64,000 bases of DNA from Branchiostoma lanceolatum. Taxonomy: Eukaryota; Chordata; Leptocardii; Amphioxiformes; Branchiostomatidae. Position numbers and translations under genes: made by a program. Under the pieces are notes generated by a model, which was not told the origin of the DNA, made no database searches, and saw nothing but the letters and a program-made list of their open reading frames with translations. Of this stretch, positions 1 to 64,000 are shown piece after piece (the stretch's first letter is position 1; each line of letters starts with the position of its first letter). The stretch spans positions 18,853,501-18,917,500 of the forward strand of contig NC_089726.1 in the NCBI RefSeq assembly GCF_035083965.1, written 5' to 3'.

Positions 1-1421
1 AAATTGGATGCTCATTTTAAGTAATAAAAAGTCAATTTTAACCAATTTTGTCTTTTGCTTTTTGCAAGCACCAGTGCTTTTTTATGTAAATGACATGCAT
101 ATTAACTATTTTGAGCACTGAACAATATTTCCATTTGGTTTAACAGCACAACTGTAGTTCTTATGTTTGCCAATGCATTTTTTTTCACATTCTCGAAGCC
201 AAAAAAATTGCCTCAATAACATGTTGATTCATCCTTAACTATCATATTCCTCCAGAAATAAATTTCATTTCGACCACAGCAATATAAAACCACTTCTCAA
301 AGATGATTGTGATCCACTTAAAACATGCATAAATTAAGTGAGACATTTTTATTCTGTAAAAATATTCCATGTTTCTGCTTTAAGTTGAAGAAAGCTTACA
401 CAGAAGAGCATCATGACAACGATTAAAACATAATACTTTGAACTCTTTACCTGGACTTTCAGTACATGATCCTGCCACGCATGGTTTAAACATGGTACAA
501 AAAAGTACTAATAAAGTAGTTATGTTGGCAACATGGAGTGATTTTTGGTATATATTCGTATTCAGAGATTTCCTACATTCATAAGTCATAATCATAAACA
601 TACATAAATGGATGGTGGAAACGTACCTTTCAAAAGCACCAATATCACAACACTTGCTCAACTAGTCTTTTATCATACATACATTGTAATGTGATATTTC
701 AAGGTATACTATCAAGGTAGTGTATTTTTTTTCCAATATGTAACATATGAATTATGATCAAGTTGAATACATCTATCATAATGACATTGCATTGTTTTCT
801 GTTGATACAATCACAACATCTTCTGAATCAGTTAATTTTTCTGCTTTTTTCAACCTAGTACGCCTACTGAGATTGTAATCGTCGCGAAAGTTTCTACCGG
901 ATAGCTTAATATGCACAAATGGCGTTTTACCCTTTTTTTCATGGCTGCTTTCTGGTAAAAAAAGAACCAAAAGCTGTTAGTAGTAGTTCTTTTGGTCAAC
1001 ATCAGTGTGTAAAATGGAATATGTATGAATTATCACTAATGTTTAGATTTTCAGGCAAAAGTCTTTGCAGGTTCAGCGACTTCTTTTTAGGAAACACGAC
1101 ATTCAAATCCAATTGTATTACGTATCATTCTTGTTGGTTGCTTCCACCCCAAAATTAAGCCTTGTTTTGTTTTAGTCTAGTTCATTGCTGCCTTTCTCTG
1201 AAGGCATCATTTATGTTATGTGTAACCAAATTCTGTCAAGGAAGATTAAAAATGTTTTTTTTTCAGAACCAAAGAATGTGTCAACGAAAACATGACTGAT
1301 GAATTGTATATCTCTTGTCCTATAAAGAATCTTAAGAAACAACCCACAAAGAAAGTTGCTGACTTTGTGTACGCCACTGAAATTGTGTAGCATGTGCAGA
1401 CTTCCTTAGACAGTTGGGTTA
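1..1421. other. 3' flank / probable 3'UTR of the F-box/WD40 gene
   Basis: AT-rich sequence downstream (on the minus strand) of the F-box/WD40 stop codon. Only short chance frames are present and no domain is recognisable. Candidate minus-strand AATAAA signals exist, for example the complement of 348-353, but none is clearly the cleavage signal. Part of this stretch is probably 3'UTR; that is inference. Confidence 0.4.
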
Positions 1422-1577
1422 TCACACTTTATCGGAGGAGACAGAGAAATCCCAGAGCTTGACGGTCTTGTCGTAGGAACCCGAGACGATCATGTAGTCG
1501 TTGAACTGCAGACACGTGACGCCGTCGGTGTGGTTACGGAGGGTGACCAGGCGCTTACCGTCTTCAACGCTCCACAC
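1422..1577 (-). CDS. F-box/WD40 gene last exon (WD repeat 7 and C-terminus)
   Basis: 156 nt including the TGA at 1424-1422. Acceptor CCCCTCCAG. Encodes VWSVEDGKRLVTLRNHTDGV ... IVSGSYDKTVKLWDF and a short tail SVSSDKV. The acceptor region is duplicated 137 bp upstream in the intron. Confidence 0.9.
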   Translation of the reverse strand: MWSVEDGKRLVTLRNHTDGVTCLQFNDYMIVSGSYDKTVKLWDFSVSSDKV

Positions 1578-4500
1578 CTGGAGGGGCATGAGTGTAGTGT
1601 GGTGAACACATATGGTTAGGTTCTCACCTAGAAGAAATATGTGTGTGTGTAACTATATGTAATGTGTGTGTGCATGGATGTGTGTACATGTATGTGTGTG
1701 TGTGTACTCCACACCTGGAAGTGTTGTGTGGACTGGTGAACACATGTGGTTAGGTTCTCACCTGTAATAAATATAAATATGTGTGTGTGTAACTATATGT
1801 AATGTGTGTGTAGTGTGTATGTATGTGTGTGTGTTTGTATACATGTGCTTGTGTATTTGTGCGCGTGCACAAAATTGTGCATGTGTATGTATGCTTATGT
1901 GAGCCTCATCTGTGTGTGTGTGCATGTATGTGTGAGGGGGTATTTATGTGTGTGTGTGCGCACATGTTTGTGTACTCATGTTTGTGTTTATGTATTTGTG
2001 TGCGTGCACATGTGCGTGTGTATGTATGCGTATGTGAGCCTGTGTGTGTGTGTATGTGCATGTATGTGTGTGATCGTTCTAGCCAGCCAAAAGAAAGCAA
2101 ATATAAAAGTTGTTGAAAGGCAAAATTATGGTTACTCCATGGAAAATATCAGATATCTAGATAATCTAATATCTAAGGCCATTGCACCTTTGGTTGAGAT
2201 ACCTGACCCATACCTTGAGCGTTTTGTCGTCTGCTGCACTGACGATCCTCCAATGGTCGGCCTGCAGACATCTATATTGGGAAGGAAGAATATTGACCAA
2301 TCAACACTGACATAACATCAAATCCAAAGTCCAAAGATTTCATGCTACAGTGAAATATCTAGTTTCTCGTATACTGTAATTCACTTTATCTTCACAGTAG
2401 CAAAATTTCACGGTGTAAGGAAAATGGACATTTTCACTGAACTTTAACTTCACGGTGGTGGCAAGTGATTTACAGAACAGATGTGTGAAGGAAACATAAA
2501 TAATTTCAAGGTTTTTTACGCTGATGATTTAAGTTTACGACACAGAGGTGACTGTGAAAACAGTGAACATAAAGTTACAGTGAAAAAAAACACAAGAACT
2601 ACTGTCAGTTACAGTTACTGTAGTATCTTATTTAATTGTAGTCCATAACTTCAAACAGAAGGATCTAGACCACACTATCAAATGTGTACCTGATAACCCC
2701 CATATGACCCTCTGATCGGGTCCAGTCAAGTGTACTGACGCACTGCCCCGTTCGCATGTCCCAGGAGTACAGTATCTTGTTTAATTGTAGTCAATATCTT
2801 CAAACAGAAGGATCTAGACCACACTCATCAAATGTGTACCTGATAACCCCTGTATGACCCTCAGATCTAGTCCAGTCCAGCGTACTGACGCACTGCCCCG
2901 TCGGCATGTCCCAGAACTACAGTATCTTGTTAAATTGCAGTCCATAACTTCAAGCAGAAGGATCTAAACAACATTCATCGAATGTGTACCTGATAACCCC
3001 CGTATGACCTTCAGATCTAGTCCAGTCCAGCGTACTGACGCACTGCCCCGTTCGCATGTCCGAGAACTACAGTATCTTGTTTTATTGTACCGGTAGTCCA
3101 TAACTTTGAAACAGAAGGATCTAGACTTCACTCATCGAATGTGTACCTGATAACCCCCGTATGACCCTCAGATCTGGTCCAGTCCAGCGTACTGACACAC
3201 TGCCCTGTCCGCATGTCCCAGAACTTCAGGTCGCTGTCCAACGAGCCGCTAACGATCTTGTCGCCTGTGAAGTTCAGGCAGGTCACCGCGTCCATGTGGC
3301 CAATCAGGGTCTTCAGACATTCGCCGTCGATATTCCAGATCTGAGGGTGACGAAGATCGCAGATTGCATAAATGCAGCTCTTTCTCAATACATGTATGTA
3401 ATAAACAATACAAATACAGTAGTTACAGACAAACTTCCTCTAGGACGCATGTGTTGTCATCTATGTTGAGAAACAAGGTACATAAAAGTGGTGTATGTGT
3501 GTGAATGAGTGCACAGTTAAATGCATTCACAGAGAGTTCATGAATCAACAACAAAGCATGATATTTGAAATCCGTTTACAGTTTCAAACTCCTGGCCAAA
3601 AGACCTTTAAAATGAGCCCAAGTGTGGCCCATTCGGACTTTTTTGAGAAAGCTAGGGTTACGCCATGAGGAGGGAGTGAAATATGCTGTATTTGCTCAGG
3701 ACCAAATGACGGCCTTTCTATCTATATAGCAAGTCACGATTTTACCGATCATCGTTTGTTTTATCTTGACAGGATTATTAAACTGAGAAACAGTGGATTT
3801 TTTTTTAAACTACAAATTAAAAAATTTACTTGCATAATTGCATTTAATCAATTGACTTATGACTAAACAAGATGAAACAATTCATGGATGAGAAAGATGA
3901 AAATTCTTCCATAGGATGAGGTCTAAAGGAAAAAGTGACTGAATTTCGAAAAGTATTTGCTGCACATTGTTGATAGGTTGTTTCATTGGGAGACATCAAC
4001 TAATGTGTTCAGGTGTGATTTAAGGGCACCTTAAAACCTTACCTTAATGGTGTTATCAGCCGATCCAGACACAATCTTGTTGTCATCAAACTGGACACAC
4101 AGAACAGCAGCCGTGTGTCCTCTAAGGGAGACAAAGGACAGAACATCACATCACGATGTTCTCCTTACTTTGCAGATGATAGACAAAACTTACAAACCAG
4201 CAAAGTAGATATATAATGGGCAGAGGGAACAAAATGAAACAACAATTTTTCACTGCAAACCAAGTTACATAGAAATCTACACTCCTCATGTATTAAGTCT
4301 AAAAGGAACTGTTACAGTAACTACATGTCATGAATGTAAGAAACACTTCAGGTTTACTTTTTAATTAAAGTAGAGTGGACCTATATTAGATGATAATGTA
4401 AAAATGTCTGTTATATCAATATAGTAGCATGCTTAGTCCAGTGGTTAGCGGCCCTGCCTCTGGAACTAGAAACCCCGGGTTCGATCCCGGCTGTGTCGCT

Positions 4501-7500
4501 CACCCAACATGCAGGCTACCGGAAAGGGTCGCAGTCCTTAGGACGGGACGTTAAGCCATGGTCCAATGTTCATTGTGCTTGTCAAAAAGAGCTAGGGGAA
4601 TTTCCCCGGTACAATGAACCTGTAAATACTGTACATAGCGTCTGTCTTCTGACTGTCATGACCAGTGGAAGAGCTCATCTGTTCATTGAGTTCATTTGAG
4701 CTAAACTGGTTCGAGATCCCTTTCCTTTGAAATTCCTTTCCTCTCCTTTATATTTGTTCTTCCAACTGCTAAAACCCCTCTTGGTTAGCTTGTACAATAT
4801 CACATCGACTTGCCTTGAACAATGCACAATCCAGTGCACCCTCAGGCTGGCTGTCTTACATGTACATGTATAACAATGATAGAATAATGGTAAAACCAGT
4901 GAATGTCTTTGATGATTTGTACTTACCTGAGGGTGTGTTTACAGTGTCCAGTTCTCAGGTTCCACACCTTCAGCGTCTGGTCGTACGAACCACTCACCAC
5001 ACGTTCTTCATCCACCTGTGGTACAATCATAACATCAAGAAATAAAACTTCTCATACCTCTGTTAGTTTCGTTGGCGCTCGTACGGTTACTTATGTTCAG
5101 TTGATTCTTTCTAATGCTTATTCCCCACTGGCTCTCATAAGGCAACAGACATCCATTAATGTAATAGTATTTATACCAGAAACTGGTATAATGCATGTAA
5201 AAACAGGAAATGAGATTCTAGGACCTTTCTGGGACCTTTGACCTAACTTCCTGTCAGTATCCCGGATGCGCTTAGCATGTGGAAACCAGCCACTCTACTG
5301 CATTCAAATAACTACAGACACACAGGCAAACAAACAAACAAACAAACTAATAGACAAACACACTGCGAAAATAAAAATTCCGCACATAGAGGTAACGACA
5401 TCAACAACAATATCAATGAATTGAGTAAGTTTGTTCTGCTACTACAGTCAAACCTGCCTAGGCGACCACCTTTTCAACGCGACCACCTGGCCATGGCGAC
5501 CGCTTTTTCTCGGTCCCGAAAATTTTCCCCATAGGCACAAGCATTAAGCTGCCTGCCCAAGGCGACCACCCGTCCAACGCGACCGCGACCGCCACAAATT
5601 GGGACCGCACAGAGCACAGTCCCTGCCCATGGCGGCCGCCTAATTTTCAAGCGTGTGGTGACATTGGATCATTTTGCTGTCGGATTTCACGGAAATGTTT
5701 TCAAGACTTTGAAGGACAAAAATAAGGACAAAAATATATGGAATAGCAATGTTATAGCATCGATTCATCCATGAAGTGTTTTAATAAAACGTTCCCCCTA
5801 TAAACATTGTAAAGACAAATGTTTGTGATGTTGTTGTGCCTATTGTAATCTTATAGTTTACCGCAAACTCAGTTCGGTTTAAACTCAATTTTCAGAACGA
5901 ATACGTAGTGCATGGCGTCAGAAGATTTCACAGAAATTACTATCTATTTCTTGTATTTTCAACAAAAATGTGTCTGTGTCTTACTAAACTCCGCCGAAAA
6001 ATGACTTCGCGGCGGGCAAAACATCGGGCGAGAGATGTTGTTCCTCGGTCCCGACGCCATCTTGGATTTGGGGCGGCCCGGATTCGGCGTACCGCTGACC
6101 TTTCTAAAACACGATGCTTTTGTGTATGAACATTTACGAATACTCTAGTTATTTATGAAAATTAATATTCTTATTTTCTTTTTATTTCCATGAATCTCAC
6201 AAACCTTTATTGGACGCTGTGCGTTCTGACTAATACCTTTCGATGCAGTCGCACAGAGCTTGGCGGCGCGACGAAATCACACCGTTCCGTTTTCATCTTT
6301 AGTTGTCAGATCGAAAACTTTTTGCCCCTTTTATCCAGCGGTCGGCGCCCCAAAAAAGGCTGCGGCCATCAGGTGTTTTCTAGGGATTTGTCTTAGGCCT
6401 TAAAACTTCGATGATGTGCGTGTGTGTGTGTATTATTCAATGTAACGTGTGAATGCGGGAGGGCGCTGCGAGGCATCGATTTGTAGCCATTGTTTTGTAG
6501 TCAAAATTATGACGAAAATTTGTTCACGATGTAACGTTAGCGGTATACAATTATTACAACGATAACGGAAAATGTAATTTTTGTAGGATCTTTCTGTCAA
6601 TGAGAATTGAACCTGTTGGGGGTCGCGCTGTCTAAATTCACATAATTTTCCATCCATTTACGTTCTGTATTTGAAAACCTGGACCTGGAAACATGTGAGT
6701 GGAATCCTCTTCATGGCGACCACCTGTCCATCGCGACCGTTTTTGCTCGGTCCGCCGGGTGGTCGCCTTGGGCAGGTTTGACTGTATTTAGATGTCAAAG
6801 TCTACAGCTGGGTTACCTTGAGGCACCTGACAGTGTCGGAGTGTCCGATCATGGTGACCCGGCAGGCGATACTCGACCAGCTGCTCTGCATAGACAAGTC
6901 CCACACCTGGAGGACGGGATTCGAACCAGGGATCGTTAGCACACCATCCTAAGACCAATCTTTTACACGGCGCCTATCAGTCACAGGTGTATGATTTTTT
7001 GTATTTTTTTGAAGATTTATTGTGTTTCTAATCAAAGTGTTTACAAAAGAATCACCTTTCTCGTCAATGTGGACAAGAATAATTTGTATGTTGGAAACTG
7101 AAAAATAACTAATTGAAAATAAAGACACAGTATTACGTTAGCTAAAATAAATGCCTGGCTTGCAAATGGCTACCACGTTGCAATTGAATTGTTGACTCTT
7201 GTATAAGACACAACAGTAAACTTAGAATTGATTAGAAACTTAAAGTTTCAGAGACTTTTTTTTATGGCAAATGGGGATCCAGAAAGAAGGCATTTGTGGA
7301 GTTTTAAGTTCGTGGTTAAAACAACCGTAGCAATTCAATGCAAGACTGAACATAAGTTAGCAGTGTATATTATTATTAAAGAGAATTCAAACTCTACAAC
7401 TGGATAAGAATTCGGAGATTTATTTCCGGATGTTCGAGTGACATCTATCACTCTTCTTCAGCGTCACTTAAATGAACTAGCAGAACTAACCAGTACTTGT

Positions 7501-10500
7501 TATAAATATGTACTTATTCATAAGATAGCAGTGTGATGAATTGTAGTGAAGATTTCTTGATTTACAGTAATTTGTGTCCTGAGTGCTGACCGACCTTTAT
7601 TGTCCTGTCCGTAGCCCCGCTGACCAGTGTGTTCCCCTCCAAGTGCAGACATCTGACCGTGCCCGAGTGTCCGGCCAGGGTCAGAACTGACCAGGGGGTG
7701 TTGGTCCTGATGTTCCAGACCTATAGGGCACAAAATGTATTTTTCCATAAAACTACCATGGAACAACCCTATCAAACTCCCTTCGGGCTGTACCCGCTAC
7801 AAACTTGGGCCGTACCCGCTTAAAATTTTGGCTGTATCCGCTAAAAATTTGGGCTGTACCCGGTAAATCGGGCCGTACCCTGCACTTTTAGACCGTCCTA
7901 ACCCAATGGCAGACTTAGCTCGGCCACAGTGTGTGTAGTCGCGTGTATGTCGCGTCTAGATGCCAGGGTACTGCAACAATATACAATCCAACAAAGCCTA
8001 ATGCTCTAGCAAACATTCCTGACCACCTCTCTGCTGAGTGGCATACTAAAGGTCTCACAGTGGCTTAAACATATGGGGCATGTCTCTAACCGAAGCTAGG
8101 TACTATATTTTCACTTGAGTCAAGTGAGGAAATAGGTGTAAAGTACCTTTCCCAAGGGCCCTCTGGGGATTTGAACACAGATCCTTTTGGTTCTAAGACC
8201 ACATTGCCACCTTTGGTTGGTAGAATAAAAAGGGGAAAAGATGCAAAACATTTTGTATGAAAAACAAATCCATACCACACTATTCCCCCTTATGATCCTT
8301 GTTGGTCCGTCTCCTGTTTCTCTCCACAGGGTTCTAAACAAAAACGTACCTTGATAGTTTTGTCCGATGAACCACTGACGATCCTTGTGTCATCGAACAC
8401 CACACAGGAGATGCCCTGCGTGTGTCCGTCAAACGTCTTCACAGTACAGGTCCCCTGGAGCCAGTTTCTCCGCAGACAGTAACGCTCTCCAAACACCTTC
8501 TTCCACTGGAAGAACAACAATTAACAATTGTTCGTTTGTCCATTTGCTTGTTATGGACGGACACACATAATGACAGTCAACTGAGAAACTTCATGAAAAA
8601 AATTATACCATGATAATAGCATGATACGAGTTGCATAAAGAATAAACAGGCTACTAATTCATTGCGAGGCATGTCCCTGTGGCATAGTGGTCTGTACCTC
8701 TGTCACTTACCACATCTGGTTCAAATCATGAGGAGCCAGAAGGCCTGAGTTCGCGCCCGGGTAGGACACGTCTGGATAAGAGGCGCACCGAGTCATACCA
8801 AAGACTTAATGAAAATGGTACATACTTCTGAAACAGTATACGGAAGTAAATAAACACACTCCACTGCCAGTAGACTAGCCCCCTGCTGCAGTGATTGCAC
8901 CACAGTGTGGCCCAGGGCTATGAAACGGAGATGGGCTTCGGCCTTTATACCTTATGGTGTGGGAGAACTTTAACTTTAACTAATTCATTGCGAGGCATTG
9001 TTTTTGGTCTGTCTGGTTGTGATGATGATGATGATGATGATGATGATGAGTGATGGTCAGTACTCACATGTATGGTCCCGTCTGGCAGCATGTGGTTGAT
9101 CATCTGTTTCTGCGCGGTGTTCCTGCTCATCTGCCACGTGGGCAGCGTACAGAACCGGCGCCACAGGCACGGCTCGTTCGCCAGCTCGTACCACACACGT
9201 GACGTCTGGGAGGCCCGCGTCAGGCTTACTGCAACACAACAGGTTATTCAGTATCAGTCGATGCTCACTTGATGCCTGCCCCGCGCCAATCGCGACACAT
9301 CAAATTCTTACAAGGCTGTACCGTTTCATATAGACTGCTATAGAATAAAAATAGATACTAATATTTCTCTCAGACAGTGAGAGATTGGAACTCACTTCCA
9401 CAGAACATTACAGACATCACCGAACCTGCCAAGTTTAAGGAAGCTGTGCTCCTGCACCTTTTTTTTCATTTCAAGGCATCCTCAATTGAGGTGAAGCATG
9501 ATGCTTTTTCAAGTAGCTAGTGGTAGTGCAATGCGGCGTCGCTACGGCTGGCGTTTTTGGCCAAGCACACCGGGTCACCCCTACTCTTCTCGATAAGTGT
9601 GTTGGGTTCTTTTACGTGTAGAGGTTTGACGCTTCAGGCTAATGCCTGAAGCTTCCTCATACACTGGGCCGCCGGCTTTACGTCACCATCCGAAATGACG
9701 AATGCAATCCCTTAGAACATGTCCAAGCTGGAGTCGACCCCTAGGATCGAACTCGGGCGCTAGGATCGACGGAATTTGATGCAGATGGCGAAGCAGCGGG
9801 GTTGGGTTACCACTTGCGGGACATGTTGAGGGAGCAATAAAGACGCATTGCACTGGGAAGCTAAGCGCTTTAGCCCAACAGAGGAGTGTTGCTTAGTATC
9901 CTTTCAAGATCAAGAAGATCAAGATGAGGATTTCCATAAATTTCATAATTGGGGAAGATAGTTTCGCATTCAAGATGGATCAAAATGTATAATGCAATCC
10001 TAGAAAGCTGGTTGTAAATACTACGTTTAAAATCATGCAGTTACATGTTGGTTGTTTTCTTTATTTGACAAGTGGAAGTTAAGATACTGGGAACAACATT
10101 ATTGTCCTTAATGACATGGGTTTATAACTCTGGTCTCAAAGACCTTAGGAACGAAAGTATATACCTTGACTTTAAAGACCCTGGGAACAAGAATATATGA
10201 CTCTGGTTTAAAAGACCTTGGGAACAAGAGTATACACTTTTGATTCCTCAAAGACCCTGGGACCAAGAGTATGTAGACCAAACCAACCTGGGTCCAAGAA
10301 GGACAGGATGTAGATGGATATGGATGCTGGTAACCATGCCAACAGGTCCTGACAGTTGTGTGGACAGGTCTGATGCAGGATGGGCTCCATGGCAACCGAC
10401 AACAGGTGCATCTGGGGCAGTCCACATTGGTCCTGGGGGGAATAAAGAATGTTTAATTTTTTTCATGTCAACAGTTAAGCAATCATTTATTTGCTGTCTC

Positions 10501-12548
10501 ATTTCACACAATGTCATCCATATATGCAATTTTGAAAATCATTCTTGTACCTGATGCCCTTATTGTCGTCATGATCACTGAACCTTAAAGGCAACCTAAG
10601 CAATATTAGGGCGCTGAAAGTCATATATTCAAAATCATTTTTTTTCTGATTTCTATCCATAGTAAGTTTAGATAACAGTGTGTTATACCATCACATATCG
10701 ACCATCATGTAGCAAAAATGTGATGTCGTTGTGTGGTGGGAAATCATTGAAAATCTGAGCACTTGGAGGCCAGCCATCATTTCAAATCTTCCGAACATGC
10801 ACGATTCTGACCGATAAGTCCCGAACGCATCCGAAGAAATAATCACGTGGTCATGGCTCAATGTGCTTGGGCATTGTGACGTCACGCTGCCAGAACTTAC
10901 CGAAAATTGTTGACAGAAAACGGTTACGGAATGATTCTGGGCTGATTTTTGGGGGGACCCAATAAATAAGATACTCCTTTTGTGGCTTGCTTCTGTGCTA
11001 TTTTTAAATGCCCAAAGTCTGAAATAATGATGCAGATGTGCTAATATGGGGAAGCATATGTCAATTTCAATCTCACAAAACAGAATTGTTTTCCCCAGAA
11101 TATCTCAAGTTTTACCCCCTGAAATCGCTTAGGGCACCTTTAATACACTGCAGACTTAACAGGAAGTTTTATTAAGAAAAAAATGCCTGCATACTTTTAT
11201 CAGTAAACCTCTTATTAGTAAGTTAAACTTAGTTTCCAAAAAGTACTGACCAGTATCCTCTTTATGATGATGTTCTTCTGCTGATCGTTGAAGTCTCCAA
11301 ACCAGTCCATCATCAGCTGGGACAAAGAAAAGTAAATAGAGATGATCAAACAAGACAAGACCAGATTAAATGTCTGGCAACTGGGTTAACAGCATAATTT
11401 GGCACCCTTTTGTTGTTGTTTATATTTATCTTTATTTAAATGGCATTCATGGTGGTGGTACATACATATGACTATACAATGTATCAGGGTAATGAGTTTG
11501 GGCAGAATTCTTCGCCAATTGACATTTTCAAGATAATGTTTACCTCCATACGCTTCTTGAACTCTGGTCCATCTACTCCCTCCCCTAGCTGCCTCCTGCT
11601 CTCCCCCAGGTGGGGTGACAATGGTACGTCCCTGACGAGCCTGCTGGACTGGCCCATTCTAGGAGAGGGGGACCTAGGCCTGGACCCTGTACCATCCACC
11701 CCGCAGGCTCCTAGACTATGGACCGAGTCCGGTGTCCACACGCAACACCTCCCATCGTTGGATCGCTTCCTACTATGGGTCTTCTTCGCCGCGTCCAACT
11801 GGTCTCCGCGGCGCGGTTTCGGACTGGGCGACCGCGAAGCAGTTCTCTTGTTACCGACGTGTAAACAGTGCGGCGTCTGACCCACCGCGCTCCTGGGTAC
11901 GTTCCGCGCCGAGGGGCAGTGGGAGTGTAGTCTGCACGAGAAGCTGGCGCGATACTGATGATCGTGGCCGGAGTTCAAGTTCTGGTCGTCATGGCAACAT
12001 TTTGCGGATGAGTTTGTTACGGAGGGGTGTAATGAGTCTAAGTATGAAGTCGGCCTTGGATACAAATTCCCTGAGTCAGACTCTTCGGAGGATTGCGACG
12101 ACAACGTCTTCCTCCTCTGAATGACGATCTTAGGTTTACGTGTTGCCAGGGAGACCATCTCGATCTCGTGGAAAAGCGCCCGCGCTACGCTGGGTTTGAT
12201 GCAGCTCTGAGAGTCCACCTGTGAGTTTGGGTTCGTTTGGCGAACGTGCGACTCTGCCATGCTCAAGTCGCCTTCGCTGGATGAGCTGCACTCCGACAGC
12301 GCTCGCGGGCTGGACGGCGTAGAGTCCACGTCCATACGGTCGTCGGGGAGGCAGGCCGCTCCGGGGTGAGGCGTCCCCGCCGCCTCCGATTGGCTGCAGC
12401 CCCGTGAGCTCTTGCGGCGAGCGAACCAGGTGACCTTGTCCCAGACCTTGGACCGACTTTTGGCACGTTTGGGAGACTGGACGGTCGGTCCGTCGGAATC
12501 GCTGGCACCTCCGCTGGCGTAGTCATCCCCGCCCGCCGCGACGTCCAT
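1422..12548 (-). CDS. F-box protein with seven WD40 repeats (FBXW7/Cdc4-Met30-like), 12 coding exons
   Basis: Predicted substrate receptor of an SCF (Skp1-Cullin-F-box) E3 ubiquitin ligase. The F-box would bind Skp1 and the WD40 propeller would bind a (phospho)degron. Coding exons, read 5' to 3' on the minus strand: 12548-11544, 11316-11251, 10432-10288, 9228-9068, 8505-8350, 7720-7595, 6906-6817, 5015-4927, 4121-4043, 3340-3147, 2271-2214, 1577-1422. The total is 2325 nt, 774 aa, and all junctions are in phase. Residues 1-335 are Ser/Pro/Arg-rich and probably disordered. Residues about 330-380 (LMMDWFGDFNDQQKN...) resemble the dimerisation segment before the FBXW7 F-box. The F-box core is LPASISIYILSFLDP (391-405). 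Seven WD repeats follow, with IVSGSSDKTIKVWN-type strands. FBXW7 has eight repeats, so orthology is not claimed. The start ATG was chosen as the first one in frame with the rest, 16 nt inside the acceptor-bounded exon. Confidence 0.88.
1570..1850. repeat. tandem duplication of the last exon's acceptor region
   Basis: Two copies about 137 bp apart (starting at 1570 and 1707) share CTCCACACCTGGA, the GGTTAGGTTCTCACCT block and a following TG-rich tail. The second copy carries a ready-made splice acceptor plus the first bases of the exon. Confidence 0.7.
1640..2082. repeat. (TG)n-rich microsatellite
   Basis: Long imperfect TG/CA tract inside the last intron of the F-box/WD40 gene. It creates false Cys/Val-rich reading frames on the plus strand. 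Confidence 0.9.
2214..2271 (-). CDS. F-box/WD40 gene exon 11 (WD repeat 6)
   Basis: 58 nt, phase 2 to phase 0, acceptor CCCAATATAG, donor AAG|GTATGG. Encodes (R)CLQADHWRIVSAADDKTLK. It was found by phase: it is the only open segment that links exon 10 to the last exon. Confidence 0.85.
2640..3225. repeat. about 150-bp tandem repeat containing the end of F-box/WD40 exon 10
   Basis: Four copies. The CTGATAACCCC splice-donor block recurs near 2690, 2840, 2990 and 3147 (the real exon end), at periods of about 150, 150 and 157 bp. Each copy includes the last 60-70 bases of the WD40 exon with its donor and some intron. In copies 2 and 3 the Lys codon before FWDM has become a stop (CTG TAG TTC). 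Confidence 0.85.
3147..3340 (-). CDS. F-box/WD40 gene exon 10 (WD repeats 4-6)
   Basis: 194 nt, phase 0 to phase 2, acceptor CGTCACCCTCAG, donor ATCAG|GTACAC. Encodes IWNIDGECLKTLIGHMDAVT, then KIVSGSLDSDLKFWDM and TLDWTRSEGHTGVIR. Its 3' part plus downstream intron recurs three more times just downstream (2690-3065). Confidence 0.9.
4043..4121 (-). CDS. F-box/WD40 gene exon 9 (WD repeat 4)
   Basis: 79 nt, phase 2 to phase 0, acceptor CTCCCTTAG, donor AAG|GTAAGG. Encodes GHTAAVLCVQFDDNKIVSGS and ADNTIK. Confidence 0.9.
4424..4722 (+). mobile_element. tRNA-derived SINE
   Basis: The head is tRNA-like (AGTCCAGTGGTTAGCG) with a perfect box B (GGTTCGATCCC, 4478-4488), followed by an unrelated body. 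A second copy lies inverted at about 24594-24892. It is too divergent from a cloverleaf 3' half to be called a tRNA gene. Confidence 0.8.
4927..5015 (-). CDS. F-box/WD40 gene exon 8 (WD repeat 3)
   Basis: 89 nt, phase 0 to phase 2, acceptor GTACCACAG, donor CTCAG|GTAAGT. Encodes VDEERVVSGSYDQTLKVWNL and RTGHCKHTLR. Confidence 0.9.
5445..6784. mobile_element. non-autonomous Tc1/pogo-like DNA transposon, 1.34 kb
   Basis: Inverted termini CAGTCAAACCTGCC ... GGCAGGTTTGACTG are flanked by TA on both sides (5443-5444, 6785-6786). Subterminal GGCGACCACC / GGTGGTCGCC motifs are also inverted. There is no transposase frame, so it is presumably mobilised in trans. It lies in the intron after F-box/WD40 exon 7. 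Confidence 0.8.
6817..6906 (-). CDS. F-box/WD40 gene exon 7 (WD repeats 2-3)
   Basis: 90 nt, phase 0/0, acceptor CGTCCTCCAG, donor AAG|GTAACC. Encodes VWDLSMQSSWSSIACRV then MIGHSDTVRCLK. A 1.34-kb Tc1/pogo-like element is inserted 32 bases past this donor. Confidence 0.9.
7595..7720 (-). CDS. F-box/WD40 gene exon 6 (WD repeat 2)
   Basis: 126 nt, phase 0/0, acceptor CCCTATAG, donor AAG|GTCGGT. Encodes VWNIRTNTPWSVLTLAGH ... LVSGATDRTIK, which closes blade 1 and forms most of blade 2. Confidence 0.9.
7784..7892. repeat. 22-bp degenerate tandem repeat
   Basis: About five copies of a GGGCCGTACCCGCTAAAATT-type unit in the intron upstream (minus-strand sense) of exon 6. Confidence 0.7.
8080..8215 (-). 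mobile_element. SINE fragment (inverted)
   Basis: Contains GTCAAGTGAGGAAATAGGTG and AAAGTACCTTTCCCAAGGGC, the complement of a SINE body also seen near 51200 and 52310. Confidence 0.55.
8350..8505 (-). CDS. F-box/WD40 gene exon 5 (linker helix and WD repeat 1)
   Basis: 156 nt, phase 0/0. Encodes WKKVFGERYCLRRNWLQG and then WD repeat 1, FDGHTQGISCVVFDD ... IVSGSSDKTIK. The W-K-x-x-F-x-E-R-Y-x-L-x-x-N-W linker is typical of F-box/WD40 receptors. Confidence 0.9.
8665..8960 (+). mobile_element. probable tRNA-derived SINE
   Basis: Starts with tRNA-like CCCTGTGGCATAGTGGTCTG and has a decayed box B (TTCGCGCCCGGG), then a body ending in GGCCTTTATACCTTATGG. No duplicate with clear target-site duplications was identified. 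Confidence 0.45.
9068..9228 (-). CDS. F-box/WD40 gene exon 4 (F-box C-terminal half and linker)
   Basis: 161 nt, phase 1 to phase 0, acceptor TTGTGTTGCAG, donor CAT|GTGAGT. Encodes VSLTRASQTSRVWYELANEP and LWRRFC, the typical end of an F-box, followed by a linker to DGTIH. A GAT/ATC trinucleotide run sits about 20 bases into the downstream intron. Confidence 0.87.
9472..9832 (+). mobile_element. dispersed repeat, about 350 bp (copy 1)
   Basis: Shares GAGGTGAAGCATGATGCTTT through GGAATTTGATGCAGATGGCG with 17901-18250. A 5' part recurs inverted at 28183-28310. A GATCGAACTC-like box near the end suggests a SINE-type origin, but this is not certain. Confidence 0.7.
10138..10274. repeat. about 37-bp tandem repeat next to an exon
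   Basis: Four diverged copies of AAAGACCTTGGGAACAAGAG with spacer, ending about 15 bases from the donor of the F-box exon (10288). Confidence 0.75.
10288..10432 (-). CDS. F-box/WD40 gene exon 3 (F-box N-terminal half)
   Basis: 145 nt, phase 0 to phase 1, after a CCCCCCAG acceptor. Encodes DQCGLPQMHLLSVAMEP and then the first F-box helices LLAWLPASISIYILSFLDP. A degenerate tandem repeat (10138-10270) begins just past the donor. Confidence 0.88.
10586..11142. mobile_element. foldback MITE (AAAGGCAACC...GCAATATTAGGG family)
   Basis: Termini TTAAAGGCAACCTAAGC and GCTTAGGGCACCTTTAA are inverted repeats. Related elements lie at 29992-30360 and 37786-38283. It occupies the intron between F-box/WD40 exons 2 and 3. 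Confidence 0.65.
11251..11316 (-). CDS. F-box/WD40 gene exon 2 (dimerisation-like helix)
   Basis: 66 nt, phase 0 on both sides, acceptor ...TTTGTCCCAG, donor CTG|GTCAGT. Encodes LMMDWFGDFNDQQKNIII followed by KRIL, an amphipathic segment at the position where FBXW7-type proteins have their D domain. Confidence 0.85.
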
Positions 12549-12564
12549 CCTCAGCCCTCCCCGT
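11544..12564 (-). CDS. F-box/WD40 gene, first recognised coding exon (N-terminal disordered region)
   Basis: The exon runs from acceptor ...TTGTGTTGCAG (exon base 12564) to donor ATGGAG|GTAAAC (exon end 11544). ATG is at 12548-12546. It encodes 335 aa rich in Ser, Pro and basic residues, with SP-type sites (SPSPKPRR, SPRSPSPR) and acidic-serine clusters (SECSSSSEGDLS) that look like kinase targets. It is markedly GC-richer than the flanking introns. It ends in GPEFKKRME, which leads into the dimerisation-like helix of the next exon. Confidence 0.85.
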
Positions 12565-15500
12565 CTGCAACACAAATCATAAAAATTAAGTCCCAATTTG
12601 CATAATTTGCAATTCATTGTGTACATCTCTGTCTAAGCTACCTGCATACATGTAGTAAATAACATGAAAATCTGTTGCTCCTTTCTCCAGTTATTCTCCT
12701 TGGAAGATTTTGACAAATACGCCATTGCAATTCCAGCGACACATACACCTACCCACATAGCAAATATCATTACAATCCATCCAGACGTTCTTCAGTTATG
12801 CTGACTTTATGCATCCGGACTCACAAACATACACGCATGCGAACACAAGCACACGCAAAACAATATCTAACAAAGTTTAACATTTTCACACATGTTACCG
12901 CATTCCTCAATGTCACTTAGTCTATAAACGACACAACTTTCCTTCCTAAAGAGTGAGCTTTAAGTAAATCTTTTATTGATCACTGCAACCAGAATAAAAC
13001 ATGAAGACTGAGATACATCAATATCACGTACAGCAGCAAAATATTGTAAACACTGCCAAGAATCAATGCCAGCACCAACATACCAACATAAACGGTCTAT
13101 ACATGCATATATATAAAGTATAGGGTATAGGGGATTGTTGTCCTGCAAGTCAGTGGTAAATAAGTGAGAGATTTCACACCGTAAAACACAAACAATCTTC
13201 AATCTACAACAGTGCAGAAAAAACATCATTGTTTGCAAAATAGCTACAATCAAATCAAATCTTGGTACAATATATGACTATCAAGATCCTGTATTAAAAT
13301 ATGACAAACACATGACATGCACATGTCATTTATACCCAAATCTTCAGGAATATCTCTGAAGAGATAGCCTGATAACTCTGTTAACCCTTTAAATACTAGC
13401 AATAACATCAAATCCTGTACAAAAATGATTTTGAAGTATCAAAATCTTCAGAATCATCTTTGAAGATTATTTAATTTATTGCCTAACTACCCAAAGGCCA
13501 GATATATAAGCCCTTATATTTACCAGCTGGATTCAAAAGCTGATAAAAAAAAGCATGGCAATCAAATTACCTGTTCAGAAAGAAAATTAAAGATACCTCA
13601 ATTATATCATGCCATCAATTTCCAGCAACGAATCAAACCCTAGGTCTTTCCTATTATAGCCGCTACACAAAAATGTGTACGCTAGATTGCTCCCAACTCA
13701 ACCACTTGCTGAAACCTCTCCAAATATGGTGTGGGGAGTGCCAGAAGTGCGGGCAACTTTATCCTCCTGCCAGTGAAAGTAGGTCACCTCTGCAGGGTGG
13801 AGCTTGAGTCTTGCCTTTCTAGCCTGACTAAATATTTAGCTTCTGGCAGCAGGCTCAACAAGAGTTCGGAGAGCTCATATCTCCATGAAATATTCTGTTT
13901 ATGCAAATGACTTTAAAATTTACATCTATGCTTGGTCATGAACACCTTTAACAAACTTACACATGTCGCAATATTTCAACAGTCCTATCCTTTACCATTA
14001 AATGATTTATCGCGCTTTTGCATTAATTATGCAAATTAGGAATTGATTTGCATAATTGGTACCGTGTTACTTGCATTTAAGTTTTATAATGGGAAACACT
14101 GCAAATATAGATTTTCATTATTGACTTTGAATTTCAGCTTTCCAACACCTACCCACATACCAAATATCACTGTAATCCATCAATAGGTTCTTGAGTTATG
14201 CTGACTACAGCAATCCGGAAACACACAACCTGTGTTACCGATTGCAACCATGGATTGATGTGTTAAAAAATTCATATTTTCCGAGAACCATAGTAGAATG
14301 GAACTTGTTATCACCGAGTACAGTAAGGAGCATCCTCACTAAATAGCTTTAAGAAACAGTTGGAGTCAGATGTGCGAAGGTAAGGTGTGACAGGCCGTTC
14401 AGTGTAATATAACCAGCTGCTTCCGCGCCGCGTGCCTGCGAAGCTGGTGTGTTACGCCAAAGGGCGGTTATACTGGCTATACAGAAACAAATACTTACAT
14501 GTACATGTACCTTGCACATGTAATAATATTGACATCGAAAATAAAGAGTTTGCAGTATCCATTGAGAATCGCATTTATTTACAATACCATGGATATGCCG
14601 CCGCCTGTGACGGAAAAAACTGCAAACGTACAAATTTAGAACCCTAAATACCGCGACTAGTACAAAATCTAATTAGTACTTACAAAACCTGGGGATCCTG
14701 GACTCTCGGTACGTTACTTTCCATTCAAATCAGAAATTCCGTAGAATAGAATGATGAATGTTTCAACATGTGTCAGTTATCCATATTAACTCCCAGTTGC
14801 ACTATTGGCACAGGGAGAATTGACTGTAAATGTATAATGCATGGAGGACTTAACAAGGATTCCCTCGTTGACTCTACGGACACTAAAAAATTCATAAGAC
14901 CGACTTGACCCTGTCAACCCTCTTGCAGAGCAAGTAAATTAAGGGATTGAGTCAACAGAGAGGGAAGACTGTAGCAACTTGTGCCCTTAGGGGTAGATAT
15001 GGGATCTAATTGCTAAAGTCAGTCAGGTAATTGATTTAAATTAGCTATAGGAGTAACCAACAAATTTGGCAGGCTGTTGATATGAATATCGTTCCACCAA
15101 GAGATAATTTGCATGCTGTCTTTTCGCCGTACCGCCAACAGAAGACGTGCACTGATTCCTTTTGATTCCGATCAGTGATTTTTGTGGAAGAGCTCTGATG
15201 GGGTTGTCAACTTCCAGGAAGGTTGTTGCCCAAGACAGGAAGATGATACTTATGTTGACAAAAATATCTTAATTCACACAGCCTTAAGCTTGATATCAAA
15301 AGTGTTTGACATTCCCAGTATTAAGGCCTATATAAGGACTAGACCTAAATTGTGGTTCAGGGGAGATCGAAGGCTTCATCCCAGCTTTAGACTCATCAAA
15401 TTAAAGCAGCAAGTCTTATTTTACTTCTTCCACGTAGCTATAGCACTCCGCTCAATTGGTACATGTAGCTCTGATGCATAATCATGCATACAGGTAGTCC

Positions 15501-15935
15501 TCTCACCTTACAACATGTCCTATTTCCATTTATCCATAATATACGTAGTAGTATTCAGTATTTGATTATCCAGTATTATACTATAGTACATGACATAAAC
15601 TCATTTTCAAATTTCAATCAACCCATAATCATAGATGTTGCTTAGATTCAACAGATCAATAAAAGAATTCTAGAAAAAGGGAAAGTTGCCCCCCTGTGAC
15701 CGAATTTCCAATGGAAACACCCCCCTAGAGGGACTACATCCATAGATTATCTGAAGCTAATTACATTACTGGGATAATCAGATCCATCAGGGACATTACT
15801 GGATGTAATGAAGGCTTGTGAATTTGCCAAAGGAATGCGATACAATACAATACATAGCTTGAATTTGTATATTTTCTCAAAAGTCTTAAATACTTTATAG
15901 AGTTAAAACTTAATAAAAGTCGAAAGATAAATATA

Positions 15936-16037
15936 GAATACAACACGGTGTATTCTGTATCGCCCGACGGCCAAGGCCGCAGGATCCGCGGGAGGGTCGG
16001 GACTAAGGATGATGCGGAATACACCGTGTTGTATTTT
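15936..16037. repeat. short inverted repeat with GC-rich centre
   Basis: AATACAACACGGTGTATT at the left pairs with AATACACCGTGTTGTATT at the right. Each arm is itself near-palindromic. The centre is unusually GC-rich for this intron. Confidence 0.7.
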
Positions 16038-16771
16038 ATTTATGTCATTCTCATACCCACCCGAGAAAACATGCAATTCAATGCGATATGCGGCAGAAAT
16101 TGAGAAAAGTTTTTGTCCTCGAACAAAAAATTGTAATCGCCGCAATTCAAACGACTGAATCTAGTATTCGAATTTTGCGTGATTTGCATTTTGGTCATTT
16201 CTTAATGATGGAAATGTGACAAGATGACAGGAATATGTTGGAAATAAGTTACAAATGTGAATCTGATTCTGAATGTAGATTTTTCAAATTCCGAATATTT
16301 GTAGTTTTTGCCCACCAAATTCTACAATACGTCCCTTTAACACATGTACCTTGTAAGAAGTAATTAGTACTTCTATAAATCAATTAACTGAGCTAATGGT
16401 GCTGAGTTGATGGATTGTACCCATTATCTGCAGGACATAATCCAATTAATAATAATTGCCTTATAATAGTACTACTACTAGTGTCACTGAGAGGATCCAT
16501 TACAGTTGAGTCATTTCTGAACCATCAAATATCAAAAGCTGGTACAACTACAAGTCATGGCATTTCCTGAACATTTGGCCATGGTACTTTGACTTGTGAC
16601 TCATTATAGTTTTGGTAAAGGTAACTTGGAAAACATTAAAAATGAGTCCCGAATAGAAATTCCATGGCACCTTACTAATGGATTTTCTCAATTACTAGTA
16701 AGTCAATAAACTCAATCCAACTTAGGAATGTGGATTGTTTCTTATTTCTGTTAATTTAATGTTCAACAAAT

Positions 16772-16905
16772 GCTGTATATATACATATATATATTATATA
16801 TATATAAATAACGATATTCATGTACATGGCACGTATATATGCATGTATATATAAATATCTACAGCATTTGTATGTTAACATATATATGATATTAATATAT
16901 AAATG
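16772..16905. repeat. (AT)n-rich microsatellite
   Basis: Dense TATATA runs. Any reading frame here is artefactual. Confidence 0.85.
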
Positions 16906-17900
16906 GGTCATTGGTGAACAAATAAGTAAGGATCGCATGTTTCTTTAGTAATGGATCGTATATATGTATTCCGTAAAACTCGTATGACTTCCATAAAATT
17001 TGTATGAATTCTTTGGCACCCCTGAACATTGGGCTCAAAATGAATGGCAATAGTAGTGTAGCCTTGGGACTCTTGCAGGGGTTCTTGTCTTCTAATTATG
17101 GAGTAAAGAAAACAGAGTACAGGAGACTTATTATAACCAATAAAAACAAACCTGCTAGAGCCGCGTTGAAGGATTATGCTTTACTGATCTGATGATGATG
17201 ATCCACTGTATTCTGCAGATCAGGTTTCTCATTTTACTGATTTACACAAACAGAAAAGGGGTGTTGTTTTAAAAAAAAATCAATTCGTAAGAGCCTGTCT
17301 GCCCTGATGTTGCCATCGATTTACGAAGAAAGGCGGCTGAATTGCTACTGTGTTTGTAATACTGTTCTACTGACATATCTATGTATACTGAAAGCATCTA
17401 AAAAAATAATATTTTGTGTGTTGATAAATGTTGCTCTCTTCCGTGCAGTGTAGCAGTCATGAATTTCACCTGATCATTTTTATACTTGAGCTGTCACTTG
17501 GGAAATCTTACAACTTGTCCTTCAGAAAACTCAGGGATCTCCCCAGAAATATATAGCAAGATGGGGGGAGGGTGCCGGGCACAGGATATGTGTCGCGAGG
17601 GGGGAGGTCTGGAGGGGGCGCACAACTCTCAAAAGAAGAGCGGATGTTGCCTTTTGCGTTTTTCAGACATAATGGAAGTTATTTTCTGCAACTTCAGCTT
17701 TACACCTGAAATTTCTAGTTTTGAGCAAAATTACAGGCTTTGCTGGGTAAAAATTGGAAAAAATACCCTAACTTTGAAAATCAACAGGATGGAGCTGGGA
17801 TTAGAACAGGATGGAGGAGCGCCACTGTACCATTCTTTAGGGAGATCCCTGAAACTCATTTACAATGTATGAGACTCTAGAGCAACCATAAAGGGTAAAG

Positions 17901-18250
17901 CAGTCATCCTCATTTGAGGTGAAGCATGATGCTTTTTCAAGTAGCTAGTGGTAGTGCAATGCGGCTTCGCTACGGCTCGCGTTTTTGGCCAAGCACACCG
18001 GGTCGCCCCTACTATTCTTGATAAGTGTGTTGGGTTCTTTTATGTGCAGAGGTTTGACGCTTGAGGCTAATGCCTGAAGCTCCCTCATACACGGGGCCGC
18101 CGGCTTTACGTCCCCATCCGAAATGACGAATGCAATCCCTTACAACATGTCCGAGCTGGAGTCGACCCCTAGGATCAAACTCAGGCCCTAGGATCCACGG
18201 AATTTGATCCAGATGGCGAAACAGCGGGGTTGCGTTACCGCTTGCGACAC
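17901..18250 (+). mobile_element. dispersed repeat, about 350 bp (copy 2)
   Basis: High similarity to 9472-9832 across its length, same orientation. Two copies within 9 kb suggest recent activity. Confidence 0.7.
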
Positions 18251-18589
18251 GGGGACATAGTTATACTCCATACGGTTATATTTACACAAATCAATTAAGG
18301 TGAACTCAACCCAACTTATACTATATATAAAGTTGATCCAGATCTAGTGTTTACATAGGTATTAAAGATCAAAAATAATATTTTTCGACGTAGGAAAGAG
18401 TGAGGATATACAGCTACGGTTGCCAACCATGGTAATCAAAAGACGACCGGGCATACTATTTTTGCAACTTAGACCTAACGTTATAATTTTGTAAAATGCT
18501 ATATGACAACTGATGAATAAAAAACAAGCCAACCGTATCTTTATCAATTTGAACGATTCGAAAACGGAATATTTGTCTCTTTTACTCAC

Positions 18590-18663
18590 CTCTGCTTCTA
18601 TCTCTCCATTCTTTACCTCCTTCTTGTCCTCTTCATCTTCCCAGTGGGCCCAGAAACGAGAGT
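18590..18663 (-). CDS. exon of uncertain role upstream of the F-box/WD40 gene (acidic peptide)
   Basis: 74 nt bounded by acceptor TATTTCTTTAAG and a strong donor CAGAG|GTGAGT. A preceding candidate exon ends at 18699 with ATGCATGCAG|GTATGT. Joined in phase they read MHADSRFWAHWEDEEDKKEV, then KNGEIEAE (28 aa), which looks like real protein. Spliced directly to 12564, however, the frame stops after 13 more codons and does not enter the F-box frame. Options are an upstream ORF in the 5'UTR, an alternative N-terminus through an unseen exon, or a separate gene. Confidence 0.45.
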
Positions 18664-18796
18664 CTTAAAGAAATATTAAGCCAACACTTGAGACATACCT
18701 GCATGCATGCAACAAACGGAACAACACCTGTTTACCTACCGTCATGCACTGCGAGCGGTCATAGTTCAAAGTTTACGCAGGGTCAATACTTTTACC

Positions 18797-18806
18797 TCTC
18801 GCGAGA
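18797..18806. promoter_or_regulatory. TCTCGCGAGA palindromic promoter element
   Basis: A perfect 10-bp TCTCGCGAGA lies between the minus-strand exons at 18.6-18.7 kb and the plus-strand MEIG1 gene. In vertebrates this element marks CpG-rich, often bidirectional, TATA-less promoters. Its function here is inferred from sequence and position only. Confidence 0.5.
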
Positions 18807-20053
18807 ATTTACGAGAGTTGGTCCGAATGGGTAGAGCGCATGCGTGCATGTTTAATGAGTGTTTATTTTTAAACAGCGCCAGGCAACAGGGAAACACAAG
18901 TATACAAGGAGACGTTTCTGCGGAGCTTCATTCATTTGAGCCATCCTACCGTTGAAGAAGGACGCTTGAAGAGATCTTCTGAAATCACGACGTCGAGAAA
19001 AGGTTTGTGTTGATATTTTGGCGTGTGGATCAAACTTTTGTGGTGTTTTTAGGGAATATTTTCCAAAGAGAAGTTGGCTTGGATGGGATCGGCCATTTTT
19101 CATGTGTTTCTGTCCTTCTTTTCATGTCTAGTTCGAGTAAGATATTTCGTGAGACCGAGTCATTAGTCTTGGCTAACTGTCTCTGGAAGACATAGAAAGT
19201 ATGAAATATTAATTTCAGATTACAAAAAAGTGATTCTGTCCTAAAGAGCGTTTGTCTGGTCGACTTGCCATCGGACTATTTGAAACAGGTTGTTGACGTC
19301 GCCATGGAAACACTTGAATAACTCAATTTCAAGGTGAATTGTGACTCACTGCATTGAGTAGAATTGTGCGAGGGAGTATAATAAGTACTTCTGGCGTAAT
19401 CATACCCCATTCTAATCGCACAAGCACTAGTTCAACCGTTCAAGTGCTGGTGAAATCAAAAAAGATCTGCAATTTCTAATAGTCAACCACCTGTTGGATT
19501 GCATTTTCGACACAGCATTATGCATTTCCAAGCAAAATTTATTGTATCTAAACGACGTTAAGACATAAGAAACTTCTGTGAAAACGTCCTACAAAACATA
19601 TTAGCTATGGTTTTATTAAAAGAATCTTAACAATGACTCGCAAAGTGTGTAGTCGATGTTCTTTATTTTTTATGTTTGAATATCTAATTTGAAAAATAAC
19701 AACTGTTTCCAGCACTTCAAACTTCCTTCAGTGGATTCCCAGTTTTGTTGAGATAAAAGTTTATCGCTGAAAGTTCTTCCATCTATACACAGATGCTTTT
19801 TTCTCTAGTTCTTAATATCCGTTCTCCATGAGACAACCATTTTTTGTCCAGGACGCTAGAGTCTTATTGTACATAGCCATGTAATTTTTTCCTGCCAATG
19901 TTTTGGTAGTCTGTCTGCTTTCTTTTTTTAGGTTTTTAATAACTCTGAACAGACTACTGAAATTTTGAAAAAGTATGCAGTTTTGTTGGAGAAAACACCC
20001 ATGATATACCAATGCCATTTGCATTCAGTTTGGTAATCTACAAACCATTTTCT

Positions 20054-20262
20054 GATACTGTAAATGCAGAAATGTTCATGGTGGTTTTATGTTCGCGGTT
20101 TTTGTGGCGACCGTTTCAACGCGAACTTAAAAAAAAAACAGCGGGCATTTTTGTCCAATACTGTAGCAGTATGTTACTATAGCGCTGTCGCAAACTTAAA
20201 ACCACCGCAAACACTCCATTCTCGCCTTAGCGCGAAATAAAAACCACATACATACCACGTAC
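20054..20262. mobile_element. MITE, TACTGTAAATGC family (degraded)
   Basis: Begins with TACTGTAAATGCAGAAATG and contains the GGTGGTTTTA / TAAAACCACC and TTCGCG inverted motifs. A better preserved relative lies at 59048-59270. Confidence 0.6.
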
Positions 20263-20321
20263 CGTTTTCTGAAAAAATCTCACGTTGCGTTTCTTTTTCC
20301 CCTCCAGTTCGTTACATCACA

Positions 20322-20468
20322 ATGGCAGCAGCAGTGAGCACACAGATGCAGCCCAAGTCCATGACTCGGGCGAAGAAGTGGGATGAGGCGGTAGAGAACG
20401 CGTACCGGTTCCAGCTGGCTGGTTACCGGGACGAGGAAGAGTACCGCAGCGTCAAACAAGTTGACAAC
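20322..20468 (+). CDS. MEIG1: MEIG1 coding exon 1
   Basis: 49 codons from ATG to donor GACAAC|GTAAGT, phase 0. The first ATG after the acceptor, followed by a short Ala/Gln leader. Confidence 0.93.
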
Positions 20469-21583
20469 GTAAGTTTTCTTTACTGATCCTATTATAGTAA
20501 TATCAGGGTTTTTTCTAGAAAAATTAAACAAGAGGGAGCACACACATGCGAGGGAGCAGATTCTATGTATTTATGGAAGAATCCATTGCTGAGTGAAGTC
20601 TGTATGCTGGATATTAGGCTAAAATCTGAATTCAATAAGAGGGCTCTGGGCTGAAACAAGAGGGTGCAGCGCCCCTCTTTCCTGATTTAGATGAACCCCT
20701 GAATATGTACTATTAGTTAAAATACTCATTTCTTGCAAGGCAGCTTCCTTTGTATTAACGAGGAAGAAGAGATTTTCAAGTTTACAATTTTACTTCCATG
20801 GGCGTCTACATGTGCAAAAAGACCTTGTAAATTTTTTTATAGCTGTTTTGAGAACTTTGTCAGAATTCGTCCATTAGAATTTCAGTAGAGTTTAAAAACT
20901 GATAAAAACAATTAATATAAGAAAAAGTTTTGTTCTCGTAATCACTTGGATTTCAATCAATTTTACTTTAAGTTGTTGATGGATTTAAAGTCGTTAAGAT
21001 TTAAACTTGTTGATGTCAGTTTAGCCAAAGCCTAGCGACCCTCCCACTCAAACTGCAGTGGTGGTGTCATGTTACAATGACGTCACCACAGGAAATACCA
21101 ACAGACGTCACCACTGTTTGTTGTTGTTTGGAACTGGCCAACAACAACTACTGTAATCTGTCAGTTGGACTTAGGTTCTTTGCATCAATTTTGAACTTTT
21201 TTGCCCAGTTTGTTAGTGAATTTTGCACCTTCCCCCCAAAAAAACTTTCACCATGAAAACTTTGAATTGGCAAGTCATTCAGATAAATCTTTCAAATCTA
21301 TACATACATTGTATTTAAGTTGAATGTATTTTGCGTTTTCTGTATGTAACCTTAAGTAATTTGAACAACAGTGGAAGTTAAAGCTTTAGTTTTATTTGGT
21401 CACAATGGACATCATCCTATTATTTTTAAATAGCTCTATCCCTTTTTTGTTTTCCAGGCTGAGAAATGGGAGAACGGATTTGTCAAGAAGCTTCAACGCA
21501 AGGATGGCTGCTTTTATTACTACAACAGGGCACGGGAATGCTCTGATAAGGATGTCCCCAAGACCAAGCTCTACAACTACTAA
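20322..21583 (+). CDS. MEIG1: MEIG1 (meiosis expressed gene 1), two coding exons
   Basis: MEIG1 is a small protein. In mammals it works with PACRG in the manchette to build the sperm flagellum. Exons are 20322-20468 (preceded by non-coding exon sequence from 20308) and 21458-21583, phase 0, 90 aa. Key signature: [35 protein letters not shown] and, after the junction, [29 protein letters not shown]. The mammalian protein is 88 aa, so this is full length. The acceptor just before the start (TTTCCCCTCCAG) means that at least one upstream 5'UTR exon exists, perhaps near the 18.8-19.0 kb promoter. Identification rests on recognised family sequence. Confidence 0.93.
21458..21583 (+). CDS. MEIG1: MEIG1 coding exon 2
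   Basis: Acceptor TTTTGTTTTCCAG. 41 codons plus TAA, ending KTKLYNY as expected for MEIG1 C-termini. Confidence 0.93.
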
Positions 21584-22132
21584 AAACTTAGATATTAAGA
21601 GCATCTTATGGACAATGTTGTTGAGAGGCTGGTCCTTTGTCCGACTTGGAGCCTTCTGCAGTTTTTTTTTTATGCACGCGCTGTCGTCACAGAAAACCTC
21701 TGCACCTGTGGGCATCTTAACAAGAAGCCATGTGTTTCCCACTCTCTTGTTGACAAACTGTTGTGTTTATCTGTAACTACTTTTTTTAGGTTGACCACTT
21801 TATATGTGCTTAGCCTGGGGAACAGCCACTGGGATGTGGTTTATACATTGTAATGTCCACATCAGGGGACTGCTTATGGGCTATGTCTGATGTGTCTTAC
21901 ACCGTTGTTAGCAAGGGGTTGGCATTGGCACAGTGTGTTATAACCAATAATATCCTATGCAGGATTTATATCTGTGAAGTGGTCTTTTCTCAATGTTCAG
22001 TTCAGTATTAAATGTGCAGTGCTTTTTGTCGACTGCAAGAATGTAACAAATGACCTTAAAAGTGTTTGTACGTGTATTGAAGCACATACAGGATAGAATG
22101 GAGCTGTGATAGTATGTTATAAGGTAAAGTAA

Positions 22133-22288
22133 GGCCACACCGATTTAATTTCTTGGTTAACAGATTTTTATTTTCCAAAAAAAAATTTTAGAAAAAAAAA
22201 TCCTGAAAACTTTTTTGAATTTTTTTTTCTAAAATATTTTTTTTTGAAAATAAAACTCCGTTAACCAAGAAATTAAATTTGTGTGGCC
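22133..22288. mobile_element. Harbinger-like MITE, 156 bp
   Basis: Nearly palindromic element with termini GGCCACACCGATTTAATTTC and its complement, flanked by TAA on both sides. It sits in the presumed MEIG1 3'UTR. Related copies: 28469 onward, 35590-35765, 40459-40642, 41862-42328, 56345-56840. Confidence 0.8.
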
Positions 22289-22769
22289 TAAGGGCAATAT
22301 GTTCAGAAAGAAAAATGATACGGCATGATTTTCTCTTTGTGGTACAAGCTTAGCCAATCAGTGCATTGTACATTGTGGAATCAAATACTAGATACTACTA
22401 ATATTGCCAGAGATGAGCAAATGTGGATAATACTCATGAGGAAAAGATTTTTAAGAAATAACACCTATTTATTTGAAATCAAAGCATGTACAGTCAATAC
22501 TTTTAATTTGGTAACCAAAGAGCTTTCCCTGTACTATGCATCAAATCTCAACATCTATGCAACCTTTCTCCAATCTGCACTCGAAAAAAGAATAATTAAG
22601 TTTATACGTTTGAATTCTAATATGTACACGTTCACTTTTAAACAAAAGATCTATTTTGTATATCTTGTGATATGCTGAATGATTATCTAGTAGACCACTA
22701 TGAACTTTTGTTGTCTTTTGAATGTTGTTGTTTCAAAGTTATCATTCTGAGAACTTAAGGTGTCTTATA

Positions 22770-22775
22770 AATAAA
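22770..22775 (+). terminator. candidate poly(A) signal for MEIG1
   Basis: AATAAA about 1.2 kb past the MEIG1 stop, before the convergent TMEM115 transcript. Assignment is by position only. Confidence 0.4.
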
Positions 22776-22882
22776 CCTGTTCCAGAAAGTCAAGCAGTCT
22801 GAAATAATCTCTTATTTTCTGTACATTCACATTACACTTGAGCTTCAAATATTACTTTTGAATATATAGAAAAAAACACAAT

Positions 22883-22888
22883 TTTATT
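22883..22888 (-). terminator. candidate poly(A) signal for TMEM115
   Basis: AATAAA on the minus strand about 1 kb past the TMEM115 stop, only about 110 bp from the opposing MEIG1 signal. Confidence 0.4.
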
Positions 22889-23870
22889 TCAATACAATGC
22901 AATAGACCTCTCGCCAATTATGGCGTCCACAACAATATTTTCTACACATGGCAGGGGCATGTACCACAGCATTTCACATTAGAGGGGCAAAATGTAACAT
23001 CAAAGATGGCATACCTATATTGTAGCATAGGCTTATCATAGGCTGACAACAACCTGAACCTCACTTTGGTGCATGACCCAGAGCTGACCCCGCAAAATTC
23101 AAAATGGCTGCAGTAACTGGCAAGAGGTCTATTAGGCCAAGGAAAAAAAAAAGTATTCCAATCTACTGACCCTAATTTTCCTAGGGCTAACCAACAAAGT
23201 ACTAGTACAAAATGTAGGACCATGCAATGGCTATGAACTTACAAACGAACAAAACAACACAATGGTCTTTCTACTAAATTCTAGTTATATGGTTTAGCAA
23301 AGGCATCGTAACTGCCACTTCAAAGCAAATCACCTCTTTCTTGCAATCTGGCTTTTAATGTCATTTGTGCTGACTGCTTTGTGAGAGAGGTAAACATCTT
23401 AGCGGAGATACAAGTTAACAGTGCATGTTCTATAAACCTTTTTTTAGGAACCTAGTGGGTACAGTTCACAAGGAAAGAATACAAGTTGAACAATTCTTGA
23501 ATCAAAGTTCATGGAATGACGAACACTACTACAAAATACCTGGTATTCAGAAAATTTGCATACATACACAGAATGATGTCTAAATGAAAGGATATACGTC
23601 TAGATCACTTCCATATATATTAACTTATGGCCACCACCTCACTAGCTTTGGCATGACAAAAAAAAGTTGCACCCCTTTGATATCTGCAGCCCTAGTTTCT
23701 GCAAACAAGTCTTTTACTTGTCCTACAACTTACAACAAATTATACTTTGTGAAATGGTCATCCATTTCTATTGCTCCATCCCAAATATACATATAACATA
23801 ACTGCTGTGCAGTTTTTGCATTTCACATACATCACTATTATAACATTTCTCAAATATACAAATGTCTGCC

Positions 23871-24168
23871 TCAACTTGGGCCTTCTCCAGGTGGTGCTTT
23901 GTTGTCACCATTGTTAAAATTAGTCGGACCATTGGGCATATTAGCAGGGCTGTTTGCGGGCTCCGGACTAGCAGCTCGAGCTGGGGTCATGACTCGCGGG
24001 GAAGCGTGCGGACTTCTGTGAGGCGTCGGAACCTTTTTCTTGTCTTCCTCTATCTCTACGACAACGCTGTCGGCAGCGACCTCTTCCATCGCTGGCCAGT
24101 CCCCTTCCTCTTCTTCCGGCTGTTGCACCTTGCTCAGGCGTTCATTCAGTGCTTGCAGGGCTTTTTTC
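23871..24168 (-). CDS. TMEM115: TMEM115 coding exon 2
   Basis: Acceptor AACTACACAG, 99 codons including TGA. Cytosolic tail: a short helix KKALQALNERLSKVQQ, an acidic stretch EEEEGDWPAMEEV, then SPRVMTPARAASPEPANSP. Confidence 0.92.
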
Positions 24169-25898
24169 CTGTGTAGTTGGAAAAAAAAGGAGAATTTAGT
24201 TAAGACTTTGGCTCTATGGCAATGCTTGCCAGGACTTGTTCACTCTTAAACCCTTGCAACAAGACTAAAAAATGTAGAAACAAAGTATGAAAACAGAGAA
24301 CCGATAGCTTTATCATCTATCTTCCGCCAAAGGGAAGTGGCATGTTAAGATTTTTTTTAGATATAAGACTTTGGAGCTTAAATCAAACTGGATCATGTGT
24401 ATAAGCCAGTTCACGGTTTAAACTGCACATGATTCTACATGTAGCAGCAAGATGGATTGTGCGTATAATGTCAGATGTCCCCGTTCAAGGGTCAAGGTCA
24501 AATGTGAAGGCCTCAAACTTGTTCTTGCCGTGATCATGCTTGATACTATGTCCCCAACAGTCCGGACGTTTTTACATGTATGTCTCAGGAAAGTAATCTC
24601 GAACCAGTTTAGTTTAAATGAACTCAATGAACAGATGAGCTAATATTCCACTGGTCGTGGCAGGAAGACAGACGCTATGTACAGTATTTACATGTTCATT
24701 GTACCAGGGAAATTCCCCTAGCTCTTTTCGACAAGCACAATGCATATGAACAGTGGGCCATGGCTTAACGTCCCGTCCTAAGGACTGCGACCTTTTCTGG
24801 TAGCTTGCATGTTGGTTGAGCGACACTGCCGGGATCGAACCCGGGGCTCCTAGTTCCAGAGGTAAGATCGCTAACCACTGACTACGCACGTTACGTCTCA
24901 GGGGCTTTCCACTTTGACATATAACCCACAACTTAAACCGTGAATCAGCTCATTAACAAGTGTACCTGAGCCCCAGCAAACACCTTACACTGAGACTAAC
25001 ATGACCTCTCACCCTTCACCTCTCACCTTCTTCTCTCGGCGTCAGCGGGGTCGGTGCCGGGTAGACTGATGGTGATGGAGGATGGGGCGCCCACGTCGTA
25101 CCTCTTCACCGTCTTCTTACACACCTTTATCTTCACCAGTCCGCTGTACACCGTGTTTGCCAGTATTGCGATTGGAGCCTGCACGGACTCGGGGAAGAAC
25201 GTTGCGAAGGTGAAAACGTCGCCCATGTCTCCCTTCCCTTGGTTCCCGTGCCGTTGGTAGAAGCGTAGGTAGATCCAGCTGGACAGGATGCCCATGCCGG
25301 TCATCACGGGGTATGTCCCCGTCGTAAGGGTCGCCACCTTGAGCAAGATGGACCCGACCAGTAGTAGGAGTGGTACGTGTTTGACGCGTAGGTCGACGGC
25401 TGGTACTAGCACCTGGTCGGGTCTCGTCTGCTTCAAAGCCACGCAGACCCCGGCTGCAAAGCCGGTCAGTCCGTATATGTGGACTTCGAAGATATACGTG
25501 TCATCCGACGTGGCCATGTACACGAAAAGATAGAAGAACGCAGAGAATATACCGGTTACTATGGTAACCAGAGTCAGGAAGATGAGGAGTTCTAGAGCGC
25601 CCCATATTGGTTCCAGCAGTTTTCCCGCCACCACAACTGCCGTTATACTGATCGCAACGTGGAGTATTTGTGTCTCCAGTAAACCATGAGTCAGCAGAGT
25701 CCAGACTCTGAAGGTGGAAGGGATGAGAAATCCCGGGTTTATGCTCAACGGTTCGACAAGTTCGACTCCCAGGGAAACTAGGTAGCTCAGACAGACGACA
25801 GCGCACACGGCTTTCACTACAACGCTCGTGTTTGTCAGCGTCGTGACGAAATGCTGCCGCGCCACCGGCAGGTATCGGTTCACAAGAGCGTTCGACAT
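23871..25898 (-). CDS. TMEM115: TMEM115, Golgi rhomboid-like membrane protein, two coding exons
   Basis: TMEM115 is a multi-pass Golgi protein of rhomboid-like fold without protease activity. In mammals it associates with the COG complex and affects Golgi-to-ER transport. Exons on minus: 25898-25027 (872 nt) and 24168-23871 (298 nt including TGA), joined in phase 2; 389 aa (human about 351). Hydrophobic segments include VVVKAVCAVVCLSYLVSLGV and VAISITAVVVAGKLLEPIWG; the family block GALELLIFLTLV is present. The strongest family signature is KTVKRYDVGAPSSITISLPG just before the splice, then RKKALQALNERLSKV. The tail is acidic then Pro/Ser/Asn-rich and longer than in human. A frame extending further 5' to 25943 lacks an ATG, so 25898 is the start. 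Confidence 0.94.
24400..24960. mobile_element. possible MITE carrying a nested, inverted SINE
   Basis: AGCCAGTTCACGGTTTAAAC at the left resembles the complement of ACTTAAACCGTGAATCAGCT at the right. Between them lies an inverted copy (about 24594-24892) of the SINE at 4424. It lies in the TMEM115 intron. Confidence 0.55.
25027..25898 (-). CDS. TMEM115: TMEM115 coding exon 1
   Basis: 290 codons plus 2 nt, donor GAAG|GTGAGA. Contains all the membrane segments and the KRYDVGAPSSITISLPGTDP signature. Confidence 0.94.
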
Positions 25899-25979
25899 GC
25901 TCCTTTCCTCAGGAATACCGTAAAACTCAAGCTGGACGCCCAAAATCGAAAGATTTCCGTCTAAAACATCAAATCTCGG

Positions 25980-26320
25980 TTACCTGTCGGCCATCTTGGT
26001 GAAGTCGTGGCCATAATGACGTCATGACTAATAGCCTCCCTAGCAGACTCTTCGAGGGGTTTTAAATTTCGGACTTAAAATTTATTTTTTCTCATAAACA
26101 AATCAGTTCTATTGTGCTCGGTTTCTTGCCAATAGCTAAGGAGACTTTCCACTAGAATTTCTATGACAAGTACAATAGAATTGATACATTATCAGTTAAA
26201 AAGCAAATTATAGGACACTGAAATACCCTCACAGAGTCTGATAAGGAGGCTAATTAGGGCCTCGTTCTGAAGTTCGATCCCATCGTTCCAGAACAAGTAT
26301 GGCGGAAGGTGGAAGGTTGG
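25980..26320. promoter_or_regulatory. divergent promoter between TMEM115 and the MBD4-type gene
   Basis: About 320 bp between the TMEM115 5' end (minus) and a likely first exon of the MBD gene (plus). It holds a consensus CRE, TGACGTCA, at 26017-26024 and a YY1-like CCAAGATGGC in the TMEM115 sense (25990-25999). On the plus strand AAGTATGGCGGAAGGTGGAAG is followed by GTTGGT, a possible first-exon donor near 26316. No TATA box was noticed. Inferred from sequence only. Confidence 0.45.
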
Positions 26321-27205
26321 TGCGTCTTAGTTCTGCATTTTTCTGCAAAAATTAGCAAAACACTACCTCTTAACCAGTCTTATACCCCTTCAAAGTGACC
26401 CTGGGCATTCATAGAAGCGATATGATGTGTTAAAACTGAGCTGTGCGTCGTCTTTGGACGACATTTGGCCGGTAATGAGTATCAGATTTCATCCTAAGAA
26501 TCAAGAGTTGTTTTTATTTCCCGCGCGCGCGAGAGGGGCGTTAGGATATAATGTTCTTGTCTCAGCTAAATGTACGGCCTCCAGATTAAAATTTCATGAA
26601 CATTTGGCAATCGTACAGAATAACAGAGGTAGAAAAGAGTCAGTGTTGTGAAATAGTGGCTTACACTGTGTATTTTGAACACTTGGTAGCATCTTTTTAC
26701 AGTAGCCCCCGCCCCCCTCCCCATTGTATTGAGATGCATCATAATTACCTGAATACCGTCTTCGGGAAAGAAGGCATTCAGGCCGGTAGAAACCCAGTCT
26801 TCACTCCAGTTTTTATGTGTTGTACTAAAGCTTATGCATAACATACCAGTTTTGTACTGTAAGATCGTGTAAGACTGGACTCTAAAATTATGTTTCATGT
26901 ACAGGACCCCCATACTGTTTGATACTGTAAAACCGTTTATTATTGGGGTTGGTAATCTTAGCGGTTTGGATAAAAGCGAGTTCAATTCATAATTTTGATT
27001 TTAACAGTGGGAACAAACATCATTGTTAGTGATCAAACGTTTGCGATGATGAAATTTTAGTGGTTAACTAGTGACCGTTAAAATAGCTGAAATTAAGTTA
27101 CCGTTAACAGATCAAGAAGTACAATAAGTGTTGTGGGTCCTTTGACGTGCTCCTCAAACACGTGATCTGCTTTACTTGGGTCCCAAGGGAGAGGACGGGT
27201 AACAG

Positions 27206-27832
27206 GTCAACTCGCCCCAAGTCCAACTCGCCCCAAAAATTTACTACCAACTCGCCCCAAATTACGGCTTATCAAACTTGGTTTCATATGCATATATCCT
27301 ACTTCTAAATAATAATTGACATGCTAAGAAAGCCATGTGGCTCTAATTTCAACTTTCTCTTCTCTGGTCGGTATTTAACGGCGATGGATGCAGGAAGCGC
27401 CGGCGGGCCATGTTGCATGTCGGCCCGCCGGTTCACCGGGACCTGCGCCCGCTCACTGTAATCTCAAGCATGGCTGACTGCTGGTTCAAGTTATTATTCA
27501 AGTTCATACTCCAAGATGCTTAGTTTCCTAGCACATAGACCTCAGCAGTCTTTTGGATCGCCATGCTTGAGACTAGAGCTAGCGGCCGTGCACGGTGTCA
27601 TGGCGGGCCGACATGCCGACAGGGTCCGCCAGCGAATACCGATAGCGAGTTTGTTGCCGAAATACGTCAAAAAAAGTTAAATGAAAGTCAGAAGGTTTTA
27701 TTAGCATGTAAAGTAATATTTGTAAGTCGGATTCATGCATATAAAACCAGTATAAAAACAATTTTGATAAGTTCTAATTTGGGGCGAGTTGGTAGTAAAT
27801 AGTTGGGGCGAGCTGGACTTGGGGCGAGTTGA
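27206..27832. mobile_element. foldback transposon with CAACTCGCCCC iterations
   Basis: Each terminus has three copies of CAACTCGCCCC in about 75 bp, in mirror orientation, forming long inverted repeats. A GC-rich centre carries a further inverted block around GGCGGGCCGACATG and its complement. No coding frame. Confidence 0.75.
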
Positions 27833-28052
27833 CTAGGATTAAGAGGACGTCCCTAACCAAAGCTAGTTGAGGGAAGAAATTTGTGGAGTCACTGGAGTGT
27901 CTTTCCAAAGGGTGAAGAATTGGGGTCTGCTAGGGATTTGAATTCTAAGTCAACAACCCAAACTGCAAGACCACCTTATGCATTATAACATCTCATATAG
28001 ATGAACTCTCTTTATTATTACAAATCGTTTATGTATTGATCTTTTCTTCCAG

Positions 28053-28133
28053 GTTACCAAGGCAACAGTAAGCTGTGTTGCTGTACCTGAGTGATAACCT
28101 CCTGCAACAACCGTATAACTTAAAACTTCACAG
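28053..28133 (+). other. probable 5'UTR exon of the MBD4-type gene
   Basis: 81 bp bounded by a strong acceptor (TTTTCTTCCAG) and a consensus donor (TTCACAG|GTAAGA), with stops in all useful frames. It sits between the divergent promoter and the first coding exon, as expected for a non-coding leader exon. Confidence 0.6.
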
Positions 28134-28182
28134 GTAAGACATAATTGAGCAGCGTATCACCGTAAAAGAACACAACACACTT

Positions 28183-28310
28183 ATTGAGAAGAGTAGGAGT
28201 GTGCTTGGCCAAAAACGCGAGCCGTAGCAAAGCAGCATTGCACTACTAGCTAACGAAAAAGCATCATGCTTCGTCCTCAGTCTGAGGTTCGACCGCTTTA
28301 CCTTTTTACC
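28183..28310 (-). mobile_element. fragment of the 350-bp dispersed repeat (inverted)
   Basis: Complement of the 5' half of the repeat at 9472 and 17901 (GTGTGCTTGGCCAAAAACGC shared). Confidence 0.65.
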
Positions 28311-28466
28311 TTTATCATATCTTTGTTCCTTGGACCGTTCCTTGGCACTTGGACATGATAGTTTGATATGTTTCTGAGTCGTACCAGATTACAATGAAAA
28401 AGAAAAATAATTTAGCATAATATTTGCATTGGTATATTGTTTGGGCTGAATACTTATTCTTTAGAT

Positions 28467-28945
28467 TAGGCCACACTAGGGGTGGATACCGGTTTGGCTT
28501 AATAAGGTCCAAGTCCAAGTTTAGGTCTAGAGATTTAGGTCCAGGTCCGGACCTGAACCTGGACCTGATCCTGTCTACTAGTGTCCAGTTTATGTTTTGT
28601 TTTATTAGACCAATATCAAGCATAGAGAATTAATATTGACACGCACAACTATACAAGTTTCTTGGTGAGAAGACTTTGAAGATAAACCAGTGTTTGATAT
28701 TTGAATGTTGCACTTATTCTAAATGCCTTTTTTGTCAGAGGGGCGACTCAAAACACTTTTTATCAAACAAAATAGAAAAATATATTTGTACTTTGTTCAG
28801 GTTTTTTTGGACTCAGGTTTTAGGCTTTCAGGTTTTTTGGACTCGGTTCTTGGATGTTATAAAGGTCCGAATCAGGTCCAGCGAACCGGTATCCACCCCT
28901 AGGCCACACCAATTTAATTTCTTGGTTAACAGAATTTAAAAAAAA
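28467..28945. mobile_element. Harbinger-like MITE end, interrupted by the hAT-like element
   Basis: TTA-GGCCACAC at 28466-28476 resumes after the insertion as CAATTTAATTTCTTGGTTAA (28910 onward). The other terminus was not found, so this copy is truncated. Confidence 0.65.
28477..28901. mobile_element. hAT-like foldback element, 425 bp, exact 8-bp target duplication
   Basis: Termini TAGGGGTGGATACCGGTTT and AACCGGTATCCACCCCTA are inverted repeats. The flanks are GGCCACAC at 28469-28476 and again at 28902-28909. Eight-base duplications and a TAGGGGTG end are typical of hAT elements. The target is the terminus of a Harbinger-like MITE. Confidence 0.85.
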
Positions 28946-29863
28946 TGCTAGATTGGAAAATCAACATGAAAACAGAATCTCAGAGGAAATTTTGTACTTT
29001 GGTGCACACAGTTTCCGGGAGTAAACGGGGTCAGGTGCAAGTTTTCACCCCAGCCTTCTGTTTTCATGATATCCTCGTGCTTGTTGTGATCCTCTAGATC
29101 TGTAATTGCATGGTAATGGTTTGAAATGGCATTCTGAAATAATGCAACTTGGAGCCAATCAGAGCTCTTGTGCATATTTTACGGAGATATATATAGATAA
29201 ATTGTGTTTCCCTTGAACATTTTCAGACTAGTCCGCAGGGAAGCAATGGGATTAAACTGGAGGTAGTATAGGATGGATAAGGTCTCATACCTGGATTAGT
29301 CCGCGTGTACACTCCCAAAGAATCCAGGCAAAAAAATAACAGGGCATAGAAGGCGTGTGTTTAGGTGGATCATAAAGTGCCTTTTATCAGCCCCTCCTGA
29401 TATAAAAAGAATTTGAGATGAAAGCTTGTTTATTTCTGTCAGCATTAGGTAGGAAAGTTTCGTCATCCGAGCGATAGGTCGGACATGTACGCATTTTAGC
29501 ATGAGTGCTGCGTTAAGGCGCTGGCGGTACAACAGCGGCCTCGTGCGGATAGTTGCTACTTGCAGTTTAAAATGCGATAAATATCGTTGTTACGGTTAGA
29601 TTTGGGCGAATCTTTTTTTATTGCATGATGAACACATGTGCTTCCAACAGAAAGTATGCATCTAATCTTCAGAACAGTTGTTCGTTTTCTAGATTTGCAG
29701 TCATAAAGTTGCATATTTTAACATTGATTCCAATGGGATAGCCTAATTGCCGTGTGAGACCTTAGAAGTATTGCTGCGATTGATTTTGTTGTTTAGATGA
29801 CTCTACTTTCCTTTCTTTGCAGGCAATACATAGCATAGAAGAACAACCACTTCAGAAAACAAC

Positions 29864-29961
29864 ATGGCGTCCGAGACCCCCCTCCCCAAGGGGTGGACCA
29901 AGAAGGTGGTTCTACGTCAATCCGGTGCCACAGCTGGCAAGACCGACACTTATTTCTACAG
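29864..29961 (+). CDS. MBD4: MBD4-type gene coding exon 1 (MBD, first half)
   Basis: ATG at 29864 after acceptor CTTTCTTTGCAG (exon from 29823). 32 codons plus 2 nt, donor TACAG|GTAAAC. The intron splits the MBD, as it does in vertebrate MBD4 and MECP2 genes. Confidence 0.93.
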
Positions 29962-32900
29962 GTAAACATTCTTGAGTTGCCGTAAATCTTTAAAGGAAAC
30001 CCAAGCAATATTAGGGCCCGAACTCTTTTAATTTTGAAATCTATCTTATTTATTTTGTCGTTTCTATACATGATTAGTTCAAACAACACTATCACAATGT
30101 ATAGCAATGTTCATGATGCAAAAATATGACGTTGTTGTGAGGTAAGAACTCACTGAAAATCATGGCCAGGGTTTTTGTAGGCTCACGAAACTAAGGGGAT
30201 CATCATATGGCACATTTTTACACGGTTTTAAAAATGCTCAAAGTATAAAGTTACTACACAAATGTGCTAATCAGTGTTAGTAAATGTCACTACCATAAAG
30301 ATTTCAGCATTATTTAATCAACATATTTTTGGCACTAATATTACTCTGGTTGCCTTTAAACTTTTGGGGCGATTTTGTTTTCGTGGTGACCTTTCCACTG
30401 CAAATGCATGACACTGCGAATTTCTAATTACTAGAGTATTCTTTCAACCGCAGATTTAAAACATGGCTAAAACCTCCTTTTTACTTCTATCGCAAGATAA
30501 ACCACTGCGAAAGTAAATCAATTTACAATATTTTGGCTGTCAATCACTTTTAGTGTAAAGTGAGTTAGGCGTGAGTCATTGCACACTGCCTAGTCACATG
30601 CATAATCCGATTAAAGGATTTTCAGGGTTCAATAGATAGGGGAATGCATGATGAATAGATTGCTAGATGTTGCTTTTCTGGAATTGTTTTGAAGTCTTTG
30701 ACAAGGGCAACAAGGGCAAATTTTTCTTCTATCAGTTCGAAAAAAGAGGAAAAACAGGAACTTGAGTAAAGGTCTTGGGAGATCTATTAGTAGTTAAATT
30801 AAATGATAGTTATTGATTAAATGATCAAATGTTCTAGCACTCCACTCTACACATTTGTTGTTCTTTATTGATACGAGCCTTATCTTTGTTTGATTTGGCA
30901 AGAAAGAAGAAATTAGTTGTGTCAGGCAAGAAAACCAAAGTATCCATAGTGAAATTTGGTGGATCAATAATTATATTGGAAAGACAGCTGATTTTCGAGT
31001 CTGGAAGTTCATTATAATTAATGTATTCTAATTGTACAAACTACAAATGAATAATGTTGTTTTTTTATTCAGTATTTAAGTCCTCTCTTTTATTTTTCAA
31101 CAGTCCTGAAGGGAAGAAGTTTCGATCCCGAACGGAGATCGCAAAGTTCTGCAAAGACAAGGGACTGAAGATAGACACTGATTCCTTCACATTTGGCGGA
31201 AAGGTGACGTCTTCAGCGAAGAAAGCCACGAAGGACACGCCTTCCACGTCCAGGGGCCGAGGCCGACCGCCAAAAGCAGCTGCAGCAAAGAAAGAAAAGG
31301 AACAAAAGACGCCCGGGAAGCTTGTGGTTAAGATGCGGTTTTCTACACCGCAGAAGAGGTCAAAGAGTTCTGGCAGCTCTTCCAAAGAACCGGCTGCAAA
31401 GAAGCCAAGGGGACGGCCACCAAAAACCAAGCAGGAAGTCAAGGTCAAGTTTCCAATGGGACCGAAGGCAGCCCAAAGCCCCAAAAAGGGCGCCAAGTCA
31501 AAGACCCCCGCAAAGAAGGAAAGAAAGGCGCCAGCAGTGAAGAAACCAGCCAAACCTGCAAAAGAGAAGAAATCGGCAGCAAAGAAGGCGGCAAAGGCAC
31601 CTCCCAAGACAAAGCCTCCCGCGAAAGCGGCACCGAAAACTACCGCACCGAAACCGCTCAAGAAACGGAAAGCTCCCGAAGAAACCGAGGCAGCTTCCCC
31701 GTCCAAGAAAGCGAAGAAGCCCGAGGCGACCGCGGGAGCTCCTTCCAAGTCTGAAACAGGTGAGTCCAGCCAACCTACTGAAGCAGATGTAGTTGTACTT
31801 GCAGATGATTTATCCAAGCAGTCAGAGAAATCGGAAGATGCCGCCGAACCCGAAATCATCTCAATCTCCGAGGCAGCATCAGGAGACGACAGAGAGATGT
31901 CCCCGCCCCGGGAGGGCATGAGTCCGGAAGAGATGATGCCCCCCGAGAGCGAAGAGGACGAAGACGAGGGTTTCGTTATCGTGGACATGAAGGATTGCGA
32001 AGAAGAGCCCGAAGTGGTGGCTGAAGTTCCGGCTGAAGCTCAACCATCAGAACCGCCCAGGTCAGGAAACATAGAGACACTGGTGTTCAGGCCCCTCAAT
32101 ACGCCCGAGAAAAGCCAGGGGGCGCCTCAACGAGCTACCGCCGGCCCGGTTCAACAGGAGAATGTAGCCGTGATCACGCCGCCGCCGGAGCCTGCAAGGG
32201 AAGCCAGCAACTCCGAGTCACGGGGTTCGTCCGAGTCGGGGAGCACCACTTATCTCCCCGAGATAATCGAGTGTCAGGCTCCGGCGACGGGACAAGCCCA
32301 AACCCTCCTACCGCCAGCCAACACGACAGGCCGTCTGCCGCTGTCCAGAACCCAAAGTTGGGGCTCGAACATCCCCGAGCCATCTGTCTCTCCGCTGCCA
32401 AGGAGTATCTCGCCCCTCACCGATAGGTCAGACAACGAGCCGGTCAGCGCGTTCGAACCCGTGTTCCCGCATGCGCCGGGAGTCGGCACCACCACCAGAG
32501 TGCTGGCGGAAAGCGGGAATATCTTCGAACGTCTGGCGCCGCCGCCGCCTCCTCCTGCTGACGTCGGTGTCTCCACCGAAGAATACCGCCGAAGCGCTTT
32601 CCAGCCCGTCGTCCCTCCGACCGTGGGACGGCAAGCGACCAACCACTGCACCATTCCTCCTCCAACCGGTGCGGGGAGTGCGTTTCAACCCGTGCTTCCC
32701 TCAGCGCCAGGGGCTACCACTAATGGTGACGGAGCGTCGGCCAGGGGTAGGGAGTTAGAAACAGTATCAAATAGTGACAGCGTCAGCTCTGCGGAGAAAA
32801 GTGAAGTTAGCCCCGCACAACCTTTAATGCCCCCATCCTACAGTTCGTAAAAACTGTAGCCAACATTTTACTGTTAACTAGGAAATTGAGAGCAATTACT

Positions 32901-35900
32901 GTAGTTGTAAACAACTAGCTTCAAGTAGGCAGCGTTTTAATGAAATCAACTTGCTGTGGCGGTGGCAAATTTTGTATCTACCTACATATTGGACATTGGA
33001 TTTGATGTACCAGTTGAGGAGTGTACAAAATGTTTGTTGTGGATAATAGTTTTTCGTCAAGAGGTAATTTGAAGTTTATTTTGAACCGATGAAAATATAT
33101 GCGTATGCCAACTAGATTACTTGCTTGCAGGAAAAATACGAAGTCGTAGTAGTAGTGGTCTTCACACATTTTGACAGCAATTTCATGATACTTCACTCTA
33201 GTATGGAGGTTTGAAATGGGGGAGGGGGTACATTGTTGGGTAGGTACATACACATTCTTCAGAATGTAGGTGGGTTTCTAACTTTCAGAGGGCAGTGCAG
33301 TCCCTACTACTGATATCATCATGTTATGATACTAGAAAATAGTCGAAAAGAGTATATTCAAGAATGGAGTGAAACAAGACCTCTTGTTGTAAAATGCTAC
33401 TGAAAATAGGCATTGCAACTGTTGCAATGATTTGAGAGCCCCTTAGATGACTTTTTTTTAAATAGAAATCTAAAATGTGAAATCATAGTCACCTAGAAAC
33501 TTCACCGTCAACTGGATGAAATCACATGTAGGCAGGTTTCAAATAACACAAAAACAGGAAACGACCAATGGTAGACTGGATACTAAGTGAGTGACAGGAT
33601 GCTTTTGTTTTATACCGACACCTTAATTTTTTTGTTTAGTTTGGCGTCTGTTTCAGGAAGACATTTTTAACAAAGGAATCTATTAATGCTGGTAAAATGT
33701 GAGGAAAGCTTGTAACTACAGCTGTGTTTTATTTATATTTCATTTGTGAGAAAGTAGCGTTAAAACCTGACATCAGGGACCTTTCAAAGAATGGGGTTGG
33801 CTGCGGTGTGGCCTTGGTAAAACGAAGGATATTTGGGGCCCCCCTTTTCCATTTTTCTCTAGAAATTAAATTGAGTCTATTGGAGCTATTTTTAATATTA
33901 AGTGGCGCTAATGTATGATTGAAATGTCTAGCAGCCGACTTACATGTAAATGTAATGGCTTAAAATGAAGTAGCCAATGGCTGGAAGAGGAGTAATCTAA
34001 TCAGTTACCATCGAAACACCAATGGCAGCCGCTGTCCTCTGTTCCATTGGAAACTTCCCTGTCAGAAAGGTATCTGCTTGAAACTACACTTGATGTAAAT
34101 GCTCTTCTAAAATATATCAGAGCAAACTTGGACTTTATTGGTAAGGTTGCAGAAACTTTCCCAGATAAATTCTGTACATAACTCAGAAAGATTTCTCTTT
34201 GGAGGCTTTGTTTTGACCGACGAACATCAATCGTTTAAACATTCCTTGTCAAAATTCGCTTTTTTTTCTCTCACAATTTTTTATGTTTGTAACAGTAGAG
34301 TAGAGAGATCACCATGTATGTTGCACTATCTTTAAAGAAATGTAATTTAAAAAATAACTGACGTGTATTTGTAGTGAAGTGATGACGACTTAGAGGTTAG
34401 TAGATGGCTCCGAGGGGCGTGTGCTTGTGTTACAGCATTTGAAAATTTGACAGTTGAACTGAATGAATTTGAATCTGATTTGATTGAAACTGTGTATCCA
34501 TACTACTAGCAAAGAATGTATAGGCAAGTATTTTATCTGTACATAGTCCAGAAATCCTATATATAACCCGACAATACTGCACCAGTCTTTAGCCTGTGAG
34601 TGAAAGAAACTTTTAGGTGCTGGAATGAAATAAATATTTCTGTAGCCCTACATGGACTTGTTTGTGCTTTCTCGCTTGATGCGCTTTTCGGCAGAAAAAA
34701 GTTTCGAAACTGAAAGGGAAATTCAATCAACAAGTTTTTCAGTGAATTCAATGCAAGTGATCAAGGTGTCTATATACATGTGTATCCCCTATAAACTCCT
34801 TGACAAGTACACCCCGACCAATCAACCTCTTTGAAACTCAGGTTCGAATCAGCCATGACCCGACAATTGCTTCCTAGTTTGACTAAATCTGTCAAAACAA
34901 ACTCGCCAGTGAGATGCTGGAAGGTGTCAGCTTTTAAAAGATGTTTTCAGATTGACAATTTTGGCACATTGGAAATGATAGAAGCTGACCGCGATTTAAC
35001 GTTTAGAAAAAAGAAGTGATCAAGAAACAATGTAAACTTGGTTGACCAAACCCAAGCATGCAAGGTTCCTAACTTTTTGTGCCAAATTTATGTGTCCATA
35101 TAAGGTCAGGTTTGTGGTTGTATGAGGACAAGTGGATCTTGTGGTTGTATGAGGAAAAGTGGAGCTTCTTACTGAATCAAATCATCATCATCATCATCAT
35201 CTTGAAAAAGGTCCAGTTTCCTTCAGTTTATAAGAGTCTTCATGCAACGTACCATCAACAGTCAAGGATATAACCATAAGAAAAGATGGTGTCCTCGGCC
35301 ATGTGTTTTTATTTCAAACTACTCTGCTATCGTGTCTGTGACTAGTTCTATCAGCTTAGTAAGTCACTGGATAACAAAGGTACACAGCCAAGTATTTTTA
35401 CATAGCCGAGATTTCAGTGACCGTCTGTCACCTTGCTCTGGGCAATACTGATTGGTTCTACTCTGCACTGCAGCTAGGTGTCGCTGCTGCAACATGAATA
35501 ATGCGGCCCAAAATGTCTATAAAGAGTTAACTTACAAACCAAACAATTTAACCCTTGACCAAGGAGGAGATTTAGCCAGCTAACCAAACCATTTTTTTGT
35601 TGCTTCTCCGAATCGCCTCTCCTGTTTTTCCCATTTTGAAAAAAAAATCCTCATATTCTTTATGTTATGTAAACCCTTATCTTCACCCCAGACTATTTGC
35701 AATTTTTTTTTTAACGCCCTGTCGCTCCAATTTTCCGACAATCAATAAATAGAATTGTTGTGGCCTTACGTTCAGGAAATGAGGCTTTATGTCAGGACTA
35801 GTAAAACCTGTCTTGGGCAACAACAAGATGAGGCGTTTTTACAAACATCCAATCATATATTAAAAATCAAAACAAAATTCACAACCCAAAACCATGGTGC

Positions 35901-38900
35901 CTTTCAGAGCCAGGAGTCAGTCCGTATTTCAGTGGAGACGCGGGTAACCTCCCTCCGCCCAAGGAAAAGTTTGCCGCGACCAAGTGGACGCCTCCGCGGT
36001 CGCCCTTCAACCTCGTTCAGGAACACCTTTTCCACGACCCCTGGAAACTGCTTGTGGCAACCATTTTCCTCCAGCGGACGACAGGTTGGTGTTCTTGTCG
36101 TTCTTAGAAAGCAGCGCTAACTGATGTTATTGGTTAATCCCTAACATTTATCACCTTAGATGTGGAATGGCATCTTATGATATATATTTCAATGGCCCCA
36201 TCATCTTGGAAGCCCAACATTTTTTACTAGAGGGGGGATTAGGGTATTCCAGTTTGAGCCAATGATACATGCATTCCTATGGGGAAGTTGACAGAAATTA
36301 GGTGTCATTATTTCAGGAACCAAAGATTCTGACCCAGAAAACTTACCCTCAAATTCTAACCTGTTCTGAAGACAGTCATCTAACAGAATTACGAGAACTT
36401 CTATATGGCTATTCTGCGGGGAAACACCCCTGAGCGAGAGCACTTGAGTCAGTCCATTTGCCTTATAAGGGCCCGTTCGCAACCATCCCACTATCTCCCG
36501 GGGGTCCAGAAGACAAAAAGATGGGGAAAGGTTGTTTTTGTCAACAAATTCTACAAGTATGAAGTCTATTATGTTATACCCACCCCAGAATTGCCAAGAT
36601 TTCACCAAAAATCCCACCAAGAAAGGCTTTCAATGTTTTAATGCCCTCTTTAATTCTGAGCTCTCTCATCCTGGGGTCTAGGCGCCTGAGCTAATACCCT
36701 CGTCCCCACTAGATACTGTACATACAGTAACGTTTCATGCATCATTCAAAGTATCATGCTTTCTTCTATCTTTTAATAGCCTTGTTTCGTGAGATTTGAC
36801 TTTAATTGGTATGAAATATTACAGATTTCTGGTCTAAAATTACCTTTATTGACTATACAATAAGAGGTGTAACAGCTTTAAGGACTCAACCCCCGGGGTG
36901 TTGCCAACAAAAATTTGCTTTACTGCCACAATGTGTCGAAATGAGGCTAATTTTCAATGTTTTTAGGCCAAGCAGCGATCCCGTTGATGTGGGAGTTTTT
37001 CCGTCGCTGGCCGTCACCGGAAGTGACGCGTGAGGCCGACTGGAAACCGATCTCTGAGCTCCTACAGCCACTGGGGCTGTACCAGAAACGCGCCAAAACC
37101 CTCATCAGATTCTCAGGTAGGGCAGGGCTCTGTACAGTTTGCACGGATTGTATAGCTTAGTTTTCTTCCACCGTGAAACGGGAGGTATTGTTTTAGCCTT
37201 TGTCCCTGTGTGTTTCCACACTCATTATCTCCTTGAAAAATGGAGATATTGTTTTTGGCGTGTCTGTGTGTCTGTCTGTCTGTCTGTCTTTGTTGTAGTG
37301 AGCAGAACTCAAGAACCTCTGGATGGATTACAATGATATTTGGTGTGTTGGTGGGTATTGGGGGGACAAAGGTCAAGGTCGATTTTGGGCCCCCTGGTAT
37401 GTGACCTTGGCACTGCAGCAGAAGTTCCGTTTCTCTATCTTTTGACCTGGACACGCTATGGTCTTGACATTTTGGTGGCAGATAGCTCGTTATGTAATGA
37501 AGAATTGGTGTAGGTTTGGACCCCCTAGTTTCTACATGCTAGGCACGTGGGGGACGCAAACAGGAAGTTAGGTCAGAGGTCCCAGAAAGGTCCGAGAATA
37601 GTTTATCAAAGATTATCTCATTTCCTATCTTCAATTTCCTGCTAAGTATGTGCATGTCTGTTTCCTTATTTTAGTCATTGGGAAAATGCATAAACAGGTC
37701 TGAGTCAGCAAGAAATCTATCCTGGAGTCCGAGAAAGAGACATGCAAACACACAGACGATGCTAACTTGAGCAAAGAACGATGCTAAAGGCACCCAGAGC
37801 ATTTTTTGAGGCTTGAAAACTGGAAATATTCTAGTTGTTGTAATCTTTATGAAATTGACATTTAATGCCACTGTTAACCACATTTGCGTGTGGATTTCTG
37901 ATCAAAAGTGCTCAAAAATGGCACAAAAATAAGCTACACTGTGATCTTTTAGTTTCACGTGCCTAGTGTAAATAGACCGATACCATAGCCCCGCCGACCT
38001 CCGTCAAAACTTAGAAATACAAAAGTAAAAAATAGAAATGCAAATATTTGACGGGCATGCAGTCACTCTCTCATTGGTCCAACCGCTAATTGTGATGGAC
38101 AGTCAAGATCAATCTATTGGGGCTTGGATTTTCTTACCACACAACGACATTGTATCTTTGCTCCTTTAATGTCGATATGTAATGGTATAGTGTTATTGAA
38201 ACTTACTATGCGTAGGAATGACTAGAAATTGGAGTTTTTTATTCAAGTTTCAAGCCTCATAAAATGCTCTGGATGCCTTTAAAAGAAAAGTTCACTCATT
38301 ATTCTAACATGATTGCAACAGTTGCAATAATGTTAGAATAACAGATGACTGTTTCCTAGTACAGGATCTGTTATTTGCTATCACTCACTATTACATGTAT
38401 GTTTTTCTTTGCTATTCTGTACAGATGAGTTCCTGACTAAAGACTGGACCTACCCAGATGAGCTTCACGGTATCGGCAAGTACGGCAACGACTCCTATCG
38501 CATCTTCTGTGTCAACGAGTGGAGACAGGTGAGTAAATGTAGTTTATCATAAGTAGCTTTTCAACGTTCACATTGAAGATTAGGACAATGCTCAAAGTCA
38601 GTTGTCTTCCTACTGTAACAGTGGGGATCAACCTCCACTAACTGACCAGTTTAACTGGTCCGGACCTCTTAGCCTAGTGGTTAGCGTGTTGAATTCCCAA
38701 GCCGTGCGGATCGGGATTGGTGCGGGTTCAAATCCCGGGAGCGGCGTACTCGCCCCTTTGGGTTTTTACACTACAGTTAAACCTTTTTTAAAGCACAAAT
38801 TGAGAAAAGTTGACTAAAATCATCCCACCCTTATTTTTACCTTCGCCGAGAAGGTTATGCAGAGGGTAGCGTTTGTCTGTCTGTTTGTTTGTCTGTTTGT

Positions 38901-40433
38901 AGTGGCACAGGATAACTCGAGAATGCCTAAATGGATTGTCTTGATATTTGGTATGTTGGTAGGTTTTGATGAGACCTAAAAACGATGAGATTTTGGGCCC
39001 CCTAGCGGCTTCTTACGGTACTGCAGCGGAACTTCCTGTTTTGATATCTCGTGTTCTGGACATGCTATGGAACTTATTTTTGAGTGGTAGATAGATCTTT
39101 GGACAGAGAGTAAGTGGTGTGGGTTTGGGCCCCCTAGCGGCTTTTTTGGAACTGCAGGAGCAGGTTTTGCGTCTGACTTTGAAAGGGAATAACTCAAGAA
39201 GGGCTTGATGGATGGTAATGATTTTTGGTAGGTAGATAGCTTGAGTGATGATGTACATGATTAGACACTTTTTATGCAAATCAGTATCTAATTTGCATAA
39301 TTAATGAGGAAAGTTTATACATCCGCCAAATTCCATGATAGGACTCTGAAACATGTGACATATGTAACTGGGGAAGAGAAAAATATTAATTGATATGAAC
39401 TATGCAAATGAAGACCTCATTTGCATAATTAATGAGAAAATACTATAACATGATGGCCTTGATGGATGGTCATGATTTTTGGTATGTGGATAGCTTTTGT
39501 GATGCTTAGTATGATTGGACGATAGTTATGCAAATCAGATTCTAATTTGCATAATTAATGAGGCAACTTTAAAAATCTGCTTTGTTCCATGATATGACAA
39601 TTCAAATTGTAACTGAGGAAGAGAGGACTGTTGATAGATAGAAAATATGCAAATGTGGGCCTTATTTGCATACTTAATGAGTTACTTCTATTATTCCACA
39701 CTGGCAAAAGACGGCAATTTCATACATTTAATCCTTTTTGGTGGCATCGGGACGTTATGTGAATGTGAACATCGTTGAATCAAATTATGCTAATAAGGGC
39801 CTCATTTGCATAATTGATGATAAATTTGTTCAGCTCATACTTTGGACATGTTATATTCTAAGACAATGAACTGGTATGATTTATGATTGATGAGAAACAC
39901 TCCTAATACGTCAGTCATAAAGGTTAAAATCATTTGGCGAAGGTATGAGGTCGTGGAACTCTAGTTCTTAATGTTCTGCTGTATGCAAAGAAAACAAAGC
40001 CAAGCCATGGAGAGTCTGGTCATTTTCAGACACCAAGACAACCACAAAACGCGTCAAAAACGTGGTGTTCTCTATGGGGTCTTTTCATAATGTTGCATGG
40101 TTCATCCTTAGCCGCTTTTTTGCCAAGTTGTTATGAATACATTGTATTAGATATGGACATTCCTTAGCTATTAGAACCATAAGAACTCTTATATTATGGT
40201 TGCCTGGATGATATCTTGGTTAGGTTTACATCTGCTCTGATAGTGGCTTCCAACACCATTTGGTGTATCAGGCAGTGCACATCTCTGGTTCCATAGCCCT
40301 GGGGCCACACAGCTGTACAAGCAAGACCTCATTCCCTTGTGACGTTTCTTTTCTCTAGGTGATGCCAAGTGACCACAAGTTAAACGACTACCATAACTGG
40401 CTATTGAAGAACCACAAGGAACTGGGGATATGA
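29864..40433 (+). CDS. MBD4: MBD4-type methyl-CpG-binding DNA glycosylase (spliced form), six coding exons
   Basis: MBD4 excises T or U from G mismatches at methylated CpG sites in the nucleus. Exons: 29864-29961, 31104-31759, 35908-36084, 36967-37116, 38425-38528, 40359-40433; 1260 nt, 419 aa, every junction in phase. MBD (residues about 5-66): [20 protein letters not shown] ... [16 protein letters not shown], with R18, D28 and R40 at the positions that contact methyl-CpG in this family. A Lys/Pro-rich linker with two AT-hook cores (RGRPPK, about 85-90 and 135-140) follows. The glycosylase domain (about 270-419) has [35 protein letters not shown], and the HhH/catalytic block [17 protein letters not shown] with catalytic Asp at D383 (human D560 equivalent). 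Human MBD4 is 580 aa; the linker here is shorter. A Harbinger-like MITE lies 25 bp past the stop. Confidence 0.92.
29992..30360. mobile_element. foldback MITE (AAAGGNAACCCAAGCAATATTAGGG family)
   Basis: Left TTTAAAGGAAACCCAAGCAA and right TAATATTACTCTGGTTGCCTTTAAA are inverted. It starts about 30 bases after the donor of coding exon 1. Confidence 0.65.
31104..31759 (+). CDS. MBD4: MBD4-type gene coding exon 2, spliced form (MBD second half, AT-hooks)
   Basis: Acceptor TATTTTTCAACAG; donor at an internal consensus site, TCTGAAACAG|GTGAGT, phase 1, which joins in phase to the glycosylase exon at 35908. Encodes the rest of the MBD, AT-hook SRGRGRPPK, the MeCP2-like [14 protein letters not shown] (31309-31350), a second AT-hook KKPRGRPPK and an H1-like Lys/Ala/Pro segment. 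Confidence 0.85.
31104..32850 (+). CDS. alternative long exon 2: MeCP2-like isoform ending at 32850
   Basis: If the donor at 31760 is not used, the frame stays open for another 364 codons to TAA 32848-32850. With exon 1 this gives a 614-aa protein with MBD, two AT-hooks and a basic region but no glycosylase. The extension is GC-rich and coding-like: acidic ([16 protein letters not shown]), then Ser/Pro-rich with three AF(E/Q)PV-type repeats (32449, 32596, 32680). The domain order resembles vertebrate MeCP2. Alternatively, weaker in-phase donors near the 3' end (for example GGG|GTAGGG near 32747) could splice most of this exon into a longer glycosylase form. Transcript data would decide. Confidence 0.7.
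32851..35907. other. intron of the MBD4-type gene / possible 3'UTR of the long isoform
   Basis: Three kb of AT-rich sequence with no supportable frame. AATAAA-type motifs occur (for example around 34628 and 35744) and could serve the long isoform. A 17-bp palindrome ATTGCAACTGTTGCAAT lies at 33412-33428. A reversed Harbinger-like MITE fragment occupies 35590-35765. Confidence 0.5.
35590..35765 (-). mobile_element. Harbinger-like MITE, internally deleted, reversed
   Basis: Complement of the interior and terminus of the 56345-56840 element (CCTTATCTTCACCCCAGACT, GCCCTGTCGCTCCAATTTT), ending GTTGTGGCC followed by TTA. Confidence 0.65.
35908..36084 (+). CDS. MBD4: MBD4-type gene coding exon 3 (glycosylase domain start)
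   Basis: 177 nt, phase 1/1, acceptor GGTGCCTTTCAG, donor GACGACAG|GTTGGT. Encodes [20 protein letters not shown], then [20 protein letters not shown] and [18 protein letters not shown]. Confidence 0.9.
36967..37116 (+). CDS. MBD4: MBD4-type gene coding exon 4
   Basis: 150 nt, phase 1/1, acceptor CAATGTTTTTAG, donor TTCTCAG|GTAGGG. Encodes [20 protein letters not shown] ... [20 protein letters not shown], glycosylase helices. Confidence 0.92.
37180..37480. mobile_element. fragment of the TACCTTCGCC-type repeat
   Basis: Contains GTCTGTCTGTCTGTC, GGATTACAATGATATTTGGT and GATTTTGGGCCCCCTGG, which are shared with 38838-39945 and, inverted, with 50030-50740. Confidence 0.5.
37786..38283. mobile_element. 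foldback MITE, about 500 bp
   Basis: Termini TAAAGGCACCCAGAGCATTT and AAATGCTCTGGATGCCTTTA are inverted for about 40 bp with few mismatches (continuing TGAGGCTTGAAA / TTTCAAGCCTCA). It lies in the intron before coding exon 5. Confidence 0.8.
38299..38341. repeat. near-perfect 43-bp palindrome
   Basis: Two 21-bp arms around a single base, one mismatch; the core is ATTGCAACAGTTGCAAT. It lies 84 bp upstream of coding exon 5. The same 17-bp core (centre base differing) occurs at 33412-33428 in the same gene. Confidence 0.85.
38425..38528 (+). CDS. MBD4: MBD4-type gene coding exon 5 (catalytic motif)
   Basis: 104 nt, phase 1/0, acceptor CTATTCTGTACAG, donor AGACAG|GTGAGT. Encodes [20 protein letters not shown] then [15 protein letters not shown], holding the helix-hairpin-helix and the catalytic Asp. 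Confidence 0.94.
38661..38835 (+). mobile_element. tRNA-derived SINE
   Basis: Head TTAGCCTAGTGGTTAGCGTG and box B GGTTCAAATCC (38725-38735), then CTCGCCCCTTTGGGTTTTTA. It lies in the last intron of the MBD4-type gene. Confidence 0.7.
38838..39945. mobile_element. 1.1-kb dispersed repeat with ACCTTCGCC ends
   Basis: Starts TACCTTCGCCGAGAAGGTTA and ends ATTTGGCGAAGGTA. The interior has several TATGCAAAT...ATTTGCATAATTAATGAG modules in tandem. An inverted relative spans about 50030-50740. No coding frame. Confidence 0.65.
40359..40433 (+). CDS. MBD4: MBD4-type gene last coding exon
   Basis: Acceptor TTTTCTCTAG, 24 codons plus [23 protein letters not shown] then ELGI, the expected C-terminus of the glycosylase domain. 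Confidence 0.94.
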   Translation: MMPSDHKLNDYHNWLLKNHKELGI

Positions 40434-40458
40434 TAGGGGCTATCCCACATACTTACTA

Positions 40459-40642
40459 GGCCACACCAATTTAATTTCTTGGTTAACGGATTTTTATTTT
40501 CAAAAAAAAAAAAATTTTAGAAAAAAAATAAATCATGAAAACAGAAGGCTGGCCCAGCCTTCTGTTTTCATAAAAAAAATTTTTCTAAAATTTTTTTTGG
40601 AAAATAAATTTCTGTTAACCAAGAAATTAAATTGGTGTGGCC
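40459..40642. mobile_element. Harbinger-like MITE, 184 bp, in the MBD4-type 3'UTR
   Basis: GGCCACACCAATTTAATTTC and its complement as termini, with a perfect GAAAACAGAAGGCTGG / CCAGCCTTCTGTTTTC centre. The whole element can fold into a hairpin. It starts 25 bp after the stop codon. Confidence 0.85.
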
Positions 40643-40978
40643 TTAGTGAACTGATTTTAAAGATACACATGTACATGGTTAGTTTGGTGCATAGGTAACA
40701 TACTGAAATTAAAATGTTTGAGGAAGCCAACCAACAAATCTTCACAAACACCTTTTGTTTCCAGTTGCCTTTAACATCATCGGTACATACGTGGAGTTCA
40801 CCTTTAATTTTTCATTATTTTTGTACTTACTGTATCCTCGGTTATGTCTTTCATTAGGTTTCTGGTCTGGCCATTATAAAAGTTTCAGACTTAAATACGG
40901 TGTACAAAGTCAAGCATGAACCATGTCAAATGTTACATAGGCAGAAGCCTATTACTGTGCCGTTTTGAAATGCTTCAC

Positions 40979-41229
40979 TAAGCCCCCCTCTCACTGGACC
41001 CGTGGCACGCTGGCGGCGGCGCTGAGGCTGATCGAATTGACAAAGCACTCAACGACTTTCATCGACAAAAAACCAATCTTTTTATGTTTTATGTGTATTG
41101 TTGTCTTTTTGGTCATACTTGTACTTTTTTAATGATATTCCCATTATAAAGTCAATGGTAACACTAATCCAGCTTAGGACGCAGTGACGTCGCCAGCGTG
41201 CCATGGGTCCAGTGAGAGGGGGGCTTTAG
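40979..41229. mobile_element. foldback MITE, about 250 bp
   Basis: AAGCCCCCCTCTCACTGGAC at the left and GTCCAGTGAGAGGGGGGCTT at the right are perfect complements, with further pairing (GGCACGCTGGCG / CGCCAGCGTGCC). Confidence 0.85.
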
Positions 41230-41861
41230 TAGACCTTGTTCCAAAGCCAATGGCATCGTGTTGGACTGAGTCTTTGCAGAAGTATGAATGTGCATGTGTT
41301 GCCTCTGGGCACCAGTGACTAACATTACCACTACTACTATATTAGAGTTCTAGTATAGAGTTTCTTTAACAAGTCTGTCATTTCTTTTTACAGTTTTAGA
41401 ATTTTTTCTGGTGTATATCTTAACAATGTTGTAGCATGTCTTATGTGATATTTTATTAGTATTTTATGAATATATTGCTACATATAGAAATACATCACAG
41501 TAGTTATTGACAGCTTACATCACTGACAACAAAGGTATAACTCTTTAGTAATAAGACAATATGCAATAATGATATAACACATTCTACTCATTCCAACTAA
41601 TTATGCAATAGATAGCGTTTATTTTCCCCATGCCCAACATAAAGTCGTCGTAACAAATTTAGAATAATCATGTTTAACAATTGATGGTGAAATTATTTGT
41701 CCTTGAAGTGCTAATGATAGTTGAACATTATAAGTGTAGACGACATGCATGGTATGTATGTTATGGTACAGATTGTGATCTGACAAAATCGGCAATTCTA
41801 CCGGTAGAGGTTGTTATCTGAGTCTTTTTTCAACAGACTCAAATCAGGATCTCTGCCATTA

Positions 41862-42328
41862 GGCCACACCAATTTTAATTTAAATATTTTCATTTGTTGA
41901 TTCTCAGATTTTTTCAGAAAAAAATTGAAGCGACAGGGTGAAAAAAAAAAATGAAATAAATGTTTTTTTGCTGGGATGAAGATAAGGGTTTACATAACAT
42001 AAAGAATAAGAGGATTATTCACGTTTTAGCTTTGTATGGCTCATTTTATGCAATGCACCCCTTTCTTTGATGTAGTACTATAATTTCAGTTTTTGCCATG
42101 TAACATATGGATTGATATTGAGAAATAGTTTTAAGATTAAAATGATCAATGTGACCACACTTTTTATGTATGTGCAGGCCTTTATAATCTCTTTTGGTGG
42201 CTATTGAGTTTTACAACTGAACAAATAGTAAAATTGGGAGTAAAAATTTGTGAATGGGAATAGCGACCCAATGTTGTTGTTTTTTCACAATGGGAAAAAC
42301 AAGAGGCAACAAAAAAAATGTTGTGGCC
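41862..42328. mobile_element. Harbinger-like MITE, about 467-bp variant
   Basis: GGCCACACCAATTTTAATTT at the left and GTTGTGGCC at the right, flanked by TTA. The interior is similar to 56345-56840. Confidence 0.75.
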
Positions 42329-42794
42329 TTAGAATGGTTCATTCTGACAGATCACAATCTCTACCTTGACATACACTTGTATTCACGAATCTGTATTTGC
42401 ACATTGGATATTTTATACACAGAGAACTAAATATATGGAAAATCTGACAGTATGTAAAGGGCTTAATCATTGAAAACCAGCAATTCTGTATGCATTTCTA
42501 CTTTAGATATAAAATAACTTTTACCATCTATCTGGGGAAAATATTTTATATCTTTATGTCAAATAAAAAGGTAGATTCTATAGTTGTTGTCTTCAATAAC
42601 ACCAGGGGATACCTTAGTTGTAACGGATGGTTATTTTTTAAACGCATAATGTTAAACAGGTTTTGAATTTGAAAAATAAACTTTTTATTACGTGGATAAA
42701 CAATGGATGTGACGAGTCTTGATTTTGGAGTCGAGTTGAATAGACCAAAAGATGCAGTACATGTACTTGTATACAGATGGTATGATGTTCAGTG

Positions 42795-42885
42795 TGTGTG
42801 TGTGTTTGTGTGCGCGCGAGCATGTCTATGTGTGTGTGTGTGTGTGCGCGCGCGTCGATGTGTGTGTACGCATGTGTGCGTGCAA
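42795..42885. repeat. (TG)n/(CG)n microsatellite
   Basis: TGTGTGTG interspersed with GCGCGCG. Confidence 0.9.
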
Positions 42886-43339
42886 CAACAACTACAAAAT
42901 TATGAAGTTAACTGATGGGCAGACCCACAGGCAAAAATATGTTCAACATTTAACCTAACGCTACATATCTTTGATCCTTATTGGTCTGTTGTATCCAATG
43001 ACTATTTAGAATTTGATTCACGTTGGCAGTTGATGCAGAAGTTTTTGATTGGTTGAACGTGATCATTTCAAAAGAGGTGGTTGATGACGAAACTCTTACA
43101 GAAATAGAAACAACTACCTTTGGCGATATCACAGGAACACATTCTATCAACTATCAAAATGGTAGTTCAATTCTGTGATTTTTCATCTAAAGAAGACAAG
43201 AAGTGGCAAAAGTGTGTAACGAGCTTCGTCTGTATTTGCTGATCACGATATAGGTCTTCGGAATTTAAAAATCGAGACTCAGGCGCATTTTTACCCTATC
43301 ATATCTAACGCGAGTATTGGCGCTATGTAACCTGCGAAC

Positions 43340-43922
43340 ATCAAGCCTCTTCCAGGCCCCGCGGATGGCTGGAAAAATACTAGAAATTGGCCAAATAGAG
43401 TGAATAGTATGCTAAGGGAGTCGGTTACGGAGAGAGGGTCCAATACACCATCCTAGAGAGCGGCAAACTGTACCCCTATAGAAGACTAGCTCCTATTGAA
43501 TGTTTTTGTGTCTATTTGGCCAATTTCTACTCTTTCCATCCGCCTCTGGAGCCTGGTAGAGCCTATAGATATACGAACATCGGCCGAGAACATCTGGCGT
43601 ATTCCTGTCGAAAATGAGCTCACAGACTCGTCGGCCGATCGATTTTCCTGTTGTGTGACCGGACCTCTAGGACCGCCAGCAATACTAGCCTCTACCAGGC
43701 TCCACAGGTCGCTGGAAAAATCGTAGAAAATGGCCAAATAGACGGATAAAATGCCAGAGAAGTTAGACCGCTGTAGAAGTTACAGTTTGCGACCTCACGT
43801 GGATGGCATACATAGTGGACCCTCTCTCCGTAGCCGATTCCCTTAGCATACTATTCACTCTATTTGGCCAATTTCTACTATTTTTCCAGCCATCCACAGG
43901 GCCTGGTAGAGGCTACAGCAAT
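43340..43922. repeat. nested palindrome built from a GGCCAATTTCTACTATTTTTCC module
   Basis: The outer arms (from about 43340 and back from 43922) pair over about 100 bp, including GAATAGTATGCTAAGGGAGT and its complement. Inner arms at about 43490-43560 and 43680-43745 pair again. Further single modules occur at 48838-48870, 48900-48945 and 49005-49060. No coding capacity. Class unknown. Confidence 0.75.
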
Positions 43923-43954
43923 GCGAGAATGTGACCAAATGGCGCCCAAACCTA

Positions 43955-44153
43955 CTCTCCAAGCAGAGGAGGGGTTCCGGCTGGTTTTTGACGTGTTTTT
44001 AGGCGTTTTGTCGGGCTTTCTACTTTCAATTGTCATTTTTTGAGGGGTTGGCGACACAAAAAAATAAATGACAAAGTAGAAAGCCCGACAAAAACGCCTA
44101 GAAACACGTCAAAAATCAGCCGGAACCCCCTCCTCTGCTTGGAGAGTAGCCCG
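43955..44153. repeat. foldback element, about 90-bp arms
   Basis: CTACTCTCCAAGCAGAGGAG ... GACAAAACGCC / GGCGTTTTTGTC ... CTCCTCTGCTTGGAGAGTAG. The loop contains GGGGTTGGCGACACAAAA. Confidence 0.85.
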
Positions 44154-44491
44154 AACCGCTAAAGACCACTTGTCGGCCTGTGAATGCCTGATGAGGACAC
44201 CCTAGCCCGACAGTCACACCCGCCATCCGGCCTCCTACCGCGCCGTCCCTATAGTGGGGCGGGGGCGAGGATCACTGCCTCCGTACGGCAGGGGGGCAAT
44301 CTCCGCAACAATACCCCGACATCTTATCCTATTCACGACGGGCCAATCCCGGCTTGTCCACTCAGAACATGAGAATAGGGACGACAGCGTATATCCAAAT
44401 CATTCACCCCGCCCCAATGACCCGCTGCAACCCCGTTTGTTCAACCTCCGCGGCATGCCGCTAACACTGGTAACCAAGCCCTGGACCATGC

Positions 44492-44803
44492 ATGGCTGGA
44501 GTGACTGAGAATTCAAAACAAGCTTCTACGGTTCAAGTCCAGACCATAGCGACGTGGCGTGGAAACGAGCCCACCCTCAGTCTTATAACACTGCGTCATT
44601 CTCCTTCTCATGTCGACAACGAGAACACGTCGAAAGCACATGCTAAAGACAAATCCGCGTTTCACAGAGTTCTCAAACAATGCCAACTGCCGATTGTCAA
44701 ACGAAAGGGTCAGGGTCGCGAGTGTAAAGTCTATTTCGTCGGCAAAACAACATATTTGGTAACATTAACAAGCTCGTCTCGGATGCCGTACGATTTCATC
44801 CAG
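44492..44803 (+). CDS. candidate first coding exon of an unrecognised gene
   Basis: ATG in good context after an in-frame stop, then 104 codons to a consensus donor TTCATCCAG|GTGAGC (phase 0). The peptide is protein-like and mildly basic: FHRVLKQCQLPIVKRKGQGR, then ECKVYFVGKTTYLVTL and SSSRMPYDFIQ. I recognise no domain. Phase fits the candidate exon at 47968 and then 51965, so it may be the 5' end of the gene that finishes at 62160. It lies in repeat-dense DNA, so a transposon or pseudogene origin is possible. Confidence 0.4.
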
Positions 44804-45969
44804 GTGAGCTATAAACCTTCTTATCTCATCCACAACGTTGTACAACCATCTTCGAGACTCGAAGATGTGTATTTTCCTCAAAATTGTTTCTACTATGTAT
44901 CCAAGAAGTTATGGTAAATAAGTGTAAGGCCTAAAATGTGTTGTCGGAAATTGTAAAACGTCAATCTAGAATGTAAAAAATAGACTTCGGTCTCGTTAGT
45001 TATGTTTGTAACCATTTATTCTTGCATTTCTCTCCCCTTCTGTAATCACAAGTTTCGAGGAACCTTTTTTTCACAAGAATTTGAGAAGACAGGCTTAACA
45101 GCCGTGGGTGGGGGTGCATGAAGTATTTTCTCAGACGCAACGCCTAAAACGGTTCCAGGCTTGATCACACTGTCTTCAAGGTAACTTATGACGACACATC
45201 CTTACATGTAGATGATATACACCTGCGGCCTGAGAACTTGATGAACAGTCAAGAAAAAGAAGGGGTATCAGAGGTACCGACTGTTGATGACTTGTGTGAC
45301 TTCGAACAGTAGGGAGCCATCCTTGATGACTTTCAAACCTTTCATTCGCTCTCTATGAAGACAGGTGTTTTAGTCAGTCAAAGATTTTTAGCCGCAATCT
45401 TCGCAAACAGCAAACGACACCTGTTTCTGACTAAAGGGCAAAGAGTATTATGGTGATTCTTCAACAGCCAATGGTGTCCTTGGTTATATTGAAGGTAAAG
45501 AGTACACTTGGTAGTGATGTTGTGAACGTTCCTGTCATTGGAAGGTGTCCAGAAACTTTCAAATGTGAGTACTGATCAGGATTGTTTTGCTGACATTTTG
45601 TCGGACAATTAATGCATTTGGTGACCGATGGCAATGCTATAAAGCCGTTGTCCGTGTCCGTTGCCAGTGTCCGGCCATAGTCGCTCTGGTCAGATTGTGT
45701 ATAGCCTGATCCCAGTCTCTAGGGGTCGGCTTAGGGGTGTCTTACCGGACCCAGTCTGCTTTATTGAGCCGTTTCCGTCAGCCTGTCTACTTTAGCTGCC
45801 ACAGAGAGTTCCGCCGCCACCCTAGGAACTAATTCAATCCAAGGCTGTAAACCCAACCCGAGCGTACTAAGCTGTCTGGGCGGACGGAGATCACTCCTAG
45901 CGCCGTAAAGATATCGGGGAGCCTCCGATGGTATGGTTTCCAGACTAAAGGTTTTCCTTCTCTTCTTAG

Positions 45970-46075
45970 GTTGATGGTGGTTCATTACGTTTGGACCTCT
46001 CGAGTAGTGCCGCACTCATACGGAGCCACCACGCTGACACAGAGGGCCATGCAGGGACAGGTTAAAGTACAGCAG
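45970..46075 (+). CDS. candidate exon, unrecognised
   Basis: Excellent acceptor TTTTCCTTCTCTTCTTAG and donor AGTACAGCAG|GTTAGT. Open in the frame HYVWTSRVVPHSYGATTLTQ-RAMQGQVKVQQ (phase 2 in, 0 out). The phase-0 frame is open to ...HADTEGHAGTG, with a possible donor at GGGACAG|GTTAAA. No homology recognised. Confidence 0.25.
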
Positions 46076-46126
46076 GTTAGTTCATTCTTCATGAAGATCT
46101 TCGTAAATTATTTCGTCTAATTCATC

Positions 46127-46512
46127 TAGGAGTCGTTGATGAAGGTTAGACATCCAAGTAATAAGGTACGCCCAAAATAGTTACTCAAGCAACTGGATAA
46201 AATTTTGAAACAGACGTTTCAGACAGCATCCGCTGTCTTTCGTCAGTGACTAAGGAAAGATCTGGCAGAACCAGGTTTTATACCAAAACTCTGAAGAGAT
46301 ATGTTAATGAGGTGAAGACAATTTCAGATGGAAGACAAGTTCAGAGCCACCTCCACCCCGACGAACAACATTAGCTCCTAAAACAACAAGAGCTAATTGA
46401 GTCTCAATCAGATCTTTCCTTAGTCACTGACGAAAGATAGTGGATGCTGTCTTAAACGTATGTTTCAAAATCTTATTCAGTTGCTTGAGTAACTATTTTT
46501 TCGCGTATCTAT
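46127..46512. mobile_element. foldback repeat (TTGCTTGAGTAACT / AGTTACTCAAGCAA family)
   Basis: AGTTACTCAAGCAACTGGAT near 46183 and its complement near 46481 bound a block containing GTCTTTCGTCAGTGACTAAG and its complement. Related pieces lie at 50805-50940 and 58890-59045. Confidence 0.65.
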
Positions 46513-46582
46513 GAGTCTTCAAAGGTTTCTGTACCACTGTCACATCCTTGGCTCCGTGGTAACCAAAGAATTTTATTTTCTT

Positions 46583-46906
46583 CTTTTCCTTTTCCACCTA
46601 CTGTACTTGAAAAGGCTAGGAAGAGACCCATATAGCAAATTTTCAATCGATCGTTATACTTGGTTTTATTTTAGCTGTAGTGATGTAGATATTTCATATC
46701 TTAAGGAAACAAACAAAATGAAAAGTCATATTTTGATATTTTTTCTTTTCCTTTTCCACCTACTGTACTTGAAAAGGCTAGGAAGAGACCCATATAGCAA
46801 ATTTCCAATCGATCGTTATACTTGGTTTTATTTTAGCTGTAGTGATGTAGATATTTCATATCTTAAGGAAACAAACAAAATGAAGAGGCGTATTTTGATA
46901 AAATAT
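46583..46906. repeat. 162-bp tandem duplication, two nearly identical copies
   Basis: Copies start at 46583 and 46745. The period is a multiple of three and one plus-strand frame is open through both (LKRLGRDPYSKF(S/P)IDRYTW...). AT-rich, no recognisable domain; likely a recent non-coding duplication. Confidence 0.75.
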
Positions 46907-47967
46907 ATAACTGCGAATTTTGACAATTCAGCAAAGACTATTAGGTCGGGGATGTGTCAATTCTACGTCAAAGGAAATGACACAGTTTTCGAGAAAAAAT
47001 TGTTCTATTTTTAAGTACGGAAAGGTATATACCGTATCGTGTACACCGTTTAATGGTATATGGAAGGAAGAAAATATGGGAGGTCCTGAGCGTATGTTTG
47101 TCAGAATACAATCCTTAGCTCGTATACACTGCGCCAGCTCACCCGTGACCCGACTTTCGGCGATCAGGCATGGTAGGTAAACTTTAGACAGGCCACATTA
47201 GAAGTGTTCAAAACAGTTTATCTAAACCGTGGCGAGACAAAGCATACCTTAAGGGACAGGTGCCTTCATACAACGTTCAGTGTTTGTTAAGTCAATACCC
47301 AGGGCATACTACGGACGATTTAAAAGCAATTAGGTACAGTGTTTTCCAATTGGACAATTTGCGGAGAGGGCATCAGTGGGATTGTGTGATTGGATGACAT
47401 GGAGTGCACATGGAAGGCGTGTGTTTAGCCCAGGGGGTCGCGACAAGTTTACGTTTTCCGCTGAACATGAGATATAAACAGCGGGGGGAGTTTGTTTGCC
47501 TGTTGACGATCCTTACGCCCCACCACCCGATCCATGGCTACCGCCCGGCTCCGGTGACTAACCAAACCGATCGCCACCTTACCGAGAGATTCCCTTGCAA
47601 CGCTACAACAAAACAATCGGTGTCGGGTGACCCGCTGCAATCCAGGCTGCTTTCAAACCCAATCTGCATGATTTACACAGGCAAGGGGCTTAGCAGTAAA
47701 GTTTCAAACTATTCCTACTGCGACATAGCTTCTTCTCCGTCAACTGCGCTAGTTCAAGTGCCGCGCCACGAAGGTCTTGTTCATCTGCAGCTTCTACAAA
47801 ACATTGCTTCACCGCGTAACGTCCCTACTGGAGATGTACCTTAAGAGGACGGCATGTGGTAGCGTGAACGATCAGGTAGCGAAAGGGAACACCGTCGCAG
47901 GTGGCATAGATGGCTGTCGCCTGAAGACGACTTGGTTACCGATGTGCACATCACCTGATCCATGCAG

Positions 47968-48084
47968 AAGCTAATCCTGAGGGAGTACAGGACAGTCAGG
48001 TGCAATAAGGTATTCGACCTGTCTCCAGAATCTGGGCCGAACAACAAACGTCGTGGCCTCGTGGGAAGGACCAGGAAAGACAAG
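47968..48084 (+). CDS. candidate second coding exon of the unrecognised gene
   Basis: 117 nt, phase 0/0, acceptor CACCTGATCCATGCAG, donor GACAAG|GTTTGC. Encodes KLILREYRTVRCNKVFDLSP then ESGPNNKRRGLVGRTRKDK. Basic composition like the next recognised exon (51965). Fits in phase between 44803 and 51965. No family recognised. Confidence 0.4.
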
Positions 48085-50029
48085 GTTTGCAACACTGTGT
48101 AGTACCGTAGATCCACTCTGATTACATACATCAGTGTCCCAACGCTGCCACCAGTGTTGGAAAGGATTAGCTGCCGCTAGTGTTGCTTATGATCAAATGT
48201 ACCGTCCACTCCGAGTCTTGACTTGTTTGAGACTGATGTTGGGACACGTGGGTCCCTCTTCTTTATTGGGTATAATTCGTAACACATGTCCTACTCACTA
48301 TGAGAACTCAGTTTTTATCTCCTACAACAGAGCCATCTTACTTTAAGTCAGCTTATGCTTATGATAAAGTCGGATTTGTGAGACCTTGTCAGCGACCTAC
48401 ATTGTTAGCGACCTACATTATCTTTTGTGAAGGAGGAGTAACCCATAGTTAATGTTTGTCGTCCGTTCGTAGGTATATATACCCCCATCCAATCTCTCCC
48501 ATAGCTTAGTCAGCCATAGGGGCAACATAGCGTTCAATAAAGGTTCTCCACTGCTGATGATCTTCTGCCAGTCTGGTCATCTGGTTTGCTGTATGACCAG
48601 TCCACTCCTTCGAGTCCATGATACCACCATAGTGTGTAGCAAACTTAGAAAAGCACAGTTCACTATTTGAAACATTTTATTCAAGCTTTGCAAATGGAAC
48701 TGGAAGACCAAGGCATTATTACATCGACCAAACATGATATTCTAAAGATTTTGACGGCCATCTTCTTGACACCTTATCTCTTGTATAAATGTCTGATCAA
48801 GGGAGAGTGGGAGACCCTAGGTTTAGACTCTAGTGTAGCCTCTACCAGGCTCCACAGGTCGCTGGAATGTCTGACCAAGGTAGACTCTAGGTTTAGACTC
48901 TACACGTAGCCTCTACCAGGCTCCACAGGTCGCTGGAAAAATAAGCTAGGTCGCAAACTGTACTCCCTGGCCAGCTAACTCCTCTGGCATGTTATCTGTC
49001 TATTTGGCGAATTTCTACTATTTTTCCAGCTACCTGTGGTGCCTGGTAGAGGCTATCTACATTTAGCTCTTTCTTTGGCTGCTTTGTGTGTACGTCTCTT
49101 CGAGAGTCATGCAAATTGCAAAGGTTTACAAATGTGTTGACACTTGATAAGTGATAGTACGTTTGGGAAATGGTCAATTTGTTTCTGTCAGACGGTCACC
49201 AAGACAACTTATCACGCAGTGTGGTAAAGGCAGACCTGTGGATTGTTGGAAATGGAAGTGTTATCATGTACAGGCAGGTAAATCTTGTTCAGACACAACT
49301 GTGTCGTTCTTGCAGAAGTTAATGTGATTTACCGATGATTGACAGCAGTACAATGTACAGGAGTATAACACCAGAGGAACAGGCAGGTGTTTCAATCCGA
49401 ATCCTATTTTAGTTACCTTCGCCAAAAAGGTTATATTGTCGTGTGTGTGACTGTGTGTGTGTTTGTGTGTGTGTGTGTACGCGCGCGCGCGCGCGTGTGT
49501 GTCTGTGTGTGTGTGTATGCCTGCGTACAGCATAACCCAAGAAGTTGTTGATGGATCTTTATGATAAAAAGTTCGGTATGTTGTTACTCTCCTCACCAAC
49601 AGCGGACAAAAAACGGGGTATATCATAAAAAGGTCACAATTTCCCCACCAACCACTGCTTGGAGAGTAATTGTTGTATGTATAGGAAGTGGTTTGAAGTG
49701 AAAACATGTTGTTGACTGTTTATGATACCCCATGCGACGTTATCTAGTTCCGGTCATAGGCCCTTGACCTATTGTTCGTGCCATGCTGGGGGTACATTGT
49801 GTAAGAACTAGGAAGGTACAATAACATTATCTTAACAAGTCACATGTTCATTTCCAATCATATGATGTAGTATTCGCCATGCTACTTAGTCTACCATATA
49901 CGTTGTGTAACAGTTTCGACCAGTACTTGTTTTTCATGGGGCGTGGGGTGTGACTGTGTTGAGTTGACGCCCAAATAGTCACGTAGGCATTAACAATGTA
50001 AGTATGATCAAGTATGGCTTCTTTGGTTT

Positions 50030-50740
50030 GGGTTTACTAGTTTCCAAATAATATAACAAGGGGACGCTTTACATACCAAACATCATGATGATTCGTCAAG
50101 CCCATCTTGAGTAATAGTATTTTCTCATTAATTATGCAAACGAGGTCTTCATTTGCATAGTTGATATCTATTAATATTTCTCTCTTCCTCAGTTACATAT
50201 GTCACATGTTTGAGAGTCCTATCATGAAATGCGGCGGATGTATAAACTTTCCTTATTAATTATGCAAATTAGATACAGATTTGCAGAATAAGTATATAAT
50301 TATGTAAATCATCACTCAAGCTATCTACATAACAAAAAATCATGACCATCCATCAAGCCCTTCTTGAGTTATTCACTTTCAAAGTCTGAAGCAAAACCTA
50401 CTCCTGCAGTTCCAAAACCTTCACCACTTACTCTCTGTCCACAGAGCTATCTACCACTAAAAAAGCAGGACCATAGCATGTCCAGAACACGAGATATCAA
50501 AACAGGAAGTTCCGCTGCAGTACCGTAACAAGCCGCTAGGGGACCCAAAATCTAATCATTTCCAGGTCTCGTCAAGTCCTACCCACCTACCCAATATCAA
50601 AACAATCCATCCAAGGCTTCTTGAGTTAAGCTGGTCATTTACACACACGCACGCACACACACACACACATACATACATACATACACACATACACACAAAC
50701 GCTACCCAAAACACAATCTTCTTGGCGAAGATAATGATTG
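50030..50740. mobile_element. dispersed repeat, inverted relative of 38838-39945
   Basis: Complement of the ATTTGCATAATTAATGAG modules, the TGCTATGGTCCTGCTTTTT block and GGGCCCCCTAGCGGCTT-like sequence, ending TCTTCTTGGCGAAGATA. Confidence 0.6.
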
Positions 50741-51110
50741 GGACTATACCACATTGACGCTATCGTATAATAAGACACTTGCACTGTCGAAGGACACAGG
50801 CGCTGCTGTTAGCGAGAAAATAACTGACGAAAAGTAGTGGGTGCTACTTGAAACGTCTGACTGTTTACAAAACCATATCCAATTGCTTGAGTAACTGCTC
50901 TTTGGCGTATCTTATTACCTGGGTGTCTAACCTTCATCAACGTAGCTAGAAAATAGTTTATTTACATCATACGTTCCGTAAAGGACTAACTAGCATAAAT
51001 GCAAACCATCTACATGTACTACGTAAACACAATACTTGCAAATTCAATTTGTGTGAGCTGTGGCTATACCGGATAGACTCATTTCAATAAGATTTTCAAC
51101 ACCTCATGTC

Positions 51111-51330
51111 TGGGGTCGTGTGGCGCGACGGTAGAGCGTTCGGCTCAGAACCAAGTGGTTCCGGGTTCGAATCCTGTCATGTCACCGATCTTGTGCCCTT
51201 GGGAAAGGCACTTTACACGACTTTCCTTACTCCACCCAGCCGACGCAGGTGTAAATGGGTACCTGACTTTGGTTGGGGAAGGTCGTATTGAGGTCACCTG
51301 GTGGCGCCGAATGGTAGCAGCCCAGACCCT
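51111..51330 (+). mobile_element. tRNA-derived SINE
   Basis: Head GTGTGGCGCGACGGTAGAGC, box B GGTTCGAATCC (51164-51174), then the body CTTGGGAAAGGCACTTTACA that recurs at 52360-52375 and 55440-55470. Confidence 0.8.
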
Positions 51331-51964
51331 TGCGACAATTCCACATCAAATGCAAGTGTGGATAAAATACGTATATGTTGTGTATCATGTGAAACCTGTA
51401 AACCTGCACTAGAAAGGCTGCCATTGGCGGTAATTTCTGACCAATGAAAAGCCTTATTACCTCAGAAATTTTGCCAATGCTTTTGAGTGCGGCCACGGAA
51501 ACTTAAAGACCCACTTGTGATTACAGACTCTTCGTCGCTGTCCCGTGTTCTAGATTCTCCCCTCTTGTCACAAAGCGGGTGCCGCTGTCGGAAAATAAAG
51601 CCAGGCGTGTCCCCAGTGTGATTGTATAGTGTATCTTTACCTCCATCTTGTTTACCCTCTCTCCCTATAAAGCCGAGTGATGGACCTATTGTTCTCTGGA
51701 TGCCATCTAAAGAATGCTACAAAGTAAGGGTGCCTCATCAACTGTCTGAAGTCTATAGGCGGCAGTTTGTTGTTTTTATAGTCAGTGTATTCAGCAGCTA
51801 AAACCTATCTCTTTAACAGTGCTTCATTACTGACATGATTGATGAAAGCATTTATAGACCAGGGGGGTCCAGAAAAGCTAGATTCGGTCTTGTTTTAAAG
51901 CGTCTTGACGTCCAAAGTAGTGACTACGTCTTGATGATTGTACGTACGTTTCTTGTCTCCACAG

Positions 51965-52071
51965 GGACGCCAGGTGTTGCAAGACAAGATCTTTGCCAGA
52001 ACAAAGAAGAAGACAACGATAGCGACCGCCACCAAGTCAACATTACCGTCCATCCCGGGACCGAGGCATAG
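51965..52071 (+). CDS. unrecognised gene, exon
   Basis: Acceptor TTGTCTCCACAG, donor CATAG|GTATGT, phase 0 in, 2 out. GRQVLQDKIFARTKKKTTIA then TATKSTLPSIPGPRHR. Confidence 0.7.
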
Positions 52072-55000
52072 GTATGTGTCTTACATCCGTTTAAAAATCG
52101 ATGTTGACTTTTTGAATTTTTGAATCGCATGACCGTTAAACCGCCTTTAGGGGTAACACACCAGTTTTGTACAGTAAGAACAAGCTGTGTAAGACCGGGA
52201 GGGACCCGTACTCTTTTCAATGTGTGATGGTGGGATTTTTAACGTTCTTGAGATTTGGCTCTCCTCAAACACGGTTCATCCAGCATTACGTCCCATCCGT
52301 GAGGATGTCCCTAACCGAAGCTAGGTACTCATCTATGAGTCGAGTGAGGAAATAGGTGTTAAGTGCCTTTCTTTTTTTCCTTTAAAGAAAACATCAAATG
52401 ATACAAATGAAGTGACATAGATGAAGTGACGGCGGACTCAAGTTGTACTTAACTTATATTCTCGCCGTCACGACGTACATTATGGAAAATAAAATGTTTG
52501 ACAAGACGTGTGAATAAGTGAATGAATACATGTAGATATATAACAGAAGCCTAGTTGGAACGTGTGTCCAAAACTACCCTCTCAGAGGACAAAAAGCAAA
52601 AAAGGACACATATCTAAAAACGTTTAGTTGCTGTAATGTAATCTTGGGGCAATCTACCACGTAGAATTAGAAGCTGTCTAACGTTGTCGGAGAGGGTGTT
52701 GAAATTAATTGCATGTCCGAGGATCCCAGAAAGCCTGCCGAAGAGAACTGAATGCTGGTGGGTATATGTAGGGCAGTCTAATAAGTAATGAGTAATTGTT
52801 TCGTCTTTCCGAAAGGCACGACATTGGGGCCTTCTAGGAACCCCAAACCTCTAGAATTTAAGTCAACAACCCTAAACACAAGACCGCCATGCCACCTTGG
52901 TTCCTTACTTCCAGACGCTGACTAGATATTCATTAACAAAAATGGTTTGTTTTATGCTTCACAATACAACATAATTTCAGACTACAAACGGCGGAGAAAG
53001 TTGAAATGAAAAAAAAAAATAACTTTGGAAACCAAGAAAGTTCACAACGGCCTCTTTATTGAGATGTGCGCGTTTGACCACACATGATCTATGTCACATA
53101 AGCTGGTGTGTTACGCCGAAGGGCGGCTGTACCTGTTATACACTACAGATACATTGATGCAAAATTCAACCATGGCACGGAAAAGATTTATCACTGACCT
53201 TCTTAAGGTGAAAAGCTATACCCCCTCCCCATCGTGAATATACAAAGCACAACAAAAGAACGGAAATGCATAGAGCAGAACAACACATACCAGTGGATGG
53301 AAAGAATACCACTTAACGATTTATATATAGCTTAGTCTCGTGCATTTTTGCCATATGCGCTTCAGTTTTGTGCTGGTTTTTGTTAATTTTGTTTCTTCTA
53401 TGTATTTTAGCTTTGCGTTTTGTGTACGCCTTCATGTGTGTGTTTGAAAGTTTTTATTGAACTTTGAATACTGTACCCAGGGCTAACCCTTTGTAATAGC
53501 CTTCGGCTAGTTGGGTAGCCCTGACTGTACTTTTTACAGTCAAATAAATCAAATCAAATCAAATCAACGATTTATATAACAATAAAAATGATACGAATTC
53601 TTCCTACCAATAACTCTACTTCATATGCGTCACGATTTTTGAAAACATTATTTTCAATCTGCATGTAGATACTACATATAAAACCTATAAAGCTCATACA
53701 TGAAAACGCTATCGTCTCTACCTTTTCTGAACATAATCGTAACCAAATCACTTACAAAGCTCTCCGCTCCTGGTGAGTGAAAAGCCTTGAGGCAGCCAAA
53801 CAATGAAAATTTATATAGCTATTGAATTCATAGATATCAAGTTCACACAAAGCTATGCCAAGTTCGCCCATTGAGCTCTACGCCATATCGGTTTCTTTTC
53901 ATTCTTTTAGTTAGTCTTTTATTCGGGTCAAGTAACACAGACAACGTAAAGTCTCTGTGAAAAATTCTGCATAAGGGGCAGTGTCGGTATTCTGTTTCTG
54001 AGTGTAACTAAATTCGTATGACATTCAATCGTCTATTCCTTCGCTGAATTAGAAATGGCTATACTACATGATCTTTTTAACAATCTTATATTGAACAAAT
54101 AAAAGACATATTTGAATCCATTTGGTGGCACTCAACAGGCAGGCTATCTAACTTTATCGGGAAGGATGTTCCAATAGGAAGAAACTTGGAAGAAATTTTC
54201 AACACATTTCATTATCATTCCACCCTTTCGGCAAAAGTTTTAAATCCTTCTCCGCCATGTTATATATACCAACAGAGCTGAACTTTCATGCTATGTATGA
54301 TATCTTCAATTTTAACGAACTTCTGTATCACATATACATACACATATACAAGGACCCATCGGGACGATACATTGTATGCTATACCCTATTTTGATATTTG
54401 TGCTTTCGGTATTGAGAGCATCTGGTCGATCTTATGTTTTGATATTCTGTGGAACATCGACCTCAGTCAATGCCGTTTCTATCGTCCTAACGACCAAGGG
54501 TATACGAGACAGATTAACGTTTAACGTCTTAACATTAACGTATGCTTCATATGCATTAACGTATAAAAAAAAAGCACTCTGCCATATAGGAATTTGAGGA
54601 TTTAGCAAGACCTTCATTCTGCAAGGGGATTTAATCAAGATAAAACCTCGATCCTTGAAATTTGCAAATGTCAGATCAGAAGACCTATAAAATGCCACAT
54701 TGATAATTGCATACACGGGGAGCTATATTTACATTTTTGGCGAGACCACGGTACAACCACTAACTATAACTACTGCCCTTGAAACACACAAATACCCCAA
54801 CAAGTACCATCCACATCCTGGATAAAGCACTCTAGGCAGTCAAGAACACTCGTGGCGCCTCTGGCTTTGCCACTTTCTATAAGGGCCTTCAAACAACGGT
54901 CATGCAGTGAGAATGGCTCACTGTTTCAACCCGGATTATCCATTGTTTTCCACAGGGTACAAGTAGACGTAGACACAAACAGCGGCTCCCGGGCGAGAGA

Positions 55001-58000
55001 GGGGCCCTTCCTGCCGCATCTGCCGCGGCCGAACAGATCCTCGAGGCAGAGTCCGAACGAGTTTGAACTCCACAGGTAAGAATGAGATTTGAAGTTAATG
55101 TAAGTTACCTTCTTACTTCTGGTTTGATTCAAAAGTTTTGTTTTAGATACGTTGTGTATTATTGTTTATTTACCTTATATGTTTTTTTTTGTACAGATTA
55201 TGGTGTATACGCTATTTGGTGACTGTTTATTTGACTTATGTTCCATACATTTTTTTCTATTTTTTCTATTTGTTTTATGAAAAATCAATAAAAACATTTA
55301 TATATTTTTATAAAAAAGAATGAGATTCATCGTGTCAAACACAAACTTGCAGCTCTAAAACCAGTGAATCTACTCCACATACAATTTTGGAGCTTAGAAC
55401 CAATAGGCCCCAGGTTCAATACTAACCATGCCCCGACGTTGTGCCCTTTGGAAAGGCACTTTACACGACCTTCCCTGACGACCGAGTCACTTCGGCTAAT
55501 CTGTTAAAATGTGTACCAAAAACACACCACGGATTTGGTGCGCCAGTGTGCCAACATCTGCACATTGGCATCCACCAAGAACCGTTAATTTTGTTTTTAA
55601 GCTGTGTTTTTCATTTTAAGAATTGCATTTAAAAAATTGCATTTGAAAAATTGCATTTGAAAAATTGCATTTGAAAAATTGCATTTGAAAAATTGCATTT
55701 AAAAATTGCATTTAAAAAATTGCATTTAAAAAATTGCATTTAGAAATTGCATTTAAAAATTGCATTTAAAAAATTGCAAATAAAAAATTGCATTTAAAAA
55801 ATTGCATTTAAACAATTGCATTTAAAATATCGCATTTAGAAAGTTGCATTTGAAAATTGCATTTAGAAAATTGCAATTAAAAAATTGCATTTAGAAAATT
55901 GCGTTTAAAAAAAACCCTGCATTTAAATGATTGCATTTAACGAAATGCATGCATTTAAAAAATTGCATGCATTTGAAAAATTGCATGCATCTTAAAAATT
56001 GCATGCATTTAAAGAATTGCATTTTAACCCATCTTTCTTCATGTTTCTCCTAGCATTGTGGAGATCCTGAATCTGAAGAAGAAGGAACTTCACAGCCTGC
56101 CTGAGCAGAAACCAGAGATGGTGATGACGAGAAGTCATCGCAGCCCGCCGGGCAAAAACATGCGGATCCCAAAGGACCTGCCTATGACTATAAAGTAAGT
56201 AGCATTTATCATAATTAATAGAAAATAGACTTGATTATTTATTACATTTATTTAGTTCTCAAAAGGATTCTTGTCAGAAAACGGGATAGTTTGAAAAGAT
56301 GGGATGACTTGTATTTGCAAAGTTATTTCATCAATTCACCATAAGGCCACACCAATTTAATTTGTTGCTTCTCGGATTTTTTCAGAAAAAAATTGGAGCG
56401 ACAGGGCGATAAAAAGATAAAAACAAAATTTTTTGCAAATAGTCTGGGGTGAAGATAAGGGTTAACATAACATAAAGAATAAGAGGATTATTCAAATTTC
56501 AGCTTTGTATAGCTCATTTTATGCAATGCAGCCCTTTCTTTGATCTAGTACTATAATTTCAGTAACAAAATTACCTTCTGCCATGTAATATATGGATTGA
56601 TATTGAGAAATAGTTTTAATAAATGAAAATTTATAAGTTATGATCAATATGACCACACTTTTTAGATATGTGCAGGCCTTTATAATCTATTTTGGTGTCT
56701 ATCGAGTTTTATAACTGAACAAATAGTAAAATTGGTGGTTAAAATTTGTGAATGGGAATAGTGACCCATTTGTTTTCTTTTCAAAATGGTAAAAATAGGG
56801 CAGGCTATTCCGAGAAGCAACAAATTAAATTGGCGTGGCCTAAGAGACATCTAAAAATTTCTTATTAGTAAATTATTGAGATAACACCCCTTTATCCCAC
56901 TAATTCATTATAAGAAGATATGATAATGATCATAATTAATCATGATGCTGGCTCTTGTTGTTTTAGTAATTAGGTTATTATAGTTTTATTCTATACTTCT
57001 GTTTTGTACTATATGTAATAATTGTTGTCATACATTGTACCGTGTGCGACTGTCGTGCAATTAAATCATGTACAATCAGGCTGTTTGGACCAATTAGAAG
57101 CCTCCATTCCTATTGGTTATACAGCCATGACGTCATAAGCGCCGCAGACTCGGTGGTTTAGTCGGCGGGTTAGAGGTCACTGACCAGGCGTTATGTCACC
57201 GTAAACACTTCGAGGTCATTAACCCTCGAATGCTCCTACATATATGTCATGACGAATATCAAAATGATTTGAGGAGGATCGGGGCAGATATCAAGAAGGA
57301 TGTCGTGGTCCTCTCCTCACCCCCCCACCACCCAAGAAAAACAAAAACTAACTAGAAAGGCAATATTTGCGAGAGAAGAAGAATTAAGAAGAAGAAACAT
57401 GAGGGAAAACAATATATTTCTTCCAAACTGTAGTATGGGTGAAATATAAAAAATCATGATCAACTAAAAATCACAAGAACTAAAAAAAGAACGAAGTTTG
57501 AAAAGGCTCGATTAACAAGCTGGAATAAACAATAATGGTATTAACAAACCATTTGCTACAATGAATTAAGCCACAAATCCTATATTCAAAACACCATTTG
57601 AAGTTACACTATTTAAGCAAATTATCATAGACAAATCAAGTGGAACTGATAGTTTGGTTGCTAATTAATTCTTTGTATCACTTTTGAAAAGAAACATGAT
57701 TGGGCAATGAAAATGCCAGGCAGATGATCTGTAAATCTGCCAGTTAAATCTCGAGGAAAGGGCGACCATTCAGTTTGAAACCCATATCATGCAATATTCC
57801 ATTCATAACCAAATCATGTCGTTAATATTTAATGTTGTTTGCTCTACCTGAGCTTTGTGTAGCACACGGTTGCTACAACCACTGGAATCAACATAATTAG
57901 ACCATCTCTACAACTCGGTAGCAACCAAACGAACATACAGCAAACATATTGTGACAAGCAGGTCAACAAAATAGGTCAAAGGTCACGCGTCAAGTTTGCT

Positions 58001-61000
58001 CGGCTGACAGTGTAGCTCAATACGTGTTAAGTGGAGCATGTGTATCACTGAATGGTCAATTGGGCACTGTTTGAAGATCACAAGTGACTATGTCGTTACT
58101 GTTTGCACTCCGCCATTTTGCTTTGTTGCGTCCCCAATTAAAACTCTCTTAAAAGCTCATTAGCGAAAAAAATCATTATCCTGTATACAGAGGAAAAAGT
58201 GCAAAAGAGTTAAAATGTTGTGTCGTGTGTGCTATAATTAGCGCAGAGTGATCCGTCATTTTGACAGGTGGGAAAATGTGCTGTTGTCCTACACACTATG
58301 GACTGGCTGTTTGCCTCGTCTTTTCATGACTTAATTGGTTTCCGTGGTTGTTATTGGTCTAACAAAATAACGAGACAAAAGAAACACGAACGAATGAGTC
58401 AATTGATATCAGTGCACGGGAGGGCTCGGTTAGTTGTACAAGACGTATAACCCGGCCGCCCGTTTGAAAACGTTCAGAGCTCGATTTCGATGTAACGGCT
58501 CTTTCTATACACTGTCAGCTACATGTTGTCGTGGGGTACAACAAAAGGCAAATGTTATAGTTCCAATCGCTGATATATATTCGTCATGTTCATTATCAGG
58601 AGCTATCGTGATGGTGAGGGCGGAGACGGGACAGTCCTCAGACCCCCAAGGTGAGTCCGGCTTCTGTTTGCAACTGGTGATAACTTATCACACCAATGGT
58701 ACAACTGGTGATAACTTATCACACCAATGGTACAACTGGTGATAACTTATCACACCAATAGTACAACTGGTGATAACTTATCACACCAATAGTACAACTG
58801 GTGAAAACTTATCACACCAATAGTACAACTGGTGAAAACTTATCACACCGATAGTACAACTGGTGACAACAGTTTCACCAAATGACAGTCGCTCAAGCAA
58901 CTGGATACAATTTTCAAAACAGCCAGACGTTTCAGACAGCCTTTGCTGTCTTTCGTCAGTGACTAAAGAGAAACTTTTATCCAGTTGCTTGAGTAACTGT
59001 AATTTTGGCGTATCTTATTACCTGTTTGTCTAACCTTCATCAACGTACTGTAAATGCATTTAAGTTCGTGTGGTTGTTATTTCGCGCTAAGGCGAAAATG
59101 GAGTGTTCGCGGTGGTTTTAAGTTTGCGGCAGCGCTATAGTCACGTACTGCTACAGTATTGTTAGAAAAATGTAACAAATATGTTAGCGGTGGTTTTAAG
59201 TTCGCGGTGAAACGGTCGCCGGGAAAACCGCCAGAATAAACCCACCGCGAACATTTATGCATTTACAGTATATCTACAGTTATGTGGTAAATTTTGCACT
59301 AATTTGTATGTATGTAATGCTATGAAGTCATTCTGATACATGCTGTTAAGTTGCTTTATATTGACCGGGGCTACAATTTCAATGGTATATTGTGAAATGA
59401 AGATTTTAAAAACACGCAATATTAAAAATAATTATCATCTTCCATATCATTTCAGACAAATTGTGGTAGTGGTCCCATCCGTGGCACTGGAGTCCCCGCG
59501 GAAAACAGTGAAGCAAACACAACTAGTCATGGTGGACAACAAGGCCGACGAGAAGGCACCGGCCTTGGTAAGTTGGTTTATTGGCGCGGTGTGTGGTTGT
59601 CTCTGGTACAAGGGAGAAATACTGTACGATATGTAGCGGGGAGTAATCTCCAAGCAGATCTACACGGTGCAAACAATCGTATATGCAAGCAAGGGAAGCT
59701 CCAATCAGCCATAGAAGCTCCAGACCGCACCGTAGGATTGGCATCAAGACTGAGCTTATCTGGCTGACTGGAGCCTCTCTGGCTAGCAAATACGATTTTT
59801 GGCACCGTGTAGATCTGCTTGGAGATCAGCGGGGGTGGGGGGAGGCGGTCGTTTGGGAGGAGGGCCTCTGCATCTGGAGGAGGGCCTAGGAATTTTTGTT
59901 GGCCTAGCCTGTGTTCACGCCATCTCTCGCTGGCGGAAGTTAATGACCCCCGGTAACCGTACGCGTCAGGCCGGCCTCTAGGAGTGCAGGCCAGGGGAGG
60001 GCCTAGGGAAAAATGGCCGGGAATTTTAAAAAAAATCTCCTTCAGAACCTTCAAACACATAGCTATAGCTAAATGTCTGAATTATTGTTATAGTTGTCTA
60101 CTGTATATTTGTGTTCCAGTCTGTGTGACTTTACAGGTTAACAAAGTTTCATGTGCACACAACCAATGCTTTTCACCTGCCGACATCACGGTAGGCGGTC
60201 TGCCGCTTTCATCAATGTACTGTCTGGTTCTACTTAGCCCTACAGCTAGGTGTCGCTGCAGTGCGAAGGCTGCGGTCCTAAACGTGACTTTGCTTGTATC
60301 CCCCCCCCCCATATCATTGTCTTTGGCGACGCCTCAGGGGCGAGCCTGATGGTATTTATATTGTGTGCAGTTTGCAAAAAATCTAGTTGGCGACTCCTCA
60401 GGGGCGAGCCTAATGGTATTTATATTGTGTGCAGTTTGCAAGAATTCTAGGAATTGTACAGGAATGTCAAAGTCCACGGGACGATAACTCAAGAATGTCT
60501 GGATGGATAGTCTTCATATTTGGTAGGTGGGTAGGTCTTTGGGAGACCTTGAAATAATTGGGGTCGTTTTTGGTGTGATTGTACTGTTTGAACGAGACGT
60601 AATATCAACGTGTGTTCTCCCATGCAGCCGCCGCAGAATGAGACCTTTGGCCGGCTGACTGGCAAGTACCTGACCCGGCGGCCGTCCCAGGAGCACAGGG
60701 CCGGCCACTTCAACAACTTCCGGCAGTACCTGAAGCGCAGCAAGTCCCGCAAGGCGGCGCCTTTTGCACCTGCTCCTTCTGCCTCCACGCAGGACAGGAA
60801 GATACTGAACGTCAGCGGCAGCAAGAACATCCCGACGTTACCCGTCATTCCCTCCATCAGATCGGACGACGAGATCAAAACGGTCATGAGTGAAAACGGG
60901 GTCGTTTTGAACGGAGACTTTCCCGCCAATTTGTCGGGCGTCTCCTCCGAAGACACTTCGAGTTCGATACGGTCCGAGTTGGGAAAAGTCTTCTCAAATT

Positions 61001-62160
61001 CGTCCAGTTCTAAATCGAGTGCGGACACCAACAACAACAACAGCAACGCCATTCGCGTGAAAAGACTGGCCAATCCGCAGCAGAAAATGAGAAGGGCCAA
61101 GGATCAACAAGGACGGGACTCTGGGAACGAGAGTAGCGACAGTTTGGACGGTTTGAAGGACGGGTCTACCACCGAGGAAAGATCTCGTCCAAGATGGTCG
61201 CCGGGACAGAAACGTTACGTCGTGGACAAATCGCACATTCACCAGCAAATGACGTCCAAAAATGGCTACTCTGTAGCAAAGAGATACTTCGACAGACAAG
61301 ACAGGGCCGAGAAACATAGATCCGGCTTGCCTTCCGTCCTACAGTCCGACCAGGACTACTTAACGAGAACAATCAATGGAAACCCGAATAAGGGAAAGAG
61401 CGGGAATCATATCGTGTACGTGGAAAAGACCCACAGCATACGGAGGCGGAGAGAAAGCGGAGAGAGCACTACAGAGACGCACATGAGATATCGCGACCCC
61501 CCGCGTATTTTGGGTCAGGTCGCAGGGCACCGTAACCCACCGCCAAGCCCGGTTGATACAAACTTCAAGGTGAAATCAAAACGGCAGGTTGACTACAACC
61601 GCCCGGATAGCGGGATAGCCACGCGTAATTCGGACAGCACGGGGTTATCCCACCGAACGGACAGTAGTGGCGTTCACTCAGAAGTCCGGAGACAACCCGT
61701 GATGAAAACACCTGCCATCTGGGACGAAACGTTCACCATGAGAGTCACCGAGGATGAAACGCCCTCTAGCGATTCTGACACGGAGTCCATGCCCAAACCC
61801 ATCACCATGATCAGCATCAACCAGTCAGAGCAACAGGTGCCTAACAGTCACGTGACGTCCGAGACGACGGAGCTATACAGGGGAGGGTACGGTAGAGCTC
61901 ACCAGGACATTGACAATAGAAGCCTGCTCTCCGTACCCGATACAGAATCCCTCCGCGCCAACACGCCCATGCCAAAAGCTCTCAACGATGCAGACGACAC
62001 GGAATCGACGTCCACAATTTCCGTGCCGAAGATCACCATGACTTGTGCCACCCCCCTCCCCCCACGGGCTACTCCGTCCACTACCCCGCCCCCCTCCGAT
62101 GGAGGACTCAGACTATTTGTCAGTGACATTGAGAGAGTCGGAGGGGTCGTTAACAGATGA
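51965..62160 (+). CDS. unrecognised gene: basic, Ser/Pro-rich protein, six exons to the stop
   Basis: Exons 51965-52071, 54956-55075, 56054-56194, 58600-58650, 59456-59567 and 60628-62160; 2064 nt, 687 codons plus TGA. All five junctions agree in phase and use good splice sites, which is strong evidence for a real gene. The 5' end is not certain (candidates 44492-44803 and 47968-48084). The first part is basic (LQDKIFARTKKKTT), then RSSRQSPNEFELHRSIVEIL with a short charged helix NLKKKELHSLPEQKPEM. The last exon (510 aa) is rich in Ser, Thr, Pro, Arg and Asp, with little predicted order: LTGKYLTRRPSQEHRAGHFN at its start, RPDSGIATRNSDSTGLSHRT in the middle and RLFVSDIERVGGVVNR at the end. No signal peptide, membrane segment or catalytic motif was seen. 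I cannot name the family; a cytoskeletal or signalling scaffold is only a guess. Confidence 0.75.
52300..52375 (+). mobile_element. SINE fragment
   Basis: CCCTAACCGAAGCTAGGTAC and GAGTGAGGAAATAGGTG recur near 8090 and 27848. Confidence 0.5.
53095..53572 (+). mobile_element. probable 3' end of a non-LTR retrotransposon
   Basis: Ends in tandem AAATC units (CAAATAAATCAAATCAAATC) after TTTACAGT, a tail typical of CR1/L2-type LINEs. No reverse transcriptase frame is visible, so it is 5'-truncated. The 53101 block (GCTGGTGTGTTACGCCGAAG) recurs at 14444. Confidence 0.5.
54956..55075 (+). CDS. unrecognised gene, exon
   Basis: Acceptor TTGTTTTCCACAG, donor CCACAG|GTAAGA, phase 2/2. VQVDVDTNSGSRAREGPFLP then HLPRPNRSSRQSPNEFELH. 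GC-rich against its introns. Confidence 0.75.
55385..55570 (+). mobile_element. SINE, degraded
   Basis: CCCCAGGTTCAATACTAACC (decayed box B) followed by TTTGGAAAGGCACTTTACAC, the same body as 51180-51230. Confidence 0.6.
55620..56028. repeat. AATTGCATTT(A)n minisatellite
   Basis: About thirty copies of a 12-14 bp AAAAATTGCATTT unit, later with GCATGCATTT variants, ending 25 bp before an exon at 56054. Confidence 0.95.
56054..56194 (+). CDS. unrecognised gene, exon
   Basis: Acceptor CATGTTTCTCCTAG, donor ATAAA|GTAAGT, phase 2/2. IVEILNLKKKELHSLPEQKP then EMVMTRSHRSPPGKNMRIPK-DLPMTI. Confidence 0.75.
56345..56840. mobile_element. Harbinger-like MITE, full-size 496-bp variant
   Basis: Termini GGCCACACCAATTTAATTTG-TTGCTTCTCGGA and the complement, TAA on both sides. 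It is the longest intact relative of the shorter copies in the window. Confidence 0.8.
56841..58599. other. intron of the unrecognised gene
   Basis: About 1.7 kb of AT-rich sequence without a supportable exon or clear repeat. Confidence 0.5.
58600..58650 (+). CDS. unrecognised gene, 51-nt microexon-like exon
   Basis: Acceptor TTCATTATCAG, donor CCCCCAAG|GTGAGT, phase 2/2. SYRDGEGGDGTVLRPP. Length divisible by three, so it could be skipped without a frame change. Confidence 0.6.
58671..58868. repeat. 32-bp tandem array of GTGATAACTTATCAC palindromes
   Basis: Six to seven copies of ACTGGTGATAACTTATCACA plus CCAATGGTACA, starting about 20 bp past an exon donor. Each unit is centred on a perfect 15-bp palindrome in the early copies; later copies read GTGAAAACTTATCAC. 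Confidence 0.9.
58885..59045. mobile_element. foldback repeat (AGTTACTCAAGCAA family)
   Basis: CGCTCAAGCAACTGGATACA and TATCCAGTTGCTTGAGTAAC face each other around GTCTTTCGTCAGTGACTAA; compare 46127-46512. Confidence 0.65.
59048..59272. mobile_element. MITE, TACTGTAAATGCATTTAAGTTCG family
   Basis: TACTGTAAATGCATTTAAGT at the left and GCATTTACAGTA at the right, with inner GGTGGTTTTAAGTTCGCGG motifs. A degraded relative is at 20054-20262. Confidence 0.75.
59456..59567 (+). CDS. unrecognised gene, exon
   Basis: Acceptor CATATCATTTCAG, donor GCCTTG|GTAAGT, phase 2 in, 0 out. QIVVVVPSVALESPRKTVKQ then TQLVMVDNKADEKAPAL. Confidence 0.75.
60628..62160 (+). CDS. unrecognised gene, last exon (510 codons plus stop)
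   Basis: Acceptor TGTTCTCCCATGCAG, phase 0. One long open frame to TGA 62158-62160. Ser/Thr/Pro/Asp-rich with clustered basic residues (KRSKSRK, RVKRLANPQQKMRRAK). Repeated D-S/T-E-S type acidic-serine sites (SSDSDTESM, DADDTESTSTIS) suggest phosphorylation. GC-rich against flanks. Confidence 0.85.
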   Translation, partial: PPQNETFGRLTGKYLTRRPSQEHRAGHFNNFRQYLKRSKSRKAAPFAPAPSASTQDRKILNVSGSKNIPTLPVIPSIRSDDEIKTVMSENGVVLNGDFPANLSGVSSEDTSSSIRSELGKVFSNSSSSKSSADTNNNNSNAIRVKRLANPQQKMRRAKDQQGRDSGNESSDSLDGLKDGSTTEERSRPRWSPGQKRYVVDKSHIHQQMTSKNGYSVAKRYFDRQDRAEKHRSGLPSVLQSDQDYLTRTINGNPNKGKSGNHIVYVEKTHSIRRRRESGESTTETHMRYRDPPRILGQVAGHRNPPPSPVDTNFKVKSKRQVDYNRPDSGIATRNSDSTGLSHRTDSSGVHSEVRRQPVMKTPAIWDETFTMRVTEDETPSSDSDTESMPKPITMISINQSEQQVPNSHVTSETTELYRGGYGRAHQDIDNRSLLSVPDTESLRANTPMPKALNDADDTESTSTISVPKITMTCATPLPPRATPSTTPPPSDGGLRLFVSDIERVGGVVNR

Positions 62161-62484
62161 AATGTAATGTTACATCCACAAGTCAATGTCACATGTATAC
62201 GGTTTGCTTCTTTCCAGTACATAAACATGTTATGTCAATGTTTGAACTTCTGATGTGTAAATTGTTCTACCATTGTTCCTGGTCAAAACTTCGACTTGAC
62301 GGACCAAGATAGATTTTTTTTTTGGTTGGGTGAAAAATGAATAGAAACATTCAAAACTGTGCAATTGGTTTGACGAAAAATTGACGATAGCAGCAAAAGA
62401 AAGTCGTCAGAAGGAAAAGCGGGGAACAAAATATAGTCGAGACGGGGGATGATACAAACTTCCAACCGGTCATCGTTTAAGTGA

Positions 62485-62594
62485 GGAGGTTTTATATAGA
62501 ACCTCCTTGGTTCAAGGCACTATTTCGTCTCTTGAAGTGAGCAAAGAGGTTTTGTATAGAACCTTTCTATATAAAACCTCCTTGAAGTGAGCAA
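62485..62594 (+). repeat. stem-loop-forming repeats in the 3'UTR
   Basis: GAGGTTTTGTATAGAA (62546-62561) pairs with TTCTATATAAAACCTC (62565-62580) over 16 bp with one G-U. The related 62485-62501 can compete for the same arm. Direct copies of CTTGAAGTGAGCAA flank the second hairpin (62531, 62581). Confidence 0.75.
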
Positions 62595-62920
62595 GCCATC
62601 CTGTTTGAAAATTTGGTTAGCCATCTTTGTTTTCGAGAAAATCGAAGCTTATCCATAACAAAAGAAATCAATGTTACTTTGAGACTTTAAAAACTTGCTA
62701 TCCTCGGCCCCCTTCTCTCTTCTTGGTCTATCAACATCGAAGGTTGATCAACTGTGTCTAATTAATGTACTGTTGTAAGATATCGTTCGAGTTTAGAACT
62801 ACTTTGGAAATACTTAGTTCTGAATGGAAAACACATAGGATATAATTTTGATGAGCTCTTGTGTTTTCATTGGCAAATTATGTAAAGTTATTTTCATGTT
62901 TCTGCTTCAATGATGTATTG

Positions 62921-62926
62921 ATTAAA
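62921..62926 (+). terminator. candidate poly(A) signal of the unrecognised gene
   Basis: ATTAAA followed within 15-55 bases by GT-rich sequence (TGTGCTGTTGTGTC, TTTTGTGTGCG), about 760 bp after the stop. Confidence 0.5.
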
Positions 62927-64000
62927 AATGTTTTTCGCTTGTACGTGTGCTGTTGTGTCATCTGATTTTGTGTGCGTTTTATATGAGACGAGGGAAAGAC
63001 GGTATGGGTTTGAGAACTTTCTATGTTCCCATGGTTAAGGTTATTTGTTCAATTATAGTTGAAATTTTCTAACGTTTCATAGTCTTGAAAAAGGTCGACC
63101 ACAATTATTTTAATAGTCTTCTTTCATTGGAATATATATAGTACAAAGAAACCAACAATTGACATACTTGCCGAAGATCAAAGATATCTTCTATTGTTAG
63201 TTTATTAGGATTATTTCATTCCAAACGCCTCATTTGAAAAAAAAAAAAATCAATAGCGGCTTTCCTCGTCAGTCCGACATTCGGTAACTGGCGATTCGAC
63301 GTCTCGAGGCATAGTTTGGTCATATATTTTGGCAAGGATGGTGGAAAATGACAGCCATTCGTTCACAAATTGGATAATATATGTACTTGTTTACCTCCGT
63401 GATCTAAAGGTGGCTATAGGATTCCCCCAAAAGAAGGGACAATAACAGCCGCGTACAAAACCATCTAGGGCAACATAGTGGACGTCAGATCATCAAACAT
63501 TTGGAGATAGACGATTATAAGATCGTTCTGACACTTGAAGAAGATATGGAAGCAAAAGCACCTTATGCATCACAAGTTACAGCTATAAGCGTCTCCCTAT
63601 CTTTTGTCTGCTTGTTAATGATAGCGTTAATCATGTCTGCTTTCCAGTTCAAGTCCCTTCTGCAACTTGCTGCGGTACAAGGACGCCACTCAGCGGATTG
63701 AACTAGAACTGCAACTAAAGGTGGCCACTTTGTTATGTCAAGGCTGATTGGTCCGATAGAATGAATTGACCAATCAGTGCAGGCTAATGTTATATACAAT
63801 CAGACCATATACAAGATAGTATATAGCACCATAGTTGAGTATGAAATGATGAGAGAGACACCAATTTTCAATTAATTTAGTTCTTTGTTCAGATGATATC
63901 CCATACTTTTGGTCACAACAATTGCACTTATAATAAAATGCGAGGTAGGTACAACATCATCATGAAAAATCCCAGTAAAGGAAATAAATTTTTCATAATT
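62927..64000. other. 3' flank, no supportable gene
   Basis: AT-rich sequence. One 52-codon frame (ATG 63546) with a hydrophobic stretch is present, but nothing else supports it. Confidence 0.4.

Follow-up and report, generated by a model that had tools for sequence, protein, structure and literature searches.

Can one invertebrate chordate gene encode both an MBD4-type DNA glycosylase and a protein resembling MeCP2, the reader mutated in Rett syndrome? The question is raised by a forward-strand locus in a window of 64,000 nucleotides from the amphioxus Branchiostoma lanceolatum, for which a preliminary description had proposed that splice choice in the second coding exon decides between a methyl-CpG reader and a repair enzyme. 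In the available portion of the published work, the prior link between MeCP2 and MBD4 rests on a tree of the Mbd group (PMC8330077). What is added here is a living gene with a MeCP2-like linker and an MBD4 glycosylase in one frame, together with a glycosylase-free end predicted in a sister species. We consider it probable that this is an MBD4/MeCP2-type gene, combining a MeCP2-like DNA-binding half with an MBD4 glycosylase half, and that its exon 2 is likely to act as a composite terminal exon.

Gene structure and domain architecture

Coding exon 1 (29864-29961) supplies the start codon and the first half of the MBD, and is linked to exon 2 by an in-frame GT-AG joint; the intron interrupts codon 33 after its second base. 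The portion of exon 2 common to all forms (31104-31759) encodes the second MBD half, the AT-hooks, a MeCP2-like block and a basic linker. The glycosylase region begins in exon 3 (35908-36084), runs through exons 4 (36967-37116) and 5 (38425-38528) and ends in exon 6 (40359-40433) with a DHKLN stretch and the stop codon. Joined, these six segments give an open frame of 419 aa, all of whose introns are GT-AG. Leaving exon 2 unspliced, so that 29864-29961 is followed by 31104-32850, gives a second open frame of 614 aa; thus, both of the frames claimed earlier are recovered when rebuilt from their coordinates.

In Pfam searches, the 419-aa form has an MBD (PF01429, E 4.6e-16) and a HhH-GPD domain (6.6e-8), both above cut-off, whereas in the 614-aa form the MBD is the sole domain above cut-off and there is no glycosylase. 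The proposed layout of MBD, AT-hooks and glycosylase holds by Pfam for the MBD and the glycosylase; the AT-hooks are detected as RGRPP cores in a motif scan, but the Pfam AT_hook model stays below cut-off in both forms. The gene layout first observed is confirmed, and a second donor that had been missed can be added to it.

The glycosylase region matches the PDB chains of MBD4 with an E-value of 5.4e-76, and most of the vertebrate rows listed are 64-70% identical to its B. belcheri counterpart. DHKLN, whose Asp is the catalytic residue, is kept in the amphioxus glycosylase forms, and DHxLN is found in 114 of the 115 other rows of our protein set (A2). This C-terminal MBD4-type HhH-GPD domain is present in the spliced forms and absent from the 614-aa form; since the spliced forms bear it, the gene is not classed as MeCP2.

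Splice donors and predicted forms in three amphioxus species

The first donor (31760-31765, CAG/GTGAGT) bears out the claim of a consensus site after 31759: with a vertebrate matrix it scores 12.5, the best of any GT in 31110-32900, the runner-up (7.5) being out of phase. The homologous site is used by a B. belcheri isoform. The second donor (32747-32752, GGG/GTAGGG) is in phase and scores 5.8 with the same matrix. The sole B. lanceolatum NCBI record examined (P0002, 748 aa) is matched letter for letter when exon 2 ends at 32746; it therefore uses the second donor, with neither the first donor nor read-through, and joins the exon 2 tail to the glycosylase, as does the NCBI model of B. floridae. 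This brings the number of possible forms to at least three; the tail can also belong to a glycosylase-bearing protein, and the choice is not the two-way one originally envisaged.

The orthologous gene of B. belcheri has the same two ends as the B. lanceolatum frames. One NCBI prediction, named 'MeCP2-like isoform X1' (P0004), has the unspliced end with the same stop, and another, 'MBD4-like isoform X2' (P0005), is the form made through the first donor; these predicted records support the idea that a single gene has ends both with and without the glycosylase. All three forms are thereby known as predicted protein records across three species, none of which has all three. In B. belcheri X2, the first donor is followed by an additional repetitive stretch of alanine, threonine and acidic residues, for which tblastn found no match within the 64-kb window.

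The part unique to read-through (32747-32850) ends in a stop codon at 32848-32850. Beyond it, an AATAAA at 34629-34634 is a candidate poly(A) signal for a read-through mRNA, as judged from sequence; it is one of four AATAAA/ATTAAA copies in 32851-36000, and the T+G content downstream of it (32/50) is no better than that at 33865 (31/50).

The MeCP2-like linker

Following the MBD, all forms share, in order, an AT-hook core RGRPP (residue 85; 31258-31272), the block KLVVKMRF (residues 105-112; 31318-31341) within the 14-residue stretch (residues 102-115) that was originally compared with MeCP2, a second RGRPP core (residue 135; 31408-31422) and PLKKRK (residues 217-222; 31654-31671), the cores and PLKKRK being located by motif scan. 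As these features precede the first donor, the repair forms carry them too. The MeCP2 counterpart of the block is KLLVKMPF, likewise placed between two AT-hooks. Aligned with the MeCP2 linker, the amphioxus linker scores 138 against a shuffle mean of 80.8 (sd 10.2; 0 of 1000 shuffles as high), whereas five vertebrate MBD4 linkers score at chance level.

Across the 123 rows of set A2, KL[LV]VK[MI]xF occurs in seven, namely four from Branchiostoma and one each from Asterias, Diadema and Lingula, and in none of the 115 remaining rows, 96 of which have vertebrate names (P0006 was set aside). Shuffling the block-bearing proteins retained it at most twice in 20000 trials; together with the linker shuffles, this places the MeCP2 match claimed for the block above chance. 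The holders are MBD4-type proteins of amphioxus, a sea urchin and a brachiopod, and an MBD-only protein of a starfish. Their possession of the block, against its absence from the 115 others, shows one gene uniting parts that vertebrates split between MeCP2 and MBD4.

PLKKRK resembles PIKKRK, the NCoR/TBLR1-binding motif within the NCoR-interaction domain of MeCP2 that contains the Rett sites P302, K304, K305 and R306 and is present in the peptide of PDB entry 5naf. The two are out of register in the linker alignment, P[ILV]KKRK arises in 46 of 50000 linker shuffles for a motif sought after the fact, and PLKKRK may simply be a nuclear localization signal. PDB searches with the PLKKRK stretch or the MeCP2 linker as query gave no match, and a literature search for the letters of the block found none; the linkers are judged to be disordered.

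Affinities of the MBD

The amphioxus MBD is identical to that of MeCP2 at 29 of 64 positions. Its R18, Y30 and R40 align, in the ungapped part, with R111, Y123 and R133, the mCpG-contact residues of MeCP2, and S33, the site of the intron, aligns gap-free with N126 of MeCP2. The MeCP2 MBD intron, given as c.377/378 in PMC9570315, has the same codon and phase as the amphioxus one. The best-scoring match of the domain is MBD2 (55.9 bits), the MeCP2 chain 8ajr scoring 49.4 and MBD4 44.9. In a tree built from 67 columns, amphioxus falls next to MBD1/2/3 (84/87), and a forced MBD4/MeCP2 clade is not rejected (p-AU 0.10). By these sequence comparisons, the MBD alone places the gene with neither MeCP2 nor MBD4.

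Conservation of the tail and competing explanations

The tail (31760-32847), Pro-rich and acidic, continues the exon 2 frame. Not one of 5000 sequences simulated with a first-order Markov model of the tail was open throughout, and up to the second donor the tail is identical at 280 of 329 positions to B. belcheri and at 297 of 329 to B. floridae. Past that donor, B. belcheri matches at 29 of 34 residues and has the same stop; for the glycosylase, the figure is 145 of 168. The unspliced form is thus more than a chance frame. One ground set beforehand for refuting the idea, a tail lacking conservation between species, is not borne out at the protein level, at which the tail is kept, last residues and stop included. 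These observations can also be approached from the premise that only long glycosylase proteins are made, with the tail internal to a 748-aa MBD4 and the unspliced form either a retained intron or an incomplete gene prediction, without function. Conservation before the second donor is accounted for equally well in this way, the B. lanceolatum and B. floridae models both link tail to glycosylase, and every form on record is a prediction. Yet the sequence beyond that donor, with its 29/34 identity and shared stop, would then be intron, although splicing signals under conservation might account for some of this likeness; moreover, the B. belcheri X1 record ends at the read-through stop. We regard the premise as unlikely.

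A still less probable explanation, to which we give little credence, accepts the glycosylase-free form as real and treats its MeCP2 likeness as convergent, a lysine-rich AT-hook linker having been gained in the amphioxus line; it is silent on the origin of MeCP2. The pair of strict-pattern AT-hooks with PLKKRK is indeed confined to the four Branchiostoma rows among the 123, with strict AT-hooks and P[ILV]KKRK absent from the 115 other rows; the Asterias, Diadema and Lingula linkers are marginally MeCP2-like (their scores are reached by 16, 18 and 16 of 500 shuffles); and the MBD tree lacks an amphioxus-MeCP2 grouping. The tail, too, has no likeness to the MeCP2 C-terminal domain detectable by alignment (760 of 1000 shuffles reach the observed score). 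Against convergence speak the block that amphioxus shares with Asterias, Diadema and Lingula, rare as it is in shuffles, and the single grouping of vertebrate Mbd4 and MeCP2 in the published tree of PMC8330077.

Proposed mechanism and evolutionary implications

Under the composite-exon explanation that we favor, splicing of exon 2 would yield repair enzymes and read-through a reader without glycosylase, its mRNA being cleaved inside the intron, possibly at the candidate signal at 34629. By analogy with MeCP2, the putative glycosylase-free protein might bind methyl-CpG and recruit partners, while the glycosylase forms might repair T:G mismatches at methylated CpG. The vertebrate pair could have arisen by duplication of such a gene, after which MECP2 would have retained the linker but lost the glycosylase exons, and MBD4 would have retained the glycosylase but lost the linker block.

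With both halves in one gene, and forms likely with and without the repair enzyme, amphioxus may show what the ancestor of the two vertebrate genes was like. The earlier interpretation is partly supported, by the two ends predicted in B. belcheri, by the tail kept between species and by a block match above chance; the choice, however, is not two-way, and the MBD alone does not place the gene with either MeCP2 or MBD4. A synteny comparison gave no evidence on the pre-duplication state: among 20 ORFs of the window, hand-picked from 262 passing a GC and CpG filter, two matched Pfam (DUF1751/rhomboid and F-box-like), neither of them a known neighbor of MECP2 or MBD4. It is a tentative proposal, possible rather than probable, that the large last coding exon of MECP2 derives from the read-through form that amphioxus still encodes, and MBD4 from the spliced form, of one duplicated ancestral gene, so that the Rett syndrome protein would have started out as one splicing option of a gene for DNA repair. 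Were it true, the origin of MeCP2 would become testable in a laboratory chordate, the pair would offer a clean case of alternative ends shared out between duplicates, and the linker block, kept across three phyla, would flag a part of MeCP2 whose role merits study.

Comparison with known systems

The origin of MeCP2 has reportedly been set at the vertebrate genome duplications by De Mendoza et al. in 2021, who may already discuss lancelet isoforms. Among the literature matches listed, in the portions available, we found no description of glycosylase-free forms of the amphioxus gene; a prior description is possible. A gene group uniting MBD4 and MeCP2 has been described before: PMC8330077 groups vertebrate Mbd4 and MeCP2 with invertebrate Mbd4. 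That grouping and the amphioxus gene speak against the statement, in PMC5240623, of a single invertebrate MBD protein, MBD2/3.

Beyond the chordates, the Asterias amurensis protein (P0007, 430 aa) has an MBD and a KLLVKINF block without glycosylase, and may be an isoform, the product of a second gene or an incomplete model; that of Diadema setosum (P0021, 502 aa) has MBD, KLLVKINF block and glycosylase; unlike amphioxus, both are without the two strict AT-hooks and P[ILV]KKRK. Vertebrate MBD4, a thymine/uracil glycosylase that binds methyl-CpG, has the MBD and HhH-GPD glycosylase of the amphioxus gene, but the five linkers compared lack the MeCP2 likeness of the amphioxus linker. MeCP2 is not known to have a glycosylase, a lack found in amphioxus in the 614-aa frame only. 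Up to the second AT-hook, the vertebrate protein has its parts in the amphioxus order: an MBD, then an AT-hook, a KLxVKMxF block and a further AT-hook.

Possible alternative fates of exon 2

The exons in the window yield the 748-aa NCBI protein of B. lanceolatum (P0002) with every letter matching. On the plus strand, coding exon 1 (29864-29961), exon 2 (from 31104, its end depending on donor choice) and exons 3 (35908-36084), 4 (36967-37116), 5 (38425-38528) and 6 (40359-40433) are all joined by GT-AG introns. The preliminary description had proposed a two-way choice between a 419-aa spliced glycosylase form and a 614-aa unspliced MeCP2-like reader. Both frames are present, with GT-AG exon joints, but at least three outcomes are possible for exon 2: a splice at donor 1 (after 31759) gives 419 aa, the unspliced frame gives 614 aa (stop codon 32848-32850), and a splice at donor 2 (after 32746) gives the 748 aa of P0002. 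Scored on a vertebrate splice-donor matrix, donor 1 reaches 12.5, level with the gene's best donor, as against 5.8 for donor 2. The B. belcheri prediction 'MBD4-like isoform X2' (P0005) uses the homologue of donor 1, diverging at KSEKT where 'MeCP2-like isoform X1' (P0004) continues GESSQPTE; the same site is passed over in the NCBI records found for B. lanceolatum and B. floridae. As each of the four amphioxus records stands for a cluster of 2 to 6 member sequences, further isoforms may be hidden. Between its linker and glycosylase, P0005 also has an AETDPAA-type repetitive stretch (compare 31760-35907), to which tblastn found no counterpart in the 64-kb window.

The exon 2 coding region from 31760 (the tail) has a GC content of 0.60; beyond the stop the value is 0.37, and the intron has 0.38. 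Of 5000 first-order Markov sequences built to model the tail, not one remained open. Conservation of the tail between species, whose absence at the codon level would by the preliminary description have counted against the unspliced form, is found at the protein level: B. belcheri X1 is identical at 280 of 329 residues ahead of donor 2 and at 29 of 34 beyond it, with a shared stop position. The corresponding identities are 64/68 for the MBD and 151/183 for the linker against X1, and 145/168 for the glycosylase against X2. The final ~21 residues of the 614-aa form (ending [L/I]MPPSYSS), which would be intron in the spliced forms, are identical at 20 of 21 positions in the alignment with X1. They lie outside all joints annotated in the records found, since the B. 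floridae joint is ~13 residues beyond donor 2. This conserved end, seen at the protein level in one predicted record (P0004), is the strongest evidence here for translation of the unspliced form.

The tail also carries three SAF[EQ]PVxP copies (32446-32700), which B. floridae and B. belcheri X1 share with B. lanceolatum, and hydrophobic stretches adjoining acidic residues (VVVL, IISIS and FVIVD; 31789-31986), kept in P0002, P0003 and P0004, which resemble SUMO-interacting motifs.

We advance the following plausible mechanism, in which exon 2 would act as a composite terminal exon. U1 recognition of either donor would join exon 2 to the glycosylase exons at 35908. Alternatively, intronic cleavage, for instance past the candidate poly(A) signal AATAAA at 34629 (from sequence alone), would keep the stop at 32850 and yield a reader lacking the catalytic domain. 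Three more AATAAA/ATTAAA occur between 32851 and 36000, and the downstream T+G content at 34629 (32/50) is no better than that at 33865 (31/50). As the MBD and linker are retained in all forms, the glycosylase-free protein and the repair forms would be competitors for methyl-CpG.

Other features of the neighborhood

A nested palindrome (40458-40643; arms 53 nt, 92% complementary; inner arms 45 nt) begins 25 bases past the glycosylase stop and has the appearance of a small inverted-repeat transposon lying within the 3' UTR. An exact second copy of its core, CCCAGCCTTCTGTTTTCAT, occurs at 29049-29067. The last intron contains several repeats, identified by eye, of ATTTGCATAATTAATGAG-like stretches (39260-39840). 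The closest named upstream neighbor is a minus-strand ORF (25026-25979) with a DUF1751 match (E 1.5e-23), which we take to be TMEM115-like; another minus-strand ORF (8948-9247) has an F-box-like match (E 2.3e-7). Open frames of 522 codons (60592-62157, plus strand; GC 0.55) and 382 codons (11487-12632, minus strand) have no Pfam match at E 0.01.

Location and distribution of the MeCP2 likeness

The preliminary description had put its stress on the unspliced form, but every form shares the stretch that bears the MeCP2 likeness. The linker (residues 69-251, up to donor 1) scores 138 against MeCP2 ~163 to 330 (shuffle mean 80.8, sd 10.2; 0/1000 as high); for MeCP2, this and the following shuffle comparisons use provisional rather than database sequences of linker and C-terminus. 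Against this MeCP2 linker, the likeness is marginal for the linkers of Asterias, Diadema and Lingula (16, 18 and 16 of 500 shuffles as high), and those of five vertebrate MBD4 proteins score at chance level (119, 309, 382, 482 and 491 of 500). The tail is marginal against the MeCP2 linker (12/300) and at chance level against the MeCP2 C-terminus (760/1000).

A motif scan gives the order MBD, AT-hook core (85), the block KLVVKMRF (105-112; resembling KLLVKMPF of MeCP2), AT-hook core (135) and PLKKRK (217), the Pfam AT-hook model being below cut-off. P[ILV]KKRK, a motif sought post hoc, NLS-like and unaligned with the MeCP2 PIKKRK, occurs in 46 of 50000 shuffles of the amphioxus linker. PIKKRK of MeCP2 is present in PDB 5naf, and the Rett missense sites named in PMC7859524 within the MeCP2 NID include P302, K304, K305 and R306.

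Among 123 aligned proteins (the best 120 of 755 glycosylase matches plus P0004, P0006 and P0007; a crude MBD pattern in 109, a glycosylase pattern in 118, some rows being partial), [KR]L[LVI]VK[MILV]xF occurs in seven: four from Branchiostoma, Asterias amurensis P0007 (430 aa, an MBD without glycosylase), and Diadema setosum P0021 and Lingula anatina P0027, each of which carries a glycosylase. The pattern is missing from P0006 and all 115 other rows of this set (96 vertebrate-named), and shuffles of the seven proteins produced it 0 to 2 times per 20000. The strict AT-hook pattern and P[ILV]KKRK are each confined to the four Branchiostoma rows of the 123; a looser pattern finds one AT-hook-like site in Asterias as well. 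We read the block as a probable ancient bilaterian part of the gene, which MeCP2 retained and the sampled vertebrate MBD4 proteins lost. The starfish P0007, which may be an isoform, the product of a second gene or an incomplete model, suggests that amphioxus is not alone in having glycosylase-free forms.

Relationship to MBD4 and MeCP2

The MBD-splitting intron is generally common to the MBD1-4 family; thus, its sharing does not single out MeCP2. Since exon 1 holds 98 coding bases, the amphioxus intron interrupts codon 33 past its second base, and S33 aligns gaplessly with N126 of MeCP2. By the Rett allele c.378-2A>G, as given in PMC9570315, a MECP2 intron separates c.377 from c.378 and interrupts codon 126 past its second base, hence in the same site and phase. 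For the amphioxus MBD the highest score is with MBD2 (55.9 bits), followed by MeCP2 chain 8ajr (49.4) and MBD4 (44.9). In a tree of 67 columns and 18 rows it falls beside MBD1/2/3 (support 84/87), and the AU test does not reject a tree constrained to place it with MBD4/MeCP2 (p-AU 0.10); the MBD alone decides nothing as to placement. Orthology to MBD4 rests on the glycosylase, and kinship to MeCP2 on the linker and the published tree with a joint Mbd4/MeCP2 group (as presented in PMC8330077).

PMC3757391 cites Albalat 2008 for the report of an MBD4 in amphioxus, and NCBI's naming of the two B. belcheri predictions already pairs a 'MeCP2-like' with an 'MBD4-like' isoform. To this the present analysis appears to add a third form, the conservation of the read-through end, and the homology of the linker together with its distribution.
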